DNA of 64,000 nucleotides. Origin: Gracilaria domingensis (Eukaryota > Rhodophyta > Florideophyceae > Gracilariales > Gracilariaceae). The stretch's first letter is position 1; every line of letters begins with the position of its first letter. The notes under the pieces were generated by a model, which made no database searches, was not told the DNA's origin, and saw only the letters and a program-made list of their open reading frames with translations. The DNA lies in assembly GCA_022539475.1 (NCBI GenBank), contig VCMS01000171.1, positions 1-64,000 on the forward strand, in the 5' to 3' direction. The position numbers and the translations under genes were made by a program. Below are positions 1-64,000 of the stretch, one piece after another.

Positions 1-1100
1 GTCGAATAAACGGGAGAGCGATGGAGAAGCCGGATGAACATTCGGACACATTGTGTAGCCAAGCGTGGAAGACGGATGGAAGGGCTTGAGGAGGAGAGAC
101 CGAAATGCGGTGGGAGCGGAGCAGCGCCACGGAGGGCGGGGCCATCGACCGGAGGCGTCACTTATTCACTGCCCCATATAAAACGCACAGCACACCACCA
201 GGTAGGTGGTGGTGTGGGTGAGAACAGGTGCTTTTGGTGGGCATTGTGTAGTAGAAGTGGTCTCCAGGGGGTCCTCAGGGGGGGGTACTTTCGGCGGTAA
301 TATACACACGTGGCGTTTCGTCAGATGCGCCGTCCGGAACCGCGGTTCGCCGAGGTTATCGCCGAGATATAGCTATTTGATCTCGGCTATGAACTCGGCG
401 AACCGCGGTTCCCACACTCGCCTCGGGCGATGTTCAAAGTGTACGAACGCCAGTGTTTTCTAACGTTGGTTTTACATACTAGACATAATAATCACTGCAA
501 ACATAACCTGGGACTATGCCGCAGCGGTCTTGATGTGTTTAGCATCACCACTCTCGTCTCTCTATGTCATAGACCCGCTCAGTTTCTCGGTAATGATCCG
601 TCGCAGACCGGCTCTCCACCATTGTTTCGACGCTTCCCGGAGTTGCCGTGCGCTTCCAGCATTTAGATCATCTCCCGAAACTTCTACGTATTCACAGATA
701 CTCGTTTACTTCGCGTCCTTTCGATTCTCAAGTTCTTACATGGCCGTCACCGAAAGTGACGCTCGGCTTCGACTGTTAAGCGAGTGGTGCTGGCCGATGA
801 GAAGACGGCACGAGATAATCTCGAGCGCATTCTCTAGGCGCGTGTTCGATTCAGCCCAGCATGGCAACGCGTTTCTTTGAATGTTGGGGTTTTGTTATTG
901 ACGTTGCGAGATGCGTATGCCGCTTCAAGAAGTGGTTACTGGTAATCCGAGTGAAGTTGGTACACGGAACTTGTGGAATTACGCGCTGATATCAAACCGT
1001 TGAACAGCCCTGGCATGCTGACACGAGAGGTTTCATCAACCACTAGGGTCACAGGGTCCTTTTCCAAAAACTACTCCGCCGCAAAAGAAGTCCCACGAAG
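1..1100. other. No intact gene; probable decayed promoter region of copy 1
   Basis: No convincing coding sequence was seen. Measured back from the recognisable SET remnant, the methyltransferase start of copy 1 would fall near 1.1 kb. This stretch would then correspond to the divergent promoter of copy 2. It contains a TATA-like element (catataaa, near 175) and a strong hairpin at 336-412. Confidence 0.4.
336..412. repeat. Long perfect-arm hairpin
   Basis: A 19-bp arm at 336-354 is perfectly complementary to 394-412. Inside it a second 8-bp stem (361-368 with 380-387) surrounds a short AT-rich centre, giving a nested cruciform. It lies upstream of the methyltransferase-SET remnant, as the nested GC palindromes of copy 2 (16.4-16.6 kb) do. 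Confidence 0.85.
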
Positions 1101-4100
1101 CATCTGTCCTGACGTCGCGTTTTCTGAGGCAGGGGTCCTCAATAGATAAACGCGTAACAAACTGATCTAGACGACCGAGTAATTCGTGATCGCGCGTGAC
1201 GAGACTTTGTTTACACACTGGAGTTTGAACAAAGGATCTGTCGACAAACGGTAGCTCGCTATCAATAGAAGGGCTTCTGATAGCACCGTCCTTCAAACGA
1301 CATGGTCCTAGTCAACGTACAGCCACGACGCAAAGAGAACTACGTTCCCAGGATTGGCCTGCCCACTCGTTTCAACGCAGGTTACTACTATCTACCTTCT
1401 TCGTGAAGCATATATTCGGAGAGAAATCTGCCCAGCGGCGACGAGAGAACAGACCCGGGAAGGGAACCATCAGATGCCTGTGGCAGTTCGTCCCGACGGC
1501 TACACTAGCTTCGAATGAGACGCACGCGGAGACGGCCACCTGGCACATGCAGTGCAGAACGATTTGTAAGGGACTGGATTTCTTTGCCATCAACCTTAGC
1601 TTTGCGCCTCGATGGTGAGCCAGTCATGTTTTGCTTGCCATACATGCTTGTACGGAAAAAGAAAGTCGCTTGGGTCCATGTCATATACACCGACCTCTGT
1701 TGGGTACAGTCCGGAGTCAGCTTTCTACATCACGTTGGGGGAAGCACTGAAACTCAACGTTAGATGTCCCGACACCGATTTCTTGAGTTCATACTCTTAC
1801 CGGATATTATCGACGCCAACCCTTACGCGCGCGATCATTCGCACACACGCAGCCCCTACTCTGCAGATGTAGCACAGATTCGCTGATTATATACAATAGC
1901 ATAATGTCCCAACGGTCAGATGGAATTTGTTGAGCTTCAGACTTCACCCGCACCGCTAAGTACCACAACACACCATTCCGAGCCGTTTCAGATAGTACTT
2001 CCTCAAGAAGAGTACGTGGTCTTGATCTAGTTCCGTCAAGCGATGTTCTGTACTATAACTCCAACCGATGCTCGACTTGTTCCGTAGGGCCGCTCCTTCA
2101 GAGACAGATGGAGGAGTAATACCGGTCCCACGGTTAAGGTTGAGGACATCGATACAGATTCCGAGCTCCTCCAAGAGGAACGCCGAGGGAAAGCTCAGTT
2201 AACTCCGATGTCATCGTCATTCTCGATAGCGACAATGAAGAAGGTGATGACACCTGGTGCGCCGCGTCTGTTGAGGCCGAGCCGAAGACTCACCGTTCCA
2301 GATGGGCGTTCTCCCCCCTCATGAACTTTGATACAGCGCCGCCGTTACAATGCTCTAGATATGGTGCGAGGAGCGATGAGAGACAGACAATCTCTCAATG
2401 CATTGTGGTGGATATTGCAACGAATCCTGGTGAATGGCTGCATGGGTACTCAATCTTCCCATCGCAATACGTCTTGGACAAGCGCAAACGTCTCAGCTTC
2501 GCTGCCTCACAGACCCACCATGAAATGGTCATCCGCGACACGAGTACGGGACGAATTGAGCTTGACGAGAACATAATGGAAATACTCTCGCGGAACATCA
2601 TGCATCCATGGCCTTCGACCAGGAAGGATCATCTTCGTTTCTGTCTGCAGTATGCGACCAGTTTGGGAGACTGATGATGAGATTTTGACGAGAGCACAAG
2701 TGGAGAGCAAGCGGAAGAAAACTACGTGCATATTCTAGTGGAGTTCACGCCCATGAACTTCATTCGTTCTCGTTCGACACCACGTTGAGAACCCTGCGGA
2801 GTAATACTACTCGCCTCGTTGGGCGACGGAGATACGCCGTGCATGGTCGTGAGGATGGAAACCGAGTACGACAGGAACAGAAGGTAATAGGTCAACCTAT
2901 CAAGAACTTAACTACTTTCAGCTCGCTATCTCTGGGCACCTATTCTATCATTGACACAGCGTTCCAAATCTTACGCCTGGGGAGAAGTCCGATGAGAGAG
3001 CTGAGAGTGGTAGAATGAATTCGAACCGGCGAACGCTCGTCCAGAACAAAAAGGTCGAGGCAACTACTGATGGAGCTAGATAGCGTAAGGTATTCTCGAA
3101 TGCACCATGGAGGAGTTGGCTGGTGATCTCTACTAACCGGGAACGTTTACTCGGTGCGGCCGCCTGGCATGGTAATGGATATTGAAGGGCGGCGTCGGCG
3201 TTTCATGTGGATGTCGAGCAAAGAACGTGAGCGCAGGCTGTTTCTCTCATCGCCAAGCGAGCAATGCTATTGGTGCATATAACGTCAAGAAAGTGGGGCG
3301 CCTAATTGGAATTGACGATGAAAGAAACCGGGTACGACATGAGGTAGTTCCAATAGCGCTTATGTGATGCGGAATGCCAAATTTCCTTGAAACGGAAAAC
3401 GCAAAGAGCGTTCGACTCATGATGGGAGATGCACCAAGGGAGTCCCATCGGTATCCAAGTCTTTCCCATTCCATATCCATGCGCTAACCTCAGTCGCACC
3501 TATAGGGAATGACTGGTCATTATCACTAACCGTACAAGAGAAACCGTCCATGAGTGGAGCACTAGTGTACCTCTAGCAAGGAAAGCATGATCACGCTATG
3601 GGATCACCAGGTGACAAACTCTTTAAGCTCTCTGTCGAGGACATCGCTATGGGCTCTATGTGAAGAAGTGAATAACAAAACATGTTGTGCGCAGCGCTCA
3701 CGCAAGTGGATAAATGGAGTATTACGAGTAGGTGCGTCAGAGCTTTGAGAGAGCGTTTTCCGAAAGGGAGGTTATGTGGATACTTTTATGGGAACTTGGT
3801 GTATCATGAATATCTGAGGAGCCGAACGCAATACCACCACATGTTGGACCGTATATCGGATAGGAACGACGAGATGCTGGGGGCCAACTAAGCATCTTGC
3901 GGTTCAGCGAAGTTATTGCATGCAAGTGAGGCTGAAGGGGCAAATGTACAACATCTCCCCGCAATTCATATACTGAAGCCTCAACGCTGGTCCATCGCCT
4001 GGATATTCCTGAGCTCCTTTCTGTGTAGTCCGGCTATATCAATGACGCAGCCGTCATACTCGCTGAAGGTGATGGAGGACAACGGAATTGCGAAGAACAT

Positions 4101-4260
4101 GGGAATTCTAACATGGCACGCAAACCAAATGTATTCATCTTCGCGCAGCCGCCACAGAGTCATCAGGCTACAAACTTTGGGTTATTCGCACGAATCACAC
4201 GCGGATCCTCGTAGTCACGGCTCAGGGAGCATAATGGAGCACGCGGAGAATTTACGTTGA
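1100..4260 (+). pseudogene. Decayed methyltransferase-SET fusion gene (copy 1)
   Basis: Several short reading frames align in order with the intact protein at 16983-20120. At 2321-2674 the frame resembles residues about 450-530 of the intact protein, but the catalytic DPPF tetrapeptide has become HPWP. The next frame, around 2670-2740, matches the stretch after DPPF (DDEILTRAQ against EEDMIRTAD). Around 3150-3300 a frame resembles the region spanning methyltransferase motif I and the CFSH sequence, with an internal loss. At 3760-3810 FYGNLVY matches the SET strand FYGTLVY, and at about 4035-4050 YINDA matches again. Multiple frameshifts and stops make this a clear pseudogene. The start near 1.1 kb is extrapolated; solid similarity begins near 2.2 kb. 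Confidence 0.7.
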
Positions 4261-5094
4261 CTATGGACACATATCCTTGGGAAAGGTTTAATCCTAGGTT
4301 CTCAGACAGATTTTCCTTGGCTTCGTATGGGCTCAATGTAAGTGAGAAAAGCTTTGTGAACGGTAACATTGTATATGAAGTCAGCTTCTGCTATGATTGC
4401 GCAGAACATAGTACTCTCCCATCTATGTAACACTCAAGCTGTACGTGTAACATAATTGAAATGCCATAAGTGGTATGAAGAGTCGTTGAAGAGTGGCCGT
4501 ACTCGTGTATACCTGCAGGAGCAGGGCGCAACATCCGGGAAAATCGGACCAAGTCGTAATATGGAGCCGGGAAAAGGTCCAAAAAATTGAAAAGTCCGAT
4601 GCCCGCCACAAATGCTGGCCAGAAGTTTTCTCCATATATGCAGTCGAAGGTTTAATTCCATCCCATTTCGAATATCTAGTGTCCTGCACACCGAGTACGT
4701 GACCCTCCACATATCATCTCTCAATCAATATACCTCAGTAATCGGTTCACTGTTTCTATTCTGGTTCCGTAATACTACCCGAGAGCGCACGAAGGCCGAA
4801 GGAGATCTCGATGGTCCTCAACGTGCGGAGCATGCAGGTGGTACAATCCGCGAAAGGCATCGGTACAAGCCGAGCGCTGGCGATACTTGGGGGTGGCCAA
4901 ACGTAGAGCGCGCTCGTCTCACGAAGTAGTGCTCACTCAATGGGAGAGGTAGCCGAGCCGACACCTCGTGCTGGAAAAAACCCCTAGTGGGGCCCCGCAA
5001 AAACAAAATCTTATCTACAGTATCGGAAAGTAAAACCGAAGCAAGGTAGAGTCAGCGAGCTGAGCTTCCACATGCACTACGGAACGGACAGTAA
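4261..5094. other. Gene-free stretch within copy 1
   Basis: No supported gene was seen. In copy 2 the equivalent interval (20121-20362) is much shorter, so some insertion or expansion has happened here. Only short frames without recognisable features are present. Confidence 0.4.
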
Positions 5095-7388
5095 GTGAAA
5101 ACCGTTCAAGCCAAGAATAGTGCAATGCGTGGGCCTGTTACACGCCACATGGCTGCAATGGAAGAGCCAAGGGTCAGTGATGATGGAAATGTAGATATCA
5201 AAGCGATGAAAGGAAATAAGAGAAGAACGGCTGTACGTCAGAATGTAAGGAGGACAAGAGCAGTGGAGGAACAGAAGGTCCTCGTATCGATGATTGTTTC
5301 GACAAGGTGAGAACTGCGGATGACAATGCGGAGATGGAAACCGTGGATTGCGCCATCGTGAGAGCCGAACCTAGAGCCGAACCTGGGGATAGGGAGATAC
5401 CAGAAGCGCTGCCGGAACAGAACGTAACAGTTATGATTCGAGAAAAGTGAAGAGGAACGAGAAAATGAATGAGGGTGTCTCTCGTGCCAAGAAAGGCAGT
5501 AGAAGAAAGGAGCGGGAGTCCACGGACGCAGTAGATATCCAAGTGACGTCGAGGACAAGGATAACGTGGAGGCGAACGACAACGTGGACGCCGGAAATGC
5601 AACGCATATGGCTCCCATCGAAGGCAGGCATGATTCCGTCCCTCATATTGGGTCCAGACACAAGGAAGACGAAGACGAAAACGAGATACAACCGACACCA
5701 GTCACAGGTGAGTCACAGAGAAACAGGTTCAATCAGGTCAGAAGAAGGACGAACCATGGAAATGAGAATAGACGGGTGGGGAACGATCGGCAACCTGTCA
5801 TAGCAAACGCCCGTAGAGAAGTATGGAACGATAAAGATGTTGATCGTGGTGCTTTGTCACGGAGCTTTCCCTGCATGGTGCAATGGAAGAAGATGAAGAT
5901 GAATCCCTTACTCCGCGATACGAGCTTTTGGAAAAGATCGGGAAACTGAAGGGAGATCTGTATCGTACAATAGAGGACAAGCAAAGTCTGAAAATGAGCG
6001 TACGACTTGCTCAGAAGAACATAGAGCAACTGGAGGTTAAGGTCAGAGAACAAGAGGTTCTCATACACTCTTTGAGAGAGGCTCTCAGACGTGGAGGGAA
6101 AAGGAACGAACGTGACAGTAACAAGAGCAGGAAGCGGTACAACATTGACGTGAACGACGAGTTTGTTGGTGTTGCGAAGACCGTCTATGACTCCATACTT
6201 CAATACGCCAAAGACGAGACAAGAGAGCTATGCTTCGAGATGAGTATACCGGCAAGGAACTGGGGCAACCGAAGTGAGACAGTTGGACCTGAGAAAGACG
6301 ACAGTGTGCTGGTTGTTGATGGGAAGGAGATAGTGCCACGGTGCCCAATGGATCTTGCCATGGAATGAGGGCGTACACGCCATCCGTACGTGGTGGAGGC
6401 GACCATTTGTTGATGCAAATTGTGGAGACGGAGGTAATGAAGCCACGTTGGGAATCTATCCGAGGAATGAAAATGGAAGATGACTGTGTGAAACAGTTAA
6501 CGCACGACATTTGTTTGCGCAGAAGGTTGAAACAGGCTTTAAGTGATGCAATAGGTGTTCGAAAACGCCATGCGAAGGAGAAGTTATTGATGGGACTAGG
6601 TTACGACATGCTTGTAAGGACCCCGATAAAAAATGATGAAATGGAGCAGAACAAGTATGAAATACAAACCAGAGAGGTACGTGAAAACTCCTACCCGAAG
6701 ATGCAAATGGATGTGAGATTCTGTCGTCGTGGAGAACTCAGAAGGTAGAAGATATATGTTTCTCGGGCTTTAACCCATATCATGCAACCGAAGATGAACC
6801 ATGTGACTTGCTTTTTCGGAACAGCCTGAGCTTGGAGGTGCTGCGTGAGTTCATGGGCTACGACGTTTTACAAACAAGTTCGAGGAATACCGAAGAGAGG
6901 GATCCAGTGGATGGAACAATTATGCATCTGGCACGTCTTGATGCCTGGATAGCGTCCGTTGTTCGCGCGACAGAGTCTGAACGAGGGAGAGGTGGTAAGA
7001 GACAAGTGTTGTTCTCCAACTTGTTCGGGAAATATCTACCACTGGCACTTGAGAGTATACTGAAGACCGTGAGGGTCCGCATGCAGCAGAGTTATCCAAC
7101 AGAGTTCAGAATGGCCCATCGAATGCTGAAGATGCGCGGCATGGAAATGATGACCGGGTGGGCACTGTGGTTTACTGGATTCCGTCGAAAAGGAAAATGT
7201 ACCTTGCTGTCCGAGAAGATGTGTTTATGGGAGAGATCTCTGAGAAGCTCGGAGCTGTACTGGATTGCTATGTTGGATGCTGCAGTCGGGGAGACCGTAT
7301 GTTCTACGACATAACTGCAGAGAGGGATATGAGGGAAAGGTCTGTGCAAGAAGGATTACATGAGGAGAATTGGATAGAACGTCACTAA
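5095..7388 (+). pseudogene. Decayed coiled-coil/basic protein gene (copy 1)
   Basis: This is the relic of the gene intact at 20363-22759. Segment 5883-6364 keeps the coiled coil, the GKRNERD-type basic linker and the conserved NWGNR sequence. Segment 6341-6748 keeps a stretch resembling RQRMRQTMSDVVGVRKR. Segments 6808-7314 and 7158-7388 carry the C-terminal half, including EFMGYDV against EFIGYDV and the final DCYVG against DCFVG. The pieces lie in at least three frames, so several indels separate them. The N-terminal repeat-rich part is barely recognisable. The end faces the transposase stop at 7405, as in copy 2. Confidence 0.75.
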
Positions 7389-7404
7389 TGCATTATGGTT
7401 TACG

Positions 7405-10400
7405 TTACGAAAGTTTGGTGATTGGATGGTAGTGTACACGAGCTCGGGGATTGCGATAGAATCTGTTAATGTAGAATCGGTGGAACTTCCAGTGCAATGG
7501 AGGGAAAAAGGGGCGTGCGGGATAGTTTTGTCGGAGGATGTGTACCGAGCCTTTGATCGAAGAGAATGGGACGAGACCGAACCATGGGGATACAGATGCA
7601 GTTGTTGACCGTTTTAGAGAATTGGAGGTTTGCAATGTGTGATCTTCCTCGTCATCCGTGGCCCAGCGGAGGGAAATGCAGTTCAAGGATTCGTCAATGT
7701 TATCCAACGGCTCCGTTACCTCGAAGAAGCGAACAAAGGCAAATTCAGAATCGGAATTGCTTTGGTTACATCTGCTAAAGCGAACCAGGGCAAAGACTTT
7801 GCATACCCATGCGGTCGGGAAGTCACAACCGGGAGGAGGAGTTCCATTAACCAGGACGGTAGAGAATTTTGGGGACTTGGAAGGGCCGAAAGAAGTGGTT
7901 GCAAAAATACGTTCACACAAAGAGACCTCCGGCTCTCGCAGTCTAATGCATTGAAAGTGACGATCGTAGTCATCCAGCGAGGGGCAGAATCCAGAAACAA
8001 TGTAAGCGGAGTTAACGACGGTGATTTTGATGTCATGGGGGTTGTCCAACGGTTGAAGAGTTTCTAAGCTTAGGGTACGGAAGGAAGAGAGGGCGTCGCG
8101 AGAGATTTGGTTGATGAACTGCAATGTAGTTTTGGAGAACAAATCTGTGAGAGCAGATGACCGGACGTTTGGATGGGACCGTAGATACTTGTCGGCCGTG
8201 ATGATGTCGAAGAGGGAGAATGAACTACCATCACGAACCATGGAGGGACACCGCTGCGACAAACGACTGGCCGAGTTGGTAGACATGGAGAAGTGTTTCC
8301 TTACCGAGATGGAGTGTAAGAAATCTTGCGACTCTTGGATTGAGTCCACTGTTTCCTTATGCGCAGTTGATCTTCTGCGAGAGGTACGGCGGTAGTGGTT
8401 CTTGAACAGGAGATGCGCGTGCTCGTACAACCTGCATCACCGAAATGGAGGTCTCCGTATCGACGGATGTCTGGAATGATGTGATCCAGGAGATGGAATT
8501 TGAGAGTACGAAAGTTGGATGCCTGGTATGGACCCAAAACTGAGACAGTTTGAGTCTTGAAGTTCTTGATGAGAGTCTCCAAAGAGCGTAAGCGATCATC
8601 AGTCCATTCTGGGGCAGTGTGGTAGTGAATAACGTTATTGACGAGATCGACGTAAGAGGTGAAAATGGTGGTTATTGGGGCGGGAGATACTTCACCGCAG
8701 CAACGGTCGAAGAATGCACCGATGAAGGGGAAGACCATGTCCAGGGCGCGATAGTCCTTTGCTTCTAGCATGCCTCTGATTCCGTCAGTGGTGAAGAAGC
8801 CGTTGAGAGACTTACCCTTTTCAGATGTCGAGAAATCAATATGAAGCCCTGGAGCCGGAAACGAGCGTTCGATGTCAGCTAGGATGGAGTTGGCGTGAGT
8901 AAGAATAGATGTTCTGATGGACCGAAACGACCTGGAGGATCCATTGAAGCCCACGGAAGTGTGAAGAGAATCGGACTTCAGGCGTTCGATTGTGGCGAGT
9001 TTGATGAGTTTAGAGATGCCAAGGTGAAAGTTGTGAAGGTACTCGAAGGAGAAGATTGAATAAGGAGTGAGCAGTGAAGAGATGTTGAGAAGAGGGTAAG
9101 ATTCCAGAAAGGACTTGTATGGAGAGAGAGAGGTGGAGTGGAGAAGTTCTGCAGCTTCTTCTTTGAGGTTCCTTGCAACCCGTGGTCTATGGGAGAGGAG
9201 AGCAGAATCTGCCTCGAGAAGTAGGTCATCATGTCTTTTTCTGGTTTGCAAAGTGTGTGAGAGGGTTCGCTCTGTGAGAGTAGGTTGGTAGAGGTTGAGT
9301 TTTGAACGAGGGAGGAGACACCGGTGGCAGGGTCTGCTTGGCTTTGTGCCATGAAGTACTGCGAGAATGTCCTTGGCTTCGGGGATGTCAGCGCTGTAGT
9401 TGGAGATGACTGGATGGCATTGACGAAGGACTCCTTTGGCGTCGCGGAAGGGAAAACCCTTCATACCGATATGATACAGAGGTTTGAGGATGGTTTCTTG
9501 GGACTCCTGGACGAGCTGCATGCGCACAATGCGGGTCACGCTGGGGGTTGAGGGAGCGACTTCCAAGGAATCTGTGTCAGTGGAGGACGAGTCGGAGGTG
9601 AAGGATGTGGGTATGTATCCGACGAGTGTGTAGTTCTGCGTGATGCACTTTCTGCGGAAGGCGTCATTGAAATTGAGGAGGGTGATGTGAAGAGGATACG
9701 ACGTAACAGAAGAACTTTTCAAAGAGGTGGAAGACTTGTCTGAATATAGTTGAACGAGGCCGACGAACGAGTCTGTGCCGGTGATACTGGGATCGTGCCA
9801 GATGACGTCGGGGTCCGGAGAATGCATGATATGCCTCTTGATAGTCGGGACGACATGGCGGCCGAGTTCCGAAGCCATAGGGTGTGCGATTGCGGTAGTT
9901 CCTGTTCTTGAAGCTTGTTTGAGTGGATGAAAGAAGGAGTTGCTGTGGGATGCGAGACGAAGTTGTTGTAGAAGAACCTGAACGGGGTCCCTGAGGTAGA
10001 GGGTGGCGGAGAAGTTATGGTTTTTGTCATGGATGATGGTTGAGGTGAACCCAATGGAGCTGACTGTTTCTTCGAAGATTTTGGAGTGCAGTTTCAGACA
10101 TTCGGCAGCGGAAGTGATGGAGGTCTGGAAGAGGGAAGAGGGAAAGGTGGATTGCCTGAGAATGTTGATGAGCTCGTCAGCAGAACGCTTTCCGAGTTTT
10201 GTGGCGATGGAGGATATGTAGGTGACGAGGTTATGGATGTGGTCTTTCTGTGAGGGTGGAGAGGGGGAGAAGGCGTTACCTGAGCCTGTGGAAGGGGACT
10301 CGGAGGCGAGTTGGTGATGCGGGCTGAGTATCTGTGCTGCGTCGGATGAGCGTAGGGAGAGAGCAAGCTGTTCCTGGAGATAAGGGTCGTCGTCTGCGAG

Positions 10401-10622
10401 TGCTACGTTATCGGACGGGCGGTTAGAGGGGGGGAAGGAAGGGGGTTCGGTGTTGTTGAGTCTGCGGCGCTTGGTTCGGGGAGGGAAGTGGGATCCTCGA
10501 TGAGGTGTTGGGGTGAGAAACGGGTTTGGGTCAGTCCTGTGTCTGCATCGCTTCTGATGCTGGGCGAGAGAGGCTAGGGACTGTGTATGGAATGAGCAGC
10601 GGGGGAAACAACAGTTGTGCAT
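7405..10622 (-). pseudogene. Plavaka/CACTA-like transposase with one frameshift (copy 1)
   Basis: Two overlapping minus-strand frames (10622-8301, 773 residues, and 8430-7405, 341 residues) together match the copy-2 transposase end to end. A single missing base between about 8426 and 8431, just after the GDAG sequence, accounts for the break. The N-terminus has a Cys-rich finger (C-x3-C-x12-H-x3-C, residues 5-26), then a serine/proline-rich linker. Next comes the catalytic region with YSDKSST (first Asp), SADIPEAKD (second Asp) and a C-x2-C pair. The C-terminal domain (FAFVRFFEV, then INRFYRN) is intact here, unlike in copy 2. The YSDK plus D-I-P-E plus C-x2-C pattern is what I recall of Plavaka-type CACTA transposases; family assignment is from memory of motifs. 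Confidence 0.75.
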
Positions 10623-11605
10623 CGCTGGGTGAGAGGGTATGAAAGTAGTGAGGGAAGTTGCTTGCAGAGGGAGGTCGGTGGTGATGGTGCGGCGCAGAAT
10701 CTTGGAGCACCCAGCAGGGGAGAGTATAAAGTGTGTTTATACGCCACCAACTCCACCGTGCACTTGATCGTTTACGTACTTTTCCTGCATGTTTCAGTGT
10801 GGGGAGGATTTCGAACTTTTCTGAACACAACTTTCAAAAATTTTCGCGGACGGCGCATTACGCGGCCGGCGATGATTGACGTACAGTGTGGCTGCGATTG
10901 AAGTTCTTCTTCTGTGGGCTTCAGTGGCGTTGCCTCTGAGTCCTGTCCTGGGATGTGAAACGTGCGAAACAGGTAAGTCGAGGCGTAAATGTTTGATATG
11001 GCGAATATGCGCGACTCTGACCAGTGTTTTTGCGCGGCGGCGGCTGTGTGCGAGAATGAGCGCGACAGGTTCATGAAGCTGCAGCGTGCGGAATCTTTGG
11101 ATTGGAACCGGAGTAGTTCAGGTTTTTTATGTTTTGGGATGCGTACTGAATGGGTTCAATGTAAGTGAGACCTTTTGATGCTGATGTTGTTTGCGAAGTC
11201 TAACTGCGGAACGTTACGTGATTTTGCGAGACGCACGGAGAACTTTTGGAAGCAGGTTAGCGTGAATGTCTTGGGCGGGGGCCTGTGGGTAAGTTTGAGG
11301 AGCTTTTTGTTCGACTTTTGATGTGAATGCTAACTGGATAATGGTGTATGCGTATGCGTAGGGCTTTTGGGACAGTTTGATGCGTGTTGTCGAGGGTATT
11401 GGTGAGGTAGGGGACACGTGGTAAGTAGATGAGTGTTCATTTGAGAATGTTTCGAAGAGCGAAGAGTTAGCTAACGGGATATGTGACTGCGCGGCGGGGG
11501 CTGTTTGCGAGAATGAGCGCGATAGGTTCATGGAGTTATAGCGTGCGGGATCTTTGGATTGGAAGTGGAATGGGGATGGGGCGGAAGGCGGTGGTTTACT
11601 TCAAG

Positions 11606-11684
11606 CACTTCACATCCAGAAACACGTTACACATAGGAAACGAAGTTCGTTTCCTATGTGTAACGTGTTTTTTGAGGTGAAGTG
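11606..11684. repeat. MITE-like perfect foldback 1
   Basis: Perfect 24-bp arms (11621-11644 and 11646-11669) are separated by one base. A second 8-bp stem lies outside them (11606-11613 with 11677-11684). It has no coding capacity and sits inside the duplicated exon/intron-like block. Confidence 0.9.
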
Positions 11685-11752
11685 GATAAAGGAGAATGGT
11701 TACGATGTGGCTGGGGGGTTGGGTTTCTAGAGGAATCATGCTAATGACCCTG

Positions 11753-11860
11753 AACTCTGACGAACAAGAGTTTGGGGTCATGGAAAGAATGATTACCTCA
11801 ACGGAGGCCTTCCAGGTAATCATTCTTTGCCATTAATCCAAATTCTTGTTCGTCAGAGTT
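11753..11860. repeat. MITE-like foldback 2
   Basis: Outer 17-bp arms at 11753-11769 and 11844-11860 and inner 15-bp arms at 11784-11798 and 11814-11828 form a two-stage hairpin with a loop of about 15 bases. The sequence differs from the foldback 70 bp upstream, so the two are separate elements. Confidence 0.85.
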
Positions 11861-12749
11861 CGGTGTGGATGGCAAGGTACGCGTCGGGGTAAGTACGAGA
11901 TGTTTTTTGTTCGAGTTCTGATAAGAATGCTAACTGGTTACTGTTTTATGTGTATGTGCAGGATTTTCGGGACAGTTTGATTCGTGTTTTCGAGGCTATT
12001 GGTGAGGTAGGGACACATGGTAAGTAGATAAGTGTGCATTTGGGAAAGTTTCGAAGATGGAAAAGTATCTAACGGAGTATTTGACTAGCTTGTGTTTGTG
12101 CATGTGCAGGTGCGTTGGATGGCAATGGATCGGTGGCGGTGCTGGAAATTGTGCAGTTGAGATGTTTTCGAGGGAGTTGGGGAGATGAAGATGGCGAAGA
12201 ATGTTGAGGTAAGTGTGTTTATTTCCATGTTGGGATGGACGAAGAGACTAGGCAACAGAAAACTAACCAAGGGGATGTCTACATTGAGGGCAACGAGAGC
12301 ATTTTCAGGGTATCTATTCGGTGAGTTTCGATGGGTAATTGTCTTCCAAATGATACAGGGCTTCTTTGGTGATGTCAGAATGGATTTTCGGGGGTGAGAA
12401 GTAGGGTGGAGATGTGTACGATGACCGGTTTGGACCTGTTTTCATGTGGTGCTATACCTTGCATGAACCTGCAATACTGCATCAATAACATTCATTTCTG
12501 CTAGGATGGAACTTCCACCGTGCTTTCGGACCGATGGCTGTTTTGGACCGATGGACCGGTAGTACTAGTGAACTAGCAGAAATGGAAGTTAGTTCTAAGA
12601 TTCTAGCAACTTTCATATTTCTTAGAAATAGCTCGTAGTTTGAAAGTCAAGCCTAGTATTCCATTCAAACCATACTGCAGAATCTGGAGTTTACTCTAGT
12701 TTTTCTTCCACTTCAAACTTCCACTAATCGCAATTTAACATATGAAATA

Positions 12750-15700
12750 CTAGCATTTTTTTTCTGCGATTTTTGGACTGTAAACTAGCATCCCGGAAAC
12801 ACAGACGCACCTGAGCTCCTCATTATCCTCCGGCTTCTCCACCGTACCCCAACGTGTCGACATCACTCTCCCCTCAAATGGTCCATCGCTACCGTCCTTC
12901 CATCCTTCATCATCGTTGATTATTTGAACAAACGACTTCTGTTCCTCTCCTTTCCGTATATCCGGCATCGCTCCATACTCATTCTCGAAGAAGTCCACCA
13001 ACTTCCCCGACACATCTCCGAACTCCCGAACTTCTTCCAACTCCTCCCATTTAGGGACACCATTATCCGTCGCAAAGCCATCAAGCACACAATATCCATT
13101 CTGCCTTAGCTCAGCTTGCATTCGGGCGAAGAACTTTTGCCCAAATTTGTCATGCTCCTTCGCAGCAACCCACAGCACCTCTTCATCATCCATACCTGTC
13201 GGTCGAGTACGAGGATACTGCGTACCAAATGTCTCCGCCCGTAGGCGATGTTCAGCCCTTGCAGCGTGCCAAAAGACAAGATGGTGTACATCTCTGAGAT
13301 TCGAGACACTTAGCAGCTCCGACCTATGTCCCTTCGGCAAGTGAATGACTCTGAGCCAGGGGTCCTTGTGCTCAATTACGTTCTTCCCTTGCCATTCCTG
13401 CGGTATCAGCCTGGCATGCCCGCACCATGATGGGTTCGGTGGGCCATCATATGGGTCACCTCGAACAAGTCCGTGCTCCTCAGATTCCGGAAGAGCTGTA
13501 GGTAACTCGTCATCAAATGACCCCCCACCTGTCTCTTGCTGATCGTCTGGCGCAGCATCTTTCTCGACTGTGACAACCCGTGGAACTGTCACAGAAAGAA
13601 GCTCATCGTCATCCACAAATGCAGAACTGCCTGCGTTCTCTGCATTCGCTCCCTCTCCCAATGCCACGAACTGAACCTTCATCGAACTTCCTCTCAGCAC
13701 ATGTTCATTTAGTTGAGACATCAGTTCATCCGGTGTCATGCTGTTCAGAGTAGATCTCATCTGTTGTGTGAAAGTCTTTCTCCGTTTCTTCCTCGGCGGA
13801 GCCCGCTGTTCTTCTTCAGAGCTATCCAGAACTTCTATGGCACCTCGATTTCGGCCGTGCTCAATTTCCCTATAACTCACCTGCGCCCGTTCTCGTGCAC
13901 TTCTTCGCGGCTTCCCTTCTTCACTGGCAGATGTTGCAGCAGCAGCAGCGGGAGTCCTCCTCTTCGTCACGGACTGCTTCACTGGTGCGGGGGGCGGAAT
14001 TACCTTGAGCATCGTCCGCAATCGATTCTGAACGGAAGTCGTGGCAGTTCTAATTGAGTTCGTCCTGCTCCGAACACGCGGCAATGTGTTGAAGTTCACA
14101 ACTTGTCCCAAAAGGAACTGATACACAGCTGCGTTGTTGTCTGGGTCTTCAATGTAATCTTCATTCGATGGAGCAGAAAGACTGACTTCGCGTTTCAGGA
14201 ACACTTCCATGGACTCTTCCTCGTTCAGTTCATTCCTCATTGCTCTAGCCGCGCGGAACAGAGACACTGCTCTATCATAAAAGAAACCTCGAACCTCCTC
14301 AAAGCTTTTCCATTGCTTTGTCTTCGTCGACTTGCCCTTCAATAGAAACATCTGAAGACAATCAAGAATGAAGGAAAACTCCTCGGCATCCAGAACATAT
14401 AGCGGAGTATGGGACAGATGTGTGAGACCTATGTCACTCACAGTCTCACATATATCCTCGAAATGGGCCAGCATTCCCTCACGAGACATGAGTTGCAGGG
14501 CGACATTGGCATATCTCAGGTACTGACGCTCTTGCACAGTCCCAATCAGTTGGCTCTCCTTCAACACTTCTGTCACTTCTGCAGGATCCACGTCTGCCGG
14601 CGTCACCCCCTCAACATCTTCAATTAGAATGGCGACCACACTAACTATAGAGTGTATCTTGTCTGCAAACATCATCCTTCGCATGGTACTCGTCGACTCA
14701 TTGAGGTACGAAGCAACACATAACAATTCCTTCATCCCAATGGGCCTCCCATCTCTTCGTATCAGCAGATTGCAACGCCAAAACTTGGCTAATCGCTTCC
14801 ACTTCGGTGCACCAGTCGCTGCCAAATATTGTATAGCTTTCAGACGATGCAAACCATCTACAATGAAGCACTTCTTCGTTAGGCGTCCCTTGTCAGTATC
14901 CCTCTCTCCCGTAGTAGCATCTTGTAAGGCCACCACTGGAGAACCCATCGACTGCAATATCCCCCGCTCCTCCATACTCTTCACAAGGGCTTCAACGTGG
15001 CGTTTACTTACTCCACGGAGTAAATTGGGCGGAGTGTCCACCAGAGTGATGTCAACAGTAACAACAACCATCCGGTACTGATTGAGGTTCACCTTTGGTA
15101 CCTTCTGACGAATTCGTCTGTACGTCTTGCTCCGAGTAGGTGTCCCTTGTGTTCCAGACCGCTCGCCAGAAACATTTGAACGTGCCATTCTTGCGGACAG
15201 AAGCACAACGTCATCGTCCTGCTGCTCCGCAGTTTTTGGTGCAGTTTGGGGTACAGATGGACCAGCTCCTTGCGCGGATTGCGCATCCGCGTCTGGAAGG
15301 GGACCTTTCATGATATCATCTTCCTCCTCTTGCACAGCCGTCCCCTGCTGAACCGTCTGTTTCGACGCAGAAGATCCCCTTGTGTCGACGGTCTGATTCA
15401 TCGCAGGAGAAGCCCTTTTCGACGCAGTGGGCTTCGTAGCGGAGGTAGACTTTGTTTGACCTGTCCGCTTCGTAGCTGGGGATGCTCTCGTCTCCATAGA
15501 CCGCTTCGTAACAGACGACGGACCTGCCCGCGGAGGTGCTACTGATGCGCTACCTCTCGGTGTTGATGAACTTCGAATTGGCTCCGTGCGGCTTGTCGGC
15601 GTCATCACCTCACTCATAGCGCTCACCGTTCCTCGCTTCGACGCCGGAATGCTGGCTGCCACCGGTTCCATCATTTTCTCATCCCAAGGAGCGGCCGTCT

Positions 15701-16004
15701 GGAGATCCATGATATATTGTGGAAGATCCAGGCCCTCCGCCCGGTAAGGGTAGAACGTCTGACCGCTTCGACCGATGAGAATATTATGAACCACCACAAG
15801 ACCTGGGTCCAATTGCTTCCCGTGCAACTCGCGGCGTAGAACACTTCCAATTCCATGCAACAACGCTTCCCCGACTATCACCTTTCCTTCATCCTCAATA
15901 TCCATCTGCAGAGAAACCCGCATTCCACCTTGCAATAATCGAGTGCTCCGCCGAGTGCGAGGAGTCACGCTTTGCGTACGCTTTCGAACACGAGTTGGCT
16001 TCAT
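12750..16004 (-). CDS. ParB-like domain protein of the transposon
   Basis: An intact 1,084-residue protein starting at an ATG. Residues 1-60 are basic. Residues about 163-221 are five imperfect 11-12-residue repeats rich in Ser, Thr, Lys and Ala, within a disordered stretch that ends near 300. Residues about 305-450 look like a ParB/sulfiredoxin-type domain, with the G-x-HR-x-x-A signature in VDGLHRLKA (382-390). A basic segment (PPRKKRRK) follows in the second half and may be a nuclear signal. Near the C-terminus the sequence GYCVLDGF resembles the opening of 2-oxoglutarate dioxygenase folds, but no catalytic HxD is visible, so I do not assign it. In phages and bacteria ParB-like proteins often neighbour or fuse with DNA methylases, which fits the divergent methyltransferase. 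A possible 3' splice donor (AG/GTGCGT, about 12810) means the C-terminus may differ. Confidence 0.7.
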   Translation of the reverse strand: MKPTRVRKRTQSVTPRTRRSTRLLQGGMRVSLQMDIEDEGKVIVGEALLHGIGSVLRRELHGKQLDPGLVVVHNILIGRSGQTFYPYRAEGLDLPQYIMDLQTAAPWDEKMMEPVAASIPASKRGTVSAMSEVMTPTSRTEPIRSSSTPRGSASVAPPRAGPSSVTKRSMETRASPATKRTGQTKSTSATKPTASKRASPAMNQTVDTRGSSASKQTVQQGTAVQEEEDDIMKGPLPDADAQSAQGAGPSVPQTAPKTAEQQDDDVVLLSARMARSNVSGERSGTQGTPTRSKTYRRIRQKVPKVNLNQYRMVVVTVDITLVDTPPNLLRGVSKRHVEALVKSMEERGILQSMGSPVVALQDATTGERDTDKGRLTKKCFIVDGLHRLKAIQYLAATGAPKWKRLAKFWRCNLLIRRDGRPIGMKELLCVASYLNESTSTMRRMMFADKIHSIVSVVAILIEDVEGVTPADVDPAEVTEVLKESQLIGTVQERQYLRYANVALQLMSREGMLAHFEDICETVSDIGLTHLSHTPLYVLDAEEFSFILDCLQMFLLKGKSTKTKQWKSFEEVRGFFYDRAVSLFRAARAMRNELNEEESMEVFLKREVSLSAPSNEDYIEDPDNNAAVYQFLLGQVVNFNTLPRVRSRTNSIRTATTSVQNRLRTMLKVIPPPAPVKQSVTKRRTPAAAAATSASEEGKPRRSARERAQVSYREIEHGRNRGAIEVLDSSEEEQRAPPRKKRRKTFTQQMRSTLNSMTPDELMSQLNEHVLRGSSMKVQFVALGEGANAENAGSSAFVDDDELLSVTVPRVVTVEKDAAPDDQQETGGGSFDDELPTALPESEEHGLVRGDPYDGPPNPSWCGHARLIPQEWQGKNVIEHKDPWLRVIHLPKGHRSELLSVSNLRDVHHLVFWHAARAEHRLRAETFGTQYPRTRPTGMDDEEVLWVAAKEHDKFGQKFFARMQAELRQNGYCVLDGFATDNGVPKWEELEEVREFGDVSGKLVDFFENEYGAMPDIRKGEEQKSFVQIINDDEGWKDGSDGPFEGRVMSTRWGTVEKPEDNEELRCVCVSGMLVYSPKIAEKKC

Positions 16005-16982
16005 GTTGAACAGCTATTGCAGTGAAAGGTGTATATCAACAATACGCTCGCTCTGGACGATACAACAACGGAGGCGAGCCTTTAAAAGGCGACTTACGCT
16101 GGGCACCCCCGCTTTCGGCAGCTCCTCCCAGCGCACTGCCAGTCTCGTCCGTGTCCTGTCCGTGGCCGCTCGCACACTGATTGTACGCTTTAGAGTCGTG
16201 GAGTTCGCGCAGTGATGACTCACGCGAGCAATGGTCGCGTTCTCTAATCATGCTCTTCAAATGCTTTGCATAGTAGTCAAGAGTACACTCATTCACTTCC
16301 ATGTACAGCCTACTCCCGCCAATACACGTGGACAGCGGCGCCAACGTACCGGCGGCCGGGTGTAGCGAAATCACTGCGCGGCGGCGTGTTTTGGGAGGTC
16401 CCGGGAAGGCACCGGAATGTGGCCAGAACGTGCCCGCGGGCGGGGGGGGTCGGTCGTGTTAGGGTAGGTACCCTAACACGACCGGACCCCCCCGCCCGCG
16501 GGCATAAAATCGCACATTTTTCAAAAAATCGCCCAAAACGTGCCCGCGGGCGGGGGGGGGGGGGGTCGGTCGTGTTAGGGTAGCTACCCTGGGTAGCTAC
16601 CCTAACACGACCGACCCCCCCCCGCCCGCGGGCACGTTCTGGCCACATTCTGGCACCCTCCGGAGACCTCCCAAAACACTCCTCCCGGCACTTCCGGCAG
16701 TGATTTCGCTGCACACGCCGTGCACATATATCAAACTAGAGAAAACTAGCGCTTCACACCCACTTGATCCGCGACTTTTAGCACAATACGGGACCGTTGC
16801 AATAGCTCCGAATCGCGACGTGGCTGATACGCGACGCTATCGCTCCGACACGTGACGCTATCGCTCCGAGCGGACACGGACACGGACGAGACTGGCAGTG
16901 CGCTGGGAGGAGCTGCCGAAAGCGGGGGTGCCCAGCGTAAGTCGTCATTTAAAGGCTCGCCTCCGTTGTTTGCGCTGAAGCG
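16005..16982. promoter_or_regulatory. Inverted-duplicated bidirectional promoter
   Basis: This interval separates the divergent ParB-like and methyltransferase-SET genes and is itself an inverted repeat. Positions 16064-16172 are the near-exact reverse complement of 16867-16970 (about 100 bp with few mismatches), so both genes have almost the same proximal promoter, including a TTTAAA TATA-like box (about 16081-16086 and 16948-16953). A second inverted pair lies inside (16364-16430 with 16635-16710), and nested palindromes fill the centre. The right side also has a direct repeat of a 16-bp unit (16833-16848 and 16854-16869). The arrangement predicts coupled, equal expression of the two genes. 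Confidence 0.75.
16431..16634. repeat. Two GC-rich nested palindromes at the promoter centre
   Basis: Palindrome A (16431-16504) and palindrome B (16541-16634) have the same arms: TGCCCGCGGGC, a G run, then TCGTGTTAGGGTA and its complement. B contains an uninterrupted run of about 16 G (16551-16566) and a doubled centre (TAGCTACCCTGGGTAGCTA). They are separated by an AT-rich 36-bp spacer. Such arms could extrude as cruciforms or form G-quadruplex structures (inference). Long G runs are also prone to assembly error. Confidence 0.9.
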
Positions 16983-19900
16983 ATGGATTCCACCGATGTT
17001 GGAGAGGAGATACATCCTATCGACATGAGTGCTCCGCCTCCGGCGTTCCATGCATATGTCAGACTTTTCTTGGTTCTTCGCGATGCTTTGGCAAACAGCG
17101 ATGGAGGCCCTGATCGCCCACGGGACGTGGGGTTTAGAGGGTTAATAGAGTTCTGCGCCGAGAACTATAAGGATATTCCGGAGGCAAGGAAGATGTTTGA
17201 GGAGGCCACTAACTCCAAGAACCTGCAGAACTTGACACTGCAACAGCTGCGAAAGAGTGTTGTGAATAACAAACCTGTGGAACAACGATATCTTGTAACG
17301 AAGCTTCTTGACAAGAAGGACGGGGATGAGGACCAGAGACTGCGCGATTTTTTCCTTCTCTCTACGGATATGGGTACATACCTACCGGTGCGATGCCTGG
17401 TTGGTTATTTCATGACCAGGAGAAAGCAGGTTCTGAAGACGACAGTGTTCATCCCACCAACAGCTGTGAACCCATTTGAGGTTGTTATATACTTATCATA
17501 CCTCGGCCACATAATGGGAGAGAACGACAACATCCGAATGATGAAGAAGAAACAACCGAAAAAGAAACGAAAAGTGAACCATGCACCAGCTGTGTACATA
17601 CCCACTTTTACGTCGTTCTCCAAAGACAACTGTGATCGACTGGGATTCGGTATCAGTGAGGTCGTATGGGCATGGAGTTGTTTTGCGGCTCATCTTGGAT
17701 ACACGAACGTTCAGCACATGGTGAAACCATACATTTACATGAATATGCAGACGTTGAAGTATACAGCGCTAGAGACACGGGAGTCTGGTTATGCCCCGCC
17801 GAGCCAGAGTACTCGATTCAACACAAAGGATGTGCCACAGAGCAGTACTAGTGGATCGGTGGAGACCTTGAGTGATGAATGCGATACAAACCTCCGAATA
17901 CTGGCTAAGGAATTTTTGACAGACCTCGAAACCGTATGCACCCACGATAGCCTCTATAGCTTACGGGCTGATCAGATGAGGAACTGGATAGAGTTTTCGG
18001 AGATACGGATGGATACCGTATCTGGTTCTGACTCCGGTGAGTTGCCTGCTCGATTTCAGAAGTTTTCGGAGTTGCTATGGAAACCGATACAGATTATGCG
18101 TCATGCGGCAGGGTTCCATGTCGGCATTCACGCGAAACCTGATATTGAACTGACGAAAACCCCTAACACTTCCGGTAATGCCGAACCTTCTTCGACCAAG
18201 TCTGCCCCACCCCCACCTCGTCGAGAGTATATGAACCTCGTGAGCTCCGATAGCGACGAGTTCGAGAAGCCGGTGAATCTTGCGGAGCATGAATCTCGGG
18301 TTGCCGGTTACAACATCCAAAAGACTGGTATTGAGCCACCCATGAAGGGGATATCCAGTCTCCTTCGAATGAATATGGACAAGGTGTGGAAGGGGATGAG
18401 AAAGTCACACTTTGTAGCGTACAACTGTGACATGACGGACCTGAGGCACACACACGAAACGTTTGTGAATCAGAGTGAGATTTTATGGGGTGAAGCACAG
18501 CTTGTCCTAACAGACCCTCCCTTTAACACTCGAAGGAAGAGGGACAAACGGAATAGTGGTCACGATGTCTTCAGTGAGGAAGACATGATCCGTACGGCTG
18601 ACTTAATAAGTTCCGCGCTTCGGTCAGGTAGGCACTTCATTATATTCTGTGCCATGGCACAGTTTCATGTTTGGCACAGGATACTTTCGGAAACGGCGAG
18701 TACGAAAGATGAAGCTGGAAGCGAAGGTAAACCAGAACTCATGCCTTCGTTTAAAGTGGATGCGAATCCACTGGTGTTCATCCGGGATCGCAGTAATGTT
18801 GGAGGGAATCGACGGAAGTTTGGGATACAGCCCGTAACGGAGTACGCCGTTCATGGGGTGAAGCGTGGATTGCGACCATCGGAGGAAGCCAGTCTTACTC
18901 CATTTGAGGAGAACAATTTCATTCCTTCTACATTCCCGGCTAACAGGAATATAATTGACCGGGTGCCAAAACCGAGAGCGGGGGAGTGGTTGACATGGAA
19001 GGTACATGAGCCAGGTAGTTCAGTACAAGGTGGGCAGTACATAAGACCGGAGCAGAAGTCGAGGGAGTTGATGAAGGAGTTGATATGTTGCTTCACAAGA
19101 CCGGGTGATCTTGTCATGGACATGTTCGTGGGAACTTTTTCTACGGGTATGGCGTGCCTATCGCTGACAAAGCATAGGAAGTTCTTGGGGTGCGAGAAGA
19201 ATAGGCCATGTTTCAGCCATGCGAAGCACCATCTAACGACTCTTATGGCCGAAGTTATTCGCGGGGGGAAGAATGACATCCTGGTTGAACCGGAGGTGGT
19301 GGATGCGGCTTCAACGACCTATGAACGGGTTCCACATCGGGACCGAGGTCGGCTTGAATGGGAGGCTCCATTTGGTTACCCCCAGTACCAAGTGATGCCT
19401 GGACATATTACTCAGTTCCTAGGAAGATACTGGAAGGACTGGGACTTTGTCGAGAAGTGTGGACAGCGTACTGTAGATCTTTGGCAGGGGAAGTACCGAG
19501 GAGCTCTGAATCTAATGGATATGCATATGTTGTTGACTGTTGAAGCCAATCGCTATCGCTTACATGTAGCATCTTCTAAGATTCGACATCCCCGTGCTGG
19601 TATGGGGGTGTTCACGGAACATAAGATATTGGCTGGGGAAACTATCTGTCATTTCTATGGAACTTTGGTATACACGGATCTGACGAACCGGAAGGAAAGA
19701 CACTTAACGTATGGAAGTGGCTGTCTCGGAGCAACTCCAGTGCGGTACAAGTTGTTTTCTATGATGGTCACTGTGACTGGTACGGAGTTTCTGCACCTGA
19801 GGAACAGACCAGGACAGGCTCAGGATAGAAAGGAGAGCGAAGTCTACATCGTCCCGGCGCCTTTTTGTATCGGGGGCTACATTAACGACGCCGGATATCA

Positions 19901-20120
19901 TGCCGGGGATCCCGATTTATCGGAGCCCCGGTCAAACAGGACTCGAAGTGCCAATGTGCACGTGGTGGAAGCGAAGTCCGTGCTACAGTTTAAGTCAGAC
20001 CTTTCTAACTATGCTCTACTTCGTTGTAGAGCAGTAAGAGATATTGAGAGGGGCGAAGAGTTGTATTTCAACTACGGAGAGCAGTACGCCTGGGACTGGG
20101 CTCTGACATTGGAGCAATAG
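16983..20120 (+). CDS. DNA methyltransferase (N6-A/N4-C type) fused to a SET domain
   Basis: An intact 1,045-residue protein. Residues 188-197 (KKKQPKKKRK) are a likely nuclear localisation signal. The catalytic DPPF motif is at 511-514 and the AdoMet-binding DMFVGTFSTG at 713-722. This order, catalytic motif before motif I, is that of beta-class amino-methyltransferases, which methylate exocyclic amines of adenine or cytosine. A SET domain follows (about 864-1036): GMGVF and GETICHFYGTLV at the start, GGYINDAG near 964-971, and a final ELYFNYGEQY of the type that closes the SET cofactor pocket. The usual NHS sequence is replaced by YINDAG, so lysine methyltransferase activity is uncertain. 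The protein would couple DNA and protein (perhaps histone) methylation. It shares an inverted-repeat promoter with the ParB-like gene. Copy 1 carries a dead version. Confidence 0.85.
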   Translation: MDSTDVGEEIHPIDMSAPPPAFHAYVRLFLVLRDALANSDGGPDRPRDVGFRGLIEFCAENYKDIPEARKMFEEATNSKNLQNLTLQQLRKSVVNNKPVEQRYLVTKLLDKKDGDEDQRLRDFFLLSTDMGTYLPVRCLVGYFMTRRKQVLKTTVFIPPTAVNPFEVVIYLSYLGHIMGENDNIRMMKKKQPKKKRKVNHAPAVYIPTFTSFSKDNCDRLGFGISEVVWAWSCFAAHLGYTNVQHMVKPYIYMNMQTLKYTALETRESGYAPPSQSTRFNTKDVPQSSTSGSVETLSDECDTNLRILAKEFLTDLETVCTHDSLYSLRADQMRNWIEFSEIRMDTVSGSDSGELPARFQKFSELLWKPIQIMRHAAGFHVGIHAKPDIELTKTPNTSGNAEPSSTKSAPPPPRREYMNLVSSDSDEFEKPVNLAEHESRVAGYNIQKTGIEPPMKGISSLLRMNMDKVWKGMRKSHFVAYNCDMTDLRHTHETFVNQSEILWGEAQLVLTDPPFNTRRKRDKRNSGHDVFSEEDMIRTADLISSALRSGRHFIIFCAMAQFHVWHRILSETASTKDEAGSEGKPELMPSFKVDANPLVFIRDRSNVGGNRRKFGIQPVTEYAVHGVKRGLRPSEEASLTPFEENNFIPSTFPANRNIIDRVPKPRAGEWLTWKVHEPGSSVQGGQYIRPEQKSRELMKELICCFTRPGDLVMDMFVGTFSTGMACLSLTKHRKFLGCEKNRPCFSHAKHHLTTLMAEVIRGGKNDILVEPEVVDAASTTYERVPHRDRGRLEWEAPFGYPQYQVMPGHITQFLGRYWKDWDFVEKCGQRTVDLWQGKYRGALNLMDMHMLLTVEANRYRLHVASSKIRHPRAGMGVFTEHKILAGETICHFYGTLVYTDLTNRKERHLTYGSGCLGATPVRYKLFSMMVTVTGTEFLHLRNRPGQAQDRKESEVYIVPAPFCIGGYINDAGYHAGDPDLSEPRSNRTRSANVHVVEAKSVLQFKSDLSNYALLRCRAVRDIERGEELYFNYGEQYAWDWALTLEQ

Positions 20121-20362
20121 ATCAGTTCAGTACCGAATAGAAAGTAAATATGCTTGTGAGTGTTGCAGCTGCCTGCAATACGCGTTGTTGTACATGTACA
20201 CTGGAGCTCTTCATCTGTAACGGCGATATTTGCGACCCATTGGGCACCTCCAATTCCTAAAAAGCAGGAACTGCGGAGTCTCCCGGAATATCTGAACCAT
20301 GCACCGCCCTCCACCCCTCCCCCCCACAAATTTCGTTTCATTACCCCGTTTATCTCCACAAC

Positions 20363-22759
20363 ATGGGTATAACGCCGAGAAAGCGAAATAGTACGCAGCG
20401 GAACAAGAGCGGACAGAAGAAGAGAAGAGCATCGGATGATACGAATCAGGGTACAAGCACTGCACTTCCTAAACGGAAGTCGTCCTCGACGAAGGAGAGA
20501 GTCAGTGGGCGTCCTTCTACAGGACTCTCTCGCCCATCTCGAAGCGGAGCGTCTTCCGGGATTGCGTCAAGAATTCGTGGATCAGCGAACGATGTCGTGC
20601 CGTCAACTGCCGATAATGCAAATCGTGCATCTGTCTCTGCTCCTCAAGAAGATGAGGTAACTCGGCCCAGCGGGTCAGGACAGGAGGGCATGACAACTGG
20701 AACCGAAGAGGTTCGTATGACACCAAAACCTTCATGTTCCCGGCCGATATCGAAGACCGGAGCTACTGGAGCACGGGTTACGCCGCCCAGTGGATCTGGA
20801 CAACAAGGGACAATGACGAGAAGTCGTGAGAGCCCTAGTATATTAAGATCGTCACGTCCATCCCTGTCTTCTAGAACTGGGGCCCCTATGAATCGTATCA
20901 TGCCTCGCAATGGGTCCGGACAAGGGAGAAAGACAATAAGAAATCGAGAGACAACTGATAGACGAGTTACTTCTCGACCTTCCCCTCTTTCCAGAACGGG
21001 GGCCGTTGCAGCTCGTACGAGGCCCAATTCATCTGATATACGATGCCATGGAGGAGGACAGACACGGGAGTTGGAGCTCGGAGCCGTGACAAGGGTGCAC
21101 ACAGAACGCCTGCAGCCTCTCGTGTCTAAGGCTATGGCACATGAGGATAGTTCCGATAACGAAATAACACCGAATCCTGCGGCATTACCGGGGCCTGTCG
21201 CCGAAGAAGCTAGGGAAATAACGGAAGATATCCAAACTGGTGTGAATTCAAGCTCTATGAACAGACCTGATCTTTTAAATGAACTGAATTGCTTGAAAGA
21301 AAAGGTTAAGACGCTACAAGAGGACTTGATGGTTCGGGGAATTCTAGTGAAGGTCGCCCAAGAGCAGAGTACGGCTTTGAAAAAGAGGCTTGAAGAGAAG
21401 GATCTAGTCATTGAAGGGCTAAGAGGGGCACTGAAACAGGAGGGAGATAGGAGTACACGTGCTGGTGAACCTGGGCAGACAGGTCGAAAGAAGCATAAAA
21501 TTGAGGTGTGCGACGAGTTTCGAGGGGTTGTTCGAGCAGTGTATCACAACATGCTGACGTGGGCAAGGAGAGAAACAAGTGAGCTATGGCTCGAAGGTGA
21601 GTCGCTCACCCGAAACTGGGGTAACCGTGCCGAGAAGGTGGAAGACGCAACTGAGAGTGGGGAAGGGCTTATTGAGCGGGAGGAAGGTGGTTCATACATG
21701 GTTCCTAAAAACCCCGTGGAGCTCTTGGGCAGTTTTGGCATGTTCACACCGTCGGTAGAGGGGGGGCCAGATGCTTTGCTGAAGAAAATGGTTGAAAGCG
21801 AGTTGAAGGAGTTGAGCTGGGAAGGTATTAGAAAAGCATCTCTTACCGACAGGTGTATACTGGAACTTTGTGCAGATATGTGCCTTAGGCAGAGAATGCG
21901 GCAGACCATGAGTGACGTCGTGGGCGTTCGTAAGAGAAATACGAGGGATAAACTATTTCTGCTCCTGGGGTACGATCTGATTTGGAGAAGAACAAAGCTG
22001 GTAGAAGAGAATGCTGACGAACTCACAATGCAGTTGAAGGAAGCGCAGGAGAACATACTGCGTCTTGACGAAAATGGTGTACCGAACACTTCATGGTGGA
22101 GAAAAGCCCCATTTGCTCGTCTAAAGTACTCCAATGCGGACAATGTCGAGGATATGCCGACGGAAGATCAAGACTTGTTCTTCCGAAACCGTGTCGGGGT
22201 ACAAGTGCTGAAGGAGTTTATTGGGTATGATGTGGAAGACAAGGATACGGGCACCTTTTTAGATTGCACAATACTGTTGCTCGCACGTTTGGACGCTTGG
22301 GTGTTGACGGTTGTGAGCCTTCTAAGTACGGATGTGTCAAGGGGTGGCCAGAGACAGAAACTGTTTACAAAGAAGTTTGCCGAACTGCTACCTCTGTGTT
22401 TAAAGAATGTTCTGGGGGATGTTAGGCAACGTGTCTTGAGGACCAATTCCAGCGAGTTTCATAATTTTGGAACGACAACGGAAGATTGGACTAAGGTTCT
22501 TGGTAATGACATGAGAGAGGCTACATTTGGATATCGAATGCCGTCGAACGGAAGACTTTACCTCACTGTGAAAGAACAATTTTTTAATGACAGTGTGAGC
22601 CGAAGATTGGGGTCTATTAGCGATTGCTTCGTTGGTGAATGCGAGGAAGGGGATATGGAGTTCAAGGAAATGGACATGAACGATTTCGGAAGTAACACAG
22701 GATCACAAGAAAAGGCACCACAAGGTGAACATGTAGAGGATGGAGCCCTTAATGTTTAA
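20363..22759 (+). CDS. Basic repeat and coiled-coil protein of the transposon, function unknown
   Basis: An intact 798-residue protein starting at ATG, 243 bp after the methyltransferase-SET stop. Residues 1-75 are strongly basic with Ser/Arg. Residues about 101-218 hold three imperfect repeats of about 40 residues, each with a GSGQ sequence and an R/K-T-G-A sequence. Residues about 303-360 are a predicted coiled coil with heptad Leu/Val. A basic linker follows (GRKKHK), and from about 385 a long alpha-rich domain contains NWGNR, SDVVGVRKR and FIGYDV. These three sequences are also retained in the decayed copy 1. I recognise no known family. A DNA-binding accessory role is possible but unproven. 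Its stop codon overlaps the original stop of the convergent transposase. Confidence 0.7.
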   Translation: MGITPRKRNSTQRNKSGQKKRRASDDTNQGTSTALPKRKSSSTKERVSGRPSTGLSRPSRSGASSGIASRIRGSANDVVPSTADNANRASVSAPQEDEVTRPSGSGQEGMTTGTEEVRMTPKPSCSRPISKTGATGARVTPPSGSGQQGTMTRSRESPSILRSSRPSLSSRTGAPMNRIMPRNGSGQGRKTIRNRETTDRRVTSRPSPLSRTGAVAARTRPNSSDIRCHGGGQTRELELGAVTRVHTERLQPLVSKAMAHEDSSDNEITPNPAALPGPVAEEAREITEDIQTGVNSSSMNRPDLLNELNCLKEKVKTLQEDLMVRGILVKVAQEQSTALKKRLEEKDLVIEGLRGALKQEGDRSTRAGEPGQTGRKKHKIEVCDEFRGVVRAVYHNMLTWARRETSELWLEGESLTRNWGNRAEKVEDATESGEGLIEREEGGSYMVPKNPVELLGSFGMFTPSVEGGPDALLKKMVESELKELSWEGIRKASLTDRCILELCADMCLRQRMRQTMSDVVGVRKRNTRDKLFLLLGYDLIWRRTKLVEENADELTMQLKEAQENILRLDENGVPNTSWWRKAPFARLKYSNADNVEDMPTEDQDLFFRNRVGVQVLKEFIGYDVEDKDTGTFLDCTILLLARLDAWVLTVVSLLSTDVSRGGQRQKLFTKKFAELLPLCLKNVLGDVRQRVLRTNSSEFHNFGTTTEDWTKVLGNDMREATFGYRMPSNGRLYLTVKEQFFNDSVSRRLGSISDCFVGECEEGDMEFKEMDMNDFGSNTGSQEKAPQGEHVEDGALNV

Positions 22760-25700
22760 GGCTGTACAAGATCAACGTGCTCAGTTGGTCCTTCATCTGA
22801 ATCACGATAGAATCGATTGATGTAGAATCGGTGTTGAAACCATTGAAGTGGAGGACAAAAAGGTGGAGCAGGGTAGTTTGATCGAACAACATGGACAGTT
22901 CCCTGTGGTGCAGAAGCCGGAACCATCCCGTACCAAGGAGTTAACTCTACGATAGTCTCCGTTTTGGAATGACGAGGGAACGGAAGAGTGTGGTTCTTTT
23001 CATCGTTTGTAGCCTACCGTAAAGATATGCATTTCAATATGTGGTCGATGTTTGTTGCGGGGGGTAAAACCTCGAAATACCGGACGAATGCCACCTCTGG
23101 TGCGGTAAGTGCAGAATCAAGGAGTGGGCAACCCAAGTCTCTGAATCTTCTCCGCTTACCAATACAGTGGAAAACTTTGGCTTTCTACTGGGACCAAATG
23201 CTGGAGAAGCGAAGACACGTTGGATGATGGGGTATTTGGGTCGTCCCAGCTTAAGTGCCTTAGAAGACGAATCGAAGTGTTCAAGAGTCGGAACGAAACC
23301 GCCTTTCACGAGGGCCGAATTCAACAGAGTTATCCTTGTCTTTTCTGGGAAGTATGTAATAGAGTGCTCATCCAGTGTTTCTTTCACGAGACTGAGGAAA
23401 GGAGGAAGGGCCTGTTCACCAATTTGATCAAGAATCGACCTTGTGTCCCTACTTGAGAACATCTCTCTAACAGCAGTCCATGTTTTTGAACTGGACATAC
23501 TTGAAACACAATGTTGAAGAGCTTGTAAAGTGAAAGAACGCCCTCTCATTGCAAACCGAGGAAGCTGTGTGGAAGTTCCTGGTAGACCTGGATTACGCTG
23601 GTAAGGAGTATTGCCATTCCATTGCTTTCTAACATGTCCGTGCTCAACGGAGCGAATAGTCTCCTCCACAGCCGTTGCTGTTCTTCTGGACGTCTTTTTG
23701 TAGTGTCTCTTAAATAGCAGGTGTGCATATTCGTATATGCCTGCGTCGTAGTACTTGATACTTCCCAGACGGCGAATATCGTCCACGAGATGATCGAGAA
23801 GATGAAACTTCAGAGTTCCCAGTCTGGAGGGATGAAAATCCGCCAGAGTCTTTCTTGCGGAACGCTTGAAGGTTTCAATCTCCGAACTAAGACACAGGAG
23901 AGAGCTTTCAGTCCAATACGGGTCACGATTGTATCTGAATAAGGTCGAGAGCAAGTCCGAGTACTGAGAGAAAACGGTTGTGATTGGGGCAACGTCCTGT
24001 TCTCCACAGCATATGTCAAAGAATGCTCCTATGAAGGGAAAGACCATGTCAAGTGCTTTGTAGTTTTTGGCCTCCAGCATTCCACGGAGACCGTCTTTCG
24101 TGAAGATACCATTCAAAGATTTGCCTTTCTCCTGCGTGGAGAAATCGATATGTAAACCTTTGGCAGGAGAATCGCGTTCTATGGCAGCTAGAATTGCGTT
24201 TGCGTGGTTGAGGAGTTGGGTGCGTGTCGTTCGAAATGAACGCGATGCAGATGTTCCTATTGTGGTGCACAGGGTGTCTGACTGCAGTCTCTCGATTGTG
24301 GCCGTTTTTATCCACTTTGAGATGCCGAGATGCAAGTTGTGTAATGGTTCGAATGAGAACAGACTGTATGGAGACAATCCCGGGATCATTCCAAGGCTTA
24401 CGGAAGTTTCGAGGAACGAAGGAATGAGAGATATGGAATTTGAACGCATCAGAGTATCCGCTTGAGATCTCCTCTCCCTCGCAGGACGTGGACGTCTTTC
24501 CCCCTCGTCTTTTTGTGCATGTTTCAAGATAGCTGTGTATGTCTTTCGGATGCTTTTCGTGTGCTTTTGAGAACGTCCGTTGAATGAGGTGGGAATAGGA
24601 CTGCATAAAGATGAGCGAGGGGCTTTGCATCTATGACACGGGCTTTCCGTTTTGGTCCCATGAAGAATGGACAGAATGTCCTTAGCCTCAGGAATATCCG
24701 CACAATAACTTGCAAGCAGAGGATGGCACACTCGACTTAGTTTGTCTTCGCCGATGAACTGAAAACCTTTCTGCGTGAGATTTAGAATGGGCTTCAGGAC
24801 TTGACGAAGAGATTCTTGAAGGATTTGCATCCTGGACTCGCGTAGAGACTTGCTAGAAACGAATGGCATTGCGTCTGCTTCAGATGCGGAAACCTCGATC
24901 AGTGTGGTAGGGAAGTATGCCACTACTGTGAGGTCATCACGGATACACTTACGGCGAAGCTCGTCGGAGAAGTTGAGAAATATGAGGTGAAGAGGATAGG
25001 CGGTAACCGATGTTTGCTTTAGAGTTGTTGAAGACTTATCGGTGTATACCTGCAGAAGACCTACGAAAGATTCACTGTAACTTATTTCTTGGGAGTACCA
25101 CACTATTCTACTATCCAAAGAGCCCATGACCATTTCCTTAAGTTTTGAGGTGGCGTCTCTTGCGAGAGAGCCGGACATGGGGTGAGATATTTTCGTGGAG
25201 TGAATCTGAGGTATAGGGTGGAAGAATGTGTTTTCGTTGTTAGCCAACTGGAGCTGTTTCACAAGTGTCTGAACGAGGTCTCTCGTGTAGAGGGTGGCGC
25301 TGAACTTACATCCTTCTGGCGAGACAGTTCTTCGATTGAAACCGTCCTTTGAGGCGTATCGTTCGAAAATGGCGTTCTTTAGTTCTGTACAGCGCTTGGA
25401 ACTTGTTATGGTCTCGTTGAATCGCTTTTGCGAGAATCGCGGGTCCCGAAGTAGCCCAATTAGCTCGTCAGCCTCACGATGACCAAGGTTGGAAGCTACC
25501 GAAGCCAGACAAACCGTGAGATAATCCATATGCAAATCACCGAGGGTCTCCTCAGAAGGCACTGGGCGGGAACTGCTTCCGTGTTCTCGCTCTAATGACG
25601 CGGGACCCGGGGAAGGAGAAACACAATGCGAAGTGTCCGGAACAGGAGGGGCGCACGGAGTGGGGTCGACGATGTCCTCAGACACCGGAGGCTCGGGAAG

Positions 25701-25910
25701 GCGACAAGGGGCAGTGACCGTTTCGGAAGATGCGGGCGCGGGTGCGGAAAGCTTGAGACGCTTGCTTCTCCGAATGGGCTGGCTATTGTCGTCTTCCAGC
25801 GCTGCTTTCAGACGAAACGGGCAATGGTTGACATGCTGTTGAAGAGATAAGACTCCTCGGCGAGTAACGAAGGGGCACCCACGCTTCTTATGTGTACAGT
25901 AGTAGACCAT
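22756..25910 (-). pseudogene. Plavaka/CACTA-like transposase, broken near the C-terminus (copy 2)
   Basis: The main frame runs to a stop at 23034. The best start is the ATG at 25910, which aligns with the start of copy 1 and puts the zinc-finger-like C-x6-C-x13-H-x3-C sequence at the N-terminus; an upstream start at 25994 is less likely. YTDKSST and CADIPEAKD carry the presumed catalytic Asp residues, and CHRCK gives the C-x2-C pair. After about 23140 homology with copy 1 continues in another frame (VAFVRYFEV), then meets an in-frame TAG where copy 1 has Trp (TGG), and resumes (INRFYRD) to a stop at 22756-22758. One frame change and one nonsense change therefore disable the last 130 or so residues, unless splicing removes them. 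A GTAAGC donor-like sequence lies at the break. Confidence 0.75.
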
Positions 25911-26273
25911 GGGAAGAAGAAATGAACGAGAAACGACGACAAAGACTGCAAGGGAAGGGCGTCCGAAGGGAGAAGGAGGTCGAGCGACAGTCAATATCGA
26001 CGTCTTGCTCAGAACGGAGAATATATTTTTAGTTTAAATCACGTGCTTTCGTTCAAAAAGGAACGTAGGTACACGTCGACCTCAACACAAGGGTGTACTT
26101 CTCGTATTATCTACCACTGGTTATAAACCTGTGGTTTCCCAACGTTGTACGCTGTACACTTGTCCAATCTCGCAAAGAAAATAAATCTCTTCCCTCCGCC
26201 GCCGCCCCCGCCCGTCCGACGTCCGACCTTTTGTTACCGTCGTGATCCGTGCCATCCTCGCGTTCTACTCCGC

Positions 26274-26339
26274 TCCGTCGTACTTTTTTCCGCCCTCGCA
26301 CTCGCTACGAAGCGCGAGGGCGGAAAAAAGTACGACGGA
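26274..26339. repeat. Perfect 26-bp-arm hairpin upstream of the transposase
   Basis: Arms at 26274-26299 and 26314-26339 are fully complementary, with a 14-base centre. It lies about 360 bp upstream of the copy-2 transposase start and could mark a subterminal element structure or an independent foldback insertion. Confidence 0.9.
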
Positions 26340-27681
26340 TTACGAAGTAGCGTGATGAGAACGGATTCCATTAAGCGGACATGAAGCGTACCTCATTCTC
26401 TTTCTCCGCCCTCGTCGGACGCCTCCATAAAGCGACAGCATCCGTATCTCACGGATGTATTCCGTGCAGTCTTTCCGTGCAGTCTTTTCGTACGTGCTTC
26501 CATTTCCTTCTACGTATCTTTGTTCTAAACTAACCAATCCTCACCACGTCTCTTCGCGCTCTGCGACATGTAAACGGCAGGAAAAAGGCTTTGGGTTACT
26601 TTTGCGAGTTACTAGGTCCCTCGACTTTTCTAGCGCAACTTTTCTGTTTTGCTCTATCAATGGTACGTTCTATCGCGTTTCAACTGTATCCAACGGAGCA
26701 TTGACTAACTTATGGATACTTTCTGCTTGCGTATACAGGTAAACGACCAATTTCATTTCGTCTCTCAAGATCGATGTCTGACTGTTCGGGATAGGCGATT
26801 CTGGTAATGGACTACAAAAGATCAGCAAACGAGCCGCACTGCGGAGCACTGACTCGCGATAAGCGGGAAAAATCCCGAGACGAATGGGACAAACCTACAA
26901 TGTAGGGCAGTGTAGCGAAAGCCGTAAGACGGAAATGAGAACAATAAAATAGATAACAAAAGTGCTGTGACGACAGATTAGTACTCCTCGGGGACGGAGG
27001 TTGGTTGATCAGCCCGTAATTGCGGCGGTGTTCCCCAGGGTGGGGCTTGTGACCGTGCGCAAGCGGCAAGAAGATCAGAGCCAAAGGCCTCGTTGAGGTT
27101 TACTTCCCGTACAGTGGCGGCAAGTGCCGCCACTTATATACGGCACTTGAAAATATCCATTAAAATATCTAACTATCCGGCGATGCCGGCCAATACACTA
27201 CAGCTGTGCACCCGTGGCAGGTTTGCCACGGCGCACCCGCTATCGGGCCAACTTGGCACACATGTGCAGAAATACTACCCTTCCTAGGCATACCCCAAAA
27301 TAGAGCCACTATCACAGTAGCCTCTCATAACCTGAGGTGTCGAAGCCAGTAACGGATCAACAAACTATGAAAAGCACCTCGGTGCATCCCCATAAAAGGG
27401 CGTTTTGCTCTACAGTCATATTGTCTTGGAATGTGAGATGCCTCTTTCCCGATCCATTGGAATGCGATGTTGCGAACGCTGCACAAGCAATATGTGTACT
27501 GGGCTAACATAGTTTGACTGAATTCCAACAGGATGCAGTATATAATGCTTGCGACACCATGGCTGCTCCCTTTTGCGACAACAAAGAGTACCTTTGGTTT
27601 TCCTAGTACCGCAGCGTCATGAAGGCATTGCAACCGATACTCCGTGCTTTTCACCATTGCATGAAACAGTTTTGTTGAATA
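26340..27681. other. Gene-free stretch between two transposons
   Basis: No supported gene. Small GC-rich inverted repeats occur near 27113-27134 (AGTGGCGG with its complement) and around 27210-27230 (CGTGGCA with its complement). Nothing resembling a tRNA cloverleaf was found by eye. Confidence 0.5.
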
Positions 27682-30641
27682 CTATGATGTTCCAATGCTA
27701 CGCAGCTGCACGAAAGTGCTGTAGTTGTTTTTTATTCCTTCGGCCTCTTTTATTGTTCGCAGAGCGGTCATCTTCTTAATTTCAATTGCTACCACGCTTT
27801 CCACTCCAGTTCCACTTTTCACGGCTGCGATTCCATCAGGACTACCGGCCAAGAGCCCAACTTGCTTCGATGCTTTCAAGCCAACTGTCCATATTCTCGT
27901 GATAATATAGCGAGACTCGTACTGCCCTCTGTGATTAATTCCCATTTGAAACGCAGTAGAGCATGTCACGGGATTATGACGAAAGAACTTGGGCAGAGAG
28001 AGCAGTACTCTATTTTCGTTATACGAACCCTCTTTCATTCCTGCAGCCGCAGTCAGCGGTTTCATAAACCACGCATCTAATGAGGCCTTATATATTTGAC
28101 GGACCAGATCCTTGGATAAGGCTTCATTGTCCTGAGTTGTCTCTGCCGCGTCCGAGAGATTAACAGATCCGCTGTTTACATCGCTTCGCAGCTGAAGAAT
28201 CTTTTCCTTCATTTGCGGTTTAGTGGCGTTTGACGCTCGTCTATGCCCTACCTTCTCCAAAGTGGAGAATAATGCGTCTCTTCGCATTGCTTGTAGTGCA
28301 GAAGAAGTTGCATTCATAACAGTCTCTATTGCTTCGCTGATTTCCGTTGCCGTCGCAGAGTTCTTGTGCTTCACTCCCAGTGCCTGCAAGATAGACATCC
28401 ATTTTGCGCGAAGCGCGCTCTCTGCCTCAGGTGCCTCGAATGGCTGGTTTTGTGCTCCTTCCATCACACTCGTTCCACGCAAAAGTAACGCACTACCTCT
28501 CAGGTGCTTATCAATGTCAGAGGCAAAGGTTTTGTAGAAGCCGCTGGTTGTGCGGCACGTAAATTGGAATGCTCGAGAAAGGAACCAACCTGGATCCTCA
28601 GATTGTAGAAGTGTGTACTGGTTGACTTGACTGGTGGCAAGAGAAAGCTTGAGTGACGAAAGGTCTGTAGAATATTCAGTGTCAAGCATTGAATCGTCAT
28701 CACCAACTATCGTGCTATTATTAACTTGCGAAATGCGGTAGATCTCCTTGTGGCCTTGCCTTATGTCCTCCTGCAACGCTTCTGACTGGTACTCCGTTTT
28801 TGGAATCAACGTAAACGCTTTTGCGTCAAACAATCTCATATTGTTGTGATACAGATACGCAATCCTCCCTGAGTAGCTCTCGCGATACACCAGAGCCTGA
28901 ACCTCTCTCCCACACTTCTCCGTCGGACCTCTGGTTGCGCTGTACACGGCTCTGCATCCGTTTTCTTTCACTATCATCCCTTTGTGATTGTTCCTGATCT
29001 TTCCCTCTCCGAATACAAAGGGGTAGTTAAGGCTTCGTTTGTGGGTACCCATCCCAGTTGCGCCGAGCCGATCGTTAATAAAGTCTATGGTCTCTTTGCC
29101 ATTGTATCCTCTGTCGGCGATAAATATCGCATCTGTCATTGGGCTGAGAGAGCCAGGAGTTGCAGACCCTTGCACTAGCTGTACTAAACGCTCCCATACG
29201 TGAATGATCTTTTCACGAGGTCTTGAGTAGTGTGATGCCAGAAACGATGAGGTCAGTGCCGAACAAAGAGCATTGTTTACGGGCCCTAAAGCTTTCTGTG
29301 GGTTATTACTTGTGAAAGCATAGTTAGCTCCGTAACAGCACGTGATCGTAGCCGTTGATGATCATCGCCAAGACTGAAAATTGTCTGACCAGGAACGTAC
29401 AGGTATTTTCTGTTGATTGCAGAGAGTTCTTGCTCCAGTTCCATTATCAGTTCATTTCCAGCTATTGGTTTATTGGACCAGCTTAAACCATACTCTTGAA
29501 CTCTCTGTCTCCTCTCCTGAGTCCCACTCAGAGCAGACCAAATCTCGTTGTAACGTTCCCCAGTAATCCCAGTTTGAAAGTAGAACTCTCGATCGCTAGC
29601 AGAGGTCATGATGGCTACACTTGTTCCATACGAGGCAGCTAAGACGTGGGTGACTATAATGCCTTTCAGTTCTGTCACAGTTGTCGGTTGTGCCTTCCGT
29701 TTCGAAAGGACTCTATTCACATACGCCTTCAGTTTTTCTAGGACACATGGAGGAAGTAGAAGATCAAATACAGCCATCATTGTCAAAGTAGACTCATCGA
29801 ATCTCCCATATTGAGCGCAGTTAATTCGAATTTCACTTGACACTGCCTGCAGAATTCGGTTGCACTCCGTCAGAAAACGACCAGCGAGAAAGTGGTCTGC
29901 ATTATCAACCTCAATACTAACGTCCTCGAACGCTCCAGCGTATTTCCATCCCTTCAATCCTCCCACACGCTGCGACGAATTACGAAATTCTTCTTCTCCT
30001 AATTCTACATCTCCATTTGAGGCACCTCCAATATCAACGTCCATCTCATCCTCAAGAAAGTCCGTAGTGTCGACAAACAGACAAGAACAGAAATCTTCTG
30101 TGGCTGTTTGGTTTGCTTCTTCAGCATTTGTTGTAGGAACAATCATACAAGGTTGATAATCATTTGCAGAAGCATGCAATACTTCTAGCTCGTGTTGTGT
30201 TATGTGATCTTGACTGAGGGAGAAGGAACTATCGCTTTCCTGCGTACCAGTCACGAGATCTTCATGGTTGTGTGCGGAAAACGATGGGTCTGAATCCGAT
30301 GTTTCAGCGAAAGCGACCTCAGTAATTCTCTGAACGTCCTTGTTTACATGAAATAATGGCATGGTTTGTGCTGGTTCCGGTGGCGTAGGTGGACTGACTG
30401 CTTGGTCAAGGGCTTCAATCGTGTGCGTAACCTGCAAAGCCGTAGATTCTACATTTAAATCATCCAGAGGAGTTTCACTGTGCTCACCAGCACTTGGGGA
30501 TATTGGCATTGGCGACATTTTAAAGTCATTTTGGGCATCGTCTTGGCTTGTTTCGGACAAGCGAAGCCGCTTTGTTTTCAACGGTGAGGGTGTGAACACA
30601 CACAACCGAGGTGCTGCCGGGGTCTGTGGCGAGTTTGGCAT
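27682..30641 (-). pseudogene. DDE-type transposase with C-terminal YqaJ-like nuclease, one frameshift
   Basis: Two minus-strand frames (30641-29286, 451 residues, and 29175-27682, 497 residues) read as one protein. Just upstream of 29175 the second frame stays open back to about 29340 and continues the first where its homologous-looking text ends (SLGDDH then LRSRAV; after the break SNNPQKALGP). One indel near 29310-29340 explains the split. The first half is acidic and disordered up to about residue 220. The second half has FIADRGYNGK and GTHKRS, of the type seen around the second Asp of piggyBac/IS4-like transposases. Near the C-terminus GSPDG and EIKK fit a PD-(D/E)xK nuclease of the YqaJ type. 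The superfamily is uncertain, and terminal repeats were not found. Confidence 0.6.
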
Positions 30642-30707
30642 GCGGAAGAACCTGTAACAAACCGTTTAGAAAGTCGCGAGAGAAGGAAATCGTTGAGCGC
30701 TTTGAGC

Positions 30708-30850
30708 GCATATGAAGCGCTCTGCGTGAACACTTGCGATCGTGCGTGAGCTCACTCTGCATGAAGCGTGAACTTCACGCTCCTGTAGAGTGAGCATCAC
30801 GCACGGCAGGGTGATTCTCGCAATTTCTCTAAATATCACCCTGAACCAGA
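30708..30850. repeat. Cluster of imperfect hairpins
   Basis: A long imperfect hairpin (about 30744-30808; GTGCGTGA...TCACGCAC outer arms, GCTCACTCT inner arm) is followed by a smaller one (about 30811-30842; CAGGGTGAT...ATCACCCTG). They lie between the DDE transposase start and the LINE fragment and may belong to the terminus of the DDE element. Confidence 0.6.
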
Positions 30851-32302
30851 GTGCTCAAAACTGCTCACCCAAGGGGCACGGGGCTACGGCAATTCAAATA
30901 CTGGGTTCTCCTGTCGGTCACGCGAGCGCGTCTAGGAAAATGGTCAGAGAGAGTGGATAAGAAAAAGAGAGTAGTGCAAGCGTTGCAGAGGTTAAATGAT
31001 ACACACATGGCATACATACTCCTGCGTTTTTGCGCAGGCACATGCAGAATGATGTTCTCAGTGAGAACGACACCGCCACAGATTACCCTTGACATTGTCA
31101 AACTCTTTGAAAGAACACAGCGAAGTGCGTTTCAACTGTTGCAGCGAAAACTTAAACCGCCGGCCTGGGAGCAACCTTTCTTTCCATTGAGCAAAGGTGG
31201 ACTTGGTTTCACAAAGCTCAAATGGGGCTACGAAGCAGCATATAGATCCTCATTTCTAGCCTCGTGGTCAATAATTCAAAGCGGTGTTCATACCGCATTA
31301 AGCCGGTTTTCACTTACGTCTTCCTACCAGATTGCAATTGCACGCATTGCTGCCTCGGTGAAAACCACGTACCAGCTGGACTCAGAATTCTCCTTCGATA
31401 CTCTAACGGTCAGAGCAGAACAAAGCGGTTCAATTCCGCATTTCCAACATACGTACAGTGACGCAATTATCAATAAGGTCTATGATGAACAAGCCCCAAA
31501 CGCCACATCCACTGCGACACAGACGCGTCTTCGAATCGCACGAATCCGCTCAACCAGTACAACAGACGCATTTATTCCCTTCACGTCCTTTGTTAACGTA
31601 GTATCAAACCCAACCGCAGCCCCTGAGATCTGGAAAACCATGATCGAACTCCGCATTGGCGAAGTTATGTTCAACCCAAATACGCCCTGTCCCAGCTGGG
31701 CTACAGCAGCTTACACGACGGTGAACAAGATCGATAAGCACGGATACCACGCGATGGTATGCCCTGTTGGTATTGGTGCAACTCGCAGGCACAATGCTCT
31801 ACGAAACACTGTCTACACACTCTTGAGGCGACAACCGCTTTATTTAAACGTCTACAGAGAATGGAAGTTCCCGTCAGAATCTTCAATGCCCGAAAACGAA
31901 AGAGCAAGATTGGATCTCCTCATTGATAACACAAGATTTGCTATTAACCCAGTCGGTATCGATGTCACAGTGGTTACCCCGAAGAATGCAGCATATCTTC
32001 CCGCTGCCGAAAAAGAGGCAGGCGGGGCCTCTTCAAAGGCAGAAAGCGCGAAGCAAACAAAGTACGCACAACGATGTGAGGCTGACAACGTTCGTTTCGT
32101 TCCGTTCTGGTTCTACGTCCACGTGGTAGTCGGTCGAGTGGGCAAGGCCTTTGTCCGCGAACTTGCAGAGCTCTCTATCAAGTTGCGCGGGACAAACCCG
32201 GCTCTAGAGTACAACACAGTGCTTCTGCGGCTGGAGCGCGCTGTACTGCAGTACACCGCCGCCGCTGTAAATCAAAGGCGCCTGTTGCCTGCAACAGTCT
32301 GA
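30851..32302 (+). CDS. LINE reverse transcriptase, C-terminal part (5'-truncated)
   Basis: An open frame of 483 codons; its first codon is GTG, so no genuine start is claimed. It matches the C-terminal half of a LINE polyprotein: the thumb region after the RT active site, then the typical tail with HGYHAMVCP, RRHNALRN and, about 80 residues on, GIDVTVVTP. This RHN-LRN plus DVTV pattern belongs to LINE ORFs with a zinc-knuckle and endonuclease-like tail, as I know it from plant, oomycete and algal elements. The catalytic YADD/FADD box is absent because the 5' part is missing. The remaining frame has no stops, which suggests a recent insertion. Confidence 0.7.
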   Translation: MLKTAHPRGTGLRQFKYWVLLSVTRARLGKWSERVDKKKRVVQALQRLNDTHMAYILLRFCAGTCRMMFSVRTTPPQITLDIVKLFERTQRSAFQLLQRKLKPPAWEQPFFPLSKGGLGFTKLKWGYEAAYRSSFLASWSIIQSGVHTALSRFSLTSSYQIAIARIAASVKTTYQLDSEFSFDTLTVRAEQSGSIPHFQHTYSDAIINKVYDEQAPNATSTATQTRLRIARIRSTSTTDAFIPFTSFVNVVSNPTAAPEIWKTMIELRIGEVMFNPNTPCPSWATAAYTTVNKIDKHGYHAMVCPVGIGATRRHNALRNTVYTLLRRQPLYLNVYREWKFPSESSMPENERARLDLLIDNTRFAINPVGIDVTVVTPKNAAYLPAAEKEAGGASSKAESAKQTKYAQRCEADNVRFVPFWFYVHVVVGRVGKAFVRELAELSIKLRGTNPALEYNTVLLRLERAVLQYTAAAVNQRRLLPATV

Positions 32303-32361
32303 CTTAGTCGAGACCCCACTCGCCCGCCCTAAATAAGGTCATCATCATCATCATTCATCAT
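30851..32361 (+). mobile_element. 5'-truncated LINE with ATC-repeat 3' tail
   Basis: The coding part ends at 32302. About 40 bp later the sequence passes into a run of TCATCATCATCATCATTCATCATC (32338-32361), the kind of short-repeat 3' tail left by target-primed reverse transcription. The 5' end lies close to the hairpins at 30.8 kb. No target-site duplication was recognised. Confidence 0.65.
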
Positions 32362-33663
32362 CGCGGTCTCTCGTAAAACTGGTTAACTTCTTCCAGTCCG
32401 TCTTCAAAGTTATTTTCTAACACTATGGACGACAATGAACCCTGCCTCACTGCGCACATGATATCACACGAGACTATAGATCCAAAGCCCACAGTTTCCA
32501 AGTCCAAACGCGCTCCCACCCCGTGAAGTGCCCATGGCGTAGAAAGCACTGTCTCAATACAACGTCTCCCAAACGCACGCAATAGAGATTCTCACATAGA
32601 ATCTAGAGAGTACCTTTTTCGTAACACCGTTGGATCAAGAGAATGAAATTCTCTGTACATCCCCATAGTATCAAATGCAAACAAAAACGTGGCGTGTCCG
32701 ATATGTCGGAGGACAACGTGCTACTGCTTTCAGTATGCTACTTTTGTTGTGGATACAACAGTTGCTGAGTATTTTTTGCATCACAAAGATAGCACTAAAA
32801 ACACTGCGGTCCGTAAAATGTCCTCTAAGTGTTACGTTCACGAACGCTATCGATATTTGGGAGCCCAAAATCGAGTACAGCTTCGCCAATGTGTCTTGGA
32901 AGCCATCTGTCGTTTTTAATCTGACCAAAACGGCGCCTACATGCGCGTCAAAGAAGATTAGAAAATGGAGGCCATTGGAACCTATTTGCCATGATTTGAG
33001 TAGATGATTTGGGATCCCAAGAGTCCATTACAGCATGAGGATCCATTTTAAATGTTTTTGTTTTGCTCGCGGGCATGTAATGTGCGTTTGATTTGCTTAC
33101 TTTAGGTTCATGACACTAAGCGAGTTGGCATCACACTAGTCCCCTCACATTATCAACTGCAACGAGAGCGCGCCACGGATTTTGCGATACGTTCACGACA
33201 GTCAACATCAACGGGACGCAAATCAGCCCGAACCATAGAGGACAATCGAGACAAAGTCTACTTCAGAAGCTGATTGATCTATTCCCTCGCAGCCACCTCA
33301 ACCAGTTGGGTCAGCGATACACCGCGCGGACCCAGTTTAACGATTTTCCGTTTTAACTCAACGGATCGATCCACGGCGTCTACAAGTACCTTTCACGCTC
33401 TCTGAGCTCATTTCTCTCGTCTTTGGCCCCTTTCAATGGGGCACAGGATACCTGCGAAGATTTCCTTGACCACATATGGCTGAGACGATTCTAATTGAAA
33501 CCGGTTTGTGCCTCCGACTGCAGTCAAATTTTCGAAGCGTTACTCGTAGCCTACAACGTCTTTCCCCTTCCAAGAGCCCAATGTAAGTCGACGTAACACA
33601 CAAATGCTCCGTCCATCGCCTTACCTTTGACAACTTCGAAACGACGCTTGCGGTGATCCGAAG
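32362..33663. other. Gene-free stretch left of the LTR element
   Basis: Only short overlapping frames with no recognisable features. The stretch ends exactly at the GATTG target duplication of the chromovirus insertion. Confidence 0.5.
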
Positions 33664-33668
33664 GATTG

Positions 33669-34447
33669 TTTAGTGCAACCCGTGAGCGGAAAAAGACACC
33701 ACGAAGACGTTCGGGATCTTCCTCTACGGAGGGTAGCGGAGCGAACAGAGCCTCTCTGGAATGGCACAACGAGCCGGGTGTAAGACTGGGGCCAAACCGT
33801 CACGACGGGGCGATGAGAGTTGAAATAGAAAGGTGGAGCGGAGAAGGGAGTACCACGACACGTGGGTGTGCAATACCTCGGAAGAGGGTTGGGGGAAAGA
33901 AAGGGAAAAGGAAAAGGAGAGCGAGAGCACCACGGGGTGGGGCCTCGCGACAAAGTGACGAAGGATAACGGCGTACTGCCGGGGCTTTCCCTATACAGGG
34001 GCGAACGCGACAAACAGCGGTAAAACACTCCTACAGTTGGGTTCCTTTAGAAGACGCAGGGTGGATAAACGAACCGTGTAAACGGGGAGTCTCTCCGATT
34101 AGGAGTCGAGCACCGCCGAAGGCGTGAACGATTAGAGCCAAGACCCGTCAGTAGGGTCACCCTGGTTGGGGCACTTTACTGGTGCGACGGCGGCGACGCC
34201 GTCGCACTAAGTAGTGTCCTAACTAAAATTAATAAATAATATTAACTAAACTTCCCACTAATTGTGGCAACCGCCCACGTGTAGTGGCCAACCTCCGATC
34301 AGCTCTACCGTGTCCCACATGTCCGAACCATCTCAATGGCAACCACTAGTAACTACTAGTCATATACTGGTGTGTACCAGGCAAACCCGTAAACGGGAAA
34401 TATGACTAAGTCCTGTCAGAATACTCATAGATGAGCGTTGCACTACA
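33669..34447 (-). repeat. 3' LTR of the chromovirus
   Basis: 779 bp, ending in GTTGCACTACA on the plus strand. The opposite edge reads TTTAGTGCAAC, where the other LTR has TGTAGTGCAAC, so the terminal TG is mutated by one base. Otherwise it is nearly identical to 44698-45476. Confidence 0.95.
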
Positions 34448-34462
34448 TATCCCCCTCCTTAG
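34448..34462 (-). other. Polypurine tract
   Basis: On the minus strand the run AAGGAGGGGG (34460-34451) lies three bases before the 3' LTR, the expected position for plus-strand priming. Confidence 0.75.
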
Positions 34463-34490
34463 GCGGTAATACAACCTCGACGAGGGCAGG

Positions 34491-36020
34491 ATGGCGCCGA
34501 GCCAAGAAGGTATAAGTGCAGCGCTCCCCGCTCCTCCGGTATGTTCTTCTCCTTCTCCCGTCAACGACGTGCTCCCTGCTCCTGCAGTAGCAGCACCTCC
34601 TCAGAGTACCGAACTCTCTCTCGCTCCTGCGATCAACTTTCTTCCGACACCGGAACTAGACCTCACTATGAGTGGTGTTCCACCGAACCAGCCTCCGAAC
34701 CAACCACCGTTCCCCAGAGGGGGCCTCACCGGATTCCGCTCCGTTCCGCTCCCTCAACAGGGCTCCAACCCGTCCGCGGGGCAATCGAACACTGTCGCGC
34801 AGGATCCTCCGCGCAGCATGCCGCTCTCGCGGGCCCCGTCCTCGGGTTCCATCCAGGTGTGGTCTGGCCGTCTTTCAACTCCCTTGTAGGGCTCAACCCG
34901 GCGAACCGGCGACATGCGAGGCGCCTCCGGCTCGCTCCGTGGTTCCACCCGACTGCGGTGTTCAATGAAAGCCTCATCACTGAGTATGCCGACGGACGCA
35001 ACACCCTTCCGGGGGACCTCCCGGCAATGGTGACCACTTCGTGGGATTGGCGCACGCGCGTCGCGATTCCTGTCCATCAGGTAGCGCGGGAAAATCGGCA
35101 ATCCCGGGAAGAAGCCCATGCCAACTTTGTCATGGTGGCTTACAAACGGCAAGGCCGGGCGCCGTTCGAGTTTCCTGTCCCACCAGGATGGACTTCGATG
35201 TGGCGTATCACCGCACCCGCGGGGAAATCAGTTACTGTGACCGCCTAGCGGAGTTGGAAACCTTCGCCTGGCGGGGAATGCCCGTTGCACGGCAGGAAGC
35301 CATGTGCTGGACAAGACCGATTCTTCGGGCTGAGTTTCGATATCTCCCCCGCCGTTCGCGGTCTAACTTCCTTCAGAACTTCATCCGTCATGAGAGGCGG
35401 TCTCGATCCCAATTTGGGTACTTCGCTCCATATCAGAGCGTGGAGATCCGCCATATCGCGGCTGGGCACCGACAGGGTCGGTATGTACCTCTGCCACAGA
35501 GTGGTGGAGTTACCTCGAGGCATGCCGGGGGTGCTACATCGAGTTGCCCCCGGTGTTCACCTACTTAGGGTCATACCTGCTCACAGATCCCAGGACTGGG
35601 TTGTGGTCGGTTGTCGTCACCGAATGGGCTGTCCGCACCGCGGCGTTTTTCCTCGCTGAGGCATATGACCAGTATCGACTGTGGTTCATCCCTCCCCGCG
35701 TGCGGGCGGCCATCCGAAGTTTGGATTTGGAAGTCCCCCTCGGAGGTCGTGCCAAGAACGACGAGGTGTTGAGCCTTCTCGATTATATCGATAGTATCGA
35801 CTGGACCGAAGTGCCTCTTTCTCAGAGTAGTCGCGGTGATTCCCCGAACGCGGGTGGATACGGCCCAGGTCTGAGAAGAAATACCGCTCTTGCCGGCGAT
35901 TATGTCTTCTTCGACCCGTGGGATTATCGGGAGATTACCGCTGAGGAAGCGGATGAGCTCCGTTCTGCTCCCCGGCGCGTGCCGGCCGATCACCCAACTG
36001 GGTTTGTGAACTCGGATTAG
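34491..36020 (+). pseudogene. Antisense ORF block in the chromovirus, three frame changes
   Basis: On the strand opposite to gag-pol, protein-like text runs from an ATG at 34491 to a stop at 36020 but switches frame near 34,880, 35,200 and 35,490. The first part (34491 to about 34880) is Pro/Ser/Ala-rich. The middle (about 34880-35500) is rich in Arg and aromatics (RLRLAPWFHP, DWRTRVAIPV). The last part (35544-36020) contains DPRTGLWSVV and ends in an acidic tail. I recognise no family. It is not homologous to any Gag-Pol domain here. Composition and the one-base nature of the breaks suggest a former gene of about 500 codons; introns are an alternative explanation for some of the breaks. Confidence 0.45.
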
Positions 36021-36050
36021 TATTACCGAGAGTACCTCGGGGGAGATCCA

Positions 36051-36428
36051 ATGGTGGATAATCAGCCCGAGGACACGGGCGGTGACGATATCGAGATGAT
36101 CGAAGAGATCGACGCAACTCCTGCGGGGGAGAGCGCCGGCTCTGCTCCGTTTGTCGGCTCCGCCTCGGCTGCTGACTTCATCGCTCCCATTCCGGTTCCC
36201 ATTCCGGTACCCATTCCGGCTCAGCCGGCTCTTCCCGCTGTTGCGGCTGCTGCAGCTCATCCCCCGCCAGCGGGTGTGAACGAAGGTGCGATTATCGCTC
36301 GCTTCCTCCGCGGCGCGGGTTTAAGTGCTAGTGCGGCCTCTGGCGACGTCACCGCTATGGCGGATGCCTTGGCTCAACGCCTTGGCGGTATGCCTCCTCA
36401 GAATGAGAGCGATGGCGACGGCCAGTAA
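36051..36428 (+). CDS. Small acidic, Ala/Pro-rich ORF antisense in the chromovirus
   Basis: A 125-residue frame with an ATG, starting 30 bp after the preceding block and in the same frame as its last segment. It has an acidic N-terminus (GGDDIEMIEEID), a central PIPVP repeat (about residues 47-57), an Ala-rich stretch, and a C-terminus that could form a short amphipathic helix (IIARFLRGAG). Function unknown. It lies in the element's 3' region, antisense to the main transcript. Confidence 0.4.
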   Translation: MVDNQPEDTGGDDIEMIEEIDATPAGESAGSAPFVGSASAADFIAPIPVPIPVPIPAQPALPAVAAAAAHPPPAGVNEGAIIARFLRGAGLSASAASGDVTAMADALAQRLGGMPPQNESDGDGQ

Positions 36429-36821
36429 ACGGGAGCCGAGCTTCCCCATGCGTGGGTAATTACCTGTTCACAGTAGTATAGCCTTGAGATAAAAAAGATT
36501 CTTTGCTTCATTCACGTCTTCGACGGTGTATTCCTTCCTCACCGGTATAGCCGGCTAATGCAATGCGATGCGATGCGCTGCAAAAAACGCACCCTCCCGA
36601 GGGGAAAAACCATGCTCATGGTGTGGCGGAGAGACCATTACCAGCGAGCTGGATGAAAAACCCTCAGGAGTGAGCCTTCCTTCCGAAAATCGGTGTTCTC
36701 ACGGCTCGAGCCGGTCGAACCGTCAATACGGCGAGCATTCCCACCAAGGTGGTATGGACTCAATCCCGTCGCATGACGTGTGTGTGCCAACGATCTGACT
36801 ACCTCCGTTTCCACGGCAACC

Positions 36822-38753
36822 TTATCCCACTTGGGCTTGATCCAGCGTCGCTGGCGGTGCAGTACCCGTTTTACGGTGATAATTAATGACCTCCGAGCGA
36901 GGCAGGTGCTCGATTGGCTCAAGAGTATCCCAACTTGGGTCGTAACCGTACCAACGGACGCGGTATAACAAGATGCCCTCCTGGTCCCACGTATGCCCGA
37001 CAATGTCGGCGACAACGTACTCCTGAACGTACACTTGCCGGCCTTGCCGTGTTGTAGTCACATCTCCTTGCGACAACCCTTGTGGGGGTGCGATATCCAC
37101 GAGTGGAACTTCCGCGCGGCTTGCCGTAATTCGTGCGATTGCTTCACCTCTTAGGGGGCGCTCAATACCCGAATCACGGTGGTCGCCTCGCTTTCTCATG
37201 GCGCGCATTTCTGCCTACGCATTATCCCGCTCGGCGGTGGCAATTCCCTTTTGAGGGGTGGTGACGCTAGATGAGCTGGCGACGCCTTGCCGTCGTACCG
37301 CAAGTTTGCGTGGATCCTTCCGTCGTGACGCTTCAGTCGGTGCCGCAGCGGCTTGCTGATCGCCGTTTCCGCTTGACGCGGGAGATGCCTCCTCACGGGG
37401 CTCGACCACCGTGCGTGCACGTGACTGCTCCAACGGTTGGTTTCCACGCTCCCTTGGGAGAACCGCCTCCCTGTTACAGGTGTCGCTCAACGGCTGCGCC
37501 GGTGAATTTCCAATTTTTCCAACTTTTTGATTCCCGTTCTGAACGGCTACGTCCGGGTTACCGGGGCTCTTGACACCGCCGGCGGCTTTCGATCTCGCGA
37601 TCTCGACGCGCGGCTGCGCCTGCGCCGATATCTTATACCCAGCACTTGGTGATTTCGTACCGTCCTTGACGTGAACTCTCCCCGGAGCGTCCGGCATTCC
37701 ACCAACGGTGGTGTCAGTGTATACCGAGGCACTTGGGGTCCCTTTTTTTTCTGCTCGAGGCTGCTCCGCAGTATTTCCCAGGATTCCTGGTCCTTTTGCA
37801 TCGCGTTGCGCCGTGGGTTGCGATGTCGCTGTGCTTTCCCCAGTGGGGCTTCGTTCCGACGGTGTCGGCTTTATGCCGGCGACATCATTCGACTCCGTTT
37901 GACCCAGCGCGGCTGGTGAGCCACGAGTTTCTTGTGACTTCAATGATTCCGCTTCTGCGTGAGTGCCCTCAACTGGCGGCGGTGTAGACTTCCCGTGGAC
38001 GGGTGTAAGTTGCGATCGTTGCGAGCGCGTGGTCCCTTCACTGACCGGAACATCCGGAGATGTCGGACCAGTCCGTGCTGCACGGTTGTTCTCACGACGC
38101 GACGTCGGAATTGAATCCTCAGCAGAGCGGATATCCTCCTCTCCCTCCTTAGATGGAGCGGCGTGGGAAGTGGCAGAGTGTCCCGCATCGCGGGTTAGCG
38201 AACCCAACGATGGGGTCGAAACGGGGGTGCCAGTGTGGCTATTGTTTTCCGACGCAGTCGGGTGATCCGACTCCACCGGGAGGTCTGTAAGGCCTCTGTT
38301 GGGGTGGGGCAAGACTGAAGGTCTTGACACCACATTTGTTTCCGGTTGTACCGGTGTTGTTGATTCCGTAGACACGGGTTCCGTATGGGACGGGGTAACC
38401 TCAGACGAGGGTGGGGGGGCCAGTACCACGCGGTCGCGGGAGATCCGCTCCTGCGCGTCAGCGACTTGTACCACCACAGTCTCCGGTGTAACCGAGATTA
38501 CCTTGAAGGGTCCATCCACCACAGGCGAGAGCTTATGACGTTTATCTCTTTCAGGGTTGTAGTGTTCCTTCCGTACGAAGACACGGTGACCCACAGTAAG
38601 TGGTTCAGGGGTTCTTCCTCGCAAGCGAGCGTCAAAATCACGCTTGTAAGCGGCTTGGGCTTTTGCCATGGACTTCCGGGCAGCGGGGACTAACTTCGTT
38701 AGCGACGCCTTCCATTTTTGGCGGTAATCACCCACGGATGGGAAATTGCCCAA
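36822..38753 (-). CDS. Integrase C-terminal region with chromodomain (in-frame TAG between)
   Basis: The frame begins inside the end of the RT-integrase frame (26-bp overlap) and needs a +1 shift to be fused; it has no ATG of its own. The first part contains the integrase C-terminal small barrel: VGHRVFVRKE, then GPFKVISV. A long Ser/Thr/Pro-rich linker of about 400 residues follows. At 37215-37217 a TAG interrupts the frame. Beyond it the same frame continues into a chromodomain (37032 down to about 36870): EYVVADIV, YRVRWYGYD and WDTLEP, with the three aromatic cage positions kept (Tyr, Trp, Tyr). Chromodomains of chromovirus integrases steer insertion to methylated histone H3. The integrated element therefore encodes a truncated integrase unless the TAG is read through. 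Confidence 0.8.
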
Positions 38754-41295
38754 AGGTAGCTTGTGATTCTAACGCCACAGGCGGGGGTGTCCTTGACAAG
38801 ACCAGTTCGAATGGGGAAACACCAGTAGTCCTGTGCACCTGCGTGTTATACGCAAAGGTTAACGCGTCAGTGTATAAGTCCCATATTTTTGGGTGGTCAG
38901 CAACGTAAGAACGGAGAGATGCCAGCATCGTACGGTTATACCGTTCAACCTGCCCATTACACTGGGGATGGTAAGTGGTTGTGAAAAGATTTTTCACGTC
39001 CATGATGCGGCAAACATCCTGGAAGAACCGGGATGCGAACTGCTTTCCGTTATCGGATAATAACTTCACAGGAGGGCCGTACGCAAAGATCCAGTGCGTG
39101 GCAAATGCCTTCGCGACTGTGACTGCGGTAATCCTCTTGAGAGGTACTGTCCGAACCAGTTTCGAGAACCGATCGGTGATAACGAGAAGACATTTGTTAC
39201 CTCTCCGAGTGGTAAGCAATGGTCCGAGGATATCGATTGCCACAAATTCAAGCGGCGCCCTGGCAGGGAATAGTTTCACTTTTTTCGAATTCCTTCGGAG
39301 TTTCACGCGATTCTTCGGGCACTCGGTGCAGAACCGCACCGTAGCGTAACAATCCACCGCCATGGCGGGCCAGTAGAAGTCTTTCCTCAAAGTGAAGTGC
39401 AGTTTCCTTCCACCTGCGTGGCCGCCTAGCTTTGCGTAATGCGAAAGGTGTAGGATCCTCGTTTGCAACGAGTGTGGTACCACAACTTGTGGGTGTGACT
39501 CGACTGTCCTCACGAGGTAGCCGATGTCGTTAACCTCGAATGGGAGGGTATCACCACCGTTAAGTCGGGCACGGACCCTGATGCAAAACGTGTCTCCATG
39601 TTGCTCTCGGATCATCTCTTCCGGTGCTACCGGAACAAAATTCCCCGGTAGGGTCTTTGCAGCCTCATTTTCGCCTTCAGCAAGCAGTTCGTCAATGTCA
39701 GCGTCCATATCGTTCCAGTCTTCTGGCCAGTTGTCAAACTGCCATTCCGGGGGTTCCGGGTTATTATCGTCAACGACGAAGCAAGGTATTTCCTCGTCTT
39801 CGGCAACAACAGTCTCCCCATCAGTGGGTAAGCGTGACAACGCGTCCGCCTGAGTGTTCAGGGTCCCCTTCTTGTATACCACCTCGAAGTCGAATTCCGC
39901 AAGGCGGTGTCTCCACCGCATGAGGCGGCCTGATGGATCGCAAATATTCATCAACCATCTCAACGAGGAATGATCTGTGTACACGGTAAAGTGCACACCC
40001 AAGAGATAGGGGCGGAGAGTAGAAAGTGCCCAAACAACTGCGAGACACTCTTTCTCCGAAACGGAGTAGTTCCGTTCGTGAACGTTCAGCCAACGTGACC
40101 AATAACCAATTGGCTTTCGTTCTCCTTCAGGAGTGGTTTGGAACAATGCGCATCCCACTTGGTGGTCGCTTGAGTCCGTGTCCACAGAGAACGGCAGGCC
40201 GGGTTGTGGTAACGATAAGATCGGTGCTGATGTGACAGCCTCCTTTAAGGAGTTAAATGATTCCGCTTGTGCGGGCGTGAATGGGTCCAGTTTTGGTGGC
40301 TGACCTTTCCGCAAGAGTGCGTTTAAGGGAGCCGCAATGTCCGAAAAGTTCGGCACGAACCGTCTGTAGACGTTGACCAGCCCTAAGAAGGAGCGTAATT
40401 CCGTTTGAGTCCGCGGTGCCTTCGCCTTGGCGAGTGATTTGACGCGAGCCTCCTCCATCATCAACCGTCCTGGACGGATGATGTGTCCAAGATACTTGAC
40501 AGTATCGGTGAAGAATTCACACTTCCTCAGCTTGAGGGTTATACCTGCATTGCGCAGAGTGGTCATCACGTCCCTGACATGGGCGAGATGGTCGTCCAGG
40601 TTACTGGAGAACACGATAATATCGTCAAGGTAGACGAGACAAGTCCGCCACTTGAAGCGGTTCAACAAGATGTCGATTGCACGCTGGAAGGTAGCGGGGG
40701 CGTTGGTTAAGCCGAAAGGCATCCGCTTGAAGCGGTAACTGCCCGAGTGGCAAACGAACGCGGTCTTATCGCGGTCTTGATCCCTAACGGGAACTTGCCA
40801 GTATCCCCAATTGGCGTCCAATGCCGTGAACACGGTAGCGTTGCCGAGCGAATCGATGCACTCGTCCATACGAGGGATGGGGTACGTATCTCTGATCGTC
40901 ACGGCATTAAGCCGGCGGTAGTCGACACAGAACCACCAGGTTCCGTCGGCTTTGAGTGCCAGTACAACTGGGGATGCCCATGGCGACTGGGCGTTTTCAA
41001 TCACGCCTGCGCGGAGCATCTTATCCACTTGGAACTGTTCTTCTTCCCGAGCCTTCGGTCCTGCACTGTAAGGGAGTTGCGCTATCGGACGCGTATTCGG
41101 CAGCAAATCGATACGGTGTTCCGTTGCATTTATCTCTCCAAGAGAGCCATCCCACATTGTGGTAAACTCCCGTAACATGTTTCTCAGACGTTCACGGTGC
41201 GACTCCGGTATATGACCGAGATCAAGTTCCTCGAGCGCCTTCAAGGGGTCAACCTTGTCGTAGCTCGTGGGCTTGCGCTCTTCTGTCCCTGACAC
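38728..41295 (-). CDS. pol: Pol: reverse transcriptase, RNase H, integrase
   Basis: 855 codons without internal stop; the first codon is GTG, so it is read as part of a longer polyprotein by a -1 shift from the protease frame (55-bp overlap). RT motifs: CVDYRRLN (123-130), FTALDANWGYWQ (156-167), MPFGLTNAPATFQ (192-204), YLDDIIVFS (222-230). RNase H has VDTDSSDHQVG (371-381) and VYTDHSSLRWL (438-448). Integrase has the His/Cys finger (HLSHYAKLGGH, then CTEC at 656-659) and a DD35E core at Asp688, Asp748 and Glu784 (GQVERYN). Gene order RT-RH-IN is that of Ty3/gypsy elements. Confidence 0.95.
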   Translation of the reverse strand: MSGTEERKPTSYDKVDPLKALEELDLGHIPESHRERLRNMLREFTTMWDGSLGEINATEHRIDLLPNTRPIAQLPYSAGPKAREEEQFQVDKMLRAGVIENAQSPWASPVVLALKADGTWWFCVDYRRLNAVTIRDTYPIPRMDECIDSLGNATVFTALDANWGYWQVPVRDQDRDKTAFVCHSGSYRFKRMPFGLTNAPATFQRAIDILLNRFKWRTCLVYLDDIIVFSSNLDDHLAHVRDVMTTLRNAGITLKLRKCEFFTDTVKYLGHIIRPGRLMMEEARVKSLAKAKAPRTQTELRSFLGLVNVYRRFVPNFSDIAAPLNALLRKGQPPKLDPFTPAQAESFNSLKEAVTSAPILSLPQPGLPFSVDTDSSDHQVGCALFQTTPEGERKPIGYWSRWLNVHERNYSVSEKECLAVVWALSTLRPYLLGVHFTVYTDHSSLRWLMNICDPSGRLMRWRHRLAEFDFEVVYKKGTLNTQADALSRLPTDGETVVAEDEEIPCFVVDDNNPEPPEWQFDNWPEDWNDMDADIDELLAEGENEAAKTLPGNFVPVAPEEMIREQHGDTFCIRVRARLNGGDTLPFEVNDIGYLVRTVESHPQVVVPHSLQTRILHLSHYAKLGGHAGGRKLHFTLRKDFYWPAMAVDCYATVRFCTECPKNRVKLRRNSKKVKLFPARAPLEFVAIDILGPLLTTRRGNKCLLVITDRFSKLVRTVPLKRITAVTVAKAFATHWIFAYGPPVKLLSDNGKQFASRFFQDVCRIMDVKNLFTTTYHPQCNGQVERYNRTMLASLRSYVADHPKIWDLYTDALTFAYNTQVHRTTGVSPFELVLSRTPPPVALESQATFGQFPIRG

Positions 41296-42320
41296 AGGGT
41301 TGGCTTCCGAGTCAGCCAGTAACTTCTCCGTTGCAACGGTAGTTGTACCGCGAAAACAACCGCTTCCTCCCCCTCCTTAGATGGGGTGTCGTCCTCTTCG
41401 GAGGTAACTAATCCGAGGACATCGGCAGCCGTCATCTTCGTTGGGAGCATCGCGAGCGGGTGCGGTGTCACAGACCCAATGACTTGGTTCTTCACCAGAT
41501 ACTGGGGGGTACTGCCAAGGTTGGCAACAAGTATCCGAAACGGAGTATCCGGTGTGACTTGCACAACACCATTCGCGACAGCGAGTTGGTATTTCTCGTA
41601 CAACGAGGGAAGAGGTTGAATAACCCGAAGACCGTGTTGGCGGGAATTAACTGACACCATTACTTGGGACTCCGGCGGGATTGCGATCGACGCAGCGACG
41701 CGAAGCTTGGTGGACTCACGTGAAGCTGGTTGAGATTCCTGCGCAGCAGGCAGAGGAACATGTTTCTTCGACGCACGCTTTAGCGGACGACGAACAATAG
41801 GGACGGACGAACCGTCCTCCAGTTCCACACGCCTGAGGCGGGGTCTTATCGAATCGACAAACCTGTCGCAATAGTCACAACCCAAGATGATTGGGGCAGC
41901 TAATGACCGGCACACGATGAAGTCGACCTTCACCACATATGTTCCCAAACGCACGACTAAGCCGATTGTTCCCACCGTTGATAACGGGTTGTTGTTCGCA
42001 TCTGCGACGTCCGGCAAGGTGCCGCTGCGCGTACGAGCCCGCAATGGCGGTGTTAGGAGCGATTCAACGATGAAGTTCGGACCTGCACCTGTGTCTAATA
42101 CGGTCAGGTAACGCACCATAAACTGGGGGTCAAGGCCAAGGTCAGCGTATACCTTATAGTTACGCTTGGCCATCACCATGATTCTATCCGGGACCCGGTT
42201 ATTCTTCACCCGTATCCACGGTCGACGCAAAACACCAAGGTGTCCCGAATCCGCGTCAGCGGCGTCTCTCCTCGAAACGATTTTCACCGGGGAGCGAGGC
42301 GGTGACGCCTCGGACGTCAA
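41241..42320 (-). CDS. Retroviral-type aspartic protease region
   Basis: A 359-codon frame whose first codon is TTG, so no own start. VLDTGAGPNFI (residues about 74-84) carries the catalytic DTG; the second half has ILGCDYCDRF, the usual I-L-G after the flap. It would cut the Gag-Pol polyprotein. It lies in a third frame relative to the preceding Gag and following RT frames, so frameshifting is needed on both sides. Its start region overlaps the end of the Gag frame. Confidence 0.85.
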   Translation of the reverse strand: MTSEASPPRSPVKIVSRRDAADADSGHLGVLRRPWIRVKNNRVPDRIMVMAKRNYKVYADLGLDPQFMVRYLTVLDTGAGPNFIVESLLTPPLRARTRSGTLPDVADANNNPLSTVGTIGLVVRLGTYVVKVDFIVCRSLAAPIILGCDYCDRFVDSIRPRLRRVELEDGSSVPIVRRPLKRASKKHVPLPAAQESQPASRESTKLRVAASIAIPPESQVMVSVNSRQHGLRVIQPLPSLYEKYQLAVANGVVQVTPDTPFRILVANLGSTPQYLVKNQVIGSVTPHPLAMLPTKMTAADVLGLVTSEEDDTPSKEGEEAVVFAVQLPLQRRSYWLTRKPTLCQGQKSASPRATTRLTP

Positions 42321-42367
42321 CAGCCTCGATCCTGAGGACGTCTCTCCCGAAAGGGAGACTCCCTCGT

Positions 42368-43684
42368 TTAGTTTCCCTGGGCTTCCGCCTGCGGCGGCTG
42401 CTCAGGTTCCTCGGCAACGAGTGCATGGGCCCGTTGGCCGTGGGGTCCCGCATGAGCGGTGTTTTGATCGGCAACAACCTGTGGAGCAGGGCGTACCGGC
42501 TGTGGGGGGACATTCCGTTGTGGCGGAGCTGTCGTGACGGCATGTGAAAAGTCCGTCTTGGCATGCAGATACGACGTCATTGGGACGGATTGCTTCTCCT
42601 CAGGAGTGAGAGCCTCGTAGTTCACCGTAACTTTGTCCATATCTCTCATGGAGAGTAGAGACTGGGGCGAGATGTGACCATGCGTGTAGCAGAGGTGACA
42701 GATTGCCAATCTACCACCCGTACGCGGGGCCGCATTCCGAGCATCGGTGAACCCTACCCGAGGTCGGGTGTCCTTCCATCCTGGCCGTTGAAAACGGGTT
42801 GCTCCGTTCGAGTACGGAATTCGAGGTCCGTGAACACGGTTGGCATCTGCGTACAGCAGGCTGCCGTCTTGGGCCGTGTCGAAAGAAGCGTCCGTTGTCG
42901 ACGGTAGTTCGGTCGTTGGAATGGAACCCAACCCATCATGGGCAAGCTGTACGTTATCATACTCCCGTTGCGAGGCCTCATTCGCTATCAGCGACAAAGA
43001 TGGGGATTTGTTCTCCATCATCAACGCCTTGGCGGACCTGATCCTAGTACTAGGGCCTCGTGTACGTAGTGCATCACCTTCCGCTCGAGTGTATTGGACC
43101 AACTCGATGTAGGTAACCTTCCGCTTATCCTCGCGGTAGCGGGCGACTAAGGTCTTGATAGCAGGATCCAGCCCATCCACGAACATCGTGCAGCGTTCCC
43201 CGACGGGGTAGACATTCCCACTGCGGTGGAAGGCCTTGTTCAGGCGTATCGAGTAATCGGTTTCGGTCTCTCCCTGACGCTGACGAGTGTCTCGCAAAGC
43301 GAGTATGGCATTCCCAATAGCATCATTGGTGGCGTATGACCTCAGCAGGTATTGAACTGCTTCGGGCCAGCAGGTAACTCCCTCCTCGGAGGCCCGTGAA
43401 GAGCTCCGCATGGAGTTGTACTGGTCCTCGGCCACACCACGTAAGAAATACGGTAACGCGATGTACGCTTGGCCTTCATTCATTCCGAGAATATCGGCTT
43501 CCGCTACGAAGCGGGCAAGAAAATCAAGCACCAACACTGGGTCTTCTCCAGAAAAGGTCTGGTTACGAAGAGAGAGTTGCATGCGCTTGATGCAATCCTT
43601 GACTCTTCCCGTTCCACGGGGTGTACGATCCAGTGAGGAATCTTCCAAACGGTAGTACCGGTAAGACAATAACTTCCGATACAT
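42368..43684 (-). CDS. gag: Gag (capsid-like) protein
   Basis: 438 residues from an ATG. Residues about 50-205 fit a retrotransposon Gag capsid domain: WPEAVQYLLRSY, LRDTRQRQGETETDYSIRL and FVDGLDPAIK in order. Near the C-terminus a zinc-knuckle-like C-x2-C-x4-H-x4 sequence (Cys329, Cys332, His337) ends in Ser342 where Cys is expected, so the knuckle is probably impaired. The tail is Pro/Gln-rich. It is separated by 15 bp from the upstream 293-residue frame. Confidence 0.85.
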   Translation of the reverse strand: MYRKLLSYRYYRLEDSSLDRTPRGTGRVKDCIKRMQLSLRNQTFSGEDPVLVLDFLARFVAEADILGMNEGQAYIALPYFLRGVAEDQYNSMRSSSRASEEGVTCWPEAVQYLLRSYATNDAIGNAILALRDTRQRQGETETDYSIRLNKAFHRSGNVYPVGERCTMFVDGLDPAIKTLVARYREDKRKVTYIELVQYTRAEGDALRTRGPSTRIRSAKALMMENKSPSLSLIANEASQREYDNVQLAHDGLGSIPTTELPSTTDASFDTAQDGSLLYADANRVHGPRIPYSNGATRFQRPGWKDTRPRVGFTDARNAAPRTGGRLAICHLCYTHGHISPQSLLSMRDMDKVTVNYEALTPEEKQSVPMTSYLHAKTDFSHAVTTAPPQRNVPPQPVRPAPQVVADQNTAHAGPHGQRAHALVAEEPEQPPQAEAQGN

Positions 43685-43698
43685 CGGGGTTGTCGGCT

Positions 43699-44580
43699 TC
43701 AGCTCCTTAAGGCCGGAGTGTTTCCGTCCTTTCGAACGAGCTCGAACGGCACCATGGGAGGCCGACGACCTCCCATGACGACCTTTGAGCGTAAATAGTG
43801 CCCAGCGCGACGATCGTTCTCGGACGAGTCCGACGAGTCGGAACCTTCCGGGCCATTCGGGTTGTCAGTCGACGTACTCGACGAGTCCGAGTCCTGGTCT
43901 TCTTCCTTGAACTTCCGCCTGCGGCGAGACCTATCCCGACCAGTGTGCTTGTCGCGGTGCGACACGGCAACCGGCTCCGCCGGAGTGTTGAATCCTGCCA
44001 TAGCAGCTTTTTCCAACGTCTCCAGACGCTCTCGAATCCGATCGAATCGGGTCTCAACTCCTTCCACGAAGGCAGCGGGTCCTCCAAGACATTCCAACAC
44101 AGTGTTGACGTCGGACCGTAGGATACGGAGATCCTCTGCGACATCCTTCACAGAAGCAGCCCTCACTTCATCGCGAAGGGACCTAAACTCTCCCTTGAGG
44201 GAATCATGAGCTCCCAAAAGTGAATTGTGAGCAGCCCGCAAGATGCGAACCTGCTCTTCCAGGGTTATTCCCTGGGTGTTGTTGACCTTCTCCCGACGGG
44301 GTTGTTGCACCGCGGCAGCGGACGTAGCCTGAACAGCAGGAGCTGTGCACGAAACGACCGGAGCTTCCGGAGTAGCACCATCCGTAGGAGGAATCAACGG
44401 GGAAAACGGAAGTGTCCGGAGTGCCGGTTGGGTGGACAGCCTCGAGGACGGCCTGACGCCAAGTGTCGATCCAGGGCACACCGGGATCCTCGAAGGAGGT
44501 CGACTATCGGCGGGAGCACCACCGTTGTGGGAACGACTGCGAGTGATCGCACGCTCCGCATTTGAGGGCTTCCGAGACAT
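43699..44580 (-). CDS. N-terminal Gag-region protein (first ORF of the element)
   Basis: 293 residues from an ATG lying 118 bp inside the 5' LTR boundary. The first 90 residues are Ser/Pro/Thr-rich; about 100-190 is a predicted coiled coil (EEQVRILRAAHNSLL onward); after that a basic patch (RDRSRRRRKFK) is followed by a Ser/Asp-rich acidic stretch. It could be the N-terminal half of Gag, cut off by a frame change, or a separate ORF read before Gag. No recognised domain. Confidence 0.7.
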   Translation of the reverse strand: MSRKPSNAERAITRSRSHNGGAPADSRPPSRIPVCPGSTLGVRPSSRLSTQPALRTLPFSPLIPPTDGATPEAPVVSCTAPAVQATSAAAVQQPRREKVNNTQGITLEEQVRILRAAHNSLLGAHDSLKGEFRSLRDEVRAASVKDVAEDLRILRSDVNTVLECLGGPAAFVEGVETRFDRIRERLETLEKAAMAGFNTPAEPVAVSHRDKHTGRDRSRRRRKFKEEDQDSDSSSTSTDNPNGPEGSDSSDSSENDRRAGHYLRSKVVMGGRRPPMVPFELVRKDGNTPALRS

Positions 44581-44680
44581 CGGTATCCAGCGAACCGTTA
44601 CACGGGAACTTCCAAGGGGAAACGAACCTCAAAGAGGGAATACACACGAGTGTCAAACCCTTCAATCTCCTAATCTTTCT

Positions 44681-44694
44681 AGGTCGGGAGACCA
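44681..44694 (-). other. Primer-binding site
   Basis: On the minus strand, three bases after the 5' LTR, the sequence TGGTCTCCCGACCT could pair with a tRNA 3' end of the form AGGTCGGGAGACCA. It begins with TGG, as expected for pairing to CCA. The tRNA identity was not determined. Confidence 0.7.
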
Positions 44695-44697
44695 CTT

Positions 44698-45476
44698 TGT
44701 AGTGCAACCCGTGAGCGGGAAAAGACACCACGAAGACGTTCGGGATCTTCCTCTACGGAGGGTAGCGGAGCGAACAGAGCCTCTCTGGAATGGCACAACG
44801 AGCCGGGTGTAAGACTGGGGCCAAACCGTCACGACGGGGCGATGAGAGTTGAAATAGAAAGGTGGAGCGGAGAAGGGAGTACCACGACACGTGGGTGTGC
44901 AATACCTCGGAAGAGGGTTGGGGGAAAGAAAGGGAAAAGGAAAAGGAGAGCGAGAGCACCACGGGGTGGGGCCTCGCGACAAGGTGACGAAGGATAACGG
45001 CGTACTGCCGGGGCTTTCCCTATACAGGGGCGAACGCGACAAACAGCGGTAAAACACTCCTACAGTTGGGTTCCTTTAGAAGACGCAGGGTGGATAAACG
45101 AACCGTGTAAACGGGGAGTCTCTCCGATTAGGAGTCGAGCACCGCCGAAGGCGTGAACGATTAGAGCCAAGACCTGTCAGTAGGGTCACCCTGGTTGGGG
45201 CACTTTACTGGTGCGACGGCGGCGACGCCGTCGCACTAAGTAGTGTCCTAACTAAAATTAATAAATAATATTAACTAAACTTCCCACTAATTGTGGCAAC
45301 CGCCCACGTGTAGTGGCCAACCTCCGATCAGCTCTACCGTGTCCCACATGTCCGAACCATCTCAATGGCAACCACTTGTAACTACTAGTCATATACTGGT
45401 GTGTACCAGGCAAACCCGTAAACGGGAAATATGACTAAGTTCTGTCAGAATACTCATAGATGAGCGTTGCACTACA
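44698..45476 (-). repeat. 5' LTR of the chromovirus
   Basis: 779 bp with perfect terminal inversion (TGTAGTGCAAC...GTTGCACTACA on the plus strand). It has six substitutions relative to the other LTR and no length difference. Followed by the GATTG target duplication at 45477-45481. It should contain the promoter of the minus-strand transcript. Confidence 0.95.
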
Positions 45477-45481
45477 GATTG

Positions 45482-46444
45482 ATGTCCATCTCTCCTCCAT
45501 ATTGAGCTACAAAAGCTTCCGAGGTCCAGCTTCGAAACTTTTCAGTCGCCCATTGCATTCAACAGACACACGAACCACTTATCAAATCGCTGCTCATATT
45601 CAACATCGGTCGCGAACTCAATCTTCGTTCTATAAGAATGTTTCTATGAAAACCCTTTAAGGTCACGTTATGTCCCTTCACGTTGTCTATTTGCTCTTAG
45701 GTGCTCCACGGAGAGGCCGTTGAACCTCAAGGATGTTAGATTACGGATACGTCTTGCCCATGTTTTGAGTTCGAGTCCGATCACCTTTGCATGCAGCATC
45801 AAGGAAACAATAGTTGCTTGTTGGGAAACTGCAAGCCATCTCATCGTTTTGTCTGCCTCTGATAAGAGATGCAAGAGAAGCAGCTGCTCCTCATATACCA
45901 CCGATACAGACACCGTCCCGAGTGAAAATGTGCCTTCTGGATGTCACCTATCATCCGACGCTGGAACGTGGACAAAGTTTGACACCATTATGGAAACAGT
46001 TGATGCCGCTTTGAATGCACACACGGAAGTGGATGGTGCGAATGACGAAGACATGTTGCTGAACATAGAAACTTACACAATCGTGGCCGGCATTGAAGCG
46101 CATTTTATCGCTATGAACGATGTGTTGAAGACGATTGAACAATGCGGCAGCATATGACGCTTGAAGAAACTATTGAAATCGAAAAGGAGGCTCAAGCCGT
46201 CGTAGACTATGTCGTGGAATCCGGGCGTCGTGCAAGTATTGCAAGCCAAAATACTGCTGAGGTGTACAAAACGAGTCAAGATGTTACGATACTGAAGAAT
46301 GGGGCGTTTTTGGCTGAGAATGAAGCCAAGAAATTGGAACAGAGCCTGAAAGAAAAGCAGGATGCTGCGAATAACAACCGAAAAGCATGCTCTGAGTGTT
46401 GCGCACTGAGGACAGACGTTGAGAAGTTCTGGAACGCTCTGTGA
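45482..46444 (+). other. Possible decayed coiled-coil gene
   Basis: Two overlapping frames look partly protein-like: one ending at 46157 (from TTG at 45720 or ATG at 45990) and one from ATG 46142 to 46444 (100 residues, strongly helical: EETIEIEKEAQAVVDYV, later EAKKLEQSLKEKQ). They are in different frames, so either an indel or an intron separates them. No family recognised. The chromovirus inserted about 250 bp upstream and may have cut its 5' region off. Confidence 0.3.
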
Positions 46445-47140
46445 GAGGCTGCGAAGAAATCCGGTGAAAGTGCTTTTCCCTTGCGCAGTGGAATATATAG
46501 AAGGGCTCTACGTGCTTCTCTGCGACTACGGGCTTCAACTTCCCATTGGTATATTTACAAAGAGCTCAGCTCTTGTGCATATATTTTGCTGTACCAAGCG
46601 ATGAAGTAACCTTGTTCTTTCTTTTACTGTTCGATTTTGTGCATAACAGCAGTTTGGCCTCTCTTTTATACTATAAAGTTAATAGAGATCAGGACGAATC
46701 TCGCGCAGATTCTCCTACCTACTCTACAGCGAACCGAAGTTAGATATAAACAATTTTGGTTCTCCAATTCTTTTAAAGAATGACGTGTTTTTAAAGTATT
46801 ACCTGCAGACTCAGCTCTAAATTGCGTAGATTTGTTGCAACTTGGCAAATTGGGAATATTTGCACCTTCAATCTGAACCTGTGCAAAACTTTGCTCCTGA
46901 TTTTTGCCCGGTGGAGATGGTCAGCCGAGCAAAAAACTAATTTAATCTTTTGCTTCCTCCCGCTGGAGATTCTCTAAGGCCATCAGATTTGTTTTTAATT
47001 TTTCGTGCAGCCAAGTTATTTTCTTTTTAATTCCTGTGTGCCACGTGTGCAGTTTTTGCTTGTCTTTGTCCCTATGTAGAAAGGCCTTGATGAAAACTTC
47101 GTGGACTGTACAACCACGACTCTGTCTGGCCTTCAAATTT
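46445..47140. other. Gene-free AT-rich stretch
   Basis: No supported gene, repeat or RNA was recognised. Confidence 0.5.
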
Positions 47141-48105
47141 GTGGAAGATGGAGAGACCTGGCTCTCGTTTACTGCTCTGAGCTCGTTCGACTCTTCTCTC
47201 TTAAGTGGTGGAGCCTACTGTAATGCTGATTGGCGCCTGGAAAAATGCTAATCAGCAGTGTTGGTTGGCTGATTGACAGTCCCCGGTTGATGATTGGCAT
47301 TTTGACAGGGGTTCGGAACTATGTTAAGTTGTGTGCAAAGGGTGGTGAATTGGTTGCGGTGTAGTGGCTCGTTTTATGCATTCTGGTGTATATTTGCGGT
47401 GTTGGCGGAAGTGTGCGAATGCAAATCTGCTAGTGGCGCAGATTAACGCGAGGATGTGGCTGTTACCGTGCGTTGATGGGAGCTTGATGGGGCCGCAGGT
47501 ATCGGAGCTGACGTATGCTACTACCTGGTAGCCATGTGCCTTCGGTTTGTGTGGCTGTGGTGTTGTTTTTGCGTGCGGGCAGGCTGAGCACGTTAGAATG
47601 GTGTCATATGGTAGTCTTCTTGGGAGTGTGGGTATAAATCTGTGCCTTGCGGTGAGTGCCAGCTTTTGTGGGTGGGCGTGGTTGAGTTTTACATGCCATT
47701 GATGTGCGGCTGCATGTAGTGTAGAGATTTGCGGTTGTTGTGCCGGGTTGTATATGTTGCGGAGATTAGCAAGTGTATACGTCATCTTTGGTGTTTGTTT
47801 CTTGGGAGGTGGAGCGGCTGTTGTTGAGTGTTTTTGAGATTGTTTGACTTGTTTGGTTTGTTTTGGAGGTACTACTTTACGTGGTAATGTGCGTGTGTCC
47901 TGTCGTCGCAGGCGACGAGTGAGTCTGTTTTAGGCGTCCGTTGCGTTGTTTGTATGGGGAGGGGAGGTTGTGGTATGGTTTGGAGTCTTGTTTTTGCGTG
48001 TGGCCCATAACCTGTGGAAGATGGAGAGACCTGGATCTCGTTTACTGCTCTGAGCTCGTTCGACTCTTCTCTCTTAAGTGGTGGAGTTTCCTGTAATGCT
48101 GATTG
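47141..48105. repeat. Pair of 92-bp direct repeats flanking a copia fragment
   Basis: 47141-47232 and 48014-48105 are nearly identical (GTGGAAGATGGAGAGACCTGG at the start, GTAATGCTGATTG at the end; a few substitutions). They enclose about 780 bp with the copia integrase fragment. The repeat is open in one frame on the plus strand (VEDGETW...). It could be solo-LTR-like ends of a deleted element or a duplicated host fragment. Confidence 0.75.
47324..47785 (-). pseudogene. Ty1/copia Gag-pre-integrase and integrase fragment
   Basis: A 153-codon minus-strand frame. It contains the pre-integrase zinc finger (HQWHVKLNHAHP for the His pair, CSACPHAK for the Cys pair). The start of the integrase core follows (SSDTCGPIKLPSTHG, first Asp), and then a stretch like that of copia integrases (FAFAHFRQHR). 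No RT, RNase H or LTRs are adjacent, so this is a remnant. Confidence 0.75.
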
Positions 48106-48162
48106 ACAAAATTTACACGCTTCACGCGTATGTGCGTGTTGCAAGACAGTGCTTCGCATCGT

Positions 48163-48582
48163 TCATGATGAACCTCTTGTAGCAACAAGTCCGTCTTCGG
48201 GTAGATTTTGATTTCGGGTGCGCCATATGCGGCTGGTCTTTTGAAGGTTAGCGTCTTTAGGGCCGGGAAAAAGGTCAGGGAACTGAAGAACTGCCTCGGA
48301 GATTATGCTCTTCTGCCCGTTGCAACTGCTTGTTTTGAACATCCAGGCCGCAATTTTGGCTCTTTCTTCGATAGTGAGAACCCGAATAACTCTATGTGTG
48401 TTTCTGGTTTGCTTATTGCGTATTTCATTTTGCTCGATGCGGGCAGAAGATAGTGGCACTACGGACTGTTGTGGAAGAACATTGGGAACTGTTGTCGGCA
48501 GGGTGACGCTGCGGCGGCGTTGTGCAGCTCTTTGAAAAGCTGCTATAATAGGCGATCCGCTAAGGGGTGCGCTCATGGTCAT
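48163..48582 (-). CDS. Small ORF with helix-turn-helix-like C-terminus
   Basis: 139 residues from an ATG. The N-terminal half is Ser/Pro/Arg-rich; the C-terminal half (VIRVLTIEERAKIAAWMF onward) is predicted helical and resembles the DNA-binding leader of some transposases. No catalytic part follows; the frame ends 58 bp from the direct repeat at 48014-48105, so the gene may be truncated. Function unknown. Confidence 0.35.
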   Translation of the reverse strand: MTMSAPLSGSPIIAAFQRAAQRRRSVTLPTTVPNVLPQQSVVPLSSARIEQNEIRNKQTRNTHRVIRVLTIEERAKIAAWMFKTSSCNGQKSIISEAVLQFPDLFPGPKDANLQKTSRIWRTRNQNLPEDGLVATRGSS

Positions 48583-49331
48583 ACGAGTTTGTGTGTGGCG
48601 AGAACAAATGCAGGTGTGTGTGAGAGAGGCATTTTGTCTCTCTTGTGAGCTGAAGTAAGCTTCTCATGGTAAAGCGGCCCTTTCCCGCGCAAACTGTTCT
48701 GCAACCCACACTAAATTCGACCGCTGTCGGAGCTCTATGCACCCTAATTAGTGTCGCCTACATCAATCATGGGCCAACACTAATTATTCACCCACTCCAT
48801 TTACGGTCACTGGGTGTAGACCCCACTGTATTTGACCTCACTGATAGACTTGCTCTTAGTCATCGCTCACCTTAGGTTCGGGCCGGATTAGAAGAAACAG
48901 CGAGAAACGTCACCTGCAATGTGGAACTAGTGCGCCAGGTAATGGCATAGAATTAACCTCCGAGAGTGATTTGTTTTGTGTTGACATCGTAAGTCTGTCT
49001 GCAAACACCGTCATGTGGCGGCACAGAGCGCCTGGCTGCGATGTCCCGGAACCCATCCGCAAAACGCCCTTCGACTCATGGTTTAAGTGTGAAGGCTTTA
49101 GGTGAATGGGCCAATGTAGTGGCCCATGTAGAGGAACCATTCGCTCGTTGAAACGCAACCTCCCCCGTGAAAGAGTAATACTCTGGGGTAACGGGTCGGA
49201 GGCGAGAATGTCAACATTTCTGGAAAAAAGAGCACGTTACATATTGCAGAGCAAGCTTCAACTTTTGTGAATGACTGGGGTGAAGTGCTCTTTCGGGTCC
49301 TCTTGAGTACCACCCAACTTTGGACAGCAAC
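48583..49331. other. Gene-free stretch upstream of the first kelch gene
   Basis: No supported coding sequence; it should contain the promoter and 5' UTR of the kelch gene starting at 49332. No clear TATA box was identified. Confidence 0.5.
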
Positions 49332-51050
49332 ATGAAGACTTGTTTGCTGTTGCTGAGCGCCTCAATACTTTCCATCGCGTTAGGCAATGATGGCATTAAC
49401 TTCATCAAAGTTAATGTTGGAGGTGGGCAATTATTGGACATCGGCTTCTTGAAAGACGAAGACTACTTCTTCGAACAGAGCACTGGGATTGCCCAAGCAT
49501 ATAGCGACCCTGGTTTCGTACCCCCAGCCTCACCGTGGGGTGATGTCTATCGCTCCCACCGTTATGCAGAAGGTGGCTCTTTGACGTATCGTTTCCCGGT
49601 TCCAGAGGGCACGTTCAAGGTCGGGCTGATGTTTATGGAGCAATTCGACGGAGCGGGCAGACCGGGCGGGCGTATCATGGACCTGTACGTTAATGGCGAA
49701 CCGCTTGACAAGGGCATTGATGTGTGGTCGCTCGCGGGCGGGAAACTGTACGAACCGTACTTTCTCCAAAAGCTCGACATCGCTTCTGTCGGCGGCTACA
49801 TCTCCATTACTCTGGACCCAGTGGTTGAAAACCCAATGCTCAGCGGTATTGTCATCGAAGGAGAAGCGGCTTCAAGCGTTTTGTGGAATACTGTGAATGG
49901 CGCTACTCCAATTCCAGTGCCCGGTGCGGCTGGAGCTCCGACGCCGGTCGCAGCTCCGACGCCGGTCGCAGCTCCGACGCCGGTAGCAGCTCCGACGCCG
50001 GTAGCAGCTCCGACGCCGGTAGCTGCTCCAATGGCCGCGGCGACACCCGAGGCGCCAGTTGCGCTGCCAGCTGCTGCGACTGATGGCGCTGGACTAGGGG
50101 TTTGGTCAAACGTTGAATACAACTCTGGCGCGCCGACGCCCAGGCATGAGGCTTGTGCTTTGTTTGCCGATGGTCTTGTATACAGCATTGGAGGGCGAGG
50201 GAAGAAAGACATTAGCGTATACGACCCTCTTACCAAGACATGGGTATCAAAGACCGGACCAGAAGTAGAACTCAATCACATGCAATGCGTCTATTACGAG
50301 AAACAGATCTGGGTTGGCGGCAGTTGGTACGGACAGTTCCCCTTGGAGAAGGAACACGAGGTGATGTGGGTGTATGACATTGAGACGGACTCATGGTTGC
50401 AGAAGACCGGTCTGGCTGAGGGTCGTCGCCGAGGTGGCGGTGCGTTCGTTCTTCACGAAGGAAAGATGTATCTCTCGCACGGTGCAATCGGTGGTCACGG
50501 GCCACATGCAGTCTCAACCGGTTTGTTCGACGTGTACGATCCTGCAACCGATACATGGACAGCACTGATGCCCGCGCCAAATGCGAGGGATCATACAACG
50601 GGAGCTATGATCAACGGCAAGCTATGTGTGGCTGGGGGACGAGATGGTGGGCAGGCGGACTTCTGGAGCGCAAACGTTGGTCCCATTGATTGCTATAATT
50701 TTGGCACTGGCGCATGGGAAGAAAAGGCGGCACTGCCGGTTCCGCGCGGCGGTACTATGGTGGGGACGACTTGTAGCGGTCTGCTGATGATTGCTGGCGG
50801 TGAAGGGAAGACGGCCGAAGTCCCTGGAGGACAGGCGTTTGACAGAGTGGACCTGTTCAGAGAAGAGACGAATACGTTTGAGGAGGCGACGTACATGACT
50901 AGCGCCCGGCACGGATCTGGACTTGCCATCACCTCTTGCGAATGTGGACATATTTACGTGCCCTCTGGTTCGGCTGGTCTAGGCGGTGGACCGGAGGTTA
51001 GTACGACGGATGTGTGGACCGCGGACGGAGTTGTGAAGGCTTGCGTCTGA
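49332..51050 (+). CDS. Secreted malectin-like plus kelch-propeller protein
   Basis: 572 residues from the ATG at 49332, chosen because it directly opens a signal peptide (MKTCLLLLSASILSIALG); the frame also extends 12 bp upstream without an ATG. Residues about 22-175 fit a malectin-like carbohydrate-binding fold: FIKVNVGG, VYRSHRY, GTFKVGLMFME, DLYVNGEPLDKGIDV and ENPMLSGIVIEG in the usual order. Residues about 202-231 are five exact six-residue APTPVA-type repeats (linker). Residues about 250-570 are kelch repeats, with motifs such as RHEACALF, YSIGGRG, HHMQCV-like NHMQCVYY, RRRGGGAF and CVAGGRDGG. The protein is probably extracellular or cell-wall bound. It is the first of three related kelch genes in this 8-kb stretch. 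Confidence 0.85.
   Translation: MKTCLLLLSASILSIALGNDGINFIKVNVGGGQLLDIGFLKDEDYFFEQSTGIAQAYSDPGFVPPASPWGDVYRSHRYAEGGSLTYRFPVPEGTFKVGLMFMEQFDGAGRPGGRIMDLYVNGEPLDKGIDVWSLAGGKLYEPYFLQKLDIASVGGYISITLDPVVENPMLSGIVIEGEAASSVLWNTVNGATPIPVPGAAGAPTPVAAPTPVAAPTPVAAPTPVAAPTPVAAPMAAATPEAPVALPAAATDGAGLGVWSNVEYNSGAPTPRHEACALFADGLVYSIGGRGKKDISVYDPLTKTWVSKTGPEVELNHMQCVYYEKQIWVGGSWYGQFPLEKEHEVMWVYDIETDSWLQKTGLAEGRRRGGGAFVLHEGKMYLSHGAIGGHGPHAVSTGLFDVYDPATDTWTALMPAPNARDHTTGAMINGKLCVAGGRDGGQADFWSANVGPIDCYNFGTGAWEEKAALPVPRGGTMVGTTCSGLLMIAGGEGKTAEVPGGQAFDRVDLFREETNTFEEATYMTSARHGSGLAITSCECGHIYVPSGSAGLGGGPEVSTTDVWTADGVVKACV
49935..50024 (+). repeat. Five tandem 18-bp units in the kelch gene linker
   Basis: Units of GCTCCGACGCCGGT(C/A)GC(A/T) repeat five times in frame, coding the Ala-Pro-Thr-Pro-Val-Ala linker. 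The repeat number is likely to vary between individuals (inference). Confidence 0.9.
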
Positions 51051-51738
51051 GTGATGGGGCAATCATGCTCATCTGAACATAATTGACGCTGAATGACGAC
51101 TTTTTTTTCATGCTGTAGAAAGGACTGGCCTGTATGTTTTGTTCCATGTCCACTAGCTTTACGATGATGCTTGTTTGTTTCATGTTGACCTTATCTGTTA
51201 CTTCGAAATGGCATCTGAACGACGACTAACACTAAAACTTAGAAGCATAAGCCTGGGCTGAAACAGGTTGCAAGCTAGCTGATTCGCAGAGTGGCTGCGC
51301 AGCAAAGCAGTGAAACGCGGCTGCAAGGGGGGAAGCAAGAAGGTAACGGCGCGGTTTAATCACGTATGCCGGGAGGGGGTAGATGCAGAGGTGAGAAGCA
51401 GAAGGTGTTAAGGTTAATCGCGAGTGAGGAGTCAACACACGCGCTCAGGACTTGCGGTGACGAATCGTGTCGTGGACGTGTAGCGGAACACCAACGGCTG
51501 ACGACAAGCCGCGGCTGCGTTGCACACGTGCGCAGCGCGCTGGCAGCAACGCGCACAAATCGCGCGCGCTGATTGGCGCGTTGGTTCCTTCTGCTTACCG
51601 CGTTTACCTTGCTGAAGTCGTCTGGGAGCGTCATTAATCTTGCCGCAGCGCGCCTTTCTCCGCTCTGCGGTGCTCGTTGCGAGTCCGCCAAGCTGCCGCT
51701 CACAATTTGTTTATATGCCACCCCGCATCTGAGCGTGC
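51051..51738. other. Gene-free stretch
   Basis: Holds the 3' flank of the first kelch gene and the 5' flank of the small membrane protein gene. No supported gene. Confidence 0.5.
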
Positions 51739-52203
51739 ATGGCGGGAGCGGCGGGCGCCCTGGGCGCTATCTCGTTGCACGCCGGCTTGAACGTCGAGGC
51801 GGTTACCTTTGAAGTTGATGACAAACCGCGCTCCAGTCGGCTGATGTGTGTGGTTACTCCTGCACCGCCGGAGCCCGTCTACTTGCACCCCGCCAAGAAC
51901 AGTGGCGACTACAGCGGCAAGAACAGCAGTGATACGAGCGATGTAGACGCCAAGAGCGAGAGTGACATCAAGCTGGTGGATGAAGCTGTGCGGCGGAAGA
52001 AGGCCTCGCCGTGGGCTTCGTTTGGAATCGGAGCGTTTGTCGGTGTGTTCCCACTGGTGTTGCTCGTCAGGCTGTTCGCGAAGAGCTGGGTGGAGAAGAG
52101 GATCCCCGAAGTGGACGGCCGATGGTTCCGGTATGGCCGATCGCTGGGACTGCTTTTGCTTGTGCTGTTTTGCATCTTGATTGCCGTGCTGCGGATCTAC
52201 TAG
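51739..52203 (+). CDS. Small two-helix membrane protein, function unknown
   Basis: 154 residues from an ATG. The first half is soluble with a Ser/Asp/Lys-rich stretch (SGKNSSDTSDVDAKSESD, about residues 59-76). The second half has two hydrophobic helices (about 94-111, FGIGAFVGVFPLVLLVRL, and about 135-152, SLGLLLLVLFCILIAVLR) joined by a charged loop. No homologous family recognised. The frame is also open on the opposite strand, but the membrane pattern favours this one. Confidence 0.5.
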   Translation: MAGAAGALGAISLHAGLNVEAVTFEVDDKPRSSRLMCVVTPAPPEPVYLHPAKNSGDYSGKNSSDTSDVDAKSESDIKLVDEAVRRKKASPWASFGIGAFVGVFPLVLLVRLFAKSWVEKRIPEVDGRWFRYGRSLGLLLLVLFCILIAVLRIY

Positions 52204-52906
52204 CCTGGCGCCTACTCTGCCGTCAAGAGTAATCAGTGTGTACATCATCGCTCACCATCATCGTCAGCATCCCATCGCCACGCCCACTCAAACGCGTCTC
52301 TGTACAGATATAGCCCCCGCCGCTTTGACTGGATACGTGCCATGCATGGAGAGCGAAACAAGCGTTTCGCTCAAGTTAAACGACATCGACGGAGAACAGA
52401 TCTGTCGATCATCTTTGCTCAGCGCTAATTTCCGACGTCTACGCTCCCCCTCCCCTCCGTTCCTTGTCCCTTTCCGCGCAGTTCGGCGTAGATACGAACG
52501 TATTTACAGTTTCGTGGCATTAAACTTCGGCATTCCGCTTTACGTGGCTGTCAACGAACTATGTTGGGGAATGGCGCGCTGCACGATACGTGGCACTAGG
52601 AATAATCTTGCGTGTCATAGTGGTCCACGCGAACGACGTGTGCGCCTTACTAAGCACATCAACGCGCGACGACTTGTTGCGCGCGCAACTGCGTCGGACA
52701 GATTCACCGACAAACGCCATCTCAGTTGCGGATTGCGTGGCTGACGCAATGAAGAGAAAAATATAGAGAAAACTATCACAGATGGACGCCCTCCCTCTCG
52801 AAGGTAATAATATTAGTAGGCGGGCTACCGGAAGGCAGATATCTATGATACCAGGGGTATACCGGACACCTTGGCGAAATAACAAGACCAAGTTAATCCA
52901 CGCTTA
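52204..52906. other. Gene-free stretch
   Basis: A frame of 187 codons on the plus strand (52181-52744) has no recognisable features and overlaps the preceding gene; I do not call it. The stretch separates two convergent genes. Confidence 0.45.
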
Positions 52907-54403
52907 TTAGTACTGCGCGCACGGCGCTGGATTCCCTGTCGGCAGATACACTTCGGTAGATTCCAATTCGGGGGAACCTCCCTTGCGTCCACTGCCAGAC
53001 GCAATGAAGATGTGCCCGCACGAGCAAGCGCTCACACCCAGTCCAGAGCCGTGTCGCTTCTGCTTGAGGCTAGCAACAGTCGTCCAAGAACTGCCATCAA
53101 ACACGTCAACCCGAGAGAACGCATCCGTTCGTTCACCCCCTGCAATCATCATATGTCCCGCGCATGTGGTTCCGTAACTTGCGCCAGCTCTCTCCTCAGG
53201 GATGGGGGCCTGCATATTCTGCCACACACCAGATGCGAATGAGTAGCATAATGTACTCTTGCGAGTTGCCGTGAAGAATTGGTCCACACCTCCATCTCTG
53301 CCACCTGCTATGCACAGTTTGTTGCCGTTGACCACTGATCCTCCAACGTGGTCACGTTCTTCGCCTTGTGGCAAGTCCGGTAGGTTTGTCACCCAAACCT
53401 CATCCAGCAAGTCGTAGTAATCCATCCAGCCCAATGAAGTGGCATGGCTTCCATGTCCCCCCCTGTTACCAGCAACCACATAGATCTTATCATCGTACAA
53501 CACAGAAGCAGAGCCACCACGACGTCTATTTTCAGGCAACCCAGGCCTAGTGGACCAAGAATCCGTCTGAGTGTCATAGATGTAGATCTTATCCACATTT
53601 GCTTCCCTCGGAAATCCTCTGGTCCATGCTGATACAATGTAGATCTTCTTCTTGTACGCCACGCATTGCATGTGATGAAGCTGGAGTCCTGGATTTGTAC
53701 CTTGTGTCCATGAGTTGGTCCTAGGGTCAAAAATGTCTACTGGCTTGACGCGGCGTCCGCCAAGCAGATAGCCCTTCCCATCTGACCACACGAAACACGC
53801 TTCATGACGGGGAGTTAAGGCTCCGCTCGAAATGGACACTGTCTGCCACACGCCGTTTGTCGAAGGCGGAGCTGTTGCAGCGGTGGTAGTTGCCATTGTC
53901 GTCGTGGGCGCCATGGTGGTGGTAGTAGCCATTGTCGTCGTCGGAGCCATGGTAGTAGTAGTTGCCATTGTTGTAGTCCGGGCCATGGTGGTTGTAGTTG
54001 CCATGGTAGCAGTAGTAGTGGCCACTGTAGTTGTCGGAGCCATGGTCGTTGCAGTGGTGGTAGGGGGATTCGTAGAACCAAATCCATTCGGATTGGAACA
54101 AGGATATCCAACAAAGTTACAATCACGCCCCCGTCGCCGTATTGTACCCATGCAACAACTCCAACTTCCACCCGGTCTACTATGACATCCGTTACCACCG
54201 CAACTGCCGCACGATGGTGCACAGCATACTTCTTGGTTCGGAATACCGCGCGAGCATGTAGGATCGGCAACCGAATCTGCTCTCACAACAGTCGGCAAGT
54301 CAATGCTGAACTCGTCTGGTGCTGGCAATGCAACGACGGTGAAGGAGCTAAGCGCAAGCGCCCCTATAACGAAAACAAAGGCAATTCGAAGCATCACAGC
54401 CAT
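52907..54403 (-). CDS. Secreted kelch protein with Cys-rich head and mucin-like linker
   Basis: 498 residues. The frame is open upstream to 54568, but the ATG at 54403 begins a signal peptide ([20 protein letters not shown]) and is chosen. A cysteine-rich module follows (about residues 40-95: [24 protein letters not shown], with ten or more Cys), then a Thr-rich repeat region of TTTMAT/APTTT units, probably O-glycosylated. The kelch propeller occupies about 180-498 with [54 protein letters not shown] and [12 protein letters not shown]. The propeller is close to that of the gene at 56146-57162. Likely a cell-wall or secreted protein. Confidence 0.85.
53855..54080. repeat. Tandem repeats coding the Thr-rich linker
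   Basis: Imperfect 36-bp units with GCCATGGTGGTGGTAGT-like cores, read on the minus strand as Met-Ala-Thr-Thr-Thr type repeats. Confidence 0.75.
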
Positions 54404-56145
54404 TGTGCGTAGCAGACGAAATGCTGGTGGTTGCACTGCTTCGGCGGCGCCAGACTTTAGGGTGCAACCAAGCAGCGACTTGAACAGTGACTTGACGAAA
54501 GAGAGTTGACACCATGCGGGATGGAAATCAGGAGGGCAGAAAAGCACATGTTGATGCAAGAGATCCACAGCAAAGCACGTAGCGCGTTACGTGGCCGAAA
54601 CAATGGTGGTGTGACGGCCGTTTACGGTCCCGCACACCAAATTGAGAACTGAACAGCGAATTCGTACGAAACATAGTAACATAGTAACTTGATAAGGCTA
54701 TCGTGCGCATTGGGAACTGAACCTTACCAAGCCAGTCGGCACCAAGACTGGCAGGCACCCACGTAACAGAAGCTGCGCGTGTAAACGGTGCGCTTTAACC
54801 TTCACGTAGAGTGAATGTGCTCCTACACGGCGGAGGGCGTGTGCATCATTGGATGATTCAGCCTGTGACGCTCAGCCACAGCATGCACACGTGCCCCAGG
54901 AATCTATCGATAGGCTTCTCCCATTCAAGTTCCCCTGCTCTGGTTCGCTTCTCGTTCGTTTCTCGCGTCGAAAACAGTCCTATCGACAGCGCGTGTACAC
55001 TTGCCGACGTGAACACAGAAAGAGCTTGAATTTGCATACCATGCTCATTGGTCCGTAACAAACGACTGGCGAGAGAATTCTCCGAAAAGCGGTTCATGCT
55101 AGCCTAATAACTCGTTGGGAAGGACACGACGAGAGCGCGCTCTCGTGGGCAACACACCCTGTCACGCCAAGCCAAAGCACATGTCACACTGTAACCTCGT
55201 CCGCCAACGGCCGTAGTTGTCGTACCACCATACACCCTTGACCATACACCTCATCCACCAATGCCCACGGCGCGTGCGAAATTCATTTCCATACTGTCCC
55301 AACGCACTGTGAGCTCGTGAAGATCATTCTCTAGTAGTAGCCTTTCCACCAGGAGAGCTCTCCTCGCCGCTTCATTCTTCCCACCATCGGCTCGCCCTCT
55401 CGTCTTGCTCTCTTTGACTTGTTTTGCTTCAACAAAATGTTGTAGATCGCAAAGCTGCTCACCGTGTGTACATGGTGCATCTAAACGACGAGAATAGTTT
55501 TTCTAAAAACCTTTCAACATCGCTGCACCCATGCCCATGCCGCTCCACAACCACCACTTGCGGCTTACAATCATGCGGCCAACTCCAGTCTTGTGACATT
55601 GGATATGCGTCCCACCATCTCGCCCGACTCGACACATCGTTATTCAACCGCACGTTAAAGCGAAACAAGAGGCCACCAAAAACCCATGCATATGTTTTAT
55701 TGCAAGTCATCCACGTTCCGAAAGAAGTCCACCTTTAGGGTGTTGCGTGAAGAAAGTGCGTGTCACCTGCTTGCCAGTAGACTTGTGATTGATGCCCGCT
55801 GTGTCGCCTTACCATTAACACACATCACAGAAACACCTTATTAATTACTACAGTAGATACTGTACAAGGGCACGGTAGATACGTTAAACCCGACACATGC
55901 AATTGGCTGAGCTGGGACATTCCACAACTTGGACAAAACTGAGGGTTACGTAAGTTGCGTATGCTACATCTTTTGCACATTAGTCTCTATGGCACCAAGT
56001 ATCTACCCGAGTGCAAAAAAACAATCCCAGGCATGTGTTGCACCGTCTTAATTGGTTCTCGGCAAACGCTGAGTTGACCAAGCTTTTGTCAATGTCACTC
56101 CCCGCTTCTTTTCATCTCGGAGCGCTTTCAACCCCGTTCCCAATA
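54404..56145. other. Gene-free stretch between divergent kelch genes
   Basis: 1.7 kb without supported genes. It separates the minus-strand and plus-strand kelch genes and should hold both promoters. A 104-codon plus-strand frame at 55424-55738 shows no recognisable features. Confidence 0.5.
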
Positions 56146-57162
56146 ATGCTGCGCCATTGCGTCGCCCTTACACTCCTTCAACTTGTTTCGTATGTTTCGT
56201 TAAGCACCTCCCAGGCCGTGTGGCAAACCGTGCAAATCAATGGCAAGCTACCAACCGCCAGACATGAGGCATGTTTCGTTATGGTCAAAGGAAAAGGCTA
56301 CTTGATTGGTGGCCGCGGCGAGAAACCAGTTGACATATTTGACCCAGCCACCAACACTTGGACTGACGCGCCGGGTCCAGGAATAGAGTTGCACCACATG
56401 CAATGCGTTGCGTACGGAAGTGAGATTTGGATTCCAACTTCATGGACCGGTCCTTTTCCCCGCGAGCAAAACGTCGATAAGATATATATATTCAACACAC
56501 TTTCAAACTCGTGGTACACTAGACCGGGATTGCCAGAATATCGACGCCGCGGAGGAGCAGCCGCTGTTTTACACGATTTGAAGATCTATGTGCTTGCTGG
56601 AAATCGAGGCGGACATGGAGCACATGCAACAACGTTGGGCTGGGTGGATTACTATGATCTTCGGACCAACAGTTGGGTTCTAAACTTACCAAGCCTTCCA
56701 GATCCGCGTGACCATGTCGGCGGTGCGCTCGTGAACTGGAAAAAGATTTGCGTAGCAGGTGGACGAGACGGTGGAGTGGCGGGTTTTACTACTACAAAGG
56801 GTAGTACGTATTGTTTCAATCTCAATGGAAAGGGGTCTGGATGGTGGCAAAACATGAATGCACCCATTCCAGCACAACGTGCAGGTGCCTCTTATGGAAT
56901 GAATTGTTATGGGCATTTGGTGATTGCTGGCGGTGAACGATATGATGCGTTTTCACGGGTCGATATATTTGACGGGTATCTGTGGAGGACGACGGCCTAT
57001 ATGAAGCAAAAAAGACATGGATCGGGACTTGCTGTGTCCAACTGCATGTGCGGAAAGATTTTCATTGCGTCTGGAAGCGGTGCTCAAGGGGGAGGCCCGG
57101 AACTGAAGACTACTGAAGTGTACCATCCGTATGGCAACACTAATCCTTGTGCGTTCTACTAG
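56146..57162 (+). CDS. Secreted kelch-propeller protein
   Basis: 338 residues from the ATG at 56146, which opens a signal peptide (MLRHCVALTLLQLVSYVSLS); the frame extends 135 bp upstream with a less convincing start at 56011. Directly after the signal lies a six-bladed kelch propeller with no extra domain: [72 protein letters not shown] and CMCGKIFIASG. Many stretches are the same as in the gene at 52907-54403, so the two are recent paralogues. Sugar or glycoprotein binding at the cell surface is a reasonable guess; galactose-oxidase catalytic residues were not seen. Confidence 0.85.
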   Translation: MLRHCVALTLLQLVSYVSLSTSQAVWQTVQINGKLPTARHEACFVMVKGKGYLIGGRGEKPVDIFDPATNTWTDAPGPGIELHHMQCVAYGSEIWIPTSWTGPFPREQNVDKIYIFNTLSNSWYTRPGLPEYRRRGGAAAVLHDLKIYVLAGNRGGHGAHATTLGWVDYYDLRTNSWVLNLPSLPDPRDHVGGALVNWKKICVAGGRDGGVAGFTTTKGSTYCFNLNGKGSGWWQNMNAPIPAQRAGASYGMNCYGHLVIAGGERYDAFSRVDIFDGYLWRTTAYMKQKRHGSGLAVSNCMCGKIFIASGSGAQGGGPELKTTEVYHPYGNTNPCAFY

Positions 57163-57395
57163 GGAGAGAAAGTTTTGAAGACGTCGTTGTGAGGGGATTG
57201 ACACTTCGTTTCGAATATGTGTTGTGGTGCATCTGGTTGAAGATTATCTGGCACTTTGCGTTGATAGTGTGTCTATGAGCAAACAGCGAGTAGACGTCGT
57301 AACTCGGATCCTGCCGCGTCTCTTTGTCTTGTGCTTGATTGTTTTTCGAAGTAACATGATTTTCTATTGACGACTTGTGTATTTCTTTACTACCA

Positions 57396-57959
57396 ATGGT
57401 ACACGTAGCGTTGACTGTTAACGACAAGCAGCCGCAAGGACTTCAGTTGTTCGGCTTTTTCAACTGCTTCACGGAGAAAGCTAATGTGAAGCTACATGGA
57501 GGGGTAGATACAGTGGGTTATACGCACTTGTACGTGTACCTAGGGGTACTGGAGGTTTCCAAAAGAATCGACTCCTGGAATCGCACCACGGTTTACCGAT
57601 TGAAGAGGGAATATGAAAAGGAAAGTTATCCGCTGGTCTTTCTTGTAAGAAAGCCGTTCTTTGACCAGAAGCGTTCTAAATTAAGTTGTTATCATTGTGG
57701 GATACCCATGAATAGAGAGAGAAAGGATAAACTTCATGATGGTCCGCCGTTTTTCGTGTCCATATTTCGATGGCGTAAGCTTTACGAAAACAAAGAAGTG
57801 ATGGCCTGGCCTAATGTTGATGTCAGCTATGCACGGACGCGCCCTCCCTATTCAGCAAAAGAGTTAAATAAGTGTAGGCCAAGCTTATGGTTTGATCACC
57901 CTCGGAAACCAATGCCAGACCTGTTGCCCTTTACTTTGTATGATGATGGATTGCGTTGA
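57396..57959 (+). CDS. Orphan protein, function unknown
   Basis: 187 residues from the ATG at 57396. There is no signal peptide or membrane helix. It has many aromatic and basic residues, and a single CYHCG (about residues 96-100) that might be half of a zinc site. Secondary structure looks mixed. No family recognised. It starts about 230 bp after the third kelch gene on the same strand and is followed, after 300 bp without a supported gene, by the convergent protease gene. Confidence 0.45.
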   Translation: MVHVALTVNDKQPQGLQLFGFFNCFTEKANVKLHGGVDTVGYTHLYVYLGVLEVSKRIDSWNRTTVYRLKREYEKESYPLVFLVRKPFFDQKRSKLSCYHCGIPMNRERKDKLHDGPPFFVSIFRWRKLYENKEVMAWPNVDVSYARTRPPYSAKELNKCRPSLWFDHPRKPMPDLLPFTLYDDGLR

Positions 57960-58256
57960 TCTCCTGACCGAAAGCAGTAACAGCTTCATCGGAAAACAAG
58001 TCATGGCAGTGAGCTCACCTGTGTCCTTGAGCAAAAAGAGCATCACCCTTCATACAGTCCCAAACTCTGCAGGGCTCTTGACTTTCTTCCATGAAGCCTT
58101 TATGCCGCATTGTCTGTTCCTCCACGAAAACCTGTCGAGCAATGAAAACTGTGCCGCATTCGACAGACTCGGCACTAGATGCTACGAAAAGGAAACGCTG
58201 AGCATGGAATTGAACCTCGGAGAACGAGAGTTTCGCTCCTTCTCTGAACGGCTCCG

Positions 58257-59648
58257 TTATTCAAAATCGGTGAATGTTCCAAGGCCGAGCAAAGAGCCCA
58301 GGAAAACCCTGCTGTTCCACATTGCATGGATCAATATAGTCACTGTGAGATTTCTAGACTGCGAGTAAAGATTAGCCCAAATGAACCCTAGCATTGAAAG
58401 TGGGATAATCATCGTTGGATTCAAATGATGGATAGCAAACAGTACGGAGCTGGCCGGGATTGCGGCCCACATCGGCAAAAAACAGGCTAAGGCAGGCAGC
58501 AAAAACCCTCTGTACAACACCTCCTCAAACACAGGTGCTGAAACACAAGGTCCAATAGAGCCAATTGCCATGGCAACGCGGTCTTTGTTTTCGGGGTTTA
58601 TCAGCTTGCTGACGACTGTTTCCTCTTCAAACATGGACGGCGGTAACACGAGCTGGTTGACAACGTCCGCAATGTTGAAAAAGAGTGCACTAACATAGTA
58701 GCCACCTATTGCCCACCACAACCAATTACTCCGCCACTTCCATCGTAACCATGTGCCCTTTGGCGGAAAGAAAGGTTTTAGCCGACGCAGGATTCCTATG
58801 CCCATATAAACCCACATGAGATGACCAAGCAGAACCTTCCACGCACGTGTGGTGGCCACAGTTAATGGAACGCCGGAGCCCGCGAGAAGATACAACACCT
58901 GCTCACTGAACACGGCGCCATAACCGGAGAGCAGGTACGCAACAAGCAACAACACGGTAGTCCTTCCAATACGACGTTTTGCATCGCGCGGAACTTTCCA
59001 GGGAGGATTGTCAACTGAGAGAATGTTTGGCAGCACTGGTTGTGATTCGCGTCGAGGCATGAAATATTTTCTCCACAGCAACATGGCTACAGCGACAATG
59101 GCACCTGCTATCGATTCGTAACCAAGACTTTGAAACAAGTTCTTGCTGTTGGGAATGATTGGGTTCTTAAATTTGAAGCCCTTCGTGGACAAAAAGAACA
59201 GATGAAAAGCGTAAAGCGGGAGCATGATGGCGAGCTGCAGCCATGGGCGCTTTCGCAAGTAGAGAAAAAAGTCAGGCAACCATTGGGGTGCCCACTCCGG
59301 TCTTCGTATTGACTGCCCCTCAGCACGCTCCTCAATTGGCGCCCCGCCTTGCGCCTGCAACGAAGAAGAAGCCGCTGAGGACTGCAACGAATTCGGCGCT
59401 GGTTGAAATGGTTGCAGAGAATCGTCCGGCAGTTTGGAAGGGTCATCAGCGGCTGCGTGATCGGCCGACGCCGCAAAGCGAAGCGGAAGCACTCGACGGG
59501 GCGGTGCAAGCCGAGCTGAACGTCGAACTGGCGTTGACAACGCACGGCCAAACAACGCGCAGGCGTGGGGAGCACCGCAGATGGCATCGCCAACGCGTAT
59601 GCGAACAGAGTGCGAGCTCTGAAGGAACGCAACGCGTCGAGACGCCAT
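58257..59648 (-). CDS. Plastid CPBP-family (CAAX/Abi) intramembrane protease
   Basis: 463 residues from the ATG at 59648. The frame is open further upstream but without an ATG there. Residues 1-60 are rich in Ser, Arg and Ala with few acidic residues, like a plastid transit peptide. The rest has about seven or eight hydrophobic helices. The CPBP motifs are present in order: EEVLYRG (Glu-Glu...Arg, numbered 375-381 from this start), FAIHHLNP with the metal-site His, and HAMWN near the C-terminus. Family members cleave or scaffold membrane proteins; plant plastid relatives affect chlorophyll metabolism and protein import, but the substrate here is unknown. The start faces the S1-domain gene, with about 480 bp between. 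Confidence 0.85.
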   Translation of the reverse strand: MASRRVAFLQSSHSVRIRVGDAICGAPHACALFGRALSTPVRRSARLAPPRRVLPLRFAASADHAAADDPSKLPDDSLQPFQPAPNSLQSSAASSSLQAQGGAPIEERAEGQSIRRPEWAPQWLPDFFLYLRKRPWLQLAIMLPLYAFHLFFLSTKGFKFKNPIIPNSKNLFQSLGYESIAGAIVAVAMLLWRKYFMPRRESQPVLPNILSVDNPPWKVPRDAKRRIGRTTVLLLVAYLLSGYGAVFSEQVLYLLAGSGVPLTVATTRAWKVLLGHLMWVYMGIGILRRLKPFFPPKGTWLRWKWRSNWLWWAIGGYYVSALFFNIADVVNQLVLPPSMFEEETVVSKLINPENKDRVAMAIGSIGPCVSAPVFEEVLYRGFLLPALACFLPMWAAIPASSVLFAIHHLNPTMIIPLSMLGFIWANLYSQSRNLTVTILIHAMWNSRVFLGSLLGLGTFTDFE

Positions 59649-60128
59649 ATCCAAGCCGCAAGAGGCGCTGCGCGCGACGAAGAAAGTAGCACTGCAGCCG
59701 GAGCGCGCACGGCGCAACTCCGACGACGACTCGAGGCGACTGCGCCCAAGGGAATAGGAACGACGGACGCAAGCGACGCGCGGCACGAAGGGCGAGAGAG
59801 AGTACCGTCCTCCCAAAGCCCACTGCAGCGGTTTGCTTGTGGGTTCGATACAGTTGTGGATCTGCGATATCGATGTGGCGCGTGTGTTTACTGTCCGCTC
59901 CGCACCGCGCTCCGCACCGTCGACTGGCAGCGCCGCTCGTCAGCGCGCGCGTATTGAGATCGACCTGCGTCGCGTTGACACCAGCTGGTTGACACACGTG
60001 TCCTCTTTTTGATCTGTTTCGGCGGCGGCTCCGCCTTCGTGCCTGATCTCCGCGCGCGGCTCTACCTCGGGTAGATATTGTCCTCCTCGACGCTTCGAGC
60101 TGCTGCTTGTTCTTCTCAGGCGTGTGCG
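59649..60128. promoter_or_regulatory. Shared promoter of protease and S1-domain genes
   Basis: 480 bp between two divergent ATGs, both for predicted plastid proteins. GC-rich, no obvious TATA box. Long frames on both strands here are composition artefacts. Confidence 0.55.
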
Positions 60129-61376
60129 ATGCAGGCTTTCTGTACACCGGTTGCGGTGCCTCGTGCTCGCGCACACGGAAAGGTATGCGACGTCTCTCGG
60201 CCGTTTTTGCCGGCGAGATGTAGTCCAACGGTATCGCTGTCTCCACCGAAGTCCGGCGCGATAGCGTCGGCGTCGGTGACTGACGGGAGGAAGAGAAGGA
60301 GTAGAAGGGGGACCAATGCATCTCAGAACAGCCGTCGCGTGCCCACGTATAAGAAGCTTCAGCGTCGCGAACGTCGAGGACCTTCGTTTGACCGTGAGTC
60401 GACGCAGCAAGCAGAGCAGCACGCGATCGATGGAACAGATGCACAGAGTGAGACGCATGAAAAAGCTGAAATCACCGATTCGAGGGAGAATGGGAGAAGA
60501 AAGTGGTACAAACGTCAGATTACGCTTCGCTTTTCTGATATCTTTGTGGGTGAGAAGCTGCAAGGTGTAGTACGGAATACCGTCCCCCATGGCGTGTACA
60601 TTAATGTAGGTGCTGAAAAGGACGGTCTGGTTCATCTCCGCGATATGGCTATAGACTTTGTTCACGTTCCGTCTGATATCGTTCGCGAGGGCGATCCCGT
60701 CACCGTGTGGGTGAAGTACGTGGACCCGGCGAGAAAGATTTTGGGCTTGACTATGGTCAAGCCGCACATGGGCTTTGAAGCACGTATGAAGGTGACGGAA
60801 GTCGAGATTGGAGGTCGTTATCACGGCGTCGTCGAACGTATTACCAATTATGGAGCATACGTCGATATTGGCGCGGAGAGACACGCGTTTTTGCACGTCA
60901 ATTCGTTGTGGGGAGAATGTCAGAGAGATACTCTGGACTATCTGCGCCTCGGTCAGAAGATGTGGGTACATGTAGCGGAAATAGATGTACAAAAGAGTCA
61001 CGTGCGACTGTGGGCAAGGGCGGCAGGGGGTCGACCACTGACGGAGACCAATGAAGTTTCTCATATTTCTTTGCGCCCGGAATTTGTGCAAGTACAAGAG
61101 CGTGAAGTTCCGATGCCTATGAGACGTAGTTGGGAGCCTGAGAGTGTGGAAGTTGAAGAGGAGGATAGCAAGGAAGAGATGCGCGATGATGATGAAAGTG
61201 GCGTGGAGGGACAGGTTGAGGAAGACTTTGATGACGACGAGTTTTTGTTCGCGGAGCAAATGTCTAGCTGGACTGAACAGAATCGAGATGGTGAACGCAA
61301 CAAGATTAAGGGCCTGGAGGAAATTGCGCACCTGTTTACCAATGACACAGAGTTTGTCACGGAAGAGAAAAGTTAA
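60129..61376 (+). CDS. Plastid S1-domain RNA-binding protein
   Basis: 415 residues from the ATG at 60129; the frame extends upstream only from a TTG. The N-terminus is basic and Ser/Ala-rich, consistent with a plastid transit peptide, followed by a charged disordered stretch. Two S1 domains follow (about residues 138-211 and 225-300). The first has VGEKLQGVVRNTVPHGVYINVG and GLVHLRDM; the second has GGRYHGVVERITNYGAYVDIG and HAFLHVNSLWG. The C-terminal tail is highly acidic. Such tandem S1 proteins resemble ribosomal protein S1 or the S1 part of plastid EF-Ts precursors and bind RNA in translation or RNA processing; which of these applies cannot be told from sequence alone. Confidence 0.8.
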   Translation: MQAFCTPVAVPRARAHGKVCDVSRPFLPARCSPTVSLSPPKSGAIASASVTDGRKRRSRRGTNASQNSRRVPTYKKLQRRERRGPSFDRESTQQAEQHAIDGTDAQSETHEKAEITDSRENGRRKWYKRQITLRFSDIFVGEKLQGVVRNTVPHGVYINVGAEKDGLVHLRDMAIDFVHVPSDIVREGDPVTVWVKYVDPARKILGLTMVKPHMGFEARMKVTEVEIGGRYHGVVERITNYGAYVDIGAERHAFLHVNSLWGECQRDTLDYLRLGQKMWVHVAEIDVQKSHVRLWARAAGGRPLTETNEVSHISLRPEFVQVQEREVPMPMRRSWEPESVEVEEEDSKEEMRDDDESGVEGQVEEDFDDDEFLFAEQMSSWTEQNRDGERNKIKGLEEIAHLFTNDTEFVTEEKS

Positions 61377-61564
61377 GGAATTGAAGAGAGGGGAAGATGG
61401 ACTTGTTTGGTATAAGAGATGTACTTGAGTAGTAGTGGCGTCGAGGATCACTACGTAAGGGAATAAGATTGCACCTCATTGTCGGTATCGTACGCAACTG
61501 TATGTGATGAAAAGAACTATGTGATAATGTTTACTGTTTTAGTGCTGCAGTCTCGGGTAGAAAG

Positions 61565-62218
61565 CTACGAGTAGAAGGCGAGCAGTTTTGTGAAGTCTCC
61601 CGTGAGCTTATCAAACCAGTCAGTGGTGCGCTCAATTCTCCTAGTTGTTCTCTGCGCGCCTTTCTTTGTAGCGGCAGCAACCTCCAATTCGCCAATATCC
61701 TGTATGATTCCGCGAACAATCTTGTCGGTTTCGATTTGTGAATCTTCATCAATGGCCTCATTGACAATGTTCAGAGCGTTGCGCAAGTCGGAGATGTTAA
61801 CAGCACTTTTGACAGAGGAGGTAAGTTCCAGCTGTGGATCCTGTTTAAACTGGGCGTACAAGTCGGTAATTTTGCCCTCGTATTCCTTGAGCTTGGAGAG
61901 AGCAGCTTTCGCTTCTTTGGTGTCCAGCAGTGACTTGTTGACGATGTTTTCAGTGGGTTTCAGGGCGTCTGGTGCGTTGAAACCCTCTTTTGGAAACAAC
62001 ACTTTGCTGAAGGCGCGTTCCAAGCCGGTACCGTTCTTCGCGGAGGCGGGGGGGGGAAGCGCGGCGGCGAGGATGGCAGCTGTGGCGGCGGCGGCGCCCG
62101 ATAAAAGCTGGCGACGAGAGTATTTTTCGGGCGGCGTCGGAGGAGAGGTGTGGCACGTCACAGCATTATGGTGCGGACGAGACACGCGCGGCAAGAGAGG
62201 CGTATTGACAAAGGCCAT
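61565..62218 (-). CDS. PsbQ-prime-like photosystem II lumenal protein
   Basis: 217 residues from the ATG at 62218 (the frame is open 60 bp further upstream with another possible start). It has a bipartite targeting region: a plastid transit-like part, then the twin-arginine signal SRRQLLSG, a hydrophobic stretch and ASA cleavage (about residue 60), so the protein is exported to the thylakoid lumen. The mature part is about 157 residues, almost entirely helical, consistent with a four-helix bundle. Length, targeting and fold fit red-lineage PsbQ-prime or Psb31-type extrinsic subunits of the oxygen-evolving complex; I cannot separate these by eye. Confidence 0.55.
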   Translation of the reverse strand: MAFVNTPLLPRVSRPHHNAVTCHTSPPTPPEKYSRRQLLSGAAAATAAILAAALPPPASAKNGTGLERAFSKVLFPKEGFNAPDALKPTENIVNKSLLDTKEAKAALSKLKEYEGKITDLYAQFKQDPQLELTSSVKSAVNISDLRNALNIVNEAIDEDSQIETDKIVRGIIQDIGELEVAAATKKGAQRTTRRIERTTDWFDKLTGDFTKLLAFYS

Positions 62219-62820
62219 GGTTGGTGCAGGGCGATAATCCGTTAACGACGGGCACGGGTTTGCATGCGACGGGGGCAAAGGGCTCTGCGGCTGCGACGAT
62301 TAAGTAAGAAGACGGCGCGCAGCCGGCGTGATATCAATGCGCATCGCGTGGACGCATCAAGCCGAGTTGTTGGGCCGCAAAGAGCCAACGGAGGGTTGGA
62401 TCCATTTGCGCAGCCGCTCGCGGCCATTGAAATGCTCGTCAACGCCGAGTATCATGATCTCCAACGCGCGCAGATTTTGCAGCGCGCGAGCCACTTGGCG
62501 CTGTGCGCTTGGCCGAGCTGGGCACCCTGAGCAGCGCGCGAGCCAATCACCGCCGGGTGATGGCACTGTTTTTTGCAAGTTTTTGAGGTATGCTAGCCAA
62601 TCTTGGTGGCAGGATCTCCCCGTCGCGCAATGCGCCATTCCTGCGGACGCCATCGCGGGGCTGCAGCTAATAAAGAAGGTACGGACGACAGCAGCCTTGT
62701 GTTCTTGCCGCCTTTGCCGTCCGCTCTCCCTCCGCTCTTAACAGCGCTCGTCGCTCCTGCAAGTTCTCCGTCGCTTTTTTTCATGCCACAGCGTCGCCCC
62801 CAAGCCGCACAGATACAAAA
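62219..62820. promoter_or_regulatory. Divergent promoter of PsbQ-prime-like gene and XRN1
   Basis: 600 bp between two divergent start codons. No other gene is supported; apparent frames at 62242-62741 are shadows. A weak AATAAA-like sequence (about 62670) is the only AT-rich element seen. Confidence 0.55.
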
Positions 62821-64000
62821 ATGGGCATTCCGAAGATGTTCCGCTTCCTCACGGACCGCTATCCCTTGATACTGCAGCGTCTCGATGAGGACCACGTTTT
62901 CGATCACTTCTACCTCGACATGAACGGTATCATCCATCAATGCACCCATCCCAGCGAGACCGAAATCGCCATCGAGGATTTTGACGACATGTTTGCCCGA
63001 ATCTTCGAATATACGGAGCGACTGTTCCGCATTGTGGCGCCTCGAAAGCTCATGCTTCTTGCCGTTGATGGCGTTGCTCCTCGCGCAAAGATGAACCAGC
63101 AGAGAAGTAGGAGGTTCCGTTCTGCGAAGGACGCTGAGAGAGCAATGGCTGATGCCATTGCTCGTGGCGACCAAATCCCCGACGGCAAGCCCTTTGATTC
63201 CAATTGTATCACCCCCGGTACTGAGTTCATGTTCGAGCTCTCTCGTAGATTTCGTGAATGGATACACCATAAAATGTCCTCTGAGCCAGCATGGCAGCAA
63301 GGTTGCACCGTTATTTTTTCGGGGTCAGAAGCACCTGGCGAGGGAGAACATAAGATTATGGACTTCATTCGAAATTGGAAAAAGTCTCCCCGCTACGACC
63401 CGCAGACTCGTCATTGCATGTATGGTCTGGACGCTGACCTTATGATGCTTGGTCTCGTGGCTCATGCCCCGCATTTCACCCTTTTGCGCGAGAAAATGAG
63501 GTATAAGAAGAGCCGGCGGAAAGTGCCGGTCATGACCGGCAGCAAGACCGATGCCGATGAATTTCAACTGCTCGAAATCGCTTTGTTGCGCGATATGTTG
63601 TTCCTTGAGTTCAAGAGAGACGATGCGATTGAACCGTGGACGCGTGCGAGGGGACGACGACGCCCTTCACAGTTGGAGAAGAATGCACTGAAGGCCACAT
63701 TTCCGGATGGTGAACCCGCCTCCTCTGGCTCTGCAAAGCAGAAGAATCATGGGTTTGAGTATGATTCACGGCGTATCGTGGATGATTTTGTGTTCATGTG
63801 CATGCTCGTTGGCAACGACTTCCTTCCGAATGTTCCGCATCTTGACATTGCTGAGGGTGCCATCAATTTGATGTTTCGCATATACAAGCATATGTTGCCA
63901 TCTTGGGGTGGGTATTTGACTCAATCCCACAAACTTCACCCAGACCGATTAGAATCATTTTTGGAGAAAGTTTCACAGAGTGAGATGCAATACTTTGAGC
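62821..64000 (+). CDS. XRN1: 5'-3' exoribonuclease XRN1, N-terminal part (runs off the window)
   Basis: Opens with MGIPKMFRFLTDRYP and stays open for 393 codons to the window edge. The N-terminal nuclease domain is clear: YLDMNGIIHQC (first acidic site), AVDGVAPRAKMNQQR (basic pocket that admits single-stranded 5'-monophosphate RNA), FDSNCITPGTEFM, EAPGEGEHKIMDFI, YGLDADLMMLGL (two catalytic Asp) and VGNDFLPNVPHL. The sequence DMNGIIHQCTHP and the lack of the XRN2 zinc knuckle in the region shown favour cytoplasmic XRN1. XRN1 degrades decapped mRNA. No intron is seen. Confidence 0.92.
   Translation, partial: MGIPKMFRFLTDRYPLILQRLDEDHVFDHFYLDMNGIIHQCTHPSETEIAIEDFDDMFARIFEYTERLFRIVAPRKLMLLAVDGVAPRAKMNQQRSRRFRSAKDAERAMADAIARGDQIPDGKPFDSNCITPGTEFMFELSRRFREWIHHKMSSEPAWQQGCTVIFSGSEAPGEGEHKIMDFIRNWKKSPRYDPQTRHCMYGLDADLMMLGLVAHAPHFTLLREKMRYKKSRRKVPVMTGSKTDADEFQLLEIALLRDMLFLEFKRDDAIEPWTRARGRRRPSQLEKNALKATFPDGEPASSGSAKQKNHGFEYDSRRIVDDFVFMCMLVGNDFLPNVPHLDIAEGAINLMFRIYKHMLPSWGGYLTQSHKLHPDRLESFLEKVSQSEMQYFE

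Follow-up and report, generated by a model that had tools for sequence, protein, structure and literature searches.

A truncated copy of a giant Plavaka-type transposon in Gracilaria domingensis with a putative two-gene module for DNA and chromatin modification

Transposon-borne enzymes of DNA modification

Giant transposons of algae are already known to encode proteins that join a ParB-like domain to a DNA methyltransferase. Sola1-1_Ec32, a 21.5-kb element of Ectocarpus, carries an accessory protein that is ParB-like and has an N4C/N6A methyltransferase (PMC12477816, which cites Iyer 2011 and Petroll 2025). Among fungi, the DNA transposons that carry TET/JBP include Plavaka elements, whose subgroups have the termini TGT..ACA (PlavakaA) or CATCA..TGATG (PlavakaB) (Kojima 2025, PMC12730594), and retrotransposons of dinoflagellates and charophytes carry DNMT (PMC5890265).

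We analyzed a window of 64,000 nucleotides, the whole stretch of G. domingensis DNA presented here. It contains a block of four long ORFs at the positions given in an initial annotation. With moderate confidence, we read this block as a truncated copy of a ∼22.6–22.9-kb cut-and-paste Plavaka-type (CACTA/EnSpm-related) DNA transposon with a two-gene DNA/chromatin-modification module, whose marking activity would be targeted through an array. Similar to Sola1-1_Ec32, it is an algal giant DNA transposon with a ParB-like domain (here a weak assignment), a predicted N4C/N6A methyltransferase and a gene strand opposite that of the transposase. However, Sola1-1_Ec32 is a Sola1 element with one 1104-aa protein, whereas the G. 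domingensis element has a Plavaka transposase and encodes the two activities as separate polypeptides from divergent genes, with an additional SET domain on the methyltransferase, a dioxygenase-like domain on the ParB-like protein, and a palindromic array (PMC12477816). With the fungal elements it has in common a Plavaka transposase, 2-bp target duplications and a cargo of DNA-modification enzymes, theirs being of the dioxygenase kind. In contrast, the available part of that paper mentions no methyltransferase, SET or ParB cargo, and the termini differ from the fungal ones, being CGTCTGT..ACAGACG in G. domingensis (PMC12730594). The DNMT retrotransposons likewise bear a DNA methyltransferase, but theirs are C5-cytosine enzymes in retrotransposons (PMC5890265).

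The initial annotation knew of no described Plavaka/CACTA element with such cargo. Because ParB/methyltransferase proteins of algal transposons are in print (PMC12477816), this class of accessory protein is known, and novelty in that form is unsupported; as far as our search reached, the new parts are the SET fusion, the dioxygenase partner and the array. One protein would potentially write both DNA and histone marks, on a transposon with hundreds of ends and a candidate targeting site. With such an element, the manipulation of host epigenetics by mobile DNA could be tested directly, as could the question of whether 6mA or 4mC plays any role in red algae.

Anatomy and copies of the element

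The transposase gene (23034–25994, minus strand, 986 aa) is an ORF opened by TTG, with its first ATG at 25910. Its initial label as Plavaka-like was borne out by a match to the Pfam Plavaka family PF18759 (E = 3e-18; 66.6 bits against a cut-off of 26.3). Judged by this transposase, the element is a Plavaka, and it stands outside both described terminal subgroups, since its termini fit neither. These termini are defined by other copies in the G. domingensis genome. Alignment of genomic copies, proposed with the initial annotation as a route to the element's ends, yielded both the termini and 2-bp target duplications, which were present in six of ten end pairs and absent in four; at 1/16 each, the chance of six or more in ten is ∼1e-5. 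Genome-wide, there were 576 left ends and 563 right ends, with none for a reversed-pattern control. Other copies put the full element at about 22.6–22.9 kb.

The window copy is truncated at both ends and covers about 12805–26806. Three other copies (C164, C296 and C328) align with the window only from 12805–12808, yet stay alike beyond that point, and on the right homology to the element reaches 26806. No element terminus was found in the window with up to 2 substitutions allowed. The possibility that the element ends at these window coordinates was rejected because the sequence shared by the other copies extends beyond them. Thus, the originally proposed span of 12400–26340 does contain the block, but not a complete copy. 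An additional stretch of the window, 26803–27104, is also similar to C465.

Other copies show how the genes lie relative to the ends. In C164, both ends enclose the ParB-dioxygenase and methyltransferase-SET genes; C296 has the left end and both genes; C257 also has the left end and both, its ParB protein lacking its end; and in C328 the right end accompanies all four genes, the left side extending past the contig edge. In C34, an end pair with differing flanks (TT/TA) surrounds a methyltransferase gene. None of the copies read is intact at both ends and in all four genes. Deletion derivatives that have lost the methyltransferase-SET and ParB-like genes are numerous. The module is absent from C5 and largely absent from C8, and both have perfect 2-bp duplications, so the module is dispensable in cis for mobilization; C28, in which all or much of the module is missing, has a perfect duplication as well.

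SET matches were scored genome-wide (n = 150), and 138, including the window's, fell into one class of score and length, which we took as this element's family as a group rather than one by one; the eight strongest matches, three on C382 and one on C3 were left out. For 36 of 56 coiled-coil matches, a family-class SET lay 273–300 bp upstream on the same strand. A chance cluster of genes was rejected because this spacing is fixed across copies. Pooled dN/dS, as point estimates, was 0.33 for the methyltransferase, 0.38 for SET, 0.49 for the ParB domain and 0.51 for the transposase. Stop-free methyltransferase-SET ORFs (8 of 11 copies) gave 0.43, and values were higher in the middle part (0.61, 3 copies) and in the coiled-coil protein (0.82, 2 copies). 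The assignment of the methyltransferase-SET and ParB-like genes to the transposon therefore stands: rather than termini that exclude these genes or transposase copies never accompanied by them, we found both genes inside the ends of C164, with fixed order and spacing across copies and dN/dS below 1.

The product of the gene initially said to encode a coiled-coil protein (20363–22759, plus strand, 798 aa; an ORF with 56 scored copies) had no match in Pfam, PHROG, PADLOC or NCBIfam. A decayed relative of part of the block occupies 5916–10343. It consists of a coiled-coil remnant (5916–7313, plus strand; E = 6e-54, 33–42% identity, several frames) and a transposase (10343–7843, minus strand; E = 1e-172, 47% identity). 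Three genes had been thought to recur at 1–10.9 kb; these two do, in the same order and orientation, but the methyltransferase-SET gene left only a non-significant SET-like trace (best E = 0.017, at 3736–3831). The unit was rejected as a second copy of the element; it is a different, decayed family.

The palindromic array and the two module proteins

Bacterial ParB loads on parS. Between the divergent ParB and methyltransferase-SET genes lies a palindromic array (16375–16690), its half-site containing GGTCGTGTTAGGGTA, which is a candidate parS-like site. Two arms of a perfect 57-bp inverted repeat are found at 16100–16156, upstream of the ParB gene, and at 16878–16934, upstream of the methyltransferase-SET gene. 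Genome-wide, the array 15-mer was counted 2160 times, against 2 for a control. The array was found in 11 of 13 end-bounded copies (6–23 kb) and was absent by exact match from the other two, both >21 kb. The arrangement recalls bacterial ParB/parS and CcrM/DpnA-type methylases in its ParB-like domain, in palindromic sites by the gene and in the Pfam family of the methylase, but differs in its eukaryotic host and in the oxygenase-like and SET fusions. The array might instead be a structural or transposase-related cis element that the ParB-like domain does not bind. Its retention in C5 and C8, derivatives without all or most of the module, would fit such a role, but it has no 12-mer in common with the left end and two, both A/T-rich, with the right 1.7 kb, and it sits between two module genes; we consider this alternative somewhat unlikely.

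The methyltransferase-SET ORF (16983–20120, plus strand, 1045 aa) encodes an N6_N4_Mtase domain (18498–19211, plus strand; Pfam E = 7.7e-15), with DPPF followed by DMFVGTF, and a SET domain (19599–20078, plus strand; Pfam E = 1.4e-7). The initial description of DPPF, an FxG-type motif (DMFVGTF, by eye) and SET in one polypeptide was thus correct. Among relatives with a name, those nearest to it, DpnA and CcrM, methylate adenine, and we predict an N6-adenine (or N4-cytosine) DNA methyltransferase. The fusion was matched by 16 database proteins, none named as Gracilaria and 11 containing both Pfam domains, and DPP is invariant in all 17 aligned rows. Both methyltransferase-SET and ParB-dioxygenase fusions recur in other records at 26–48% identity; in P0023, an N-terminal DGAHR stretch, ParB-type-like by eye, shares a chain with the methyltransferase and SET. 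C382 has a diverged pair of the two genes side by side (24–38% identity). EPPY replaces DPPF in its methyltransferase, its ParB-dioxygenase is split among several frames, and the 20 kb read there contains no match to Plavaka. The suggested viral ancestry is unsupported, as phage matches (∼28% identity) are confined to the methyltransferase domain and, of at least 80 viral-contig loci, all among the matches listed are to this part only.

The ParB-like ORF in the window (about 12750–16004, minus strand, 1084 aa) is truncated; its homology to other copies covers only 12805–16004, and its final 17–19 residues come from flanking DNA. In C296 the ORF extends to 1308 aa, with a dioxygenase-like domain as its C-terminal part, which is invisible in the window because the window copy is truncated. 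An intron before the dioxygenase part was rejected, since C296 has an uninterrupted 1308-aa frame (the C164 copy is broken there). A putative ParB/sulfiredoxin-like domain with a DGxHR pattern lies at 14685–15092 (minus strand) and matches phrog_3264; an AlphaFold2 model of residues 295–660 had a mean pLDDT of 84.8. The ParB label, a weak assignment by sequence, had an E of 0.0025 with the window sequence alone and was somewhat better with relatives (E = 3.2e-4 for the first member; four of seven members match); PDB profiles at E up to 10 gave a single weak match, a sulfiredoxin (E = 0.54). A search with the ParB protein, in which the 8000 candidates sharing most words were scored, found two Gracilaria proteins only.

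Of nine matches to the dioxygenase half, seven are from elsewhere, and five of these seven have both halves. The motif HxD..H..R (metal triad and distal R) is invariant in eight of eight rows, a count that omits P0026, which stops short of the second His, and the same-genome P0007 and P0008. From this motif, we take the domain to be most probably an Fe(II)/2-oxoglutarate dioxygenase; Pfam gave no match in any of eight members at E up to 10, PDB no credible match, and the structure model a low confidence (pLDDT 41). These three results would also fit a different kind of domain, not an oxygenase, in which the residues are coincidental. We think this unlikely, because all four residues (H, D, H and R) are invariant in eight diverged rows and their SH, GxG..H context presumably reflects that of phytanoyl-CoA-type oxygenases. 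TET/JBP homology was not detectable in this half (Pfam, eight of eight members, E up to 10). If the dioxygenase is real, recruitment of writers has been accompanied by that of erasers, a parallel with the TET-carrying elements of fungi, to which no sequence relation was detectable. The G. domingensis genome has two PhyH genes.

Proposed mechanism and other roles of the module

The initial annotation suggested that the element may mark its own DNA and the surrounding chromatin, either to be protected from silencing or to steer insertion. We propose that the ParB-type domain loads onto the element's own array in the way that bacterial ParB loads on parS. Loading would bring the writers, and possibly an eraser, together at the element. 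The element's chromatin may be kept open by the writers or concealed by them from silencing by the host, and the dioxygenase may take off or remodel methyl marks. In its fullest form, this would be a complete self-targeted, reversible chromatin-marking system, with a parS-like array, a ParB-dioxygenase as binder and eraser, and a methyltransferase-SET protein writing a DNA and a histone mark, by which each copy sets its own epigenetic state; we advance that form tentatively and regard it as doubtful.

The module could also serve copy-number control or competition, using SET and DNA methylation to silence its own element, competing elements or genes of the host. Some SET proteins activate and others repress, and the array is situated between the promoters of the two genes, so that a protein bound there could act as a repressor of both; even so, we judge this role distinctly unlikely.

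It is improbable that the module is merely cargo of a gene-capturing transposon, with no role in the life cycle. Such capture is consistent with the host-like genes in the left arm (ribulose-phosphate 3-epimerase, E = 1.6e-61; two HAD hydrolases, E = 1.3e-12 and 6.9e-5), with the other long ORFs carried by C5, and with the perfect duplications of C5, C8 and C28. However, the methyltransferase and SET have dN/dS below that of the transposase, with the ParB domain about equal to it, and the fixed spacing, the fusions in other records and the side-by-side pair in C382 also argue against such capture.

Termini, target duplications and copies of the element

The four-gene block belongs to one mobile unit, a giant Plavaka-type transposon carrying a conserved module (a divergent gene pair encoding a ParB-like protein with a putative dioxygenase half and a methyltransferase-SET fusion, MTase-SET) and a recurrent internal array of palindromes. 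The copy in the window is truncated: its alignment with contigs C164, C296 and C328 begins only at positions 12805–12808, yet the sequence those contigs have in common continues further left. Three left ends (one on C164, two on C296) share sequence starting with CGTCTGTGTTCTGCA, and six right ends share sequence up to TGCAAGAGACAGACG; neither terminus was found within the window. Searching the genome (78 Mb, 680 contigs, with the window on contig C171) at up to two mismatches returned 576 left and 563 right ends, and none when the patterns were read backwards as a control. The initial annotation had proposed aligning genomic copies to find termini and target duplications, and both emerged: the termini were defined, and a 2-bp duplication was found at six of ten end pairs fetched, whose flanks were identical (chance of six or more, ∼1e-5), unlike those of the other four.

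One end pair, on C34, spans 22.6 kb, encloses an MTase gene and has the flanks TT and TA. The C164 copy measures 18.8 kb and lacks ∼4 kb equivalent to window positions 20199–24234. The C34 span, together with the C164 span plus its missing portion, therefore gives an element length of ∼22.6–22.9 kb. No copy read combined the two termini with a full, intact set of the four genes. Both ends are present on C164, along with the ParB-dioxygenase gene and MTase-SET. On C328 the right end accompanies the full set of four genes, and C296 and C257 retain the left end. Three internally deleted derivatives kept their ends and part of the transposase: one of 10.5 kb on C8 (TA/TA flanks; first 10 kb read), one of 13.8 kb on C5 (AA/AA), with other long ORFs inside, and one of 15.4 kb on C28 (TT/TT). 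In the C5 derivative (482900–496743, stretches L054/L055), two long, overlapping ORFs, by eye resembling a helical-repeat host gene, take the place of the middle part. Several SET copies (C22, C105, C180, C228, C233, C565 and others) lie <2 kb from the start of a contig, which a repeat that interrupts assembly would produce.

Gene order and the palindromic array

An ORF scan of the window located all four previously annotated genes, and Pfam matches confirmed the fusion of MTase to SET and the identity of the transposase as Plavaka. Their arrangement recurs in the genome. Among the matches listed, which make these counts lower bounds, SET lay 273–300 bp upstream on the same strand of at least 36 of 56 coiled-coil matches, and the transposase lay 281–529 bp downstream on the opposite strand of at least 9 of the 56; a convergent SET lay within 8 kb of at least 17 of 46 transposase matches, and a divergent ParB gene upstream of at least 11 of 44 MTase matches. 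The SET set used here comprised 138 of 150 genome matches, omitting the 8 strongest, three on C382 and one on C3.

The region between the divergent genes holds a perfect 57-bp inverted repeat, whose two arms lie upstream of one gene each, together with palindromes that contain GGTCGTGTTAGGGTA and have 36–37-bp arms. Half-sites (at most one mismatch) occurred in 13 of 15 element stretches, at 2–20 per stretch, with more than one array in each of the C296 and C419 stretches; the two stretches with none (C597, C211) do not extend to the array region. An exact 15-mer of the array occurs 2160 times in the genome and twice when read backwards. On C2–C9, 13 of the 23 exact left ends listed had a matching partner on the right, also exact; the 15-mer was inside 11 of these 13 copies, at 0.46–0.59 of copy length in 10 of the 11. 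Given its recurrence genome-wide and its mid-copy position in most of the paired copies, the array very probably belongs to the transposon as a cis element. By analogy with bacterial ParB, the ParB-like protein may bind it.

The ParB-like protein, its dioxygenase-like half and left-arm genes

The ParB label was weak from the single sequence (E 0.0025) and became firmer with relatives: phrog_3264 matched four of seven members of the ParB-like family (best E 3.2e-4). A PDB profile search with the domain returned sulfiredoxin as the sole match at E up to 10 (E 0.54). Residues 295–660 gave a confident AlphaFold2 model (pLDDT 84.8). Two G. domingensis database proteins match the ParB-like protein at 94% and 89% identity across 75% of the query length.

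The C-terminal half lies outside what the truncated window copy reveals. The C296 ORF is 1308 aa long, and its C-terminal part carries HTD..GDVTH..RYH. H98, D100, H174 and R194 are invariant in an eight-row alignment (six relatives and the C382 locus alongside the protein itself; P0026, a database protein that ends before the second His, and two same-genome proteins were omitted). In 2-oxoglutarate oxygenases, residues in an HxD..H..R arrangement usually bind the metal and the co-substrate, and the motif suggests that this half is a putative member of that class. It had no match in Pfam and no credible match in PDB, and its structure model showed no confident fold (pLDDT 41).

Long open frames in the left arm of the element (L030 1935–2717 and L022 2369–5761, in stretches read elsewhere in the genome) encode a ribulose-phosphate 3-epimerase, two HAD hydrolases and, by eye, a reductase-like ORF with no Pfam match; a further ORF there had no significant match. 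These are probably captured genes, with metabolic functions among them.

Selection, relatives and possible role of the module

Pooled pairwise dN/dS, as point estimates from non-independent pairs of gap-free, stop-free matches, was 0.33 for MTase and 0.38 for SET (10 sequences each), 0.49 for the ParB domain (6), 0.51 for the transposase (5), 0.61 for the middle part (3) and 0.82 for the coiled-coil protein (2 only); it was not estimable for the dioxygenase core (2).

MTase-SET has 16 database relatives (26–45% identity), 15 from ena/lgn records and one from Pyropia yezoensis, in which no SET was seen; precomputed Pfam annotation places both domains on 11 of the 16. Seven of nine dioxygenase-half matches come from outside this genome (26–48% identity), and five of these seven have ParB and complete dioxygenase parts. 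On C382 of the same genome, a strongly diverged ParB-dioxygenase (several frames) and MTase-SET adjoin in tandem (24–38% identity), the MTase reading EPPY by eye where the window has DPPF; the 20 kb read of this 115-kb contig showed no Plavaka match. The two-gene module may therefore predate this transposon family and may have moved between carriers. Also on C382 (16509–19661; L139 1010–4162), a 1051-aa ORF that contains DGRHQ and ends in ELFVQYG resembles, by eye, a degenerate ParB-MTase-SET fusion; it has no Pfam match.

The predicted methyltransferase likely acts on DNA. The ParB-type protein could target marks to the element by binding the array, the SET domain could methylate histones, and the dioxygenase-like domain could erase marks oxidatively; the module may benefit the element, by an effect that could be opening or silencing. 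Algal giant transposons with ParB-like and methyltransferase accessory proteins are already in print (PMC12477816), as are fungal Plavaka elements with TET/JBP (Kojima 2025, PMC12730594). Searches of the open literature turned up no transposon with an MTase-SET fusion or a ParB-dioxygenase; overlap with Petroll et al. 2025 is possible.

Elsewhere in the window, minus-strand ORFs at 29289–30665 and 27685–29361, the first with a weak DDE_Tnp_1_7 match (E 0.004, under the cut-off), may belong to another DNA transposon adjoining the block. A minus-strand ORF at 38731–41376 combines reverse transcriptase, RNase H and integrase domains, marking an LTR-type (Gypsy-like) retroelement, and three Kelch-repeat ORFs lie within 8 kb (49284–51047, with a Malectin domain; 52910–54586; 55984–57159).
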